Of a stretch of DNA of 45,060 bases, positions 1 through 45,060 are shown one piece after another. The stretch is from a virus. The notes under the pieces are model-generated. The model saw only the letters and a program-made list of their open reading frames with translations, did no database searches and was not told the DNA's origin. The number at the start of each line of letters is the position of its first letter. The stretch's first letter is position 1. Made by a program: the position numbers and the translations under genes. The stretch is taken from the IMG/VR virus record IMGVR_UViG_3300011420_000015, positions 1 through 45,060 of that record; one strand, written 5' to 3'.

Positions 1-5
1 ATGCA

Positions 6-38
6 GAGGGGGGGTACCTTTTGCGAGAGGCCCCCCTC
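6..38 (-). repeat. GC-rich hairpin at the left edge
   Basis: GAGGGGGG (6-13) is the exact reverse complement of CCCCCCTC (31-38), leaving a 17-base loop. It lies beyond the last gene in the reading direction. No T-run follows it on the minus strand, so it is not a clear intrinsic terminator. A terminal structure at a genome end is possible. Confidence 0.4.
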
Positions 39-64
39 CCCCATATGTGTGTCCCTAATCTGTG

Positions 65-99
65 CAAATTTAGAGAACCCTTGCGTGGGCATGGGGTTC
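65..99 (-). terminator. Candidate terminator after the last gene
   Basis: On the minus strand GAACCC and GGGTTC (94-99 and 75-80) can pair, and TCTAAATTTG follows. It resembles the other terminators in this window that have a CCCTTGCGGG-like core. It would end the long minus-strand transcript about 80 bases past the stop at 181. The stem is only 6 bp, so the call is moderate. Confidence 0.45.
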
Positions 100-178
100 A
101 ACGCTGAGAACAGACAACTGATCTAGGCAGGGTGGTGGATAGGAAGACCTGCTAAGGGTGGCTGCTCTCAACGTTGAA
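97..178. repeat. Imperfect inverted repeat, 13-bp arms
   Basis: TTCAACGCTGAGA (97-109) and TCTCAACGTTGAA (166-178) are reverse complements with one mismatch, 56 bases apart. They sit just past the last stop codon. Apart from these repeats and the small hairpins, bases 1-180 hold no gene that I can support. Confidence 0.5.
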
Positions 179-180
179 TC

Positions 181-438
181 TCATGAGCTTGTTTGCTCAC
201 CATTCGGATTCGGTACCATGATGTAGATGCCTGTGATGTTCTCTCGAACTGCAGAAAGAACAGCATTTTCATAAGCAACTTCTTGATCCGGACCCGATAG
301 CTCGCTTGAACTTCTTGTAACTCTATCCAAGTAGGCAGTGGTGTGGTACCCGGCCTGCTCATCATAAGCAAACCAATCATCCCACTGTGTCCATGGATTC
401 CATGGATTGTCCATGGTAGTGAGCATGTGCTGTGCCAT
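181..438 (-). CDS. Conserved small phage protein (PWNPWTQWDDW)
   Basis: This 85-residue acidic protein has a Trp-rich N-terminus, NPWNPWTQWDDW, followed by FAYDEQAGYHTTAYL. From memory, similar small proteins occur in many actinobacteriophages, but I know no function. There is no signal peptide or membrane segment. The ATG at 438 overlaps the TGA of the upstream RNA-polymerase-like gene by one base (TGATG), which suggests translational coupling. A GTG one codon upstream is possible but has no better ribosome site. It is the last gene of the minus-strand series, and a candidate terminator follows. Confidence 0.75.
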   Translation of the reverse strand: MAQHMLTTMDNPWNPWTQWDDWFAYDEQAGYHTTAYLDRVTRSSSELSGPDQEVAYENAVLSAVRENITGIYIMVPNPNGEQTSS

Positions 439-3083
439 CACCCACCATCCAAGGATGTCTTGAGTGTAGTGAGTGAGACACCTAGTGCACTGGCTACCTC
501 TGCCTGAGTAGCACCAGCAGCAAGCATGCGTGAGGCCCTTGCCTTGTATGCTGATGTCATCAGTGGCTTGGCCCTTGGTGTGGCTAGCTCCTTGACGGTA
601 GTCATGTCTGCATTGTCCAGTATTCGCTTGAGCTTGCTATTACTAACAGCTCCTGCCTGGATGGCAGCCCACTGGTTGGGTGTGATCTCGATACGATCCT
701 TGCGTGCACCGTACCGTGCTCTTGCTTCTTCCAATGCAAGAGACTTGAGCTTGGTTACCTCAGCCTTGTCCATGTCGGGGTTGGCTGCCCGCTTTGCTGA
801 GATGACGGTGTTTGCTAATAGCTGGGAGGCCCGCTCTTTTGGTGCATTCTTCAATGCAACATTCAATGCTGCATTGAGCTCGGCTACCTCAGGAGCAAAG
901 GTCTTCTTAGCTGACTCAGACCAAGGGGTAGCCTTGGTATTGACAGCTTCTTTCCTAGCCTGGTTAGCAAGGGCCTTCATTCTATTGGAGTGATCCGCAT
1001 AGAGGGACTCTCTTTGCGTACCCGATGATAGGTCGTGTGCATCCTTCACCGATTCCAACTTCTTGATGGTGGAGGTCTTAAAGATTACCTTCCCATCCTT
1101 AGTGTATGAAGCCCCGGTTTCCCGGAAGATCTTCTCACCAGTGACAGGATCCACCCTGAATGTACGACTGCGCTCAGGTACCCGAACAGGAGACTTCTTC
1201 TGAGACACAATCGTGGAGGCACCCCTATTACCACCACCTTGGTACTTCTGCTTGAGCTGAAGAATGCCACTATCTTGAGCAGACTTCTTGTAGTCGAGAT
1301 GGTGCTTCTCAGCATCGATCACAACCATAGAGTGTTTGACTGCACGAGCAAGCTCGTCGTTGTTGGCACCCTTGATGGTCATGTCTGTGATGAGATTCGA
1401 CACATTCCCCATCTCCATCTGCTTCGCCCTTGAAGACATCTTTGGCGCATCATCAGGAAGTTTATACTGTTGGGGATCGAAGCCCTTCAGTTGTTGCAGC
1501 GCGGGTTCGGACTTGATCTGCCCCTTAGTGTTGGGGATGACCAATACCGTGTCACCATCGAAGTCAGCACCAGACAGCCGCTTGGCTACCTCAGAGTTGA
1601 TTCCAATTGCATCGGTTGTGTCCTTACCAAGTGTTCGTTTTCCCTCAGTGTTTCGGTTGTTCACCGTAAGCTCAGGGATCTCGAACTTCCCACCATGCGG
1701 GAATCGAACTAGCACGACTCGCTCTCCATCATTGAAACTTGGAGCGTAGACCTCAGAGTCTTTCAGCGAGTTGATTGGAAGGATAACCCGAGTTGCCTGC
1801 CTAGGAAGTGCCGCGGCCTTGAGGTGAACCGCAGAAGCATCGGCATTCTCAGCAAAGTCCTCCAACAGTTTCTGCCGAACAGCAGGATTCGTCAGAGACA
1901 TGATCTCATCGAATTCCTTCTTGGCATCACTGTGAGACTTGTCCAGCTGCTGGGCGATCAATCTGGGGGATTGTTTCGACAAGAACTGAGACGAGAGGTT
2001 ATTAGACCATTCGCCCCACTTTCCTTCCTCATTGACGATGTTCATCGCAGAGGTAACCTTGGTCAAACGACCATGGCTGTCGTGATCGCCCAGCTGCCGA
2101 ACCACCGACCCAAATGGGTTATCGGGGTCATCTTTCAGAGCCTTCATTGCGTCGAGCTTGTTGCCCGTGCTGGACTTGTTTGTGTTGAACAGGAGATCCA
2201 CACCATCGGGAAGGTCATCTTTGTAGACAGCCATGCCCTTCAGGTAGTGAGTTCCATCCACCGCAATTCGGACCTGAGCGTAGTGCGCCTTACCGAGAGA
2301 AAGATCTTCTTTCCCGGGACGGACATAAATCAGACCGTCGAGGTCGCTGCCTCCCTGTTCCGCATAACGGATCCCAATGCGCTTTGAGCTCACTGAGATG
2401 GGAGGAAGAATGCCAAGGTAGGATCTTCCACCATCCTCGCTGTACTCCTGGATTTGCTTGATGCCACCCAGAGGAACGGCCTTGGCCTTGTCTCGGTATG
2501 TAGTGCCAGGAGGGCCCAACACTTTGACGTTGGTCTTGTGTCCGGTTCCAGCCTGATCCACCTGTACAGTGTGGACCGTGTAGCCTTCCTCCTTCAACAG
2601 AGCAACGGCAGCGCCGAGCTTCTCCTTGCTGATTCCAAGATGATTCTCCACCCCAGAACCGATGTCGATGTACTGCTTGTCGTCAACTTCACGCTTGAGC
2701 ATGCCAGCAGTAGACACGAGAATGTCCACCTTCTCCTTGGATGCAGCAGCCCTAAGGCCACGAACCGAGGACTCGGGAATGCCCATGCGCTCACCGATGG
2801 CGACGTTTGACATTCCCTTAGCAGCAAGGCGATTGACCTGATCGATCTTCTGCTGCTTCTGCTGGTTGTTGGCGATGGTACGAGCAGCTCGAAGCTGCGT
2901 GGTCGTGATGCCAGTTCCCTGAGCGATCTCAGTCTCAGAGAGACCTTGAGCCTTGAGGTTGGCCACGTAATCCAAGAACGTCTTGTTGCGAACATTCTGT
3001 GTACTTCCTGATCCCCACGGGTATCGCCCCGAACGACGAAGGATGCCGTAGTGAGCAAGATAGGTCTTGTCGTCGAGCTTCAC
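438..3083 (-). CDS. DFDGD-motif RNA polymerase-like protein with HTH segments
   Basis: This 881-residue protein contains GADFDGDTVLVIPN, with DFDGD at residues 507-511. That is the metal-binding signature of double-psi beta-barrel RNA polymerases, including the single-polypeptide YonO and crAss-phage enzymes. A conserved-looking segment (FPHGGKFEIPELTVNNRN) precedes it. The N-terminus has HYGILRRSGRYPWGSG (11-26), then two helix-turn-helix-like segments at about 36-73 and 81-110; a third closes the protein at about 849-881. I chose the GTG at 3083 because GGAGGA lies 6 bases upstream and it overlaps the previous stop as GTGA. The longer reading from 3104 has no ribosome site. The second barrel and other polymerase elements cannot be confirmed by eye. 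Many databases would leave this as hypothetical. Confidence 0.7.
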   Translation of the reverse strand: MKLDDKTYLAHYGILRRSGRYPWGSGSTQNVRNKTFLDYVANLKAQGLSETEIAQGTGITTTQLRAARTIANNQQKQQKIDQVNRLAAKGMSNVAIGERMGIPESSVRGLRAAASKEKVDILVSTAGMLKREVDDKQYIDIGSGVENHLGISKEKLGAAVALLKEEGYTVHTVQVDQAGTGHKTNVKVLGPPGTTYRDKAKAVPLGGIKQIQEYSEDGGRSYLGILPPISVSSKRIGIRYAEQGGSDLDGLIYVRPGKEDLSLGKAHYAQVRIAVDGTHYLKGMAVYKDDLPDGVDLLFNTNKSSTGNKLDAMKALKDDPDNPFGSVVRQLGDHDSHGRLTKVTSAMNIVNEEGKWGEWSNNLSSQFLSKQSPRLIAQQLDKSHSDAKKEFDEIMSLTNPAVRQKLLEDFAENADASAVHLKAAALPRQATRVILPINSLKDSEVYAPSFNDGERVVLVRFPHGGKFEIPELTVNNRNTEGKRTLGKDTTDAIGINSEVAKRLSGADFDGDTVLVIPNTKGQIKSEPALQQLKGFDPQQYKLPDDAPKMSSRAKQMEMGNVSNLITDMTIKGANNDELARAVKHSMVVIDAEKHHLDYKKSAQDSGILQLKQKYQGGGNRGASTIVSQKKSPVRVPERSRTFRVDPVTGEKIFRETGASYTKDGKVIFKTSTIKKLESVKDAHDLSSGTQRESLYADHSNRMKALANQARKEAVNTKATPWSESAKKTFAPEVAELNAALNVALKNAPKERASQLLANTVISAKRAANPDMDKAEVTKLKSLALEEARARYGARKDRIEITPNQWAAIQAGAVSNSKLKRILDNADMTTVKELATPRAKPLMTSAYKARASRMLAAGATQAEVASALGVSLTTLKTSLDGG

Positions 3084-3640
3084 GCCGCTTCCTCCATTCG
3101 CCACTGAGTGATGAGTTTGTCGAAGTGCACAATCTTGTCCATGATCGGACGGATCTCGGTGTGGTTGGGTTGGTGAACTTTGATCCCGTTCCCTTGGTAG
3201 ATGCGAAGCTCCATCGTGAGATCCTCAGGACGATGCATGTACTCAAGACAGAAGTACGCCGCGTAAACCAAAAGCTGATCCATGTGGACCGGCGAACGAC
3301 CCGTCTTCAGGTCGTGGACTCTAAGTACTGGATCGAAGAAACCAATTGCGTCCGCTGTTCCAAACGCATTGGCCGAGTAGACCAAAGGTTGCTCCGGTGC
3401 CAAACCCAGAAGGATCGAGTCGTTCACGTACATGTTCAGTGTCTTAGGTTCGTTGGGTAGTGGTTGCCCCAAACGAATAGCCATGGCAGCGAACTCATGA
3501 AGTTCATCACCACGGCGTGCTGCCTGTGCACTGGACCAGGAACGCTCCAGTTTCTCTTCGTCGTAGCGAAGCCAAGAGGCCTTGCTAGCCGAGAGAAAGG
3601 AATGCTGCCCCTGCAGATTCGAATGCGAGTTGAAGAGCAT
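3080..3640 (-). CDS. PD-(D/E)XK (Cas4/RecB-like) exonuclease
   Basis: This 186-residue protein carries HSFLSASKASWLRYDEEKLE, typical of the phage branch of RecB/Cas4-like nucleases, then GDELHEFAA and GTADAIGFFDPVLRVHDLKTG. The D of GTADAIG and the DLK of VHDLKTG fit the PD-(D/E)XK active site, with a following Gln (MDQLLVYA). Likely roles are DNA end processing in recombination or host DNA breakdown. The start at 3640 has AGGGAAG six bases upstream and overlaps the VRR-NUC gene by 56 bases. The longer upstream reading would lie entirely inside that gene. Its stop overlaps the GTG of the RNA-polymerase-like gene. Confidence 0.75.
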   Translation of the reverse strand: MLFNSHSNLQGQHSFLSASKASWLRYDEEKLERSWSSAQAARRGDELHEFAAMAIRLGQPLPNEPKTLNMYVNDSILLGLAPEQPLVYSANAFGTADAIGFFDPVLRVHDLKTGRSPVHMDQLLVYAAYFCLEYMHRPEDLTMELRIYQGNGIKVHQPNHTEIRPIMDKIVHFDKLITQWRMEEAA

Positions 3641-3902
3641 CCAGAACTTCCCTCTCGTTTTCAGGAAAGATAAATGCACCAAAAGACATGCCGCTCGCCT
3701 TCTCAACAAAGTACGGTTGATTGGGCTGAACTTCAGCATCTTCTGATGCTTTCACTTCCAACATTGCCCAGAACGGTCCCCAAAAGACCGTCAGGTCGGG
3801 TATCCCCTGTTGGTAACCAGTATCGTTTTTGATGATCCAGCATCCAGGGAAACGTAGCTCGATCCGCTTGATGAGCTGAGCTTGGTAGGCAGATTCGAGC
3901 AT
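3585..3902 (-). CDS. VRR-NUC domain nuclease
   Basis: This 105-residue protein matches the VRR-NUC family of PD-(D/E)XK nucleases. GIPDLTVFWG supplies the acidic residue, LEVKASEDAEV gives the E-x-K pair, and the Q of QPNQPYFVEKASG is the conserved glutamine. Phage members are small structure-specific nucleases that probably resolve branched DNA or nick replication intermediates. The ATG at 3902 has an AGGAGGTGA ribosome site just upstream. It is followed by a second nuclease gene in overlapping frame, so the two were probably expressed together. Confidence 0.82.
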   Translation of the reverse strand: MLESAYQAQLIKRIELRFPGCWIIKNDTGYQQGIPDLTVFWGPFWAMLEVKASEDAEVQPNQPYFVEKASGMSFGAFIFPENEREVLDALQLAFESAGAAFLSLG

Positions 3903-3976
3903 GATTCACCTCCTCGCGGGCAAAAACAAAAGGTTGGTTCTGGTTCTTCTGTTATATGCCGCGTTTAGAGCGCGAA

Positions 3977-3988
3977 GTAATATCTATT
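3977..3988. repeat. Direct repeat GTAATATCTATT, copy 1 (flanks HNH gene)
   Basis: GTAATATCTATT lies here and again at 4497-4508, on the two sides of the HNH endonuclease gene. This copy contains the stop codon (TAG) of that gene. It also carries the TAATATCTA half of the palindrome at 4551-4566. Confidence 0.7.
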
Positions 3989-4481
3989 CGGTGAAGTCGT
4001 TGATCGGTCTGAAGTGCATTCCTGAGGGGAATACAACCGTTCGATTCATGGCTGCACTCAAGATTTCAGCGTCGATTAGCCCATACTTCAAGGCTGCTTC
4101 CCATGAGTTAGGGAAGGTCTCTCCGCTATTCACTTCATACACAGGAACGATGAATCCTCGCTTGCCGTTCCAGAATTGCTGATGGTATTTGATCGCAAAC
4201 CAGCGTGGACGCCACATCAGATTGTCCGCCGAGCAGTTCATCTTGTTTCCGTCCAGGTGGATAGGAGTGTCGAAACGACTGTTAGGTGGACGATCTAAGA
4301 ATGTCATCGCTACCAGGAGTGCAAGTGATCTCTTGTGCTGCTTCAGATCTCGGGAGAGTCCAACCATAGGATTCCCCTGTTGGTTCAGAGTAGGTTTCAC
4401 TGGGCGCTGCCAGTCAATTCTCCGAACGGCCCCGCTGTCGTGGATCTCGTAGTTGGAGAACCCGACCACCGTTTTCCACAT
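3984..4481 (-). CDS. HNH homing endonuclease with NUMOD4-like N-terminus
   Basis: This 165-residue protein starts with WKTVVGFSNYEIHDSGAVRR, a NUMOD4-type DNA-binding motif. It continues with an HNH core in which IHLDGNKMNCSADNLMW carries the H...N residues. The C-terminal part may hold a second NUMOD-like segment (YEVNSGETFPNSWEAA). Such proteins are free-standing homing endonucleases. The ATG at 4481 has AGGAGG five bases upstream; the GTG at 4487 abuts that site and is unlikely. The gene is bracketed by two 12-bp direct repeats and is set in AT-rich spacers, as expected of a mobile insertion. Confidence 0.85.
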   Translation of the reverse strand: MWKTVVGFSNYEIHDSGAVRRIDWQRPVKPTLNQQGNPMVGLSRDLKQHKRSLALLVAMTFLDRPPNSRFDTPIHLDGNKMNCSADNLMWRPRWFAIKYHQQFWNGKRGFIVPVYEVNSGETFPNSWEAALKYGLIDAEILSAAMNRTVVFPSGMHFRPINDFTE

Positions 4482-4496
4482 AGTCACCTCCTCGAG

Positions 4497-4508
4497 GTAA
4501 TATCTATT
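4497..4508. repeat. Direct repeat GTAATATCTATT, copy 2 (flanks HNH gene)
   Basis: This is the second exact copy of the 12-bp repeat, just upstream of the ribosome site of the HNH gene and 520 bases from copy 1. It may be a duplicated insertion boundary or a shared regulatory half-site. Confidence 0.65.
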
Positions 4509-4550
4509 GCCAAAACTCTTGTCGGAAAAGACTCTCTAGGCTTCCCTCCC

Positions 4551-4566
4551 TAATATCTAGATATTA
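4551..4566. promoter_or_regulatory. Perfect 16-bp palindrome TAATATCTAGATATTA
   Basis: This is a perfect dyad in an AT-rich spacer between the SF2 helicase and the HNH gene. Its 9-base half TAATATCTA (or TAGATATTA) recurs at 3978, 4498, 4624 and 6881, with 8-base matches at 4644 and 19463. It could be a repressor operator or part of a replication origin. Confidence 0.6.
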
Positions 4567-4623
4567 TCTACGCGTATAGAGAGAGTTGTTGAACAAGGGT
4601 TTTTTGGCAGTTTTTGACAAGAC

Positions 4624-4651
4624 TAGATATTAAGTCGCAACCCAATATCTA
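4624..4651. repeat. Inverted repeat TAGATATT / AATATCTA
   Basis: TAGATATT (4624-4631) and AATATCTA (4644-4651) are exact inverted copies around a 12-base loop. The second arm includes the stop codon of the helicase gene. The stem is AT-rich with no U-run, so an origin or operator role seems more likely than termination. Confidence 0.5.
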
Positions 4652-5848
4652 CTTTTTGAGCCCAAAAGAGGACTCATTGAACGATTTCTTGGCTTTCAGT
4701 GCCTTTCTGATGGCCTGGTCGATTACAGAGTTCGAAATCAACGTGTGGTAGTTCAGGTCGACAAACGGCGTATTGAGTCGATCAATTCTTCCGTGAGCCT
4801 GGTGGAACATCTTGTAGCTGTAGGTGAGGGAGTAGAAACAAACAGTATCCGTGTCGACACAGTTCCACCCTTCAGAACCGGCAGCATATTGCACCAGATA
4901 CACCCACCGGTCTGTTTGTGGGATCGGCTGATGCTTATGTCCGTTCCACTCAGCAAGGGGCACATCGTCGCAAAGTCCACGTAAAGCCTCCAATTCGAAG
5001 TCGAAGTTGTAGAAGACGATGAGCTTGGGATGAGCAGCCATCAGTTTGCGCACGGCAGCAAGCCGCGAGGGATGACTGTTGACAATCTTCCTCAACACCA
5101 GGAAGAGCTCACTCACATCACGCAAGGGCCTGCCCTCGAAAACGTGCCACCGCTCCGCGAGAGCCTTGTGTTGCAAGTCTTTGTCGAACTCAACCTCTAC
5201 GTCGTAGGAGTGTCTGACTGTGTGCCGGACATAAGGCATTTCGACAAGGACCGCATTCCGGTGGCGCACCAGAGTTCCCACGTCCACGTATCGATCAACC
5301 TTAGGGAACTTGCTGAACGTGTTGTAGACGACATGCTGTCGTTTGAACTCAGTCCGGTTCTTGTAGAATCCGTTGGCAACGAAGACTGGAATGTAGTCAA
5401 GCCACGTATCGCCTGGTGTAGCGCTGAGAAGCACCCACTTGTTATGCTTGGCAATCGTAATGAAGTCCTTTGACCACTGACCGGATCCAACCAATCTCTG
5501 TTCGTCGAAGATGAAGAACGCATCGTGTACCTCCTTGTACTTACCGATGTTGTTCCAGCTGTCAATGACCATCCGGACGTTCCCGACAGCTATCTCGGGG
5601 TTCTTTACCAATCCGAAGTTGATCGCGTCTTTCTCCCAGTCGCCATGGTCTCGTTTCTTGGCGGTGGTGATGATGTAGATGTCAGTAGGCTCACGAACAC
5701 TGAGCTGATCGCCCATGACACCCTTGCACACTTTCGTGTAGTAGTAGGCGAGGGACGTCATCGACTTGCCCGTCCCTACACCTCCCACTAGAATTGCCCC
5801 GTTGTGGAGCTCATCTACCGCTTTCTGCTGATGCGGATAAAGCTCCAC
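4649..5848 (-). CDS. SF2 DNA helicase (DEAD/SNF2-like)
   Basis: This 399-residue protein shows the superfamily 2 motifs in order. Q-like YPHQQKAV is at residues 4-11, Walker A GGVGTGKS at 22-29, and a variant motif II FDEQR near 115. LLSATPGD is motif III, and [10 protein letters not shown] near 350 is motif VI with its arginine finger. The DEQR in place of DEAD/DEAH is a variant seen in some phage helicases. It probably unwinds or remodels DNA during replication or recombination and lies beside two nucleases. The GTG start at 5848 has AGGAGGA just upstream. Confidence 0.85.
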
Positions 5849-5856
5849 AGTTCCTC

Positions 5857-6228
5857 CTACTCAATCGGGTTGCCTTCTTCGTCGTACATCTGCTGGTGAA
5901 TTGACCACCAGGTAACTCCCACGACTCGGAGGTCCCCTTCCTTGACGCGCATGTTGTATCGCTTGGACACCATGACGATCGCGAATGTCTCGCTCATGGG
6001 CTTCCCGCACTTCTTGTAATACCAGAAGCCTTCTCCGCCATACACGCGGTCCTTGCTGGTGACGTCCCAACGCTTCTCCAGCTCTGACAGAGAGACGTAG
6101 TCGGGGAATAGTTGGACGCCATGGATTTCGGACATCGCTACGCACGGTCGGGTGTTCTCCGCAGATGCCCCAGTGGTCCCGAGAACAAACAGAACCACAG
6201 TCAACGCTAGGGCTGAGATGATCCTCAT
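5857..6228 (-). CDS. Secreted protein of unknown function
   Basis: This 123-residue protein begins [17 protein letters not shown] and has an Ala-Ser-Ala cleavage site at about residue 24, a good Sec signal peptide. The mature part has two Cys residues (PCVAM and KKCGK) that may form a disulfide. I do not recognise the family. The ATG at 6228 overlaps the preceding TGA as ATGA, and GAAGAAG lies upstream. An exported phage protein outside the lysis region could act on the envelope, for example in superinfection exclusion; this is inference. Confidence 0.7.
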
Positions 6229-6407
6229 CGCTTCTTCGCAGCCACTAGTACGGCGATGCCGTTCAGACAATTCGACTTGGCTAGAAGGAGCTTGGTGGCT
6301 TCCTTGTAGTTCACTGGGTTTTCACTCCAATGAGCATCCAGCATGTGGATTTGCTTGGTGATTCGCAGATCTAGAGCTCGCAGCTCATTGATCAGTGATT
6401 GGTTCAT
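6225..6407 (-). CDS. Small hypothetical protein (60 aa)
   Basis: This 60-residue protein starts MNQSLINELRALDLR and is mainly helical, with a weakly hydrophobic C-terminus ([13 protein letters not shown]). The ATG at 6407 has GGTGGGGAG upstream and overlaps the stop of the previous gene. Its own TGA overlaps the next ATG. The chain of ATGA overlaps from 6717 to 6225 is the main evidence that these tiny genes are real. I know no function. Confidence 0.65.
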   Translation of the reverse strand: MNQSLINELRALDLRITKQIHMLDAHWSENPVNYKEATKLLLAKSNCLNGIAVLVAAKKR

Positions 6408-6580
6408 ACTCCCCACCTTCCATCCTCTATGAGCAAGCCTTTGTTCACGCTGTGGTAGCCGATCCCCTTGGCCCTCATGTCCTTGATTTGTGTGTTGGTG
6501 AAGCCGAAGTGGTCCACCAGATCCATGCAGTCGTTCGGGTCATTCAGATCGAACTGAACGAAATCTCCTAGGTCCTTCAT
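6404..6580 (-). CDS. Small hypothetical protein (58 aa)
   Basis: Reading the minus strand gives MKDLGDFVQFDLNDPNDCMD, then DHFGFTNTQIKDMRAKGIGY and a short tail ending at the TGA at 6404. The middle resembles one helix-turn-helix unit, which is only suggestive. The ribosome site GAGGAAAA lies just before the ATG at 6580. Start and stop both overlap the neighbouring genes by four bases, so the gene is well supported by context. Confidence 0.68.
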   Translation of the reverse strand: MKDLGDFVQFDLNDPNDCMDLVDHFGFTNTQIKDMRAKGIGYHSVNKGLLIEDGRWGV

Positions 6581-6717
6581 GACTTTTCCTCATTTTCCAG
6601 GTAGAGACGAAGAAACTTGATGTCCAGTTTGCAGCCACAATCCACGTTCAGACATCCCCAGCCATCGTGCTGGAGTCGTAGATGTTTACAATCTGGACAC
6701 CGGTCGATCTTGTGCAT
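6577..6717 (-). CDS. Small zinc-ribbon-like protein (46 aa)
   Basis: The minus strand encodes MHKIDRCPDCKHLRLQHDGW, then GCLNVDCGCKLDIKF and a charged tail. Two Cys groups (CPDC and CLNVDCGC) plus a His suggest a structural zinc site. GGAGG lies four bases before the ATG at 6717, and the TGA overlaps the next start as ATGA. Zinc-ribbon mini-proteins are common in phage early regions, where they bind host enzymes or nucleic acid. The target here is unknown. Confidence 0.68.
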   Translation of the reverse strand: MHKIDRCPDCKHLRLQHDGWGCLNVDCGCKLDIKFLRLYLENEEKS

Positions 6718-6736
6718 GCTGCCTCCAATTTAGTAG

Positions 6737-6871
6737 TTACTTGATGGTTCCGTAGGGCTGGGGTTCCCAGTCTTCCTTCTCGCCGTAAACCGTGGCTGTC
6801 ACGTACAAAGACACGCACGCAACCATGCCCACCGCCAGGATTCGCAGAGCACGGCAGTAGTCTTTCTTCAT
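6737..6871 (-). CDS. Small single-span membrane protein (44 aa)
   Basis: The minus strand encodes a 44-residue protein with a basic start (MKKDYCRALR), one hydrophobic helix (ILAVGMVACVSLYVTATVYG) and an acidic tail. AGGAGA precedes the ATG at 6871. A TAGATATTA element and a terminator lie directly upstream, so it may begin its own transcript or rely on read-through. No family is recognised. Confidence 0.62.
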   Translation of the reverse strand: MKKDYCRALRILAVGMVACVSLYVTATVYGEKEDWEPQPYGTIK

Positions 6872-6879
6872 TAGGTCTC

Positions 6880-6892
6880 CTAGATATTAAGT
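6880..6892. promoter_or_regulatory. CTAGATATTAAGT element
   Basis: CTAGATATTAAGT is found here and at 4623-4635. It lies between a terminator and the ribosome site of the 44-residue gene. On the minus strand it reads ACTTAATATCTAG, which could supply a -10-like hexamer or an operator half-site. Confidence 0.45.
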
Positions 6893-6893
6893 T

Positions 6894-6924
6894 GATGAAA
6901 ACCAGAGCCCATGTAGGGCTCTGG
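6894..6924 (-). terminator. Intrinsic terminator after the 56-aa gene
   Basis: CCAGAGCCC and GGGCTCTGG form a perfect 9-bp stem with a 5-base loop (6902-6924). On the minus strand TTTTCATC follows directly. It sits 4 bases after the stop of the gene at 6929. Confidence 0.85.
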
Positions 6925-6928
6925 GGGA

Positions 6929-7099
6929 CTACCAGCTTTGGACTGTTGTCCTAATGATGCAACTGGTCGAATTGATCGGGTTGTTCGTTGAGTTTTGGCA
7001 GTACTCCTTGACGTTCGGTTCCGCTGTGAAGTAAGCGAATCCAATTGACAAGAATACAAATCCTAAAATCACGGCAACCAAATCCGACAGAAAGCTCAT
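6929..7099 (-). CDS. Small membrane protein (56 aa)
   Basis: The minus strand gives MSFLSDLVAVILGFVFLSIG, then AYFTAEPNVKEYCQNSTNNP and a short tail with a second Cys. One transmembrane helix covers residues 5-25, with a hydrophilic outside part that may hold a disulfide. The ATG at 7099 follows AAGGAGA, and the promoter-like element at 7121-7149 stands directly in front. A perfect terminator follows, so this is a single-gene transcription unit. The function is unknown. Confidence 0.7.
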   Translation of the reverse strand: MSFLSDLVAVILGFVFLSIGFAYFTAEPNVKEYCQNSTNNPINSTSCIIRTTVQSW

Positions 7100-7120
7100 G
7101 GGTGTCTCCTTCGTAGTGGT

Positions 7121-7149
7121 CTCATTAGAAGGCGTGTAGAATTCGCGAC
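7121..7149 (-). promoter_or_regulatory. Phage promoter-like element, copy A
   Basis: On the minus strand the element reads GTCGC, 17 bases containing ACA at positions 8-10, then TAATGAG and ACC. The TCTAAT part fits a -10 box. It stands 22 bases before the start of the 56-residue gene. Five more copies with identical spacing occur between 17.1 and 19.9 kb. Confidence 0.75.
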
Positions 7150-7164
7150 GCGGACAAGGAAGGC

Positions 7165-7190
7165 CCCAGCTTCCCCCTCAATAAGCTGGG
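7165..7190 (-). terminator. Hairpin after the 170-aa secreted gene
   Basis: CCCAGCTT (7165-7172) pairs with AAGCTGGG (7183-7190) around a 10-base loop, 17 bases past the stop at 7207. The following minus-strand sequence (GCCTTCCTTGTCC) is only moderately U-rich. It separates the secreted-protein gene from promoter copy A. Confidence 0.6.
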
Positions 7191-7206
7191 ACCAACCTTG
7201 ACTACG

Positions 7207-7719
7207 TCAGCAAGCTTCGTAAGCCCATCCCTCAGGGTGTGCTCCGGCGCCGCCTGCTACTGCGCCCCAGGACTCGAAGATCGTCTGAGTGCCGCACTGG
7301 GCGGTGTGAAGGAAGCCGTAAAGGACCCAGTAGGCGCCCTTCCCGTGTGATCGGTTCGGCCACCACGTCTTCGTCTCCGTGGATGTCAACGAGACGTTAA
7401 CCTTCTCCCATAGTGTGGCACCATTCGAGCCCTTGAGGGTAATGTTGAACGCGGTGCCAGGCGTCATGTTTCCGCATCCCAGATCGCACTTGACTCGGAT
7501 TCGATCAGTCACGTATGTTCCGTGACCGTCCACCGCGACGGAGAGTTTGGAGTAGGTGCCTGCGTCAGGACCCTCATGAAAGGTCTGCAAAACACTGGCC
7601 GCTGCCAGAGTGGCAGCCGCTGGGCCGGTTCCCGGATCGGGATCAGCCTGCGCGGATACGGTGGTGAGTCCACCACAGATGAAAAGAGCCGCAAGCAGCC
7701 CAATGATTCTGGTGTACAT
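7207..7719 (-). CDS. Secreted protein of unknown function (170 aa)
   Basis: The N-terminus MYTRIIGLLAALFICGGLTT with a VSAQADP cleavage region is a clear Sec signal peptide. The mature domain is rich in Thr, Gly and Trp and contains paired Cys residues (VKCDLGCGNM and TAQCGTQ, plus a C-terminal Cys), consistent with a disulfide-stabilised beta fold. It resembles small exported actinobacterial proteins, but I cannot name a family. AAGGAGGAAAG precedes the ATG at 7719. A role at the cell envelope is likely; lysis or receptor masking is conjecture. Confidence 0.75.
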   Translation of the reverse strand: MYTRIIGLLAALFICGGLTTVSAQADPDPGTGPAAATLAAASVLQTFHEGPDAGTYSKLSVAVDGHGTYVTDRIRVKCDLGCGNMTPGTAFNITLKGSNGATLWEKVNVSLTSTETKTWWPNRSHGKGAYWVLYGFLHTAQCGTQTIFESWGAVAGGAGAHPEGWAYEAC

Positions 7720-7732
7720 CTTTCCTCCTTGA

Positions 7733-8071
7733 TTAGTGAACCGTGATTACGAGGTAGGCCCCGTAGACCAATCGTCCCTTGTTGTACCAGACGATCATCT
7801 TCGCAACCTCCGCGTTGGGATGACCAGCGAGCTGGTACACCCTTTTGTGAGGATGTCCCGGGACTCGCTGACCTGGACCGTCCAGAATCTCCCGGGCCTT
7901 CTTCGCCGGCATTGGCACCTCCAGCTGGGCGTACTCACTCGGTGTGACGAGCGGGTCCTTGTAGTCGATAGCTGGTACCCCGGCAGCCGTGCACTTTGGA
8001 ATGAAGACCAAAGCGGCGATGAAGATGAAACCGGCAGCGAGCATGCACAGGATCTTCACCCCGCTCTTCAT
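7733..8071 (-). CDS. Membrane-anchored or exported protein (112 aa)
   Basis: MKSGVKILCMLAAGFIFIAALVF forms one N-terminal hydrophobic helix, followed by PKCTAAGVPAID. It may be an uncleaved anchor or a signal peptide. The remaining 80 residues are soluble and contain two conserved-looking Gly-His-Pro pieces (VPGHPHKRVYQLAGHPNAEV) and a beta-rich end. The ATG at 8071 overlaps the stop of the upstream gene (ATGA). No family is recognised; the context is a run of envelope proteins. Confidence 0.7.
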   Translation of the reverse strand: MKSGVKILCMLAAGFIFIAALVFIPKCTAAGVPAIDYKDPLVTPSEYAQLEVPMPAKKAREILDGPGQRVPGHPHKRVYQLAGHPNAEVAKMIVWYNKGRLVYGAYLVITVH

Positions 8072-8610
8072 GACTGCTCGATCTCGTACTTGTACTCGCC
8101 CTTGGCGTTCTCGGCGATCACAGCGGCCTGCCCGGTAGGATCGACCACAACCGTCTCGGTCACGGTCGTCTCCGGGCTCTCAGCCGCCTCCTTGTCGGAA
8201 ACGAACTGCCCGTCCACGGCGCTGCGGTTGACCTGGTGCTGAGTCGCAACGGTCTTGGGGGTAGCACCGCCGTTCCTCGGCTTGTCGTCCGTGTGGATCT
8301 TGACGGGACGCTCACCCTGGAAGCAGGCCTCGAAAGTTCGATCGAAGGCCTTGGGGGTGTAGATCTTGAAACCCCGGTTGGCGTAGAGGATCCAGTCGCC
8401 GACGAAGGCCTGCCTCTGGCGGTCGTTCATGGGCTGCTGGGTCTCGACCTGAATCCAGGTCTGAACGGGCTTGTGGAGCTGCTCAGCGATGCCCGGGTCG
8501 GTGGAGACGACATTGCCCTTACACCACTGGGCGACGCTCTCCATGTTCTCCTCGGTGACCTGCACTGCGTCCACGAGGAAGGGCTTGCGCTGGAACTTTT
8601 CGGTCTTCAT
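8068..8610 (-). CDS. Conserved phage protein, PGDYG-like (180 aa)
   Basis: The first 95 residues (KPFLVDAVQVTEEN ... VGDWILYANRGFKIYTPKAF) match a small domain common in phages in which a GDW/GDY turn is followed by a TPxxF segment. The C-terminal 80 residues are acidic and Thr/Val-rich, probably disordered. No enzymatic role is known. The start at 8610 is an ATG with a weak ribosome site (GGCAG). The 84 bases upstream hold only a GC-rich hairpin at 8670-8687 and no clear promoter. Confidence 0.7.
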   Translation of the reverse strand: MKTEKFQRKPFLVDAVQVTEENMESVAQWCKGNVVSTDPGIAEQLHKPVQTWIQVETQQPMNDRQRQAFVGDWILYANRGFKIYTPKAFDRTFEACFQGERPVKIHTDDKPRNGGATPKTVATQHQVNRSAVDGQFVSDKEAAESPETTVTETVVVDPTGQAAVIAENAKGEYKYEIEQS

Positions 8611-8669
8611 TTTGGTTGCTGCCTTTCGGTTTTTGTTTGGGTTGGATGTATTCAGTTGTTGAGCTGGAC

Positions 8670-8687
8670 GGGGGGCCCGAGCCCCCC
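8670..8687 (-). terminator. GC-rich hairpin between small genes
   Basis: GGGGGGC and GCCCCCC form a perfect 7-bp stem with a CCGA loop, 8 bases past the stop at 8695. No U-run follows on the minus strand. It may act as a weak or factor-dependent terminator or as an RNA-stabilising 3' structure. Confidence 0.5.
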
Positions 8688-8694
8688 TACGAGG

Positions 8695-8832
8695 TCACAT
8701 TCCGGGCTTGTTCGGGGCCGAGCTGTCGTAGTTCGGCCTCTTGCTGGAGTCACCATCACACTTGAAGATGACTCCATCTCTCTGCTCGAGATGCCCCTCG
8801 TGGTCGTGCGGAAGACCGCATTCAGCGGGCAC
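8695..8832 (-). CDS. Small Cys/His protein (45 aa)
   Basis: From a GTG at 8832 the minus strand encodes a 45-residue protein containing PAECGLPHDHEGHLE and VIFKCDGD. The C-x4-H-x-H ... C spacing could bind zinc. GGAGGT lies eight bases before the GTG, inside the end of the upstream gene, and the two genes overlap by 11 bases. The longer reading in this frame is the shadow of the membrane-protein gene and is not credible. Confidence 0.62.
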   Translation of the reverse strand: MPAECGLPHDHEGHLEQRDGVIFKCDGDSSKRPNYDSSAPNKPGM

Positions 8833-9202
8833 TGGTCTTGACCTCCACCTTCCTCTGCGACTTCCTGTCGAGGACCTGGAGAATGCCGGCGACGCCCACC
8901 AGACCGGCAGCCACGACGGCACCGACCCGGAAGTTCATCTTCTGCTTCTCCTTCTCCTCGGCCAGCTCCTCCGGCGTCAGGGGCTGCTCGATAAGCTCGA
9001 TGCGCTCCCTGTGCACGGTGACCTTGACGTACTGACCATCTTCCGAAGGCTCCCGGTCCGTGTAGTCGTTCAAGGTCACTCCCACAATCGCGTTGTCCTT
9101 GTGAAACCGAGGGCTCGGCTCCGGCAGATTCCGCACCGTCGGCTTGGGGTTGAGTAGGTTGGTGCCCAAAGAGAGCACATCCCGAGCAAGCTTCTCGTCC
9201 AT
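8822..9202 (-). CDS. Single-span membrane protein (126 aa)
   Basis: This protein has a soluble N-terminal part of about 88 residues, a Glu-rich helix (TPEELAEEKEKQKM), one transmembrane segment (VGAVVAAGLVGVAGILQVL, about 94-112) and a short basic tail. The layout is typical of phage inner-membrane proteins of unknown function. AGGAGATCTAG precedes the ATG at 9202. It lies among replication partners upstream and secreted proteins downstream. Confidence 0.72.
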   Translation of the reverse strand: MDEKLARDVLSLGTNLLNPKPTVRNLPEPSPRFHKDNAIVGVTLNDYTDREPSEDGQYVKVTVHRERIELIEQPLTPEELAEEKEKQKMNFRVGAVVAAGLVGVAGILQVLDRKSQRKVEVKTSAR

Positions 9203-9211
9203 CTAGATCTC

Positions 9212-9409
9212 CTAGTTGTTCGTGCTGTCCCACAGCTCGAGAGCGTGGTCGTGAAGGCCATCGTCCATGTCGGCTCCGATGGCCCGTTGCAGATGCTCTC
9301 GCACCATGTTGTTGGCGGCCTTCTTGGCTTTCTCCACCGATTCAGTGGAGCCACCCGAGAAGGGCGTGTCGCACCTAGGGCAGTACGACGTGGCGTTGTA
9401 GAGGGTCAC
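9212..9409 (-). CDS. Small CPRC-containing protein (65 aa)
   Basis: MTLYNATSYCPRCDTPFSGG carries one CxxC pair, then a helical region (TESVEKAKKAANNMVREHLQ) and a His-containing end (GLHDHALELW). A single CxxC plus His residues could make a zinc knuckle. The GTG at 9409 overlaps the preceding TGA as GTGA; AGGAGG lies upstream at a rather long spacing. No known function. Confidence 0.68.
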   Translation of the reverse strand: MTLYNATSYCPRCDTPFSGGSTESVEKAKKAANNMVREHLQRAIGADMDDGLHDHALELWDSTNN

Positions 9410-9924
9410 TCGATCGACTCCTCCTGAGGACTAAGGTCCCCGTTGGCGAGCAGATTTGCGTACTTCTGCTCGAGGTAGTCCTCGTTGATCCAGACGAACA
9501 TCGTCTTGAGGTACGCCGAGACTCCACGCTTCTCCATGGCGGTGCCCTCATGCATCACCCAGTTGAACGGGTTGACGATGAAGTCCACCTTTGCCATGTC
9601 GACGTAGTCGAGCGTCTCTACCTCCTTGAGACCAACCTCGTTGCGATTGGTCGAGGAGATGAGAACGATCCGCGGTGGCTTGATCTTGTAGCTCACCGTC
9701 ACCTGCAGATGGGCCTGCGGTGGGGTGTTCGGGTCGTCGTCCTCACGCTTCTTGAGGTACTTGACGTTCCACCCGTCGGACTCCAGCTGTGCTGCCAGCT
9801 CGGGCACAAGGAGGACGTGGAAGGACCTCTCGCCCTCCCGGTTGTACATCCCCTCCTCACCCTTGAAGTTTTTGAAGATGAGTCTCGCGTCCTCGAACAG
9901 GACGGTGTCCTCAACTCGTGGCAT
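9406..9924 (-). CDS. Conserved phage protein, possible ssDNA-binding protein
   Basis: This 172-residue protein has segments widely conserved in actinobacteriophage replication regions: LIFKNFKGEEGMYNREGERS, DGWNVKYLKKREDDD, PPRIVLISS and VDMAKVDFIVNPFNW. The beta-rich layout and position beside the replicative polymerase fit an OB-fold single-strand binding or replication accessory protein. That function is inference from context and remembered similarity. The ATG at 9924 has GAGGAGA upstream. Its stop overlaps the next GTG. Confidence 0.7.
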   Translation of the reverse strand: MPRVEDTVLFEDARLIFKNFKGEEGMYNREGERSFHVLLVPELAAQLESDGWNVKYLKKREDDDPNTPPQAHLQVTVSYKIKPPRIVLISSTNRNEVGLKEVETLDYVDMAKVDFIVNPFNWVMHEGTAMEKRGVSAYLKTMFVWINEDYLEQKYANLLANGDLSPQEESIE

Positions 9925-10108
9925 CGGTGGTCTCCTCTCGAACGGTCTCGCTGATGTCGCCCACGGAGAAGGTCACCATCGGGTGGCCCTCCTCGAAGGT
10001 GTTTCTGGTGAGGGTGGCAACCGCGTCCACAACCTCATCGACGGTGTCGAATTCCGCCGAGCTGTCGCCGGCCCCATGAAGGGCGACGTACAACAGATAC
10101 TTACCCAC
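9911..10108 (-). CDS. Small conserved replication-region protein (65 aa)
   Basis: Starting at the GTG at 10108 the product begins MGKYLLYVALHGAGDSSAEF and is an acidic alpha/beta mini-protein. AGGAG lies five bases before this GTG, and the gene begins 8 bases after the polymerase stop, so I reject the longer reading that runs back into the polymerase. It overlaps the next start by 14 bases. Coupling to the polymerase and the possible ssDNA-binding protein suggests a replication accessory role. No family is recognised. Confidence 0.65.
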   Translation of the reverse strand: MGKYLLYVALHGAGDSSAEFDTVDEVVDAVATLTRNTFEEGHPMVTFSVGDISETVREETTDATS

Positions 10109-10116
10109 AACTTCTC

Positions 10117-13100
10117 CTAACTGACGAACTCCTCGAAGGAGCCGTATTTCTCGATGGACTTCTTGGCTTCCTCTGCGAGGCCTTCGAAGTAATTCATGTT
10201 GACGCAATTCATACCCTTGGCTTCCGCCATCTCAGACGGCAACCAGAGGTAGTTGGAGGTGCCGGTGACCTTGTAGTGCTTTCCGTCCTTGACTCGGTAC
10301 AGAACCGCACCGCCTTCGCCCTCCTTTACGGGGACGAATTTTCCGACTCGTCCGACAAAGACCATGCGGTCTGTGATCGGATGCTCCGTAGCCATCGGAG
10401 TGTCATACTCGAAGTCCAGGTACATGGAACCCTGGGTAACCTGCTTGGTCTCACACAGGTCATCGAATGTGACTACCTCTTGAGAGAACAACGTCTTGAA
10501 CACGTATGGGTGCTGGAACTCCGCACCTGTCGCTGTCCATTGACCGGCCTCTCTAGCGATGTACTGCGCCTTGTCGATCAGGCAGAACTTCTCGTACGTT
10601 GTCTCGTGCTCGAAGTTGTAGCCGTACTTTGCACCGAAGTTGACGACCTCGTCGATGTCTTCCTGAGTTGCACCCGGGAGTTTGATGGAGTCCGTCTTGA
10701 TGTGAGCGACGGTGAGACCCTTCTCCTGGCACGCATGCTTCAAGTCGATCATGAAGAGAGCGCCCCGCTTGGCAACGATGTTGTCGCGGTTGCGGATGTC
10801 ACGGAATGCGTTGTCGAACCTTGCCGACGTGAGTCCGTAGACGATGTTGATGATGATCTTCAGTGCATAAGCCAATGCATCGGCATCGGCGGTGTCCTGA
10901 AGGAAGGGCGCAAGCTTGCCCCCAAACATGCTTCTCGCTGAGTCAAAGTCCTTGCGCTTGATCGCGATCCGAGCATCCATGAGGGCACGGAAGTTCGGTG
11001 TGTACTCGCCGAAAAGATTGAGTTGAACAATCGACGTAGGATGCATGCTAGTCGCGTCAAGCACCGGCACATTTTCGTAAATGCCCGGCTCAGCGTGGAC
11101 ATAGCCTCCTTCAGACGGATCTTCTCCTCGGTACTGAGACTTTCCAGCGTCGAAGACATAGCCCTCGAATTCCTCCTTCAGATTGGTGTAGATGAAGCTC
11201 GCCTGCGGGTTCTTGTCGTTCCCGAAGATGATCTTCGCTGCGTGTCGAGCAGTGGTGTCGTTGACGGTGAGACCCGAAAGCTCAGCAAGAATCTGTCGAG
11301 CGATGAAGTCCTGCTTTCGTGCTTCGTGCGTGGCCTCGGTGGAAGTCACGTCATTGCAGCAGTAATCGACAACGGTGTCCCACAATTCCTCCGGAACCGG
11401 CTGGTCCCAAGGGATGTCGAGTTCCTTGTGGGGGAGACCCAACACGATCTGCCACATCTTGAGACTCTGCTTGATCGAAGCGTAATCGTAGATGTCGGTG
11501 TAACTGACGCTGTACGCATTGCCGAACATCGCGTTGCGGTCCTTGTCCACGATGATCTTCTGGCTGAGTTCGAACAGATCCGCAATTGAGTAGCCCATCG
11601 ACGCTGCGTAGATGATGTGGTTGTCATAACGACGACAGTTGTATCCCACCAACTTGAGCTTCAGTAGACCCTGAACCTCCAGCGCAGACGGATTGATCAA
11701 CTTCACGATCTCGGTTTCGCCGGCGTACTTGTAGCAGATGACGAAGAGGTTCGGGTAAACCTCGATGTCGAAGAAGACCAGACGGTCGTCCTTGACGAAT
11801 GCGTCAACGCCCTCGGATTGATCCAAGGATGCCCCGGCTTCGCCTTCGGACTTGAACTTCATCGACTGAACGATCTTCAAACAGTTGAAGGATTGGTTGG
11901 TGCTGTTGAGCGCGAACGCCATGATTGGCGAACGCATGTCAGTCAGGTCGTACTCGTACTCCTTCTTCTCGTACGCCTCGTCCAGGAGATGCTTGATGAA
12001 GTCGATACTCGGCTTCGTTCCTGGGTGAATCTCCTTTCGGAGGTTGCGAGCGATGAGAGCGCGAAGCCCAACCTCGCTCTTGATCGTCTGGTCATCTAGC
12101 ACCTTCTTCTCCTTCTTGGGCAACGATCCGTCGTGGATTGTTGCAATAGGAATGTTGTTGCAATGGGAGAGCCGTCGGCGAAGTGCAGCGTCACCCAGCA
12201 GCGTCTTGACCTCAATTCCATTACTGTGATGGACTGCAAGCTCGGAAACGTCTCCTTCATAAAGATAGTGAAGGTGCACACCTGCTCCACCTTTGCTGAG
12301 CTCAGCGTAAGTAGGGGGCCATGACGAAGCCGCCTGTAGATTTTCTTCAAGTGACTTCTCACCCTTCTCATCTTTGAGATCGAAATCGATAACGACCATC
12401 TTCTCCGGCACCTTCACGTAGTGAATTTTGCTGGTGTCCAGATCCTTGAGCGTGGTGGTAACGTTCACCCACTTGTGCTCTGGCCGATCGACTCCCATCT
12501 TTTCGTCGTAGATCTCATACTGAGCCGGCCAGTCAGCAGCCAACTCGTCGAAGAAGGAGTGTGTTTCCTCGATTACCAAAGAGAACACCTTCTCCTTCCT
12601 TGCACGAGACTTGAATCGGCTTGCGTTGAATCCGGAGTAGAAACTCCGAACCTGCTGGCCGTTGAACTCCCCGCGGTCCTTGAACTCGTCGAAGTAGTTT
12701 CGCAACTCTTCTCGGAACTTGTACTGCGGTAATTTTCGGTCGATCCCCGTGTCATCGCAGAACTCCTTGTACAGGTTGTATGCCTGCGACAAGGTGGTGC
12801 TGTTCTGATCCTTGAAGATGTCGTAGTTTGCCTCGATGAAGTTGAAGAACACATCGGTCTGCAGCATCATTTCGAGAGGCCGGTAACCGTTGTAGTAGTT
12901 CTTCCCCATATCTCGGTAGACGTCCAGACAATGCTGGGCAATTGCACCGAGTTCGAAGTCGATCCTCGACATCAACGTGTTGTAGTGATTCGACGGGATG
13001 ATCACACCCGTTGGGTGTACGTCGATGAGTCGTCGGATGATTCCCGATTTCGCATCTGTGATCTTGACTGGTTGATTCGTGCCCATGAACATGAAGCAAG

Positions 13101-13905
13101 ACGGACTGAAGTCGTAACCCGATTTGTACTTCTCGTTCATGCGCATTGGCTCATGGGCAACGATCGAGTTCAGACGAGTGTTGTCCTCGATCTTTGACAA
13201 GTCACCATCATGCTGGATCGCAACCAAGGGGTTGTCCTTGAATGCTTCCGTGGCGAATGTGCCGTTGTTACTGCCCAGAGCCTTAGCGTCGAAGGTCGTT
13301 GTGTAACCCTCGAACAGTTTCTGGATGATCCCCAGGATTGTCGATTTGCCGGTCCCAGCAGGCCCGTACAGAACCAAGAACTTCTGGATCCGCTTGGCAT
13401 CTCCGCTGACAACCGCACCAATCGCCCATTCGATCTTTGCCCTTTCTTCTACGCTGTAGAGCGTCCCGACAAGCTCGTCCCAGGCACTGTAGTCACCTGG
13501 TTCGAGAGCATAAGGCAGACGGCGACTAACGTGATCGGACTTCTTCACCGGTGTGTTGGCGAAGGTCAAATTCATGTCCAACTGATGTGCGTTGTCACTG
13601 ATGTTCTGCACAAAGCTTCGAAAGTTCTTCCAGCCTTGGTTGCCGAACGACGAGAGGTACTTGACGTTGTACTCGGCGCCGGTCTTCTGTCGAGCCTCGT
13701 TAGCGTAACGCTTCAAATGCGCGTCCACGATACGCTGAACGGCGTACTCGTCTGTCGACCAGAGGTTTGCCTCTTCGTCCCAAACAGCGTAAAAGCCACG
13801 ACCGCGAACCATGAGGTCCTTTGACCGCCCAACTACGAAATCTGGAAACATGTTCTCCAGGGGCTCACCCTTCACCTCTTTCGTACAAATCCGATAGAAA
13901 TCCAT
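10117..13905 (-). CDS. SF3 helicase - AEP primase - exonuclease/DNA polymerase fusion
   Basis: This single 1262-residue frame carries a whole replication set. Residues 1-150 are uncharacterised. A D5/SF3-like helicase follows, with Walker A GPAGTGKS at 181-188 and HDGD, MRMNEKYKSGYDF and MGTNQP downstream. An AEP-type primase core comes next: DFD at 507-509, GVHLHY at 542-547, and EVK at 565-567. Then comes a DEDDy proofreading exonuclease (D713/E715, N756...D761, Y848...D852). The polymerase is family-B-like, with motif A VLDATSMHPTS (D950), motif B K1016...N1020...YG and motif C IKTDS (D1072). Motif C lacks the first Asp of the usual DTDS. ATG at 13905 has GAGGAGGG upstream. No intein or frameshift is seen. 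Confidence 0.88.
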   Translation of the reverse strand: MDFYRICTKEVKGEPLENMFPDFVVGRSKDLMVRGRGFYAVWDEEANLWSTDEYAVQRIVDAHLKRYANEARQKTGAEYNVKYLSSFGNQGWKNFRSFVQNISDNAHQLDMNLTFANTPVKKSDHVSRRLPYALEPGDYSAWDELVGTLYSVEERAKIEWAIGAVVSGDAKRIQKFLVLYGPAGTGKSTILGIIQKLFEGYTTTFDAKALGSNNGTFATEAFKDNPLVAIQHDGDLSKIEDNTRLNSIVAHEPMRMNEKYKSGYDFSPSCFMFMGTNQPVKITDAKSGIIRRLIDVHPTGVIIPSNHYNTLMSRIDFELGAIAQHCLDVYRDMGKNYYNGYRPLEMMLQTDVFFNFIEANYDIFKDQNSTTLSQAYNLYKEFCDDTGIDRKLPQYKFREELRNYFDEFKDRGEFNGQQVRSFYSGFNASRFKSRARKEKVFSLVIEETHSFFDELAADWPAQYEIYDEKMGVDRPEHKWVNVTTTLKDLDTSKIHYVKVPEKMVVIDFDLKDEKGEKSLEENLQAASSWPPTYAELSKGGAGVHLHYLYEGDVSELAVHHSNGIEVKTLLGDAALRRRLSHCNNIPIATIHDGSLPKKEKKVLDDQTIKSEVGLRALIARNLRKEIHPGTKPSIDFIKHLLDEAYEKKEYEYDLTDMRSPIMAFALNSTNQSFNCLKIVQSMKFKSEGEAGASLDQSEGVDAFVKDDRLVFFDIEVYPNLFVICYKYAGETEIVKLINPSALEVQGLLKLKLVGYNCRRYDNHIIYAASMGYSIADLFELSQKIIVDKDRNAMFGNAYSVSYTDIYDYASIKQSLKMWQIVLGLPHKELDIPWDQPVPEELWDTVVDYCCNDVTSTEATHEARKQDFIARQILAELSGLTVNDTTARHAAKIIFGNDKNPQASFIYTNLKEEFEGYVFDAGKSQYRGEDPSEGGYVHAEPGIYENVPVLDATSMHPTSIVQLNLFGEYTPNFRALMDARIAIKRKDFDSARSMFGGKLAPFLQDTADADALAYALKIIINIVYGLTSARFDNAFRDIRNRDNIVAKRGALFMIDLKHACQEKGLTVAHIKTDSIKLPGATQEDIDEVVNFGAKYGYNFEHETTYEKFCLIDKAQYIAREAGQWTATGAEFQHPYVFKTLFSQEVVTFDDLCETKQVTQGSMYLDFEYDTPMATEHPITDRMVFVGRVGKFVPVKEGEGGAVLYRVKDGKHYKVTGTSNYLWLPSEMAEAKGMNCVNMNYFEGLAEEAKKSIEKYGSFEEFVS

Positions 13906-13919
13906 CTACCCTCCTCTCA

Positions 13920-14459
13920 TCAACTTTGGTTTTCGTGCAAGTACATGCTCATCTGATACCAGATTTCTACATGCCGTTGGTCAACGGTAGGATCTTTAAG
14001 CGGAAACAACCCCCCTTGACCGTCCGGGCGGTAAAGTCGATAGATGAGCTTTTCGAGGATCTCATCAACGTCTTTGATGAAACCGTCGTAATTCGAATCC
14101 GTGAAATCTTCCAGCCCTAGATTTCGCAAAAGGAACCAGAACCAGTCAACCGCCTTACCATCAGCTTCGAAAGCAAGACGGTGACTGAGTGCTAGAAGCA
14201 TCTCGAAGACTGAGCACCCCATTTTCATCCAACTCGCGTCCACTTTGTCCAACTGGGATTCAGCAACGAAGAGCCAGCGAAGCTGAACCCCGTCGATCAC
14301 CCGGTTGTCGTCGTTGGGAACAAGCCAAACAAACTCCTTGGAGTACAACTGCCTAAGAAGCTTCCAATGCGTCTTGGCCCTGTTGGTTCCCGCCCTACCT
14401 ACTTGGCGATACAACCACTGGAAGTACAGTTCATCGAGGGGTTCCTCGACGGCCTGCAT
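13920..14459 (-). CDS. Conserved phage protein of unknown function (179 aa)
   Basis: This protein is rich in aromatic residues and contains ELYFQWLYRQVG, EFVWLVPNDDNRVIDG, CSVFEMLLALSHRLAFE and DWFWFLLRNLGL. From memory this pattern is conserved among phages that carry a similar polymerase region, with no assigned role. It is helical and soluble, with no membrane segment. The ATG at 14459 overlaps the preceding TGA by one base; a GTG four codons upstream is possible. It lies directly before the replication fusion gene. Confidence 0.72.
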   Translation of the reverse strand: MQAVEEPLDELYFQWLYRQVGRAGTNRAKTHWKLLRQLYSKEFVWLVPNDDNRVIDGVQLRWLFVAESQLDKVDASWMKMGCSVFEMLLALSHRLAFEADGKAVDWFWFLLRNLGLEDFTDSNYDGFIKDVDEILEKLIYRLYRPDGQGGLFPLKDPTVDQRHVEIWYQMSMYLHENQS

Positions 14460-15202
14460 CACCCATCCCACGCCTCGCGCACTCGGAAGCGACGAGTTGT
14501 GTCCTCATGCTGGAAGCCGAGAACATCTTCGGAGTAGGACTTGTTGCTTCGGACGATCTCGAAGATCATCTCCATCTCTTCGTTGCAGACGTAGACGGTG
14601 TTGGGATCGTTCGCACCGTGTCCGAACCTCTCGAGTGTGAGCTCACCAACGTACTTGTGCTGCTCCGGGATTGCTTCATCCCTGGAATCCGTCAAGGTGT
14701 CGTCGCCCTCGTAGTACGTGAGCTGACCCTCTTCGAATTCCCACTCGTTCGTGTAGAACTCGTCGTGCGAGATGATGTACGGTACGCCGTTCCGACGCTC
14801 AAGTTCTTCGTCAGACTGGACCCAAGAGGGTGCCGGACTTTCGAAAGCGTTGTGCTCGGCGACCGGAAGGGGGGCAGCCTCTGCCTCGATCTCCTTCTCA
14901 GCCTCGGCCATCCTGCCGGCGATCCGTTCCAGAACTTCCTGAGGCACCTCGTCGGAGGTAGTGTCGTACTGATGCTTCGACTGAAGATCCTCCTCGTCCA
15001 GCAACTGGCTCGCCAGCCACTCGGGGTCGGGCTTGTTCAGACTCTGGTAGAAGGCCTTCGTCTGCTTGACCTCCTCCTCCAGCTTCTTCTCGAACTCTGC
15101 GGACAAGGTCCGTTTCGCATAGGCGAAGCCGGAGGCAAGTCCCACCCCCAGGCAGATGGCAGAGACCCCGCCAAGGATCGCAGTGTGTTGGCGTGTCCAC
15201 AT
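14459..15202 (-). CDS. Membrane-anchored protein with acidic C-terminal part
   Basis: This 247-residue protein has one N-terminal transmembrane helix (ILGGVSAICLGVGLASGFAYA, about 8-28), then a charged helix (SAEFEKKLEEEVKQTKAFYQ). A central acidic linker (about 100-125) is followed by a folded C-terminal part with ISHDEFYTNEWEFEEGQLTY and VYVCNEEMEMIFEIVR. The C-terminal module resembles one seen in other phage proteins, but its role is unknown. The ATG at 15202 overlaps the TGA of the DUF6353-like gene, suggesting the two products work together at the membrane. Confidence 0.72.
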   Translation of the reverse strand: MWTRQHTAILGGVSAICLGVGLASGFAYAKRTLSAEFEKKLEEEVKQTKAFYQSLNKPDPEWLASQLLDEEDLQSKHQYDTTSDEVPQEVLERIAGRMAEAEKEIEAEAAPLPVAEHNAFESPAPSWVQSDEELERRNGVPYIISHDEFYTNEWEFEEGQLTYYEGDDTLTDSRDEAIPEQHKYVGELTLERFGHGANDPNTVYVCNEEMEMIFEIVRSNKSYSEDVLGFQHEDTTRRFRVREAWDG

Positions 15203-16167
15203 CACGACCGCCGCTTCCGGCGAAGAGCCTTGTCGGAGTGAGCCCAGATCGGCTCAACCTCAGCGAGCTTTCGGTGGATCTCTCCGTCGACATTGAAGTC
15301 GATGAAGATACCCTCACCGTAGATGACGAGATCTGCGAGACGGTCCCGAGCGTCGTCCTCCCAGATGCCGAAGTTCACGTAGCTGTCGCCGACGTGGTCC
15401 GCGTCACCAGGCTTGAACAGCCAACCCAGAGTCGCGCCGGCCTCCGTGTGATCGAAGCCGAGCTCCTCGAGAGCCTCGTTGAGGAACAGATGTCCCCGCA
15501 TCCGCAGCTTGTCGTTCAGATAGTTTTCTCGCTGGCGAAGAACCATGATGTTGGCTTCCGGCGACCCTTCGACGAAGTTGCGGTTGGTGTCTGCGCTGTA
15601 GTACTGCGCATACGGAGAACCACCATTCGGGCCGGCAAACTTCTTGAGCTTGACGCCCTTGCCGTCCTTGCTCGAGACCGCCACCGTTTGGGCATCCAGA
15701 TATACCTCTTTCTCCTTGTCCTCGCCAAGCTCCGTTTGGACTCGGCTGCGGTACTTCTTGAAGGTGGCATCCAGGCCGGCGTATGCGGCGCTGAGCGCAG
15801 CGTTTCGGGACTGAAGGATGTTGTGGCTCTTCGTCAACGCGGCGATGGAAACGGAGCCCAGGATGATCGAGGGCGCGTACATCTTGGTGATCTGTGCCGT
15901 AGTCCGGGCGTACAGGTAGATCTTGTCGTGCTGCCTGTCCTGCTCCGAGTACTGCTCGTGCTGCATGACCTTGATTCCGATCATGGTCTTCTCGTGGTCG
16001 AGAAGAACTTCTTCGATCTTGAGGGTTGCCTTGCACGCCAGGACCGTGGCCCCGACAACGCCCACGACGCCGCCGACGAACAGCAGCTTCGGGGAGTTTG
16101 CATCAACCTTGAGTGCGGTGCGGCCAACGGCACGCGTGACACTCGCAGGAATGAACTTGCTGATCAT
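15202..16167 (-). CDS. DUF6353-like phage membrane protein (321 aa)
   Basis: The N-terminal region SPKLLFVGGVVGVVGATVLACKATLK, a basic stretch with KIEEVLLDHEKTM, and a second helical span (ITKMYAPSIILGSVSIAALT) match the layout of DUF6353 proteins of Gram-positive phages. A soluble domain of about 180 residues follows. Two membrane segments are expected near 28-46 and 95-112. A shorter paralog lies at 18293-19054. The ATG at 16167 has AAGGAGAAG upstream. The family assignment is from memory of the sequence pattern; no function is known. Confidence 0.72.
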   Translation of the reverse strand: MISKFIPASVTRAVGRTALKVDANSPKLLFVGGVVGVVGATVLACKATLKIEEVLLDHEKTMIGIKVMQHEQYSEQDRQHDKIYLYARTTAQITKMYAPSIILGSVSIAALTKSHNILQSRNAALSAAYAGLDATFKKYRSRVQTELGEDKEKEVYLDAQTVAVSSKDGKGVKLKKFAGPNGGSPYAQYYSADTNRNFVEGSPEANIMVLRQRENYLNDKLRMRGHLFLNEALEELGFDHTEAGATLGWLFKPGDADHVGDSYVNFGIWEDDARDRLADLVIYGEGIFIDFNVDGEIHRKLAEVEPIWAHSDKALRRKRRS

Positions 16168-16189
16168 TTCTTCTCCTTGTTGGTATCGA

Positions 16190-16882
16190 TCAATCCAGCG
16201 GGACGGGCTTCGGAAGGTTCAGCAGGTAACCCTGAGGAACTCGTGTTATCTGGGAACCTCGGAGGTCTACCCATCCCCACTTCTGCATGGTGTAATCGGC
16301 GTCTTCACCGAGAAGGTCCATGAAGTCCGCAACGGTGACTACACCATCACGACTGAGCAGGTCGTACATGCGATCAACAACGACCTCAGCCTGTGCCCTG
16401 CTGCCCAGGACGAACTGAGAGAAATCGCTTTGCGCCCTTGCAGCTCTCTGTTGCTGCTGCAGGGACATGTTTTGTCCAGGTCCTGGCATTGGACCTGACG
16501 CATACATCTTGTTGTATGCCTGGTGGCCGAGTCCCAGAAGATTCGGCAACGTCCCCCCCATGGAGGAGCGTGATCGGACCTCACCGATGACCATTCGTTC
16601 GGAACCCTGCTGGATGGCATCCAGAAGCATGTTCTTCGCGGTGGGGACGATGACGTTGGCCCAAACATAGGCGGCCGAGCCCTTGGCGTCTCCGCCGAAG
16701 AAGGTGGACTTGAATCGAGAACCCAGGCTGGGCTTCTTGACCATGACCTCACCGAGGCCCTCGATCTTCTCGACCTTCTTCTCTCGCTTTGGCTGCGCTG
16801 CCTTCTGGATCGGGTTTGCAGCGGTGGCGGCAAGAGATTCCTTGACCTTATCGCTGTTTCCCGGAAATTCGCGTTCTGCCAT
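16190..16882 (-). CDS. Conserved phage protein of unknown function (230 aa)
   Basis: MAEREFPGNSDKVK opens a protein with a Lys-rich linker (KREKKVEKIEGLGEVMVKK), a helical central region (SRFKSTFFGGDAKGSAAYVW, IVPTAKNMLLDAIQQGSERM) and a C-terminal segment (TMQKWGWVDLRGSQITRVPQ, LLNLPKPVPL). This arrangement recurs in siphophages of Gram-positive bacteria next to DUF6353-like genes, without known function. I start at the ATG at 16882, where AAGGAAAAGAG lies upstream; the longer reading crosses a terminator. That terminator ends 20 bases before the start. Confidence 0.75.
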   Translation of the reverse strand: MAEREFPGNSDKVKESLAATAANPIQKAAQPKREKKVEKIEGLGEVMVKKPSLGSRFKSTFFGGDAKGSAAYVWANVIVPTAKNMLLDAIQQGSERMVIGEVRSRSSMGGTLPNLLGLGHQAYNKMYASGPMPGPGQNMSLQQQQRAARAQSDFSQFVLGSRAQAEVVVDRMYDLLSRDGVVTVADFMDLLGEDADYTMQKWGWVDLRGSQITRVPQGYLLNLPKPVPLD

Positions 16883-16902
16883 CTCTTTTCCTTTTCGAAA
16901 AG

Positions 16903-16924
16903 CTAGAACCCTTGCGGGCTCTAG
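16903..16924 (-). terminator. Intrinsic terminator after the 47-aa gene
   Basis: The minus strand reads CTAGAGCCC, GCAA, GGGTTCTAG, a 9-bp stem with one G-T pair, followed by CTTTTCG. It stands 10 bases after the stop at 16935. It is only 20 bases before the ATG at 16882, so downstream genes need read-through or another promoter. Confidence 0.78.
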
Positions 16925-16934
16925 CGAGTGAGTG

Positions 16935-17078
16935 CTACTTGGTCTTCTCGGACGCGGTCTTCTTCGCCTTGGCAACAGTGTTGTCCAGGGCCTCCTCGAC
17001 GTGCGGCGTCAGCTTGTTGATGACGATGGCGAGGGCGACTCCGGCAACGATCTTGCGGGCGACGGCGTACTTGTCCAT
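16935..17078 (-). CDS. Small membrane or amphipathic protein (47 aa)
   Basis: The minus strand encodes MDKYAVARKIVAGVALAIVI, then NKLTPHVEEALDNTVAKAKK and a short Lys-rich tail. A hydrophobic helix at about 8-22 precedes a charged amphipathic helix. The ATG at 17078 has GAAAGGA upstream, with promoter copy B 25 bases away and a terminator behind. It is thus a one-gene unit in the same style as the 56-, 63-, 72- and 94-residue membrane-protein genes. The function is unknown. Confidence 0.7.
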   Translation of the reverse strand: MDKYAVARKIVAGVALAIVINKLTPHVEEALDNTVAKAKKTASEKTK

Positions 17079-17102
17079 TGAAATTCCTTTCGTAGGTTTG
17101 GT

Positions 17103-17131
17103 CTCATTATGGGACCTGTTTTTCGTGCGAG
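17103..17131 (-). promoter_or_regulatory. Phage promoter-like element, copy B
   Basis: The minus strand reads CTCGC, 17 bases with ACA at positions 8-10, then TAATGAGACC. The -10-like hexamer is CATAAT. It stands 25 bases before the 47-residue gene. Confidence 0.78.
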
Positions 17132-17182
17132 GCGGGGCAGCCTTTTCACCGGGCAGCGATCGGCACTACGGCGGTCTTTACT

Positions 17183-17243
17183 GGATTAGCATCCGGAGAA
17201 GGGCGAGACCACCTCCCCCCATGAGAGGAACCCTTGCTAATCC
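17183..17243 (-). repeat. Inverted repeat in spacer after the 214-aa gene
   Basis: GGATTAGC (17183-17190) and GCTAATCC (17236-17243) are exact inverted copies, 45 bases apart, within the 186-base spacer 17079-17264. The loop is C/G-rich and could fold further. It may help end the transcript of the upstream gene, although no U-run follows. Confidence 0.45.
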
Positions 17244-17264
17244 GCCCCTACCTGCATGAAAATG

Positions 17265-17909
17265 TTATTCGGAGTCGTCCGGGTTGGACTTGTCCCCGTC
17301 GAGTTCGCCGGAGGCCTTCATGCGAAAGGCCAGCTGCATGTCAGACGTACCCATGGAGCGCATCTCTTCTGAGGTGGGTGAGCGAAGCTCACGAAGCCAA
17401 GCCGGCCGAGGATCGCCCTCCGACAGCGGAGCATCATCCGGAGAAACCGGAACAGAATGAAGCGCCTGACCGTCCATCTTGACCGGCATGCCAGGAAGCT
17501 TTAGCTGGTCCTGATCGATCCCACGAGTGATCTCCTTGGGCCAGATGCCGATCAGGAACGAGACGGCCTTCTCGGGGTTCTCGAAGAGTCCGATCAGGAA
17601 CTCATCGTAGACGGCGGTCTGGGTGAAAGAATTCCACTGCTCCTCGGACTTGACGAACTGCAGCTCTCCATCGAAGGTCTTCTGAACACCGTACGAAAGC
17701 TTCATGAGCTTCTTGACGAGATCCAGGATTAGCTTGACTTCATGCATCTCGAGGTCTCGAGTGGCGCCGCCGATCATGTCCTGCACGTTCTCGAACTCGT
17801 CCTTCAGCTCGATGTGGTCGAAGACTTCAACCCGAGTCAGGTTGAAGTACAGGTTCTTGGTCTTGTTCACGTCATCGAAGTCCGTGAACTGAACGGTTTG
17901 CTTGAGCAT
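17265..17909 (-). CDS. Conserved phage protein, tail-chaperone-like pattern (214 aa)
   Basis: The first 130 residues (QTVQFTDFDDVNKTKNLYFN, EVKLILDLVKKLMKLSYG, FTQTAVYDEFLIGLFENPEK, AVSFLIGIWP) match a widely conserved siphophage protein with a DYNG-type beta start and an all-helical middle. It has sometimes been linked with tail assembly chaperones. The last 80 residues are Pro/Asp-rich and probably disordered. It stands far from the tape-measure gene, so a chaperone role is unproven. The ATG at 17909 has a weak AAGGAAAA site upstream; a terminator separates it from the 63-residue gene. Confidence 0.6.
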   Translation of the reverse strand: MLKQTVQFTDFDDVNKTKNLYFNLTRVEVFDHIELKDEFENVQDMIGGATRDLEMHEVKLILDLVKKLMKLSYGVQKTFDGELQFVKSEEQWNSFTQTAVYDEFLIGLFENPEKAVSFLIGIWPKEITRGIDQDQLKLPGMPVKMDGQALHSVPVSPDDAPLSEGDPRPAWLRELRSPTSEEMRSMGTSDMQLAFRMKASGELDGDKSNPDDSE

Positions 17910-17945
17910 TTGTTTTCCTTGTCTTGTTTGGGCGGGAAACGAAAA

Positions 17946-17974
17946 GGAGAAGCCTAGTTTTCACTAGGCCCTCC
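17946..17974 (-). terminator. Intrinsic terminator after the 63-aa gene
   Basis: GCCTAGT and ACTAGGC form a 7-bp stem around TTTC. GGAG and CTCC extend it with a small internal loop. On the minus strand TTTTCGTTT follows. It lies 23 bases past the stop at 17997. Confidence 0.8.
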
Positions 17975-17996
17975 TGTGAGCTCCGATCCAGGCGGA

Positions 17997-18188
17997 TCAG
18001 GAACCGGCGGTCTCGGTCTCGTTGGCGTCGGAGTCCTGCGAGCGGTGCGTCAGCTTGTCGACGGCAACCAGGGCGACGGCTGCACCGAAAACGGTGAGCG
18101 CGACGGCCTTGATGGCGGTCTTCTTGCTGGGAAGCACGAACTTGCGGGACTTCTTCACCTCGGTGACGTTGTGAACGGTGTCGGTCAT
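17997..18188 (-). CDS. Small single-span membrane protein (63 aa)
   Basis: The product starts MTDTVHNVTEVKKSRKFVLP, then has a hydrophobic helix (AVALTVFGAAVALVAVDKL) and an acidic tail. The ATG at 18188 has AAGGAGA upstream. An in-frame ATG ten codons further upstream lies inside the -10 part of promoter copy C and is unlikely to be transcribed. The gene is a promoter-gene-terminator cassette. The family is not recognised. Confidence 0.7.
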   Translation of the reverse strand: MTDTVHNVTEVKKSRKFVLPSKKTAIKAVALTVFGAAVALVAVDKLTHRSQDSDANETETAGS

Positions 18189-18213
18189 TTGAATCTCCTT
18201 GGGTAGAATGGGT

Positions 18214-18242
18214 CTCATTATGGGGCGTGTTTTCTACGCGAG
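18214..18242 (-). promoter_or_regulatory. Phage promoter-like element, copy C
   Basis: The minus strand reads CTCGC, 17 bases with ACA at positions 8-10, then TAATGAGACC; the -10-like hexamer is CATAAT. It stands 26 bases before the 63-residue gene. Confidence 0.78.
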
Positions 18243-18249
18243 CGATTAG

Positions 18250-18270
18250 TCGATTTCTACCCCAAATCGA
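18250..18270 (-). terminator. Hairpin after the 253-aa DUF6353-like gene
   Basis: TCGATTT and AAATCGA form a 7-bp stem with a 7-base loop, 23 bases past the stop at 18293 and just upstream of promoter copy C. The following sequence has no long U-run, so termination efficiency is uncertain. Confidence 0.55.
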
Positions 18271-18292
18271 TCATTCGGCGAGAAACCCCACA

Positions 18293-19054
18293 TCAAGGGT
18301 GAATCTTGTCATACCCCCTGATGGGTGCCTCAGTGAACTTGATCAGGAACGCCGGCTTCTCGTCGTCCGTGATCGTCGTGGTGATGTGCGGGTCGAGAAG
18401 GGTGTTGCTCCAGCCGAAGTCGTCACCGTCCGGGACCCTTGGAAGACCGATCTTGTCGTACCAGTCGTTTACGGACGCGTAAACCGACGAGTTGATCTTC
18501 CAGTTGATGTCGTTGATCGCCTTCTTGACGTCCTGCATGGTGCTCATGAACGGCCGCATCGTACGGGCATCCACGAAGATGCTGTCACCAGTTCCGATTA
18601 TCACCATGTTGGAGTTGATGCCAGCTCTGGCCATCTGGTCTTGGGCGACGGCGTCTCGGATTTCCGTCTCCTTCTTCTTGCCGATCGTCTCCTGCACCTT
18701 CTCACGATACTCCTGGAATCCACGCTCGGAGATCGTGTAGGCCGCTGCCAGTGCTGCCGCACGACGGGTTCCGATTCGATTTGCCAGGATGATCACCGAA
18801 ATGGTGAGCATTGCGGAGGTAGCTGCTGGAATATAGAGCTTCCAGAGAAGAAGGAACTGTTCCTTGCGGTCCAAATCCGTGTTGATGTACATGGTCGGAG
18901 GAGTCTCCTGAAGAAGCTTTGCTGCCTTCAGTGTGGCCTTTCCGGTCAGGTACGACGTAGTCAAGACACCGGCAGCGCCGATGCCGGTCAAGATCAGTGG
19001 GGAGTTGTCTGCGACTAACTTCTCGCTCCTCACAATGATGGTGTGAAGGCTCAT
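18293..19054 (-). CDS. DUF6353-like membrane protein, shorter paralog (253 aa)
   Basis: It shares the layout of the 321-residue protein: NSPLILTGIGAAGVLTTSYLTGKATLKAAK, then a second span (LYIPAATSAMLTISVIILANRI), a helical segment (ALAAAYTISERGFQEYREKV) and a soluble C-terminal part ending in ITDDEKPAFLIK. The KATLKA turn occurs in both. Two membrane helices are expected near 18-36 and 65-85. The ATG at 19054 has GAAAGGA upstream. Its leader is unusually long: promoter copy D begins 86 bases away. Confidence 0.72.
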   Translation of the reverse strand: MSLHTIIVRSEKLVADNSPLILTGIGAAGVLTTSYLTGKATLKAAKLLQETPPTMYINTDLDRKEQFLLLWKLYIPAATSAMLTISVIILANRIGTRRAAALAAAYTISERGFQEYREKVQETIGKKKETEIRDAVAQDQMARAGINSNMVIIGTGDSIFVDARTMRPFMSTMQDVKKAINDINWKINSSVYASVNDWYDKIGLPRVPDGDDFGWSNTLLDPHITTTITDDEKPAFLIKFTEAPIRGYDKIHP

Positions 19055-19139
19055 CTAATTTCCTTTCGAAGAAAAAAATTGAATGAGAAGTACGGTCATC
19101 AGCCGTAAGGAATCTGAGCTCCGAAGAGTAGATTTCCTT

Positions 19140-19168
19140 CTCATTAGAGGGCTTGTTTTTCTTGCGAG
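19140..19168 (-). promoter_or_regulatory. Phage promoter-like element, copy D
   Basis: The minus strand reads CTCGC, 17 bases with ACA at positions 8-10, then TAATGAG. The -10-like hexamer is TCTAAT. Unlike the other copies it is followed by AAGG rather than ACC, and a leader of about 80 bases separates it from the gene at 19054. Confidence 0.75.
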
Positions 19169-19181
19169 GGAGGAAAACCAA

Positions 19182-19197
19182 GAGCCCTTGCGGGCTC
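19182..19197 (-). terminator. Intrinsic terminator after the 72-aa gene
   Basis: GAGCCC, GCAA or TTGC loop, GGGCTC form a perfect 6-bp stem, and TTGGTTTTCC follows on the minus strand. It is 11 bases past the stop at 19208 and adjoins promoter copy D. Confidence 0.78.
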
Positions 19198-19207
19198 GAG
19201 GCTGAGG

Positions 19208-19426
19208 TCAGTTCTTGGGTGCGTAGTTGATGGCGATCTTGCTTGCGGTCTTCAGGACGTAGACGGCTGCAAGGCCCGTCAGGAACATTCCTCCAGCGAT
19301 CTGGCTGGCTTCCTCGATGACGTTGAGTACGTCTTCTCGGGTCCAGGGGTCTTTGGGGGTGGGTTCCGGGGTCTCTGCAGCGTCGGTCTTGACGACGCGC
19401 ATGCGAATTTCACGATTCTTGAACAT
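19208..19426 (-). CDS. Small membrane protein (72 aa)
   Basis: The soluble N-terminus (MFKNREIRMRVVKTDAAETP) is followed by WTREDVLNVIEEASQIAGGM and a hydrophobic helix (FLTGLAAVYVLKTASKIAI). One transmembrane segment is predicted near the C-terminus. AAAGGACAG precedes the ATG at 19426. Promoter copy E stands 21 bases upstream and a terminator follows. No function is known. Confidence 0.72.
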   Translation of the reverse strand: MFKNREIRMRVVKTDAAETPEPTPKDPWTREDVLNVIEEASQIAGGMFLTGLAAVYVLKTASKIAINYAPKN

Positions 19427-19446
19427 GGCTGTCCTTTCGTAGTGGT

Positions 19447-19475
19447 CTCATTAGATGCGATGTAATATCTGCGAA
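19447..19475 (-). promoter_or_regulatory. Phage promoter-like element, copy E
   Basis: The minus strand reads TTCGC, 17 bases with ACA at positions 8-10, then TAATGAGACC; the -10-like hexamer is TCTAAT. The spacer also contains AGATATTA, the half-site of the palindrome at 4551, so this copy may be controlled differently. Confidence 0.72.
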
Positions 19476-19483
19476 AGGTTCCG

Positions 19484-19508
19484 CAAATTTTCCCCGGGGG
19501 AAATTTTG
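19484..19508. repeat. AAATTTTCCCC near-palindrome upstream of copy E
   Basis: CAAATTTTCCCC (19484-19495) and GGGGGAAATTTTG (19496-19508) form a near-perfect dyad with one offset base. It starts 8 bases upstream of the TCGC box of promoter copy E in the transcription direction. It may bind a regulator or stiffen the promoter region. Confidence 0.5.
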
Positions 19509-19531
19509 AGATGCCTTGTACCGAAAGCGAA

Positions 19532-19584
19532 GCCCAGAGGGCCTGTAGAAGGCTAAATATAGCTATCCACAGGCCCTCTTGGGC
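19532..19584 (-). terminator. Long hairpin after the 94-aa gene
   Basis: GCCCAGAGGGCCTGT (19532-19546) pairs with ACAGGCCCTCTTGGGC (19569-19584) with one bulged base and a 22-base AT-rich loop. It lies 20 bases past the stop at 19605. On the minus strand it is followed by TTCGCTTTCGG, which is only partly U-rich. Confidence 0.7.
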
Positions 19585-19604
19585 CACAGACTATGGGGTC
19601 TCAG

Positions 19605-19889
19605 TCAGCGGAGCGTTCGGACGAATCCAATCGCCTTTGAAGTGATCACGTGGCTGCGTTCATGTCCTACGATGAGCAGGATTCCGGCGATGTTCGCGGT
19701 GACAGACAGGATGGTATTGGCGTCGAGAGGCTTGGGGCTTTCGGCCACCTTGCGCTCATGCAACTCCTTCAACTGCTTGTTTATCTTTGCGTACTCGTCA
19801 GAAGTCGGCTCATGTGTAGACATGATCGAAATCACGCGATCAATTTCCATTTGAAGATTGGACGGGTCGGTCTTACCTCCGAGGATCAT
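19605..19889 (-). CDS. Conserved phage membrane protein (94 aa)
   Basis: A helical N-terminal half (SDEYAKINKQLKELHERKVA) leads into a hydrophobic region (NTILSVTANIAGILLIVGHE) and a short end (SHVITSKAIGFV). From memory this C-terminal pattern with an ITSKAIGF end is shared by small proteins in siphophages of Gram-positive hosts. AAAGGAGACAC lies before the ATG at 19889, and promoter copy F is 19 bases upstream. The function is unknown. Confidence 0.72.
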   Translation of the reverse strand: MILGGKTDPSNLQMEIDRVISIMSTHEPTSDEYAKINKQLKELHERKVAESPKPLDANTILSVTANIAGILLIVGHERSHVITSKAIGFVRTLR

Positions 19890-19907
19890 GTGTCTCCTTT
19901 CATAGGT

Positions 19908-19936
19908 CTCATTATAGGGGTTGTTTACCCCGCGAG
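19908..19936 (-). promoter_or_regulatory. Phage promoter-like element, copy F
   Basis: The minus strand reads CTCGC, 17 bases with ACA at positions 8-10, then TAATGAGACC. The -10-like hexamer is a perfect TATAAT. It begins one base after the holin stop codon and drives the 94-residue gene. Confidence 0.8.
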
Positions 19937-19937
19937 C

Positions 19938-20303
19938 CTATGAATCGAAGGTGGGAGGAGGCAGCTGAGCGTCGTTGGTCTCGATCTTGAGGACCAACTT
20001 GTCCTTGGTGAGAAGATCGACCGGATCTGTCTTGTCCAAATCGAGTCCATGAAGGATTGCCGGGTCGTTCGAGTTGACCTCGATGCTTCCGTCGTACCTG
20101 TCCTCGCTCTTGTTGTAGCGATTGGACTGGATTCCGACCAGGGCACCCAGAAGGGTGGTGATCACGACGGCACCCTTGGCGACCTCGTTCTCGTAGGGCA
20201 GAGCGTCGTTGAGTGCAGCGTCCATTCCCACGTATGCGGTGGTCAACGCCGGAATGGCGATCAAGGTCGTGTACTTGATCACGTCGTAGAGCTTGTTCTT
20301 CAT
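19938..20303 (-). CDS. Holin (Dp-1/r1t-like)
   Basis: MKNKLYDVIKYTTLIAIPAL starts the first transmembrane helix, and VVITTLLGALVGIQSNRYNK ends the second. This matches the two-span holins of the Dp-1/r1t type in Gram-positive phages. The remaining 60 residues are an acidic soluble tail. It would form membrane lesions that release or activate the endolysin at lysis time. The ATG at 20303 overlaps the preceding TGA as ATGA, with GGAGGAAATAG just upstream. The endolysin gene is 22 kb away, so the lysis genes are split. Confidence 0.8.
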   Translation of the reverse strand: MKNKLYDVIKYTTLIAIPALTTAYVGMDAALNDALPYENEVAKGAVVITTLLGALVGIQSNRYNKSEDRYDGSIEVNSNDPAILHGLDLDKTDPVDLLTKDKLVLKIETNDAQLPPPTFDS

Positions 20304-20989
20304 CTATTTCCTCCCGCTGGATTGCCAGTGCACGTCACCGTGACTGGACCTGAAGTGGTTTGGAACGTCAGCGTGATGGTGCCGAGTCCCGTGAAAGTGC
20401 ATGTACCAGATTGAATCTGGTCGTTGGGGTCTGGATCGTCAATTTCCGGGTTCTGGATCTCTTCGTCCTGAACTTCCGGATCTTGGTTCTCGTCATCCTG
20501 AATTTCTGGATCCTGGTTCTCCGGATCCTGGTTCTCAGACTCTTGGTCCTCAGAATCTTGAACCTCGTCTTGCTGGTTCTCATCCTGCTGGTTTTCCTGG
20601 TTCTGATTCTCTGGATCCTGATTCTCCGGGTCCTGAATTTCTGGATCCTGGATCTCTGGGTCTTGATTCTCAGACTCTTGTATTTCCCCGTCTTGCACTT
20701 CTCCTTCGTCTTGCGTGACGGCCTCTGCGTTCTCACACATAGCCTTCACATCTTCATCACTGATGCCGGGTCCGAAAGTCCCGTTCTTACACGCGAAGGC
20801 GATCTGCTGAGCCAACGTCTGACTTGTCTCCTTCTCGCTGAAATATGCCTTCCACGACACGCCGAGAAGTGCCGCAAATGTGATCAACCACAAAACAAGC
20901 AGGATGATCAGAATGACACGAGTTGGAGAATCCTTACCCTGTTGGGCAGGTTCCTTTTGCATGTCGTCGAGATGTGTCGGTTCGCTCAC
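20300..20989 (-). CDS. Membrane protein with pentapeptide acidic repeats
   Basis: After a cytoplasmic start a transmembrane helix (VILIILLVLWLITFAALLGV) is followed by a short Cys-containing domain. Then about 17 five-residue repeats of the type Q-D-P-E-N/I/V cover residues 99-183. A Thr-rich C-terminal segment with two Cys residues closes the protein. The repeat region is highly acidic, extended and probably outside the membrane. Similar Pro/Asp/Glu-rich repeats occur in lysis-region proteins of actinobacteriophages. Spanin-like envelope spanning is a possibility, not shown. The GTG at 20989 overlaps the preceding TGA. Confidence 0.72.
   Translation of the reverse strand: MSEPTHLDDMQKEPAQQGKDSPTRVILIILLVLWLITFAALLGVSWKAYFSEKETSQTLAQQIAFACKNGTFGPGISDEDVKAMCENAEAVTQDEGEVQDGEIQESENQDPEIQDPEIQDPENQDPENQNQENQQDENQQDEVQDSEDQESENQDPENQDPEIQDDENQDPEVQDEEIQNPEIDDPDPNDQIQSGTCTFTGLGTITLTFQTTSGPVTVTCTGNPAGGNR
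20441..20695. repeat. 15-bp coding repeat array, about 17 units
   Basis: The DNA of the pentapeptide region consists of about 17 imperfect 15-base units related to TCCTGGTTCTCCGGA on the plus strand. Unit differences fall mostly at the last residue (N, I, V or D). Such arrays can expand or contract by slippage. Confidence 0.75.
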
Positions 20990-21279
20990 GGTTCATCATC
21001 CTTTGTGATCAGCTGGTCGCGTAGACGGTTGTTCTCATCAATAAGAAGCCTTACTTGTTTCTTGAGGCCCTCAATTGTGAATTCCTTACGCTCATTCTCA
21101 GCGATAAGCGCAAGCATTCGCTGAAGAACATTCTGTTCGTCCAGACCAGCCTCTATGCCAGCTCTAGCTGACCCCGAGCGCTCTCTTCTGTTGTTGATGA
21201 CAGCGACCAAGACCACCGCCGCAGAAGTGATCATGGTCGCAAATATGCCCACGAATGCGACCTGAACGTTTGGATCCAC
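20986..21279 (-). CDS. Membrane protein with coiled coil (97 aa)
   Basis: One N-terminal transmembrane helix (VAFVGIFATMITSAAVVLVAVI) ends in basic NNRRER, followed by a long helix with heptad character (LQRMLALIAENERKEFTIEG and LKKQVRLLIDENNRLRDQL). This is typical of lysis-cassette membrane proteins next to holins in actinobacteriophages. It may regulate the holin or act as a spanin-like partner. The GTG at 21279 has only a weak ribosome site; the gene starts 4 bases after the previous stop. Confidence 0.72.
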   Translation of the reverse strand: MDPNVQVAFVGIFATMITSAAVVLVAVINNRRERSGSARAGIEAGLDEQNVLQRMLALIAENERKEFTIEGLKKQVRLLIDENNRLRDQLITKDDEP

Positions 21280-21283
21280 GTCA

Positions 21284-21706
21284 TCACCCGCCAGACTTGT
21301 CGATTACCCTCGCCGTGAGAAGAGCGGCACAAATCATCGCCAATCCACCGTAAACGGGGATCGGTGTTGCGGCAGCTGTCTCATAACGGAGGCTGGCAAT
21401 CATGAAGGCCGCCATCCAGACAATATGCCAAGTCATCCCAAGCCATAGCCCGAGAATATTCAGCAATCTGAATGGCGCAGCCATCATGAAAGCAGAACAA
21501 CAGATTACTATCCCCCAGAGCCAGGTGTAGCCGCATGTGTAATCGACCAATACGTTATACGATGGTGCTGAGAACCGTATACGCCCCCCGGCAATGATCG
21601 CGGTTCCCAGACCGATGTGAATCATGATCATGATCATCGTGATCCACTGTCCAAGGTGCTTGTCTACCCAAACACCCTTGGCGAAGAATTTTACGCGCTT
21701 TACCAC
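21284..21706 (-). CDS. Four-span membrane protein (140 aa)
   Basis: Four hydrophobic segments are seen: WITMIMIMIHIGLGTAIIAG, TWLWGIVICCSAFMMAAPF, LLNILGLWLGMTWHIVWMAA and PVYGGLAMICAALLTARVI. It is basic at the N-terminus. It opens the lysis block right after the tail genes, so it may be a second holin-like or holin-modulating protein. The GTG at 21706 has GGAAGG seven bases upstream. The 34 bases between it and the tail gene hold no visible terminator. Confidence 0.72.
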   Translation of the reverse strand: MVKRVKFFAKGVWVDKHLGQWITMIMIMIHIGLGTAIIAGGRIRFSAPSYNVLVDYTCGYTWLWGIVICCSAFMMAAPFRLLNILGLWLGMTWHIVWMAAFMIASLRYETAAATPIPVYGGLAMICAALLTARVIDKSGG

Positions 21707-21740
21707 ATCATCGCCTTCCTATGTGTCAGGTCCTGGCGGA

Positions 21741-23024
21741 TCAGAATTCCGGGTCAGGACGAATCAACGTCGGGAAGGCACGTTCACCATCCTTATCCTG
21801 AGTGCGGACATATTCATTCACACGCATGGTGTCCATAACATCGTACTCGCCCATTACGGTCACGAGATCGCCGAGGTTGTAGTCCGATCCATACGAGTAT
21901 GGTGCGTTGGCCGAAATGGCAGAATCAAGCAGCAACTGTCGGTTGGCGTTTTTCAACGCCGTCTTGCCTTTTTGCCGCATCCATTTGGTGGAGTCGACCG
22001 CGGCAGGATCTACGTCTCCCGCGTCTAGGGTCATCCCATGACGTAGGATTCCGATGGGGGCGGGAATCGGGACGGTCGGAACACCGCTGGGACTTGTCCA
22101 ACCGTATTTGTCGTCGTTATCCCAGACATTCTCTTCACCATCAGAAGAGAGAACTCGGCAGAAGTTCCGGTAGTTCTTCCTTGAGATCAAATATGACGGA
22201 GACAAGAGATGTCCCGCGTCATATCGAAAGATGACTGGGGTGTGTGGATCCACTGAAGATGGCGTCATCGATCGGTTTCGACCGTTGTAGATCTCAAACA
22301 TGAGCTTGTGCTCATGACCAGTGATTGCTGGATGAGAAATCACACCAGCACTGTTCACCGAAACAACGGTCGAATAACTGTTCATCGGTCGACTGCACCG
22401 AATTCCAAGATCGCCCAGCTTCAACCAGTCCAGAACCGTCGGATATACCTCTCCGTCCTGCAGATACCACAGCGTCGTGGACTGAAGGTCAGAAAGGTCA
22501 TTGGGCGCGTCAGTCGAGGCTGGTTTGGACGGAACGATGTTTGCGGTGGTTACCGCAGCGAGAATGTACTCAAGACCAGAGAAAGCTGCTCCTGAGTTTC
22601 CGCCCGTGACATCGTTCAGAGAGTCCGTGTTGACGAGCTTCTCAAATATGCACACAGCGATGGCATCTTGAACCGTGTAGCTCTGGAGCATCTCATAGGG
22701 AACCTTGTAGTCCCCTCGAAACATGCGATTCTCCAAATATGTCTCGAAAGACCTACCGGTTACGGTCAGCTCCGCAACGCCAGCATCGTTCACAGCGATG
22801 CTGTGGTTTTCCACTCGCATGAGCTCTTTGCTGTCGTTGATGCCGATCAGACTTCCGTCCGGAAGCATCGTCAAGGTGTCCTCGACCACCGGCGTCTTCA
22901 GTTGAAACTCCCCGGCCTCTGTGTACCTTTCGGTCCAGATGAGAGAGGTCCAGCCTTCGATCAGATCCTCAGGAAGCCAAGTGACACCAGAGTCATCTTC
23001 CGACCCGCACAAGTAGAGGTACAT
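21741..23024 (-). CDS. Gp37-like minor tail protein (tail hub/spike)
   Basis: This 427-residue protein matches the siphovirus ReqiPepy6 Gp37-like family. It has an early hub-like region (EGWTSLIWTERYTEAGEFQL, GSLIGINDSKELMRVENHSI, VTGRSFETYLENR) and a C-terminal region (YNLGDLVTVMGEYDVMDTMR). Members act at the tail tip, like the Tal/gp27 hub. I start at the ATG at 23024, which overlaps the TGA of the Dit gene (TGATG). The longer reading would run backwards through Dit. It follows tape measure and Dit in canonical order. Confidence 0.82.
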   Translation of the reverse strand: MYLYLCGSEDDSGVTWLPEDLIEGWTSLIWTERYTEAGEFQLKTPVVEDTLTMLPDGSLIGINDSKELMRVENHSIAVNDAGVAELTVTGRSFETYLENRMFRGDYKVPYEMLQSYTVQDAIAVCIFEKLVNTDSLNDVTGGNSGAAFSGLEYILAAVTTANIVPSKPASTDAPNDLSDLQSTTLWYLQDGEVYPTVLDWLKLGDLGIRCSRPMNSYSTVVSVNSAGVISHPAITGHEHKLMFEIYNGRNRSMTPSSVDPHTPVIFRYDAGHLLSPSYLISRKNYRNFCRVLSSDGEENVWDNDDKYGWTSPSGVPTVPIPAPIGILRHGMTLDAGDVDPAAVDSTKWMRQKGKTALKNANRQLLLDSAISANAPYSYGSDYNLGDLVTVMGEYDVMDTMRVNEYVRTQDKDGERAFPTLIRPDPEF

Positions 23025-23884
23025 CAGACACCCCACCACCTGGGAACGAACTCGATGTTGTTCCAGTTGAACAGGTTGCTTGACATGGACAGAATGTTCA
23101 TGCCTCCGTACAACTGAAGCCAATCCGAATCCGAACTCAACCAGGCTAGTGCATTCTGAGCCACAGCGCCGTGGTAGATGGTAGCGTACCGATCTCCAGA
23201 AACGGTCGAGAACTCGATGTAATCTCCGTTCACGAAGTTCCAAGGAGGGGTAAACAACATGTGCTTAAGCCCCCCTTGCGTCTCGATTTCATACGTCGGG
23301 ATTCCTCCGCCACCCAAGCCAGCGAAAGTGAACTTCATCTTGAACCCAGTCGGACCATTCCCAACGTTCAGGATGTTGGGAGCGGTCTTACTCATGGTTC
23401 CAAGCGTTGGAAAGACCGGGTTGAGAGCCTCGTACCAGGGACTCAGGCACTCGATGGTGATCTGCACCTGAGGGTCCTTGCTGAATGGCACGATCTCGAA
23501 CTTGCTGACATATCCGTAGATACGACAGATTTCGGTCTCGTCGAAGGTATCCGGATCGACGTCCATAAGGATCACAGCAACTCGGTCGCCTGTGTATCCT
23601 CCCGTCAGCATTCCGTAAAGCATCTCTCTGAGATCCGAGACCGTTGTGCCCAATTCGACTGCCCAGGTTGGGTTGAGTCCGATTCGAGCGATGATCTGCT
23701 TGTTCTTGGGGACCTTGTTCTGGAAGTACCCCCCGCCATCGAGCATCTGTGCGATCGACACATCGATTTCGGGGGGCCCCAGGCCGTCAACACCCTTGCA
23801 GATGAACAAGTCATCGTGGCTGGCTCCTTGCAGAACCAGATCGGTACTTTCGAGGCCCGTAAGACGGATTTTCGTGTATTTCAT
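23024..23884 (-). CDS. Distal tail protein (Dit-like)
   Basis: This 286-residue protein has the N-terminal beta-barrel pattern of siphovirus tail component proteins (GYFQNKVPKNKQIIARIGLN and LREMLYGMLTGGYTGDRVAV) followed by EICRIYGYVSKFEIVPFSKD. A C-terminal jelly-roll-like part begins with a Gly-rich stretch. Dit forms the hexameric ring that joins the tail tube to the hub. The ATG at 23884 overlaps the tape-measure stop (ATGA), matching the usual order tape measure, Dit, hub. Confidence 0.82.
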   Translation of the reverse strand: MKYTKIRLTGLESTDLVLQGASHDDLFICKGVDGLGPPEIDVSIAQMLDGGGYFQNKVPKNKQIIARIGLNPTWAVELGTTVSDLREMLYGMLTGGYTGDRVAVILMDVDPDTFDETEICRIYGYVSKFEIVPFSKDPQVQITIECLSPWYEALNPVFPTLGTMSKTAPNILNVGNGPTGFKMKFTFAGLGGGGIPTYEIETQGGLKHMLFTPPWNFVNGDYIEFSTVSGDRYATIYHGAVAQNALAWLSSDSDWLQLYGGMNILSMSSNLFNWNNIEFVPRWWGV

Positions 23885-26800
23885 GGAATGTCTAAGGCCT
23901 CCTTCATCAGCGGAATGGAGCTCTTGGTTGCCCGGTAAACATCTACCGGGTTCAAGGGCGTGGGCGATTGCAGAATTTGTGTGTACTCAACGGTCGTGTC
24001 TCCTCCACCCTGAAGCTGAAGCTCCATGGCAGCCAGAGCAGCCCGCTGATCGGCAGATATGCCGGCAGCCTTCTCGTAAGACACCGTCGCCACCATGGGA
24101 TCGGTAGCGAGCATTGTTCCGATCTTGGTCGCATCTTTCTGGAGCTGAGTGAGATCCAGCACGGGGGCGATGGTTGGGTTCATACTCAAGACACCCAAAT
24201 CCTTCGCTTTATTCATTGTGGCTTGCATCGTCTCGAGAGACGCTATGCCCAACTTCTCCGTTGCCTTCTCTACTGCGCCTACGCCGGCATCCAGACCCTG
24301 TGTGAATCCTAGGGTCGTGAAGTCGGCAATCTCCCGGAAGACCTTCGAGGGAGACTTGACCTTCAGCGCCTTCTTGATGGCCTTGACCATGATCCGAGCG
24401 ATCTCAGTCATCTGCGCCTCTAGCGCGGGCTTGGAGTCTTCCCAGCCCTGCAGAGTTGCCTGTGCTGAAGCAATCGCAGCGTCGTAGTACAGCTGAGTGG
24501 ATGCCTGGGAGGCGAGAGTCGCAGCCGCGCCTTGAAGCGCAGCATTGGCAGCATTGAACTGCTGAACCGCCTCTCCACCACCCGTGAGCAACTGCTCCAT
24601 GAGCCTCTGGGCATCAACGCCCTCAGCCAACAGCTGTCGGTAGGACTCGTCGGACAGACCCGCCTCGCGAAGCTTCTGGAGAGTCTCCATGAACTTCTTG
24701 ACCTGAGCCGTCTTCTGGGCCACCTGTCGCATGTACGACTGGAGACTCATTCCCTGCGAAATATCGGGGCGCTGTGAGAACTGCGCCGTGGTGCTGGTAA
24801 CGAAGGAGTCGCGATCGTCCTGAGCCTTCTTCAAGGCATCCTGAGCGTCACTGATGTGTTGCATCAGATCGTCGTACTGCCTACTCAGAGCAGACAGATC
24901 CTTTCGCTCATCCTTCATTCCCTTGTTCCACTTGTCTTGCTCTTCGCGCAAGTCCTTGCGACGCTTGGTCTGCTTCTGAATCTCATCTCTGAGCTTCTCG
25001 GCTTCCTTGGTGTCGCCCTTGCCGGCCTTACGCAATTTCTCGAGCTTGTCCTTGTCGCGAGCGATGATCGTGTCGGTCTTGTCCAGTTCGGTCTGAATAC
25101 CCGCTCGAATGTTCTCGAAGGCTTCCTTGACCTGTTCTGAACCACCAATCAGACCCAATTCCTCCACGTACTGACCGATCACGTCGGTTCTACCTGAACC
25201 ACGGTCATTGTTGAACGGATTCCCAATGCTGATCTTTGGGAAGTGGAAGTTGTTCGCAGCGCTCTGGGCCGCACTGTTCAGCAACCCGAGAATCTGACCA
25301 CCGAGATCCTTGAATGGAGCCAAGATGGCGTTGACGATCGCGACGGCGATCCGAGTACCTGCGGCACGAAGCTCTCCCGCGTGGGAGTCGATCGCAGCGG
25401 CCAATCCGTTGAGGAAGTCCACCAGCGCGTCCAGACCAGCATCAGCAAGCTTAGCTTGCTGCTTGCCCATACCACGAATGAACGCGGCAGCCACATCGCC
25501 AGCTTTCTCCTGCATTTCTGGAAGCTTCTTCTCCAGACCAGACAGAAGGGCGATGATGAGATCCAAACCAGCTTCGATCATGTCGTCTTGGTTCTGACGA
25601 AGCACCTTGAGCCCCGTCTGAATCAGCTGAGTCATGAATCGACCGAACTTGGGAAGCAGCTTTATACCTGCCTCCAGGAGAGAGTCCATGAGCTTTGAGA
25701 ATGCTTCCACCAGCTCCGGAGCCTTTTCCCCAATAGCGATGACCATCTCGATGACAGCCAATGCCATTGCTTGTGCCAGCTCAGGTAGAAGCTGAATAAG
25801 CTCGATCGCAGCCTGTTTCAGGATTGCGATACCCGCGCCACCAGCGCCCGCCAAAGCAGCGAGGCCGATTCCGAACGCCAGCATTCCAGCACCCGCCAGA
25901 GCCATACCAGCTCCGAGAATGAGAATTGCGGCGGCCAGAGCCAGGATGACCGGAACCAAAGGTCCCAGAACCAACCCAGCAACTCCGAGAATGACGAAGA
26001 GGCCTGCCAGAGTGGCCAGACCCTTTCCGATCATCTCCCAAGACATTGCGCCCAGAGTCACAAGGACCGGAGCAAGAATCGCAAGAGCGCCAGCAACGAT
26101 CACCAACGCCGCAGCACCCGCAAGGGCACCAGACATCAGTGTCACGCCACCAGCAATGATCAGAAGCGAACCCGCCAGAGCAGCAGCGGCCTTAGCCATC
26201 TCCTCCCACGACATGGTCGCAAATATCTTCGCAACGGCGGCAATTCCAGTCAGAGCCGCGGCCACCAGAACGAGTCCGGCGGCTGTGATCGGCAGGCTGA
26301 TCGGCATGAGGTTCATGGCCCCAGCAATGATCAGAAGGGCTCCGGCAATTCCAACCATGCCCTTACCCATCTCGCTCCAGTTCATGGAGGCGAACAGCAT
26401 CATGGATCCTGCGATGCCTGCCAACGCGATCGACACCAGAACGAGCCCGGCAGCAGTCAGCGGAAGGGTTGCGGGCATCAGTTGCATGGCCCCTGCGATG
26501 ATCACAAGGCCACCAGCAATACCGGCAAAGCCCTTAGCCATCTCACCCCAAGACATGGTGGCAAAGACCTTCATCGCGACAGCCAAGAGGTTCAGGCTGA
26601 TTGCGAGGGGGATCATCGCCAGTCCCACCCTGAGGATCGGACCGGACGCCATGGACATCGAAGCAGCAAACCCGGATATGAAGAGAAGCAGGACGCCGAC
26701 GGCGCCCAGACCCTTCACCAATTCTTCCCAACTCAGAGAGCTGAGAATCGCGACGGCTCCCGACAGAATCAGAATTGCTCCTGCCAACAGAACCATTGCC

Positions 26801-29049
26801 GCTGCGATCGCCGGAACCTTCACCAGACCCGCAGAATTGCTGATCTTGACCAATATGCCCATGGCAACCAGAAGTTGACCGAACGCAACGCTCAAGGCCA
26901 GAAGAGCCTTGTTCAGGGCCGCAGAATCGATCAGCGAGAGCGCCACGATAGACGCTGTAATGAGCGCTACAGCGCCCGCAATCTTGAGCAAGGTGCCGGC
27001 CTGGATGTTGGCCTGCATGGCCTGCAGAGAGCCTGTGAGGGCGTCCAGAGAGCCTGTAATACTGCTTGCCAGACCCCCACCCATGCCGAAGAGGTTGAAG
27101 TTGAAGCCGCTCTTGGCAAACTTGGCGAACAGGAGCACAATCGCACCCAGAAGACCGGTGTTGATCATGTCCAGAACGGGCTCGAAGTCCCCAGTGCTCA
27201 TGGAGTTGGCAATGGCCGTACCGAGACCACCGAATATGTCGGCAATCCCTTGCACGAACGGTGCGAACAGCTCCACACCAGCACTCAGAAGATCCAGGAA
27301 ACGGTCCCAAGCGGTGGCAAGAGCATTGATCAGGCCTGCCAGCGGCGACATGCGTTCGGACACTCTTCCCAGAGCGTCAGCGGTATCGTCAAGACCACCG
27401 GAGTCTCCACCAAACAGGCTAGCGAAAGCTCCTGCCAGATCGCCGATGAGCTTGATTGGGACCGAGAGAACGGAGCTAAGCCCCGAGAAGAACTCTTCGA
27501 TGCCGTTAGTCTTCTCCAACCATTCGTTGAGCTTGACCAGCATGTCGCCGACGCTTCCGGTGAATCCAAGGATTCCTCCGGTCCCCTGTCCCATGACGCC
27601 GATCAGATCGAAGAACACCCCGAATATCCCCGAGACGATCTTGAATCCGATATCGAGGACAGCGAACAAGCCGGCGAAGGTTCGACGGATGTTGTTTCCG
27701 GTCTCCTCACCAACCTTGAATGACTCGAAGAAGTCTCGAACCTTCACGGTAAGGTTGAACAGGTCTTCTCCCGTGCTGGCCGGGAATATGTCGCGGAACG
27801 CGTCATGAATTGGCTCGATCACCGACATGAGGGAAGCCCATGCGTTCTTGATCGCATCGATGGCGACCGTGCGGCCACCCATCTTCCCCCAATCCGCGAG
27901 AACCTTGTTACGCGCGTTGGCGTTGGTCTTGATGATTCCACCGATGAACTCGGAAAGCTGAGTCATCGTCGTGCGGGCTTCTTCGAAGTCGCCAAATATG
28001 CGCATAAAGGTCAAGGACCAACCCGAACCAATCGTCTCCTTGGCAACATCGAACACCTGCTTGATCGTCTTGACCTTCGTGGCAGCATCCTGCGCGGTCG
28101 TAGCCGTCAGCTGGATCGCCTTGATCTGCTCCTTGTTGAAGCCCTGTGCTGCCAGCTCCGCGTCCGTAAGGTCGCCAGTGAACTGAGCGAGCGTATTGGT
28201 CAGAACGTCAGAGGTAAGCCACTTCTCTCCACCGATGGCAGAAATAGAGTCGCGGAAGGACGCACCGTTGATGGTCATCTTCCCGGTCTCTTCGTCGATC
28301 TTGATGGCAGATTCCTCGATCGTTCCCATGGCCTGGGCCGTCTGAGCAAGCGCCCTCTGGAACGTGGAGCCACCCATACCTGCATTGACGACTGAGTTCC
28401 AGTCCTGCAGGCTTACCCGGCCGGCGGCGATCGCCTGGCTGAGCTGGTACATCGCGGTGGAGGCCTGCTCTGAGCTGGAACCCGACAGAGCCGCGAGGTT
28501 CGCGATACCCTTGATCGAGTCAACCGAGCCCTGCAGGTCAACGCCAGCTGCGGTGAACGTACCGATGTTCTTGGCCATCTCACCGAAGTTGAAGATGGTC
28601 TTATCGGAGTAGTTGTTCAGCTGCTGAAGCGCATCGTTGACATCATCCAGAGTGGTGCCCTGCACCTGGGTATTGGCCAACACCGTCTGAATGGCAGTCA
28701 GATTTGTGCTGTACTCGTTGAATCCCGTGAGAACCTGATCCAAGGACAGCGACTTGACAATGCTTCCGCCGGCCGTAACGGCTCGCGTAGCAATTGTGGC
28801 CAGAGCAGTGATGGCGATCGTAGACATGGCAAGCCACGACTTCGACACTCCACTGAGGGCAGACTCGATCGGGTTCAGATTGAATCCACGCAGATTGTTC
28901 TGAATGTTGTCGAGGCCCTTGGCCGACATGCCCTTGTTCAGGGCGTTCTCGAGCCGGGTGAGAGAAGCAAGCGACTGCGTGACGCCTTTCTCGAACTGGG
29001 TGTTCTCCATCTTCATCGCTACAATGCGATCTTCAATGCTTGAAGTCAT
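23881..29049 (-). CDS. Tape measure protein (1722 aa)
   Basis: It is the longest gene in the window and stands at the canonical site before Dit. The N-terminal 450 residues carry the phage tape-measure domain (GMSAKGLDNIQNNLRG, AQTAQAMGTIEESAIKI, IDEETGKMTINGASFRDSIS). Residues about 640-1110 are very hydrophobic, with five related units each starting S/N-W-x-E/M-x-x-K and ending in IIAG-like helices. A charged coiled coil follows at about 1330-1430, and the end is amphipathic. It sets tail length and probably reaches the host membrane at injection. ATG at 29049 overlaps the previous stop. Confidence 0.93.
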   Translation of the reverse strand: MTSSIEDRIVAMKMENTQFEKGVTQSLASLTRLENALNKGMSAKGLDNIQNNLRGFNLNPIESALSGVSKSWLAMSTIAITALATIATRAVTAGGSIVKSLSLDQVLTGFNEYSTNLTAIQTVLANTQVQGTTLDDVNDALQQLNNYSDKTIFNFGEMAKNIGTFTAAGVDLQGSVDSIKGIANLAALSGSSSEQASTAMYQLSQAIAAGRVSLQDWNSVVNAGMGGSTFQRALAQTAQAMGTIEESAIKIDEETGKMTINGASFRDSISAIGGEKWLTSDVLTNTLAQFTGDLTDAELAAQGFNKEQIKAIQLTATTAQDAATKVKTIKQVFDVAKETIGSGWSLTFMRIFGDFEEARTTMTQLSEFIGGIIKTNANARNKVLADWGKMGGRTVAIDAIKNAWASLMSVIEPIHDAFRDIFPASTGEDLFNLTVKVRDFFESFKVGEETGNNIRRTFAGLFAVLDIGFKIVSGIFGVFFDLIGVMGQGTGGILGFTGSVGDMLVKLNEWLEKTNGIEEFFSGLSSVLSVPIKLIGDLAGAFASLFGGDSGGLDDTADALGRVSERMSPLAGLINALATAWDRFLDLLSAGVELFAPFVQGIADIFGGLGTAIANSMSTGDFEPVLDMINTGLLGAIVLLFAKFAKSGFNFNLFGMGGGLASSITGSLDALTGSLQAMQANIQAGTLLKIAGAVALITASIVALSLIDSAALNKALLALSVAFGQLLVAMGILVKISNSAGLVKVPAIAAAMVLLAGAILILSGAVAILSSLSWEELVKGLGAVGVLLLFISGFAASMSMASGPILRVGLAMIPLAISLNLLAVAMKVFATMSWGEMAKGFAGIAGGLVIIAGAMQLMPATLPLTAAGLVLVSIALAGIAGSMMLFASMNWSEMGKGMVGIAGALLIIAGAMNLMPISLPITAAGLVLVAAALTGIAAVAKIFATMSWEEMAKAAAALAGSLLIIAGGVTLMSGALAGAAALVIVAGALAILAPVLVTLGAMSWEMIGKGLATLAGLFVILGVAGLVLGPLVPVILALAAAILILGAGMALAGAGMLAFGIGLAALAGAGGAGIAILKQAAIELIQLLPELAQAMALAVIEMVIAIGEKAPELVEAFSKLMDSLLEAGIKLLPKFGRFMTQLIQTGLKVLRQNQDDMIEAGLDLIIALLSGLEKKLPEMQEKAGDVAAAFIRGMGKQQAKLADAGLDALVDFLNGLAAAIDSHAGELRAAGTRIAVAIVNAILAPFKDLGGQILGLLNSAAQSAANNFHFPKISIGNPFNNDRGSGRTDVIGQYVEELGLIGGSEQVKEAFENIRAGIQTELDKTDTIIARDKDKLEKLRKAGKGDTKEAEKLRDEIQKQTKRRKDLREEQDKWNKGMKDERKDLSALSRQYDDLMQHISDAQDALKKAQDDRDSFVTSTTAQFSQRPDISQGMSLQSYMRQVAQKTAQVKKFMETLQKLREAGLSDESYRQLLAEGVDAQRLMEQLLTGGGEAVQQFNAANAALQGAAATLASQASTQLYYDAAIASAQATLQGWEDSKPALEAQMTEIARIMVKAIKKALKVKSPSKVFREIADFTTLGFTQGLDAGVGAVEKATEKLGIASLETMQATMNKAKDLGVLSMNPTIAPVLDLTQLQKDATKIGTMLATDPMVATVSYEKAAGISADQRAALAAMELQLQGGGDTTVEYTQILQSPTPLNPVDVYRATKSSIPLMKEALDIP

Positions 29050-29426
29050 GCGCTTCTCACCACCTTCATCAGCTCGGCATCGATCTGGTCAAATATGGGA
29101 CGGATAGCGGGGTTGATGAAGTCTCTACCCTGCACGTAGCCTCCTGTTCCGGTTCCGTGTCCGTATTGAAGCAGGACTGCAACTGGTCGGCCGTCCACAA
29201 CGTGACGGTTTTTCCAAATTATGGACACAAGACCGGGTTTTACCTCGATTTCGTAATACCAAGAGCTCGCGGTCTCACTGGTTTCTACGGGGGTCGCTGC
29301 CGAAAGAGCATTGACCCCCGCTTGCCCATACCTAGCAAATATGCCCGCGTAGTTCAGACGCTGCATCTTATGCAGCCACGTCAGCGTCCTTTTGTAGGAG
29401 CCGCTGGACTTTACGGTGATGGCCAC
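29046..29426 (-). CDS. HK97 gp10-like neck/tail protein
   Basis: This 126-residue protein has RYGQAGVNALSAATPVETSE, a segment with SSWYYEIEVKPGLVSIIW, and VLLQYGHGTGTGGYVQGRDF, with the GR/RDF end typical of HK97 gp10-like head-tail proteins. These help join head and tail. Here it lies directly before the tape measure, away from the other neck genes at 33.5-34.1 kb. The GTG at 29426 has AAGGAGGAGCC upstream. Confidence 0.72.
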   Translation of the reverse strand: MAITVKSSGSYKRTLTWLHKMQRLNYAGIFARYGQAGVNALSAATPVETSETASSWYYEIEVKPGLVSIIWKNRHVVDGRPVAVLLQYGHGTGTGGYVQGRDFINPAIRPIFDQIDAELMKVVRSA

Positions 29427-29438
29427 GGCTCCTCCTTA

Positions 29439-30584
29439 TCAATCGACTGGCCAGCGGAGAAGATCTAGGAATATGAATCCGTTGGTATTGATGCCCGCGG
29501 TTGGAAAGAACAGATTGCCTGACGTTGGGATATCCACACGAACCAAGGTTCCAGAGTTGTCAACCCATTTGCTCTTTATGCCGGCCGTTGGACGGAATCG
29601 TGCAGCAACGTTGAAAAGCGTGGCTGCTGCAACCAGATTGGCTCCAGTTCGTTGAATCAGTCCATCAAGTTCAACCCATTTGTCTTCTAGCTTGATCCTG
29701 GGTGTTACAAATCCAGCGCCATACGCTGCCCATCCGGTAATGGGAAGCAGAGGCATCCATCCCGTGTTTTCCTTCTTCATGATCAACACTCGATCGATCA
29801 CAATGTTGGATGAGTTCCCAGCTGCCTGAAGAACCTTGAGATGTACTCGAGCCCTGGGTTTGGCGTTTGCTGGATAGAAAGTGAAGTAGTAGTCTGTCCA
29901 CGTCGTTGATAACGTGTACGCACTTTGAATCGCTGCGGTAGCAACGACACCACTTTCTAAAATCCCCGGAGGACCAGACATGTCGTTCTGAAGAATTTCT
30001 CCACTCATGGTGGCGCCTGCCGCTGCGGCAGTCAGTTTGGCACGGACAATCATCGTGACGGGTTCGCCGCCATAAACTATGTTCTCGTCCTTCTCATACA
30101 GGCTTTGTGTGGAAGAAGCAGAAAGTGCAACCTTCAAAGCCTGTTTTCCCGTTTCAAATTCTCCCGCAGTGGTGGTTAAAGAAACCGTACTAGTTCCAGA
30201 CTTCCAGAAAGTCTCCCAGGCCACCCCGAACGAATCGCTTGTGAAGTATGGATCTGTCTGATACCACGCATCCACGTCAATTCCCGTAAGAGGAACCCAC
30301 AGAGACGTATTCATCGAGGGCACCTTGTTGGTGCTGCTTCCCGTGGCACGCCACATTCGTCCTTGGTAGCCGACGATGTCATTCGTGACGTAGGGGACAC
30401 CAGATCCCCAATTCACTCCGGCAACGGGAGTAATCCCGATTGGACCACGAACATCTCCGGCATTTATCGGAGTACCACCTCTAGTGGTGAGAATCAGGTC
30501 ATCGCCAACGACTTCGCCATCGACAATGCTCTCATCGAACACCTCTTCGGTGTGTTCTGCTGTGTATCCGTTGACTGTGGCCAC
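29439..30584 (-). CDS. Minor tail / receptor-binding-like protein
   Basis: The 381-residue product opens with an attachment segment common in actinobacteriophage minor tail proteins (EEVFDESIVDGEVVGDDLIL). A short SH3- or collagen-like linker follows (GVPYVTNDIVGYQGRMWRA). A jelly-roll carbohydrate-binding-like domain covers about 140-275. The C-terminal domain has WVELDGLIQRTGANL and a repeated FRPTAGI/FFPTAGI unit typical of baseplate tips. It probably contacts surface polysaccharide. Its place before the tape measure is unusual. The GTG at 30584 has GAGGT three bases upstream. Confidence 0.72.
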   Translation of the reverse strand: MATVNGYTAEHTEEVFDESIVDGEVVGDDLILTTRGGTPINAGDVRGPIGITPVAGVNWGSGVPYVTNDIVGYQGRMWRATGSSTNKVPSMNTSLWVPLTGIDVDAWYQTDPYFTSDSFGVAWETFWKSGTSTVSLTTTAGEFETGKQALKVALSASSTQSLYEKDENIVYGGEPVTMIVRAKLTAAAAGATMSGEILQNDMSGPPGILESGVVATAAIQSAYTLSTTWTDYYFTFYPANAKPRARVHLKVLQAAGNSSNIVIDRVLIMKKENTGWMPLLPITGWAAYGAGFVTPRIKLEDKWVELDGLIQRTGANLVAAATLFNVAARFRPTAGIKSKWVDNSGTLVRVDIPTSGNLFFPTAGINTNGFIFLDLLRWPVD

Positions 30585-30593
30585 GACACCTCT

Positions 30594-31337
30594 TCACATA
30601 GAGCTGATCTTGTACTTGATTGGCGAGAGAAACAGAGCGGAGGGCCACCGAATGGTGAATATATCTCCGACTAACGTGAATGCTTCATCTGGACCGGTGG
30701 CCGTCCACGTGCCGTCACCGTTATCCGTTACGACCAAGACCGCATGGTCCAGGAAGAGATCGATCACCTCCGAGGTCTCGGGGAATCTAGGATCCGTCGT
30801 GGAAGACCCATAGATGATGTCCTCCAGGGCTTCTACAGCAGCCTCCGGAGCAAGATCGGTGTCTACAACCAGATGTGCCGTCGGATGAATGCCCTCGGTA
30901 ACTTCTGGAGTCGCAAATATGTCCCATGTAAGCATGGTTACTTCAAGTTCATCGTTCTTGGAGGAATATGGCAGATCTTGATCAACCGCCAGAGCATTCC
31001 ACACCAGATGAATCAAATGACTCTCTCCGATGTCATCTCTCCAACTGAGATCAAACGGCTTTCGACTCTGATTCGTCTCTAAATCTCCGCTATTTCCCAA
31101 ATATGGATCAAATTCATCAGGATACGTCCATGCTTCAACGGTTAGACCAAAATCTTCTTTGGTTTGTGTCGTAGCGAACGGAACACCATCGTAGTAAAGC
31201 GTCGAAATGTTCGTGTCGTCCGCTTTTTGGGTTACTTTCGTCAATCCAACCCAAGGAACAGGCCCTTCGGTCAAATATAGAACTCCTCTGTCGACTCCTG
31301 ACTGGATCCTGTTTTCAGAAGTCCAGTCCAGCCTCAC
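30594..31337 (-). CDS. Major-tail-protein paralog 3
   Basis: From a GTG at 31337 (overlapping the previous TGA as GTGA) this 247-residue protein aligns by eye with the major tail protein. Shared pieces are VDRGVLYL, VPWVGLTKVTQ, TVEAWTYPDEFDPYLGN, FDLSWRDDIG, HLIHLVWNALA and a long match ending DPRFPETSEVIDLFLDHAVL. The C-terminal region has a GDGTWTATG turn and a hydrophobic end, not the Ig-like domain. It may form special tube or tail-tip rings. The longer reading starts inside the neighbouring paralog and is rejected. Confidence 0.72.
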   Translation of the reverse strand: MRLDWTSENRIQSGVDRGVLYLTEGPVPWVGLTKVTQKADDTNISTLYYDGVPFATTQTKEDFGLTVEAWTYPDEFDPYLGNSGDLETNQSRKPFDLSWRDDIGESHLIHLVWNALAVDQDLPYSSKNDELEVTMLTWDIFATPEVTEGIHPTAHLVVDTDLAPEAAVEALEDIIYGSSTTDPRFPETSEVIDLFLDHAVLVVTDNGDGTWTATGPDEAFTLVGDIFTIRWPSALFLSPIKYKISSM

Positions 31338-32017
31338 AAATAACCCAGATTGATGAAATTGACCAGCTGTTGCTGAGTCGGAAGCACGGGAAGCCCCGGA
31401 GGAATCAGCGGCGTAACTCCAACCGCAGTTCCATAGAGCAAGTTCTCGAAAGCCTCCAGATCGGTGGGATCCAGAACCCTTGTGTCGAGAATGAGATGCG
31501 ACGTGGGCTTGTATGTCACACCACTGTATGAAGCTGGCCTCGGTGGAACACCGTAAATCGTCCAAGACAACGTGGGAGCTTCTGGGGATTCCGACTTGGT
31601 ATTCCACACTCGCTCAGATGGTGTCGCCATGCAATTGTAAACCAGGTGGATCTTGTGCCCGGCTTCTTCATCGATATCGTCCCCGACTATCGTTCGGTAC
31701 GTAAAGCTGAACGGAATTCTCGGCTGTCCAGTAGCGAACAGACCCATGGCGACGTGAGCTGTCCCATCACATGGACCGAACTCTTCTGGCGCTGCGTACG
31801 CCTCAAGGGTGGCTTGGTAATCCTCATACGCGATGACGTCAAGATACTTAACCCCGTCGTAGTAGAAAGATTCCTGCTCACCTCCGGAGACATTCTCGGT
31901 CAGGTTCACAAGACCCACCCAGGGAACACCTTCCCCCGTCACCGGGTAGAGGACTCCATGATCAAGGCCCGTTTGGTATTCCTTTGTGCCTGGGGTGTTC
32001 CACACAAGTCTGGTCAT
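31334..32017 (-). CDS. Major-tail-protein paralog 2
   Basis: This 227-residue protein shares the full tube domain with the gene at 32593: TGLDHGVLYPV, GVPWVGLVNLTENVSGGEQE, LEAYAAPEEFGPCDGTAHVA, SFTYRTIVGDDIDEEAGHKI, HLVYNCMATPSE and TSHLILDTR. It lacks the C-terminal Ig-like domain and ends in FINLGYL. It may cap or decorate part of the tail. The ATG at 32017 follows AAGGAGGATAG. The 180-residue chaperone-like gene separates it from paralog 1. Confidence 0.78.
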   Translation of the reverse strand: MTRLVWNTPGTKEYQTGLDHGVLYPVTGEGVPWVGLVNLTENVSGGEQESFYYDGVKYLDVIAYEDYQATLEAYAAPEEFGPCDGTAHVAMGLFATGQPRIPFSFTYRTIVGDDIDEEAGHKIHLVYNCMATPSERVWNTKSESPEAPTLSWTIYGVPPRPASYSGVTYKPTSHLILDTRVLDPTDLEAFENLLYGTAVGVTPLIPPGLPVLPTQQQLVNFINLGYL

Positions 32018-32019
32018 TA

Positions 32020-32562
32020 CTATCCTCCTTCCGCTAGACGCTTTCGGTTCAGGGCGCGGCGACGAGCCGCTGCTTCCTGCCGGCCCATAGGCTTGGGCTT
32101 GGAGTTCTTGGCTCCGTAGATCTTGATTAGTGTGAATAGGCGATTGATGTGCCAGTTCTCACACTCTTTGTCAATCCCGGCAGAGAACATCCAGTAATAG
32201 ACGAGCTCCGCGGTAATGGTCTCTCCGCTTTTAGCTTCCGGACGGTCTTCGTTGAACCAAGTAGCGGTCATCTTGGCGTCGAAGTACGTTGTGACCTCAT
32301 CCAAATTCTCCTGAGAGAGTTTGGAGATCCAGTCCGGAGGAGGATCGGATGTGAGAAGCATGCACCGGACGTAGTCAAGAACCATTTCCGTTGTTTTGTA
32401 ATGCTCCTCTTGATCACTCAGGAAGGGAATCTCCCATTTTGACTCCCATTTTGACAGGGAGGCCAAGGAATGCTCCAGCTCTAAAGTGAAGCTATCGGGG
32501 TACGAGAACTTATTTGTCTCCGCATCGAAAAGCTCTTCCCCTAGAACCGTTATCTCAAGCAT
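32020..32562 (-). CDS. Putative tail assembly chaperone
   Basis: This 180-residue protein lies right after the major tail gene, where tail assembly chaperones belong. It has ELEHSLASLSKWESKWEIPF, VLDYVRCMLLTSDPPPDWIS, and a basic end (AAARRRALNRKRLAEGG). The LSLSKWES-like core recurs in such phage proteins. I find no slippery site with an overlapping second frame, so the usual -1 frameshift product seems absent. The KWESKWE piece is encoded by a 12-bp tandem duplication. GAAAGGAGG precedes the ATG at 32562. Confidence 0.6.
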   Translation of the reverse strand: MLEITVLGEELFDAETNKFSYPDSFTLELEHSLASLSKWESKWEIPFLSDQEEHYKTTEMVLDYVRCMLLTSDPPPDWISKLSQENLDEVTTYFDAKMTATWFNEDRPEAKSGETITAELVYYWMFSAGIDKECENWHINRLFTLIKIYGAKNSKPKPMGRQEAAARRRALNRKRLAEGG

Positions 32563-32592
32563 TCCTTGACCTCCTTTCTGTCAGATGTAGAA

Positions 32593-33477
32593 CTACGGCC
32601 GGGTGAACTCTGTGTGCGTGTCTCCGGTGAGCGTGTAGCTCGTCGAAGCCGGAACAGCGTCCACGTCGGCGGTGGCACCAGACGCGATGGCCGGCTGAGC
32701 ACCAGGAGCCTTGTTGACTCCGTTGATCTTCCACTGCACACCAGTGACGGTGGGCAGGGTGATGACACCCGTGCCGGACACGAACGTGGGCTTGTTGGCG
32801 TCCAGGTTCATGTTGACCGCGGTGGCCACACCCACGATGGAGCCGACCTCCTCGGGCAGAGGCAGACGCGGGTCGGTGCCGACCGTGCCGTAGAGGATTT
32901 CCTCCAGTGCCAGCAGGTCGGCCGGAGCAACCTCGGTCGAGTTGACGGTGATGTGCGAGGTCGGCCGGAAGCCCGGGACCTCGACGCCGGTCGTGGTGAC
33001 CTCCCACGAGAAGGCCGCGAGCTCCGGGGAGTCGTTGACCGTCGCGTGAGCGACCTCGGACGGCGCCGCGTCGGCGCCGTAAACAAGGTGAATCTCGTAG
33101 CCGAGGGCGTCACCCACGAGGTCATCGCCGAGAAGATTTCGGTAAGAGAACCCGAAGGTCTCCCGAACCTGCTGACCAATCTTGACGCCCGGAACCAGCT
33201 CCCCGGTTCCGTCGCAGGCCTCGAACTCCAGCGGGTAGTTGAACGCCTCGATGGTCGCGCCGAAGGTCTCGGCCGACTTCAGGTTGGCGTATACGCTGTT
33301 GTCCGCGTACTGCTTGTTGCTTTCGGCTCCCGCAGGACTCTCGGTGACGGTCGTGAGGCCAGGCCACGCGACACCCTCGTCGTAGAGGCCGGCTCCGTTG
33401 CGCAGGTAGAGCACGCCTCGGTCGACACCGGTCTTCCACTTCTTCTGGCCAGCGGCGGCCCAGGTAAGTGCAGTCAT
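32593..33477 (-). CDS. Major tail protein with C-terminal Ig-like domain
   Basis: The first 205 residues form the tail tube domain (WKTGVDRGVLYLRNGAG, EGVAWPGLTTVTESPAGAES, FNYPLEFEACDGTG, FGFSYRNLLGDDL and YEIHLVYGADAAPSE). The last 75 residues form an Ig-like module (PTFVSGTGVITLPTVTGVQW then GATADVDAVPAS). The same module, clearly related, ends the major capsid protein. High GC and good ribosome spacing (GAAAGGAACATC before the ATG at 33477) fit a strongly expressed gene. Two paralogs follow downstream. Confidence 0.88.
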   Translation of the reverse strand: MTALTWAAAGQKKWKTGVDRGVLYLRNGAGLYDEGVAWPGLTTVTESPAGAESNKQYADNSVYANLKSAETFGATIEAFNYPLEFEACDGTGELVPGVKIGQQVRETFGFSYRNLLGDDLVGDALGYEIHLVYGADAAPSEVAHATVNDSPELAAFSWEVTTTGVEVPGFRPTSHITVNSTEVAPADLLALEEILYGTVGTDPRLPLPEEVGSIVGVATAVNMNLDANKPTFVSGTGVITLPTVTGVQWKINGVNKAPGAQPAIASGATADVDAVPASTSYTLTGDTHTEFTRP

Positions 33478-33489
33478 GATGTTCCTTTC

Positions 33490-33819
33490 TCAGTAGAACA
33501 GGTTGAAAGTTTGGTGGTTGAGGTTGTCGGCCGGGTACGCTCGTTCGAACGTGCACGACTTTAAATCGGCGATCTTCTCCCTGGTGGGATCCATTGGATC
33601 CCTAGAAATTAGGGTGATGACCCAACGCATCTTGCGTGAGTACGGCGCATTGTCTGCATGTTGAACATTCTCGAAATCGAGGTTGTAGACGATGGCCGGG
33701 TAACTCATCTCGATGTCATCGGGAGGCTGGAAGTAGACATAGTCACTGCCCAGCAAAGACTTGAGAAGCGTGTCGAGAGATCCGACGTGTGCCTCAAGCT
33801 GGCTCTGGGACAGGCCCAT
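33490..33819 (-). CDS. Tail terminator-like protein
   Basis: This 109-residue protein has DDIEMSYPAIVYNLDFENVQ and MRWVITLISRDPMDPTREKI, the pattern of small tail terminator or neck proteins found before the major tail gene. The order here (head closure, this gene, major tail protein) supports the call. The ATG at 33819 has GGAGGAATC upstream and overlaps the previous gene by 26 bases. Confidence 0.7.
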   Translation of the reverse strand: MGLSQSQLEAHVGSLDTLLKSLLGSDYVYFQPPDDIEMSYPAIVYNLDFENVQHADNAPYSRKMRWVITLISRDPMDPTREKIADLKSCTFERAYPADNLNHQTFNLFY

Positions 33820-34132
33820 TGTAGATTCCTCCCAACCTCAAAAGTAGACGAGGACGACGAGGCTCGAGAGACTCGACTTCCCAGTTCTTTCCTTTCCAGC
33901 TGACATACTTGATGGCATAGAAGTTGTTTTCGGCAAACTCGTCAGCCACGATCTCGATGATGCTCGTCACAGTGACGGTGGAGTGGACGGTGTCGTCCCT
34001 TTCCGCCACCTGACGCCTGGGGTTTTTGACGTCGCCGAAGTATTCCATTTCGACAATGTCATCTTCCCAGACGCCAGGACGGATTAGCGTCTTACCGAGG
34101 TTGTAGCCGACGAAGCCGTGAAACTTCGTCAT
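33794..34132 (-). CDS. Head closure / head-tail connector-like protein
   Basis: This 112-residue beta-rich protein has RQVAERDDTVHSTVTVTSII, FYAIKYVSWKGKNWEVESLE and PRRPRLLLRLGGIYNG, the C-terminal pattern of phage head-closure proteins. It stands directly after the capsid gene. The ATG at 34132 follows AGGAGGTAGCC. It probably seals the portal vertex before tail joining. Confidence 0.72.
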   Translation of the reverse strand: MTKFHGFVGYNLGKTLIRPGVWEDDIVEMEYFGDVKNPRRQVAERDDTVHSTVTVTSIIEIVADEFAENNFYAIKYVSWKGKNWEVESLEPRRPRLLLRLGGIYNGPVPEPA

Positions 34133-34146
34133 TGGCTACCTCCTGC

Positions 34147-36246
34147 TCAGGCCGCGTCGCGAGTGAAGCTCCACTCGTCGTGCTGGTCGTCGGCGAAGTA
34201 GAAGCCGGCGTTGGCAACGGCCTTGACGTTGAGCGTGGCACCTGGCGCCAGAGCGGTCTGCGCACCAGCGACGAGCGTCGCGTCCGTGTCGGCGTTCTTG
34301 TAGGTGACGTTGGCCATCGTCGGGATGGTCGTGACACCAGTGGCCGAGTCGAAGGTCGGGACCGTCGGGTTGGCCAGCTCGGTGCTTGCGGTCGGCTGGA
34401 TCGTGATCCGAAGAGCCGAACGGATCTTCACGAGGGCGCCGGAGAACAGCGTCTCGATCAGGTACTTGTACTGGTTGTAGTCCAGGTCGAAGTCGTCGAA
34501 CAGGGTGACCTCGCCACCGGAGTCCGTGCCGACGTTGTAGTCCTGAAGGTTCACGATCAGACCGAGGCACGTTGCGTACGTCGGGTCGTCCATGAAGTCG
34601 AGCGTGACGATATCCGACACACCCATCTCCGAGGCGAGCTCCGCCTTGGTCTTCCAGTGACGACGCTGGAACCCGTCCTTGGACAGCAGCATCCGGTTGA
34701 GCTTCCCGAGGGTGGTGAAGAGAGTCGGAGCTCCGGAGCCCTTGTACAGCTCCATTCCGACCATGATCTCCTCGACCACACCCTGCCAGGAATCGCCCAC
34801 GTTCGCCGGAACCTCGACGTTGACCGTGGCCACGAAGAGGTCGTCGTCATTCAAGATCGAGCGAATGCCCTCACCATCGACGGCTCCCACCGGGTCCTTG
34901 ATCTTGTCGGGGTTGGGCTCACCCGGGTTGGCCGGGTCCTCCACAGGCCGACCGTCGCCGACGAGGATCGCGCGCGCGATCTCCTCCTTCAGCATGATCT
35001 GCATCTCGGCCTTCATCCAGGCCACGACGCGGAGCTCGGTTGCGTTGATGATGTCCTCGCGGTCGAGCTTCTGCTTCTTGTAGATCCAGGTCGAAGAGGT
35101 GGTGCGCTTCTTGATGCCGAAGAACTCCTCCTTCTTCAGGTTGCCCTTGATGTAACCCAGGGCCCTAGCCTCTTCGTGCGTGATGTCGGACCAGAGGGTC
35201 TTCACCTTGGCGAATGGGGTGTGACGAACGCCATTGATGACGGTCTGGACACCCTCCTGCCGGCGCATGTCGAACTGCGGGTCCTGCTCGAGGGCCTTCG
35301 CGTCCGGGAAGAGAGCTGCCAGGTTCTCGATGCCGTGCTTGAGGCAGTACTCCTCCACGGCGTGCTTCATCGAGCCACCGCGCTTCCAGTTCTCCTTGAT
35401 CTCGTCGAAGTCGGCGTGAACGAGGGTGCCCCCGTCGCCGGCCCCGGCCGAGTCGTCGCTGTTCTCGAAGGCGTTGTGCGCCATGTTGTCGGTTCCTTCC
35501 GTGTTGTTGAGGTCTTCGCCCTCAGTGTCCTTGTCGGAGTGCTCTGCGGTGTCGGTCTTGCCCTTCTCGAGAGCAGCCCCGATCATGTCGTGGACGAGCG
35601 CCTTCTGCTCGTCGTTCAGAGAGTCGTAGACCTCTTGAAGCGTGTCGGTGTCCGCGTGCTCGACCTCGTCACCCTCCCCCTTGGTCTCTTCCTCGGCGTT
35701 CTCCTCGGACTTCTCCGCAGCTTCTGCGGACTCATCTTCGGGATCGTCAACCTCCGGGAACGGAGTCCCGTCGGCGTGCACGAGACGCAGGCCGGTGAAT
35801 ACCAGCACTTCGTCTTCGAGCGTGAGGTAGTCGCCGTCACCATGGGCAACGTTGACGTTCTGGATCAGGGCTCCCGGGTTCGCGCCCGCAAGCACGACCG
35901 AAACTTCCTTGATCTTTCCGCCGAAGACCTTCTTCCCCTTCTCCACCAGCCGATTGGCCCAGATGGAAAGGGAGTTGACGTCCCCGTGTTCGACGAGCGC
36001 CTTGGTGCTCTGCGCCTTCGGGCTGTTGTTGAAGTACGCGTCCACGGCCATGTCGCCGTCGGCGGTCTTCTTGAGCTTGACGTGTCCCAGAACATTGTCG
36101 GGGCCATCGTGCTGATGCGACCAGAGCAGCGGAACCTGGGTTCCGTCCTGATCGGCGAACGCGTGTGGCATGATCGTTCGACCGTCAGAGCACTCAAGGC
36201 CAGCCTTGGTCGCGAGTCCGCTGAAATCAGCGAGCTTTACTCCCAT
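34147..36246 (-). CDS. Fused prohead protease and major capsid protein
   Basis: The 699-residue product begins with an HK97-type prohead protease. LLWSHQHDGPDNVLGHVKL holds the catalytic His (about 44-46), NSLSIWANRL the Ser (about 94), and IKEVSVVLAGANPGA the third region. A highly acidic linker (about 155-255) probably acts as scaffold. Residues 255-610 are an HK97-fold major capsid protein, and the last 75 residues an Ig-like module related to that of the major tail protein. ATG at 36246 has AAGGAG upstream; the TTG further up is unlikely. An internal ATG at 35484, with GGAAGGAA eight bases before it, could give separate capsid protein. Confidence 0.88.
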   Translation of the reverse strand: MGVKLADFSGLATKAGLECSDGRTIMPHAFADQDGTQVPLLWSHQHDGPDNVLGHVKLKKTADGDMAVDAYFNNSPKAQSTKALVEHGDVNSLSIWANRLVEKGKKVFGGKIKEVSVVLAGANPGALIQNVNVAHGDGDYLTLEDEVLVFTGLRLVHADGTPFPEVDDPEDESAEAAEKSEENAEEETKGEGDEVEHADTDTLQEVYDSLNDEQKALVHDMIGAALEKGKTDTAEHSDKDTEGEDLNNTEGTDNMAHNAFENSDDSAGAGDGGTLVHADFDEIKENWKRGGSMKHAVEEYCLKHGIENLAALFPDAKALEQDPQFDMRRQEGVQTVINGVRHTPFAKVKTLWSDITHEEARALGYIKGNLKKEEFFGIKKRTTSSTWIYKKQKLDREDIINATELRVVAWMKAEMQIMLKEEIARAILVGDGRPVEDPANPGEPNPDKIKDPVGAVDGEGIRSILNDDDLFVATVNVEVPANVGDSWQGVVEEIMVGMELYKGSGAPTLFTTLGKLNRMLLSKDGFQRRHWKTKAELASEMGVSDIVTLDFMDDPTYATCLGLIVNLQDYNVGTDSGGEVTLFDDFDLDYNQYKYLIETLFSGALVKIRSALRITIQPTASTELANPTVPTFDSATGVTTIPTMANVTYKNADTDATLVAGAQTALAPGATLNVKAVANAGFYFADDQHDEWSFTRDAA

Positions 36247-36266
36247 TTTGACTGTCTCCTTTCGAT

Positions 36267-36731
36267 TCAATGACGACGGCCCTCGGTTGCCGCCGGTGTC
36301 TTGGACTTGGATGAAGCAGCCGAGGTGATCTTGGCCACATCCGACTTCAGGGTGCGGATGATGTCGTCCTTTCGGTCGAGCATCTCCCTTCTCTTGGCAA
36401 ACCGCTCTTTGTCGGTTGCCTTGGGATGGGAATCAACCCAGGAGCGAAACTCCTCGGTCAATCTGCTAAGCTTTTCCTTTGCCTGGTCAGCCAGACGTTG
36501 GATTGCAGCAGACCGTTGAGACCCGACATCAGCCGCAGCCTTGCTGCCGATGGCAGTGACTCGCGACTTTCGGGTTTTGGTGGAGGACATGTCGGAGTTC
36601 GACTGGTCCCCTTGGCCCTTGTTTCGGCCCTTGAGCTTCCTGGTTCTCAGGTAGTACTCGTGGGCTTTTCGAGGGTCGTAGGCGTGGGCGAGAAAGTCCT
36701 TGGCGAACTCCTCCCCGAGGTGAGTGCTCAT
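36267..36731 (-). CDS. Head morphogenesis-associated protein (154 aa)
   Basis: The N-terminus contains AYDPRKAHEYYLRTRKLKGR, a motif widely seen in capsid-region proteins of Gram-positive phages, often near MuF-type or scaffold genes. The rest is a basic helical coiled coil (AAIQRLADQAKEKLSRLTEE, RREMLDRKDDIIRTLKSDVA). It lies between portal and capsid, so an internal scaffold or packaged protein is likely. The ATG at 36731 overlaps the portal stop (TGATG). Confidence 0.68.
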   Translation of the reverse strand: MSTHLGEEFAKDFLAHAYDPRKAHEYYLRTRKLKGRNKGQGDQSNSDMSSTKTRKSRVTAIGSKAAADVGSQRSAAIQRLADQAKEKLSRLTEEFRSWVDSHPKATDKERFAKRREMLDRKDDIIRTLKSDVAKITSAASSKSKTPAATEGRRH

Positions 36732-38023
36732 CAGCCTCCTCCCGCAATGGCGTCGAGCTGGGCATCAAAGTCTGCACCCAGCATGTCGGCTAGCTGATTG
36801 GGATCAGTTGAGCCGTCAACAGGTTGACCAACCGGTGTGTCGTCAACCGGCATGTTGCTGTTCCTGAGCTGATCAGCTGCGGGATCAGAATGCGGCTTCC
36901 ATCCGATCGACTGTCGGATCTCGTTCGAGGTTGCAATCTCGTTACGAGTGAACTTGTCGGCGACCTCTGCGATCGCACTGATCGGCATGTATTTGAACGG
37001 ATCACGGAAAGCCATGATCGTCTGCCCTTGAGTTCGAGCAGTACGAGTCAGCCACTTCCTCTTGATCTCATTGACCAACTGAGCAACGAGAGGCTCAACC
37101 GTTCGGTTGTAGTAGTTGACCATGGCAGCCTCATCGGCAGTGCCATCCATGATCTCCTTGGTGAGACCCAGCTCGGAGTAAGCTTTCTGTGTAAGCCACT
37201 CCACCTGTGTTAACAGGTTGTTCTCAGCTGGACGGTTCAGCTGTGTGATCTTCTCGGTTGCGTCCGTGTAGGCCACACCGTACTTCGATCCCTTGAGCTG
37301 AGTCTCCATGTCCTTGCGTCGCTGCTCCGCACCTTGCCGTCGAGTTTCCGACTTGATGGCGTATGGCAACTGGATGATGATGTCGAGCTTCCCCGAGGCG
37401 ACAAGCTCGTCCGACGTATCCAGCAAGGCAAGCTTCTGCATCAAGCGCTGAAGAGTGGAGTTGGGCTCGTTCATCACAGCGTACAAAGGATTCTGGACGA
37501 CCGGCGTGTAGCGTTTGCCTTGCCAGATCTCCTCGTACACACCCTTCTTCTCATTCCAACACTTGACTTTTACTCGAGACGCCTTCCATTCGGTGATGAT
37601 TCCCACCCGAGCATTGCCTACGTCGAAGGATCCTGTGTTCTCAGGGTCAGCAGTCATGTCGACGCCGACTAGAGCAATCACTCCTTCTTCGCAAACTGTC
37701 TGGTAGACATCTTGAAGCAGTTGCCTACCGTTCTGGTCCAAGTTCGCCTCAACGCTTAGAACATCGTCCAGACGACTTCGAATGTTCTCGAGAAACCTCT
37801 CCTCTTCATCAACGCGGACGTGACGCACAGGAAGTGCCGCGGCATCGATGGCGATCCGGTTGTAGATGGATGCGATGGTTGTCCGCTCGCTGATGGTTCG
37901 TCCATACCCACCAGATCGAGGACGACCGTAGTAGCTTGGTTCGCTCTCGATTCGACCGGGGCCGAGTCTCTCGTCCTTGATGAATGCATTGAACGCATGT
38001 ACTATTCGATCACGGAACCCCAT
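36731..38023 (-). CDS. Portal protein
   Basis: This 430-residue protein follows the large terminase and shows HK97-type portal features: RTTIASIYNRIAIDAAALPV, YAVMNEPNSTLQRLMQKLAL, AYTDATEKITQLNRPAENNL, TQVEWLTQKAYSELGLTKEI and NEIRQSIGWKPHSDPAADQL. It forms the dodecameric DNA channel. AAAGGAGGTGACTC precedes the ATG at 38023. The C-terminus is acidic and Gly-rich. Confidence 0.9.
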   Translation of the reverse strand: MGFRDRIVHAFNAFIKDERLGPGRIESEPSYYGRPRSGGYGRTISERTTIASIYNRIAIDAAALPVRHVRVDEEERFLENIRSRLDDVLSVEANLDQNGRQLLQDVYQTVCEEGVIALVGVDMTADPENTGSFDVGNARVGIITEWKASRVKVKCWNEKKGVYEEIWQGKRYTPVVQNPLYAVMNEPNSTLQRLMQKLALLDTSDELVASGKLDIIIQLPYAIKSETRRQGAEQRRKDMETQLKGSKYGVAYTDATEKITQLNRPAENNLLTQVEWLTQKAYSELGLTKEIMDGTADEAAMVNYYNRTVEPLVAQLVNEIKRKWLTRTARTQGQTIMAFRDPFKYMPISAIAEVADKFTRNEIATSNEIRQSIGWKPHSDPAADQLRNSNMPVDDTPVGQPVDGSTDPNQLADMLGADFDAQLDAIAGGG

Positions 38024-38047
38024 GAGTCACCTCCTTTCCTGTGCGTG

Positions 38048-39793
38048 TCATTCGAACGCCTCCTTGTTGACCTTGAATGCGATCCAGGCGTCCATCAGGG
38101 CCGCCACGGGGTCGATCTTTTCGTCGTACCGCCTCTTCCACAGCTTGAGGTTTCCGTTCGTGTCCTCTATGACCATGCAGTTGCCCATGGCGTACTGCAT
38201 AAGAAGCTCGTCAAATAGAATGAGGCGATCCTCACTCAGATTCTTGATCTCACCTAGAGGAACGGACTCCGTCTTAGCGCCCTGGATTACTTTCTCGATG
38301 TTGAATGGACCGTAATTTGACTCATACCACGCCAGAAATTCCTTGGAGTTGTATGTGTCATAGCCCATCGACCGAACATCATAACCATTTGACTGAATGA
38401 ACAGATCGAGATCCTCGTTCACTTGGTTACCAATGTCGAGGTATGTCCCTGGCATAACGCAAAGGCTTCCCTCAGCAATGAACTCGTCATACTTCTGTCG
38501 CGTAGCGCCAGGAAGTTGTGAGAGTGTTCGTTCGGTAATGTACGATCTTGTCTTGACCCCGAACCGATCACGGCTAAGCGGGAACAGGAACGTGAACGCA
38601 CAGAAGTCGTCACCTTGCGAGAGGTCCGCGCCTAAGGAGCAGGGCAATCCCATGAAATTCTGGGGTCGATGCGGGATTGTCTCTTCGTAGGTGAAGAAGT
38701 AGGTGTGACCTTCCATTGGGATGCCGAATCGCTTGGCGAGAATATCGTTCCTCGTCTGAGGCGCTCTTTCGGCTCTCTCAACGTCCAGTTGGTAGGTCTC
38801 ATAGCTCACCGTGATTCCGATGTTAGGCTGAGCCTTCACCCAAAGATCTGGGTTGAGAACTTCATTGATTTCGTCCAGCTTGTAGTGCCAAATCGAAATA
38901 TGCGGACTGCCACCGTTCTTTAGGATATCGGCAAGCTCCATCTTCATGGTGTCGCCGGCACCGTTACGAACCGTGCCTTCCGAACTCACCGCAACGATGA
39001 GATAGTCCTCAACCTTGGAGGCTCCCTGCTCGATGGCGCCCACGACGTCTTCCCTGAGGTCTCCGGAGAGCCACTCGTCCACCGTGTTGCACTTCGTCCT
39101 GAGACCCTGCAGCTTGTTGATGGCCATAGGGCGGACTTCGAGCAGGGAGCCCGTCAAGAAGTTCTCCACACCCTTCTTGGTGTGAACCAACTTCTGTCGC
39201 AACACACGATTTCCAGTGGTGTTCTGGAGTGAACCCTCCGTCAAGAACTTGAAAAGGGGTCCCCGCGCGCGCGTGATAGAAGTCTGAATCGGCCCCATGA
39301 TTTCCTCGGCCTGCTTCATGGTGGGGGCCGTTGTGATCTGCTTGGTGGTAGATGAGTCTACGACCAAGAAATATGACTGAAGACAGCTCTCGTATAGCGA
39401 TTTAGCCGCTCCTCGAGCCACGATCAGGTACTGCTTTGAGGTCAAACGACGCTTGACGATCTTCGTCACGTAATGCGTACCGTGCCCATTGGGAAGTTCT
39501 TCGGGCACTTGCCGCGGCGTGAAGTAGTACCAGCAGAAAATCTGCTCAGCCCACAGTTTGAACGATGGAAGTAATCTAAGATCGCTTCCGTCGGTCAAAG
39601 TAAGTTCGTTCTCGCAATAGCGGATGAATCCTTCTACTGCTTCGTCGTCATACCAAATGTTGGGGTTGGCGATGAGAGCGTCGATGCGGTTCATCTCAGC
39701 AGAAATTTCACGACACACGGGGATTAGTCCGTCCATCACAGCCTGCTTGAATTCCGCATAGTATCTCGGTGTTGCTGTATTCGAAAACCCCAT
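38048..39793 (-). CDS. terL: Terminase large subunit
   Basis: This 581-residue protein has the ATPase Walker A LIVARGAAKS near residue 125, Walker B with NTVDEW near 238, and a C-terminal RNase H-like nuclease with SLGADLSQGDDF near 388 and IDPVAALMDAWIA near the end. It drives DNA into the prohead and cuts the concatemer. I start at the ATG at 39793, with GAGGAGG six bases upstream; a TTG two codons earlier is less likely. Portal follows directly. Confidence 0.93.
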   Translation of the reverse strand: MGFSNTATPRYYAEFKQAVMDGLIPVCREISAEMNRIDALIANPNIWYDDEAVEGFIRYCENELTLTDGSDLRLLPSFKLWAEQIFCWYYFTPRQVPEELPNGHGTHYVTKIVKRRLTSKQYLIVARGAAKSLYESCLQSYFLVVDSSTTKQITTAPTMKQAEEIMGPIQTSITRARGPLFKFLTEGSLQNTTGNRVLRQKLVHTKKGVENFLTGSLLEVRPMAINKLQGLRTKCNTVDEWLSGDLREDVVGAIEQGASKVEDYLIVAVSSEGTVRNGAGDTMKMELADILKNGGSPHISIWHYKLDEINEVLNPDLWVKAQPNIGITVSYETYQLDVERAERAPQTRNDILAKRFGIPMEGHTYFFTYEETIPHRPQNFMGLPCSLGADLSQGDDFCAFTFLFPLSRDRFGVKTRSYITERTLSQLPGATRQKYDEFIAEGSLCVMPGTYLDIGNQVNEDLDLFIQSNGYDVRSMGYDTYNSKEFLAWYESNYGPFNIEKVIQGAKTESVPLGEIKNLSEDRLILFDELLMQYAMGNCMVIEDTNGNLKLWKRRYDEKIDPVAALMDAWIAFKVNKEAFE

Positions 39794-39806
39794 CGCCAAC
39801 CTCCTC

Positions 39807-40190
39807 TCACTTCTTCTTGGGCTTCAACCTCTTCGCAACCTCTTGGACCGCCTTGCTTTCAGTCTTCACGCCGGCCTGCTTGATGGCTGCTTCGATCGCG
39901 AGATCAGCTGCCTTGCTTGCGACGCGACGGACCTGTTGCTTGCCAATGTCCTTGAGGAGGTTCTTGGCGAAACCGTCGCCTTTGCTTACGCGCTCCGTCG
40001 CCAGTTGCGAGAACTGACGCTCAAGCTGCATTCGATTGACGGCCGCACGCAGGTCTGAATCGGACAAAGTCCGAGGATTGACCTTGGAGAGGTTTCCCGA
40101 AACGGTGCCGTCCGAGCCACGCTCACGACGGACTCCCCACTTCATGCCCTTGATGCCGTGGTGCTCAAGGTATTCATCAATGGTCGTCAT
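39807..40190 (-). CDS. Small basic protein with HGIKGMKWGVRR tag
   Basis: The first 22 residues contain YLEHHGIKGMKWGVRRERG, a short motif that recurs at the ends of many capsid-associated proteins in phages of Gram-positive bacteria. The rest (about 100 residues) is a basic helical protein with MQLERQFSQLATERVSKGDG and a Lys-rich end. It stands just before the large terminase. It may be a virion-internal or capsid-assembly protein. AGGAGGG lies three bases before the ATG at 40190. The N-terminus of the RNA-polymerase-like protein recalls the same motif. Confidence 0.68.
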   Translation of the reverse strand: MTTIDEYLEHHGIKGMKWGVRRERGSDGTVSGNLSKVNPRTLSDSDLRAAVNRMQLERQFSQLATERVSKGDGFAKNLLKDIGKQQVRRVASKAADLAIEAAIKQAGVKTESKAVQEVAKRLKPKKK

Positions 40191-40202
40191 AGACCCTCCT
40201 TT

Positions 40203-40913
40203 CTATGCTGCTGGTCGAAGTAGAACACCAATGACGCCGCCACGAATTGCTGCGTTACGCACAAGATTCCTGACACCGGTCGATCCAGAAGGACGCCCGA
40301 GCAGATGACCTACCCAGAAATGCGGAAATGCGGTCGAGTCGTCAACGAGTTCGGTGAACGTAGCTGGATTGGTCGGCGGGTTGAAGCTCGATGCGTTTGA
40401 ATTAGCCCATGCCCCAATCACCTGCGCCACACCGTCCATCGTCGCGGTCTGTGCTGGTACGTCATAATTCGTCACACCGGTAATTGGCGCCTTCGCATCC
40501 GTGTTATCAAACGGAGTGGTTGTATCGACACCTCGATAGCCAAGTACAATGCCCGCGGCAACGCCTCCTGGGTTTGTGGCTGAGATGTTTCCGGATTCTC
40601 CACCAACCGCCTTCTTGTAGAACACCGCACCGGTAGGAGACTGAGCTCCCGTTCCGGACTGTTGAGTATTTCGACGAGTAAAACCGGCAGCGGTCAAGGC
40701 GGTAGTAGCCCACACCGTGTTGGTGTTGTTAGTCACCAGCGCAACGAGGAAGTCATCGGCGAGAATGCCTCCACCCGGAGAAGGTAGTGTCAAAGTCAAT
40801 GCTGATCCCGCGGTTGGCTGTCGTTGTATTCCAACGGTGCCCAAATATGAGATTCCAGCTCCAACTGGTTGCACCATGGACGCAGCAACTACTCCTGAGC
40901 TACAGAAACTCAT
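40203..40913 (-). CDS. Fibre-associated structural protein (236 aa)
   Basis: This protein is a Gly/Thr/Asn-rich beta protein with LTLTLPSPGGGILADDFLVA, FYKKAVGGESGNISATNPGG and GIVLGYRGVDTTTPFD, a pattern common in tail-fibre or appendage proteins of actinobacteriophages. The C-terminal end (GRPSGSTGVRNLVRNAAIRG) is basic. The ATG at 40913 overlaps the previous TGA as ATGA. Its position at the end of a fibre-gene run supports a surface-appendage role. Confidence 0.65.
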   Translation of the reverse strand: MSFCSSGVVAASMVQPVGAGISYLGTVGIQRQPTAGSALTLTLPSPGGGILADDFLVALVTNNTNTVWATTALTAAGFTRRNTQQSGTGAQSPTGAVFYKKAVGGESGNISATNPGGVAAGIVLGYRGVDTTTPFDNTDAKAPITGVTNYDVPAQTATMDGVAQVIGAWANSNASSFNPPTNPATFTELVDDSTAFPHFWVGHLLGRPSGSTGVRNLVRNAAIRGGVIGVLLRPAA

Positions 40914-41296
40914 GCGCTTAGCCGTCCGAAGACCAACCAATCGTCAGATCCCATCCGAAGAAGCTGAGCCATAGCGTACTGACCGGAAAGCTTCAGACCC
41001 GGAGTAGATCTCAGCGTCACGCCCGCGCCCGGGGCGATCGTTACTTGTCCCGCGCCATATTGAACGATCCACAAAAGAGTGGTTGCCGGCCAGGTGACAC
41101 TCGATTGTGGAGGAACCGTGAACGTGATCCCAGCTGCGTTGCTAAGAGTAATCAACTTGTAGCGATCCGCGAGAACCGCCGTGTATGTGGTACCCGTTTG
41201 GGTATTGACGGCTCTTCGCGCCAAACTCTGAAGATCAAAGACGTCTGCTCCGACCGCCGAGATCAAGGAACTTAGGCGCGACTCATGAGTCGCCAT
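40910..41296 (-). CDS. Fibre-associated structural protein (128 aa)
   Basis: The N-terminus (MATHESRLSSLISAVGADVF) resembles that of the preceding fibre-like protein (LQTRLSDLITSLGTDYKQLR), suggesting a common attachment segment. The rest is a single beta domain (AADRYKLI-like YTAVLADRYKLITLSNAAGI, WIVQYGAGQVTIAPGAGVTL) typical of small tail appendage domains. It begins just after the 232-residue gene. It may form the distal or adapter part of a fibre. Confidence 0.66.
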   Translation of the reverse strand: MATHESRLSSLISAVGADVFDLQSLARRAVNTQTGTTYTAVLADRYKLITLSNAAGITFTVPPQSSVTWPATTLLWIVQYGAGQVTIAPGAGVTLRSTPGLKLSGQYAMAQLLRMGSDDWLVFGRLSA

Positions 41297-41299
41297 GAA

Positions 41300-41998
41300 C
41301 TACGCCTTTGCGGTAACGTAAGCCGCAGCGAGATCCAGGTCCGGGTTTCCGAAGACAGCTGTGATGTTGGTGGCCAGTTTCAATGGCGTCACCGCTCGAG
41401 CGTCGTCAGTTCCGGTGTTGGTCTCCGTTTGCGTGGCAACCTCGATCTTTCCCTGCACAGTTTCTGAGGCCGCCGAGATGAGGGCCATCAGAGCAGCGGT
41501 GTCGGCCAGAGCCAAGATGTCTCGCCCGTACGCGGTTGTCGACAACGCAGCGATCGCGGTCAAATCAGAGTCCAACGGCTGCTTTCCCGCGAGAGCGGTA
41601 GTCACAGTGCCCGCGAAGTTGGCATCGTCACCCAAAGCCGCAGCCAGCTCGTTCAGGGTATCCAGCGCACCTGGAGGTGCGTCCAGAATCTGAGCGATTA
41701 CGGCGTCGGTCTGCTGCTTGACGCCCTGTGGAGTGACCGCACGTACCGCGTCGGTGCCTGTGGTGACCTCAGCCAGTGTGGCGATCTCGATGATGCCCTT
41801 GACAGTGGTTGAGGCGTCCGGTGGAGAGCCCGAAGAACCGGCCTTGACTTCATTGATGGCCGCAAGGAGGCTTGTTTTGTCGGTGGTTGTCAGACCCGTG
41901 AGATCACCACTGGAAGAGCCGGTAATCCAGGTCCTGAGCTGCTTGTAGTCGGTACCCAATGACGTGATCAGGTCCGAAAGTCGAGTTTGAAGTGTCAT
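41300..41998 (-). CDS. Tail fibre-like protein (232 aa)
   Basis: It contains two tail-fibre repeats: STTVKGIIEIATLAEVTTGT DAVRAVTP and VQGKIEVATQTETNTGTDDA RAVTP, separated by helical linkers (LDTLNELAAALGDDANFAGT). Such repeats form trimeric shafts in many phage fibres. The N-terminus shares an attachment segment with the next protein. The ATG at 41998 lies 4 bases after the previous stop, with GAAGGTG upstream. Confidence 0.78.
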   Translation of the reverse strand: MTLQTRLSDLITSLGTDYKQLRTWITGSSSGDLTGLTTTDKTSLLAAINEVKAGSSGSPPDASTTVKGIIEIATLAEVTTGTDAVRAVTPQGVKQQTDAVIAQILDAPPGALDTLNELAAALGDDANFAGTVTTALAGKQPLDSDLTAIAALSTTAYGRDILALADTAALMALISAASETVQGKIEVATQTETNTGTDDARAVTPLKLATNITAVFGNPDLDLAAAYVTAKA

Positions 41999-42001
41999 TG
42001 G

Positions 42002-42280
42002 TTACACCTTCGCATTCTCGTAGAGGAGTGACAGAGATGGCCCGTCATCGTAGACGGGGTGTGGCTCGGGGGCGTTGATGTGCGCGTCAAGATTCGACCC
42101 TCCCCCGCCCGCGCCTGGGATGAAGTATTCCAAGTCGAGCCATTTATTAAACCCATCACCGATCTTGAACTTTCCTGTATCGACCTCGAATCCCGGCTCG
42201 CCAAGAGCAAGGATCGGATTCTTGAAGGTCCACTCAACCGCGGGACCCTCCCTGAACCGGAAAACAACGTTCGCCGGCAT
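42002..42280 (-). CDS. Small fibre adapter with Mtd-N-like domain (92 aa)
   Basis: NPILALGEPGFEVDTGKFKIGDG followed by NKWLDLEY is the signature of the small N-terminal domain of major tropism determinants and many tail-fibre proteins. A Gly-rich linker and a short Pro-rich tail follow. The ATG at 42280 overlaps the TGA of the connector-like gene (TGATG). It opens the fibre-gene run and may link fibres to the virion. Confidence 0.75.
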   Translation of the reverse strand: MPANVVFRFREGPAVEWTFKNPILALGEPGFEVDTGKFKIGDGFNKWLDLEYFIPGAGGGGSNLDAHINAPEPHPVYDDGPSLSLLYENAKV

Positions 42281-42675
42281 CAGGGAGTACCGCCCCACAG
42301 TACGATTTCATCTTCGTCAGGCTCAGGGTCGAACCAGGCGTACTCTTCGCGGCGCTCTCGAATCCTCCACTCGAGCTGATTGATCTGCTCCTTGAACGAA
42401 GTGATGGCGTAAGAAGACTCCGGTGGATCGAACAGGAGACGCACACGAAGGCTGACGTAGGTCTGCACATTGGTGTGCGTCAGATCCAACCCGATGAACT
42501 CTTCCCACGTCTCTTCTGCTCCCGTAATTACAAACCCCTGAGAGGGGCCGATGCCGATCTGATTGAGGTCAGCAAGAACTGTGTTGATGAAGAGCACGAT
42601 GTCGGGGTCGAAAGCCGTGTAGGCCTCGTCAAGACCCAGCGTCTTCTTCACGCTGGTAAGAATGCTTTCGTTCAT
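42280..42675 (-). CDS. Head-tail connector-like protein (gp6-like)
   Basis: SILTSVKKTLGLDEAYTAFD, FINTVLADLNQIGIGPSQGF and TYVSLRVRLLFDPPESSYAI match the HK97 gp6-like connector family common in phages of Gram-positive bacteria. It is helical with an acidic, Trp-containing end. It would bind under the portal. Its place before the fibre genes and terminase, not next to the capsid, is unusual. The ATG at 42675 has GAAGGAGGTGACC upstream. Confidence 0.72.
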   Translation of the reverse strand: MNESILTSVKKTLGLDEAYTAFDPDIVLFINTVLADLNQIGIGPSQGFVITGAEETWEEFIGLDLTHTNVQTYVSLRVRLLFDPPESSYAITSFKEQINQLEWRIRERREEYAWFDPEPDEDEIVLWGGTP

Positions 42676-42720
42676 GGCGGGTCACCTCCTTCGAATGGCT
42701 CCCATTTTGACAGTTGTGGA

Positions 42721-43374
42721 CTACTTCTGGATCAGCTTCCTAGCGAAGCCCAGGATCTCCTGGATGTCGATGTTGCCGGGGTCGCCGTGGCTGTTCTCCG
42801 GGACATGCTGATGCCCGAGAACGCCGACGTAGTTGCTCCAGCCAGCAAACGGAAGACGGACTCCGTTGTTGACTCCGTAAGAAGCGGGGTATGGCTTGAA
42901 CACAACCCCGGTCCGAAGACGGAAGCCGTGACGCTTGTGGAAGTCAGCTAGGATGCGACCGACCCAGTGAAGCTGACGCTTGTCGGCGTCGGGCCAGAAC
43001 ACGTAGTCCCTACCGGCGACCCGAGTGTTGCTGGTCCCGCCCCAACGCTTGGCGTTGCGAGGATCGCAGGTGCCGATCAACTCGATCTGAACCGTGTTTA
43101 GGGTGTTGGTGTTCACCCCACCAGCTGCATTGCGAAGAGCTCGAGAGGACTTCTCATCGGGGAAGTGACCTCGCCACTTACCGCGGGCCTCACCCAACGG
43201 TGGAAGACCGGTGTAGTTCGGAGCAGTGGCTCCGCCCTCATAGGAGGGCCAATCGGTACCCTCAGTCGTGTGTAGGGTGACGACCATCGTGTCTTTGTTG
43301 AGATGAAGGTCTGCTCCAGGGTAGTCATCCTGAAACCACTGCGTCTTGCAGTCTGCGACTCGGTAGTTGCTCAT
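42721..43374 (-). CDS. Endolysin, N-acetylmuramoyl-L-alanine amidase type
   Basis: This 217-residue protein fits the amidase-2/PGRP fold. VVTLHTTEG supplies zinc ligand His35. The end has GVLGHQHVPENSHGDPG with His188 and Asp198 as further ligands. No signal peptide is seen, so it relies on the holin at 19938. It has no obvious separate wall-binding domain. I use the ATG at 43374, where AAGGAG lies five bases upstream; the longer reading would overlap the HNH gene. Confidence 0.85.
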   Translation of the reverse strand: MSNYRVADCKTQWFQDDYPGADLHLNKDTMVVTLHTTEGTDWPSYEGGATAPNYTGLPPLGEARGKWRGHFPDEKSSRALRNAAGGVNTNTLNTVQIELIGTCDPRNAKRWGGTSNTRVAGRDYVFWPDADKRQLHWVGRILADFHKRHGFRLRTGVVFKPYPASYGVNNGVRLPFAGWSNYVGVLGHQHVPENSHGDPGNIDIQEILGFARKLIQK

Positions 43375-43382
43375 GTCTCTCC

Positions 43383-43796
43383 TTACCAAAGCTTGGTGTC
43401 GCCGGGCATACGTTCGGTGAAAACTCTGGGAAGCTGGCTTTCATCACCGTAGTGGATGGCGTTGTGGGTTCGATGACTGACGGTGATCAGAAACTCAGGA
43501 TCCAAGACAACTTCGTCACCTTGGGCAAGTTGGTCCGGCACCATCGGGTTCATGTGATGGATGTGAAGCCTCGAATGGATTGGCCACTCAGGCATTCCCA
43601 GGTCACAGCCCTCATCTCGAACGATTACGAAGTGCCGCATAGCACTCCATTCCGCTGAGTGATAGAACTGCTGGTTCATCCATCGATCGTGCCCGAACGT
43701 CGAAGAGCCCACGACACCCGAAAGCTTCAGGTACTCGTAGCGCTCTTCGAACGTTCGAATCCGACGTAGCTCACTGTAGCTGCGATGTCTCGTCAT
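43383..43796 (-). CDS. HNH endonuclease
   Basis: This 137-residue protein has SRLHIHHMNPM, the first His part of the HNH site, and TVSHRTHNAIHYG, the last part, with a preceding FVIVRDEGCDLGMPEW. Such HNH enzymes next to terminase genes take part in packaging, aiding cleavage by the large terminase. Both the ATG at 43796 and one at 43808 lack a strong ribosome site; the former fits the usual family start (MTRHRSYSEL). It overlaps the previous gene by 26 bases. Confidence 0.82.
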   Translation of the reverse strand: MTRHRSYSELRRIRTFEERYEYLKLSGVVGSSTFGHDRWMNQQFYHSAEWSAMRHFVIVRDEGCDLGMPEWPIHSRLHIHHMNPMVPDQLAQGDEVVLDPEFLITVSHRTHNAIHYGDESQLPRVFTERMPGDTKLW

Positions 43797-44106
43797 ACGG
43801 AAGCTCATCGTAGACGGCTGGAGAGCTACTGACGTAGCTCTTAAACGCAGTCAAAGCGGCATCAATGAGCTCCGAGAGCTGACCCTGAGCTGCCAGAGCT
43901 TCTGTCTGGGCCTTCAGGTGCTCGTTTCGGAGCCCAATCATCTCTTGTTCGAGCTTCTCGCGCGTAGAACCGAGCTTCAGAAAGTGAGTAATCACCTGTG
44001 CCGAGGCCGTACCGGACTCGAGTTGCTCTTCCGCGAGGTCGACCGCCTTGGCGATCAGCTGATTCTCGCGCTGTTCTGGTGATCGCGCGGGCGTGCGTCG
44101 CGCCAT
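43771..44106 (-). CDS. Terminase small subunit-like protein
   Basis: MARRTPARSPEQRENQLIAK followed by AVDLAEEQLESGTASAQVIT and HFLKLGSTREKLEQE is a highly conserved helical protein in actinobacteriophages, usually next to an HNH or large terminase gene. It is often treated as the small terminase or a packaging protein; this is remembered similarity. The ATG at 44106 has GAGAGGAGGAG upstream. The C-terminal tail is acidic. Confidence 0.68.
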   Translation of the reverse strand: MARRTPARSPEQRENQLIAKAVDLAEEQLESGTASAQVITHFLKLGSTREKLEQEMIGLRNEHLKAQTEALAAQGQLSELIDAALTAFKSYVSSSPAVYDELPYDETSQLQ

Positions 44107-44117
44107 GGCTCCTCCTC

Positions 44118-44957
44118 TCAACGAATGATGTTGTCAACAAGTTTCCGCAAACGGCCCGAAACTCGGTATTTGAATGGCCTGTGATCGCTGGCTCGAAGGT
44201 CCAAAACAAGCTCACAAGCAACAATAACGCCGGGATCGGCGAATGCCATGTCGACAACCGACTTACCAAGGGTGCCGACACCTTTCGGCATGTGTCCACG
44301 CCAAGAAGCGAGCTTCTCCATGGGATGTTCGATGTGACGAGCCACTTTGAAGGACTCTTCGGGTTGACGAAGGTTCTTGTTGATGTCTCCGACGAAAATG
44401 ATCTCGGCGTCAGGAAACTCGAGCTCTAGCTGCTCATTGAGACGCACCTTGCCCGCTTGAACGTCCACCCAGACCTCAGCACGCTGTTCCGTGTTATCGA
44501 GCGGATCATGCGAGACCACAACAACCCATTGCTTCCTGCCCTTGCGAGCTTTCAGCGGAATAACGAGTCCGTGAACCGGTGCGGTACGCCCACCCCCATA
44601 CTCAGGAGATCGTACGTACGTCTTGTCGCTCAACTTGGCCGCCCAAGGCGACTTCATCAGTTCGAGAAAGCGAGTGTCCCAAATACCCCAGCACTCACCG
44701 GCTGCTGCACCCGTCAGATGCACGAAGTCATGGTACGGATGACGCAACGCTTTCTCGAACTGCTTGTTGTCACGACCAGAAGCTTCGGTTCCGGTGATCC
44801 ACTTCAGGTTCAGACCGATCAATCGGATGATCGAAGTTCGCCACAGCTTGTCCGGTCGGTCGAAACGACCCGAAGAGTGGCCTGCCCAAATGCGAATGGC
44901 TCGCTTTGCCTTTCGAGCAGCCCCCGAAACGCTTACCCGAACTTTTGTGTCCTCCAT
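44118..44957 (-). CDS. Endonuclease/exonuclease/phosphatase (EEP) family protein
   Basis: This 279-residue protein shows EEP-fold motifs: GLNLKWITGTEA near the N-terminus, VVVVSHDPLDNT, IIFVGDINKNLR (the GDxN motif) and a final DLRASDHRPFKY (SDH). The family cleaves phosphodiester or phosphomonoester bonds; a DNA nuclease is one option here. I begin at the ATG at 44957 with GAAAGGAG five bases upstream; the longer reading lacks a site. It is the first complete gene in the reading direction. Confidence 0.75.
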   Translation of the reverse strand: MEDTKVRVSVSGAARKAKRAIRIWAGHSSGRFDRPDKLWRTSIIRLIGLNLKWITGTEASGRDNKQFEKALRHPYHDFVHLTGAAAGECWGIWDTRFLELMKSPWAAKLSDKTYVRSPEYGGGRTAPVHGLVIPLKARKGRKQWVVVVSHDPLDNTEQRAEVWVDVQAGKVRLNEQLELEFPDAEIIFVGDINKNLRQPEESFKVARHIEHPMEKLASWRGHMPKGVGTLGKSVVDMAFADPGVIVACELVLDLRASDHRPFKYRVSGRLRKLVDNIIR

Positions 44958-45060
44958 TGGGACTCCTTTCAAAGACTTTGGATGCAGTTTCAAGGGGTAC
45001 CCCTGTGATCCAATCCCCGATTACTTCTGAAAAGAGGCCCGCCGGGGAATTTTTTAGGAC
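44958..45060. other. Right-edge non-coding stretch
   Basis: About 100 bases upstream of the first gene. On the plus strand a short GC-rich stretch (CCCGCCGGGG) is followed by AATTTTTTAGG. AGGGGTACCCCT, a 12-bp palindrome, lies around 44993-45004. No copy of the TCGC/TAATGAG promoter is present, so I cannot name the promoter of the packaging genes. Confidence 0.4.

Follow-up and report, generated by a model that had tools for sequence, protein, structure and literature searches.

The open reading frame at positions 10117–13905, on the minus strand of the 45,060-nucleotide stretch of viral DNA analysed here (IMG/VR record IMGVR_UViG_3300011420_000015, hereafter the window), is best explained as a whole as a HelPrimPolB replicase, with a probability of about 0.96. 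The initial annotation had read helicase, primase, proofreading exonuclease and polymerase from the sequence of this one chain, and our comparisons support all four predicted activities. The helicase-primase-PolB order was named HelPrimPolB by Kazlauskas et al. 2020, in an account that assigns it to the EpsilonN-like clade, describes its deviant motif C (PMC7544198) and attributes the architecture to Kazlauskas 2016. In that group an SF3 helicase and a PrimPol domain lie N-terminal to PolB, and the window protein appears to be built likewise. Its predicted place in the group is based on homology along the whole chain to GP55 of lactococcal phage 1706, which was purified and described as a 'four-in-one replicase' by Zhang et al. 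2025 (NAR gkaf542; PMC12205980). Such replicases are already known and characterised, and the protein of the window is an ordinary, if divergent, example. A near-complete replisome on one polypeptide had been called rare; this holds relative to all replicases, but as a type it is a widespread known phage replicase, with more than 1000 HelPrimPolB homologues reported (PMC7544198, PMC12205980).

The frame runs from an ATG at 13905 to a stop at 10117–10119 and encodes 1262 aa with zero internal stops; a Shine-Dalgarno sequence, AGGAGG, can be read at 13910–13915, 4 nt before the ATG. The single uninterrupted frame of the initial annotation is therefore present, with each of its motifs at the residue given. 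Across 91 aligned full-length relatives these motifs are conserved to a degree well above chance. Over its full length the protein belongs to PHROG 4210 (E=0). Members of this family in actinobacteriophages, such as Gordonia phage Gill gp62 and Rhodococcus phage ReqiPepy6 gp072, are 62–63% identical to the window replicase along the whole chain and are annotated 'DNA primase/polymerase', a name that omits the helicase.

Residues 1–430 (12616–13905) comprise an N-terminal region and a predicted SF3/D5-like helicase. Pfam DUF5906 matches residues 179–292 at 5e-14 and Pox_D5 matches at 0.001. The Walker A motif is GPAGTGKS at 181–188, where it had been placed, and its K187 is invariant among 91 aligned family members, in which D233/D235, N277 and R291/R292 are also invariant or nearly so. 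These features argue for an SF3 (D5-like) helicase at the N-terminus, as in HelPrimPolB proteins. The domain is homologous to that of the D5-type phage primase-helicases of PHROG 1829 and 1156; in those proteins, however, the helicase is C-terminal to the primase and the chain has no polymerase. The reversed order that had been noted is confirmed here, since helicase residues 1–430 precede a primase domain at 440–605.

That primase domain (12091–12588) is predicted to be an archaeo-eukaryotic primase (AEP) of the PriS-like type, with the motifs D507-F-D509, H544-L-H546 and E565-V-K567. D507, D509, H544, H546, E565, K567 and R576/R577 are invariant in the 91 aligned sequences. When residues 428–705 were modelled with AlphaFold (pLDDT 89) and the model was searched against the PDB, hits 1–10 were all NrS-1 or pRN1 PrimPols, with E-values of 1e-5 to 8e-4, and the first unrelated fold followed at E=0.055. 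A viral structure library likewise returned primases and primase-helicases, and Pfam Prim-Pol matches 22 of 41 relatives of the replicase. The helical domain and loops depart from those of NrS-1, which keeps the TM-scores of this segment down at about 0.36; it is the E-values and probability given by Foldseek that support the match. The DFD/HLH/EVK triad proposed from the sequence thus proved sound on both counts, invariance and modelled fold, and an AEP/PrimPol domain is indicated between helicase and polymerase. NrS-1 PrimPol and pRN1 ORF904 share this core fold, but they place the primase before the helicase, prime and extend with one active site and have a different helix-bundle domain. 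Residues 608–690 (11836–12084) form an alpha-helical domain that is the counterpart of the aHD of GP55. In the model, four helices follow the AEP core (184–196, 203–220, 228–239 and 245–253 in the numbering of the model), and Y652 and F664 are the aligned counterparts of GP55 Y655 and F667, so that a helical domain with the priming residues follows the core, as in HelPrimPolB.

The remainder of the chain is assigned to a DEDDy 3′–5′ exonuclease (residues 705–860; 11326–11793) and a family B polymerase (residues 930–1262; 10120–11118). The exonuclease motifs are D713-I-E715, R759-Y-D761 and Y848...D852, of which D713, E715, D761, Y848 and D852 are invariant in the 91 aligned sequences; PHROG 1252 matches residues 697–901 at 1e-41. 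In the polymerase, motif A is D950, motif B K1016...N1020..YG and motif C K1070-T-D1072-S (KTDS at 1070–1073). Among the positions counted in the same 91 sequences, D950, N1020, Y1023, G1024, K1070, T1071 and D1072 are invariant, and a profile of the domain matched E. coli DNA polymerase II in the PDB (E=4e-6), followed by archaeal PolBs. Both sets of motifs had been recognised from the sequence, at 713–852 and 950–1072, and both hold; together they point to an exonuclease and a C-terminal family B polymerase, as in HelPrimPolB proteins. The earlier description of motif C can be refined. Canonical PolB enzymes have two aspartates in this motif (DTDS), whereas a lysine stands in place of the first in the window protein. 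This substitution characterises the group as a whole, invariant in the 91 sequences including GP55, and marks the predicted polymerase as one with the deviant HelPrimPolB motif. The lysine is compatible with polymerase activity because GP55, with the same residue, is an active polymerase.

Comparison with GP55 carries these assignments furthest. The two proteins (1262 and 1317 aa) are 40.6% identical over 1219 aligned residues, and they have in common the domain order, the extra helical domain, the motif C lysine (VKTDS) and the surrounding replication cassette. Purified GP55 has a helicase activity that depends on UTP or dTTP, makes RNA primers with 5′-CCAAC-3′ as the preferred site, combines 3′–5′ exonuclease with efficient polymerase activity, dimerises through its helicase domain and contains a new helical domain that is essential for priming (PMC12205980). 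Mutants at K189, D509, Y655, F667, D712, E714 and D949 were reported in the same study and these residues are essential; they correspond to K187, D509, Y652, F664, D713, E715 and D950 of the window protein, so that 7/7 of the essential residues compared are kept, including two in the extra alpha-helical domain. These activities have been shown for GP55 itself; by analogy, we infer that the window protein shares them, including the unusual nucleotide preference. CCAAC occurs 55 and 79 times on the two strands of the window, with no clear enrichment relative to permutations of the same letters.

The same mechanism as that of GP55 would be expected for the window protein. The N-terminal helicase would unwind the template, and a short RNA primer would be made by the central AEP domain together with the helical domain at its C-terminal end. 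The C-terminal polymerase and its exonuclease would extend and proofread this primer, with the helicase driving strand displacement. Two subunits probably dimerise through their helicase domains, as in GP55, one priming and the other extending, and the adjacent PF24083 ssDNA-binding protein probably acts together with the replicase. Unwinding, priming, extension and proofreading in one chain would amount to a minimal replisome, useful for de novo DNA amplification. That case was already made for GP55 in 2025; the window contributes a natural variant of another lineage, diverged to 41% identity, which would be useful for testing the generality of the dTTP/UTP helicase, CCAAC priming and dimer of GP55.

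Other readings of the frame were weighed against this one. Nothing except its unusual length favours the idea that two or more genes were fused by a sequencing or assembly error, and we give that idea practically no weight. A tblastn search with the replicase matched 429 phage records, 252 of them at ≥80% coverage, and one unbroken frame is likewise seen in phages of Gordonia, Rhodococcus, Arthrobacter, Streptomyces, Microbacterium and Lactococcus, among others, all sequenced independently. IMG/VR viral contigs gave at least 570 matches, those aligned being full-length open frames with the same domain order. Bacterial genome contigs added 115 relatives, many of them prophages in Bacilli and Clostridia, with some in Bacteroidales and other bins. 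Relatives of full length thus number 252 in annotated phage records and run to hundreds in viral contigs, so that the window replicase is not a sequencing artefact, and GP55 was moreover expressed as one protein (PMC12205980). The joining of two genes by error, against which the initial annotation had guarded, is already refuted by this comparison of independent genomes. A natural split of the helicase was suspected in Streptomyces phages Bing and Thiqqums, which gave two-piece matches, and was ruled out; no split form was found, because both phages carry the complete fusion together with a separate paralogue. This paralogue (Bing L087:7983–8438; Thiqqums L091:3998–4495) is a short AAA+ protein encoded upstream of the fusion, 29% identical to the HelPrimPolB helicase core; it may be an additional SF3-like ATPase or a regulatory one.

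Two further readings accept the single chain and dispute one of its activities. The segment at 440–640 could be a degenerate AEP kept for DNA binding or bridging, with priming by host DnaG or the phage RNA polymerase. At the level of sequence, the AEP segment matched nothing in the PDB significantly, the window protein itself has no Pfam match there, and the same phages also encode an RNA polymerase. Against this, DFD, HLH, EVK and R576/R577 are invariant in 91 sequences, the significant PDB fold matches are to AEP primase-polymerases only, where failure to match an AEP fold had been named as grounds for rejection, and D509 and both helical-domain residues required for GP55 priming are kept. 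We regard a degenerate primase as very improbable. Slightly less probable still is a weak or specialised lesion-bypass polymerase that is not the replicase. Such an enzyme would fit the lysine that replaces the usual first aspartate in 91/91 sequences, and archaeal B2 enzymes, also one-aspartate PolBs, are weak bypass polymerases (PMC7544198). However, GP55, with the same VKTDS motif, is active at 1.25 nM and copied M13 in 0.2 min (PMC12205980), and the search of the window proteins, which took in a minority of the small ORFs, revealed no second DNA polymerase gene.

A HelPrimPolB replicase is also what the neighbouring genes of phage 1706 accompany. There the order is replicase, ssDNA-binding protein, helicase, endonuclease, exonuclease and 'RNA-dependent RNA polymerase', and the window repeats both the set and the order, all on the minus strand. 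The replicase (10117–13905) adjoins a PF24083 ssDNA-binding protein (9406–9924; Pfam 1.3e-50). Then come an SF2 (DEAD/SNF2-like) helicase (4649–5848; Pfam DEAD 6e-6, PHROG 62), a VRR-type nuclease (3585–3902; PHROG 93 endonuclease 5e-11, with Pfam VRR_NUC at 0.03, below cut-off), a Cas4/RecB-like exonuclease (3080–3739; PHROG 3953 exonuclease 2.8e-69) and an RNA polymerase (438–3104; PHROG 4291, E=0). A NUMOD4/HNH homing-type endonuclease (3984–4487, minus strand) has been inserted in the cassette, with the VRR nuclease to one side of it and the helicase to the other.

The RNA polymerase, of about 888 aa with helix-turn-helix motifs at both ends, has a QDE-1-like two-barrel fold in a structure model (pLDDT 80.6), which matched QDE-1 (6e-8), phage P74 gp62 (3e-6) and RDR2 (2e-5). 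A DFDGD active site at residues 513–517 of the 887-aa query is invariant in 37 sequences; with the modelled fold, it indicates a QDE-1-like RNA polymerase. In many actinophages the protein is annotated merely as a 'helix-turn-helix DNA-binding protein'. The window draws attention to it as a constant partner of the replicase. Compared as genus totals across 50,697 phage records, counts of the two genes are equal for the large groups (Arthrobacter 95, Gordonia 55, Streptomyces 54, Lactococcus 13, Siphovirus 12, Curtobacterium 7). The RNA polymerase is present in 46/50 replicase-bearing IMG/VR records, the other four being shorter than 37 kb and probably fragments, and in the reverse direction the replicase is present in 25/30 records with the RNA polymerase. 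All 26 host genomes with the replicase also have the RNA polymerase, on the same contig in 25 (median gap 12 kb). The single other genome is [Ruminococcus] torques ATCC 27756 (G087; L262), in which the replicase is on contig C35 and both the RNA polymerase and the ssDNA-binding protein are on C26, reflecting misassembly or two elements.

The ssDNA-binding protein, used as a control gene, follows the replicase just as closely (248 phage records, 25/26 prophage genomes, the same phage genera). The co-occurrence therefore does not establish a link particular to replicase and RNA polymerase: the pairing is a property of a conserved module, and shared inheritance of that module explains it with no direct functional link. 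We consider it unlikely that HelPrimPolB, the PF24083 protein and the QDE-1-like RNA polymerase make up a single obligate unit for replication, with the RNA polymerase taking a direct part in copying the genome; on such a reading it may, for example, open or prime the origin, beyond transcription alone. We did not find the role of this RNA polymerase or its pairing with the replicase addressed in the cited literature (PMC7544198, PMC12205980).

Several other genes of the window, all on the minus strand, deserve mention. The product of 20300–20989 shows one apparent membrane segment and, after it, a long tract of QDPEI/QDPEN-type repeats, and no PHROG match was found for it. Two PHROG 2152 paralogues, at 15202–16167 and 18293–19054, are 26% identical and have apparent membrane segments. 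Three adjoining paralogous major tail proteins (30594–31607, 31334–32017 and 32593–33477; 35–40% identity) all belong to PHROG 2645, and the true start of the 30594–31607 frame probably lies about 90 codons inside it. A head maturation protease at 34147–36270 (PHROG 3270, 707 aa) is possibly fused to a capsid protein. Its residues 638–704 and residues 230–293 of the tail protein at 32593–33477 are a common C-terminal domain (44% identity) that may be a surface domain of Ig-like type.
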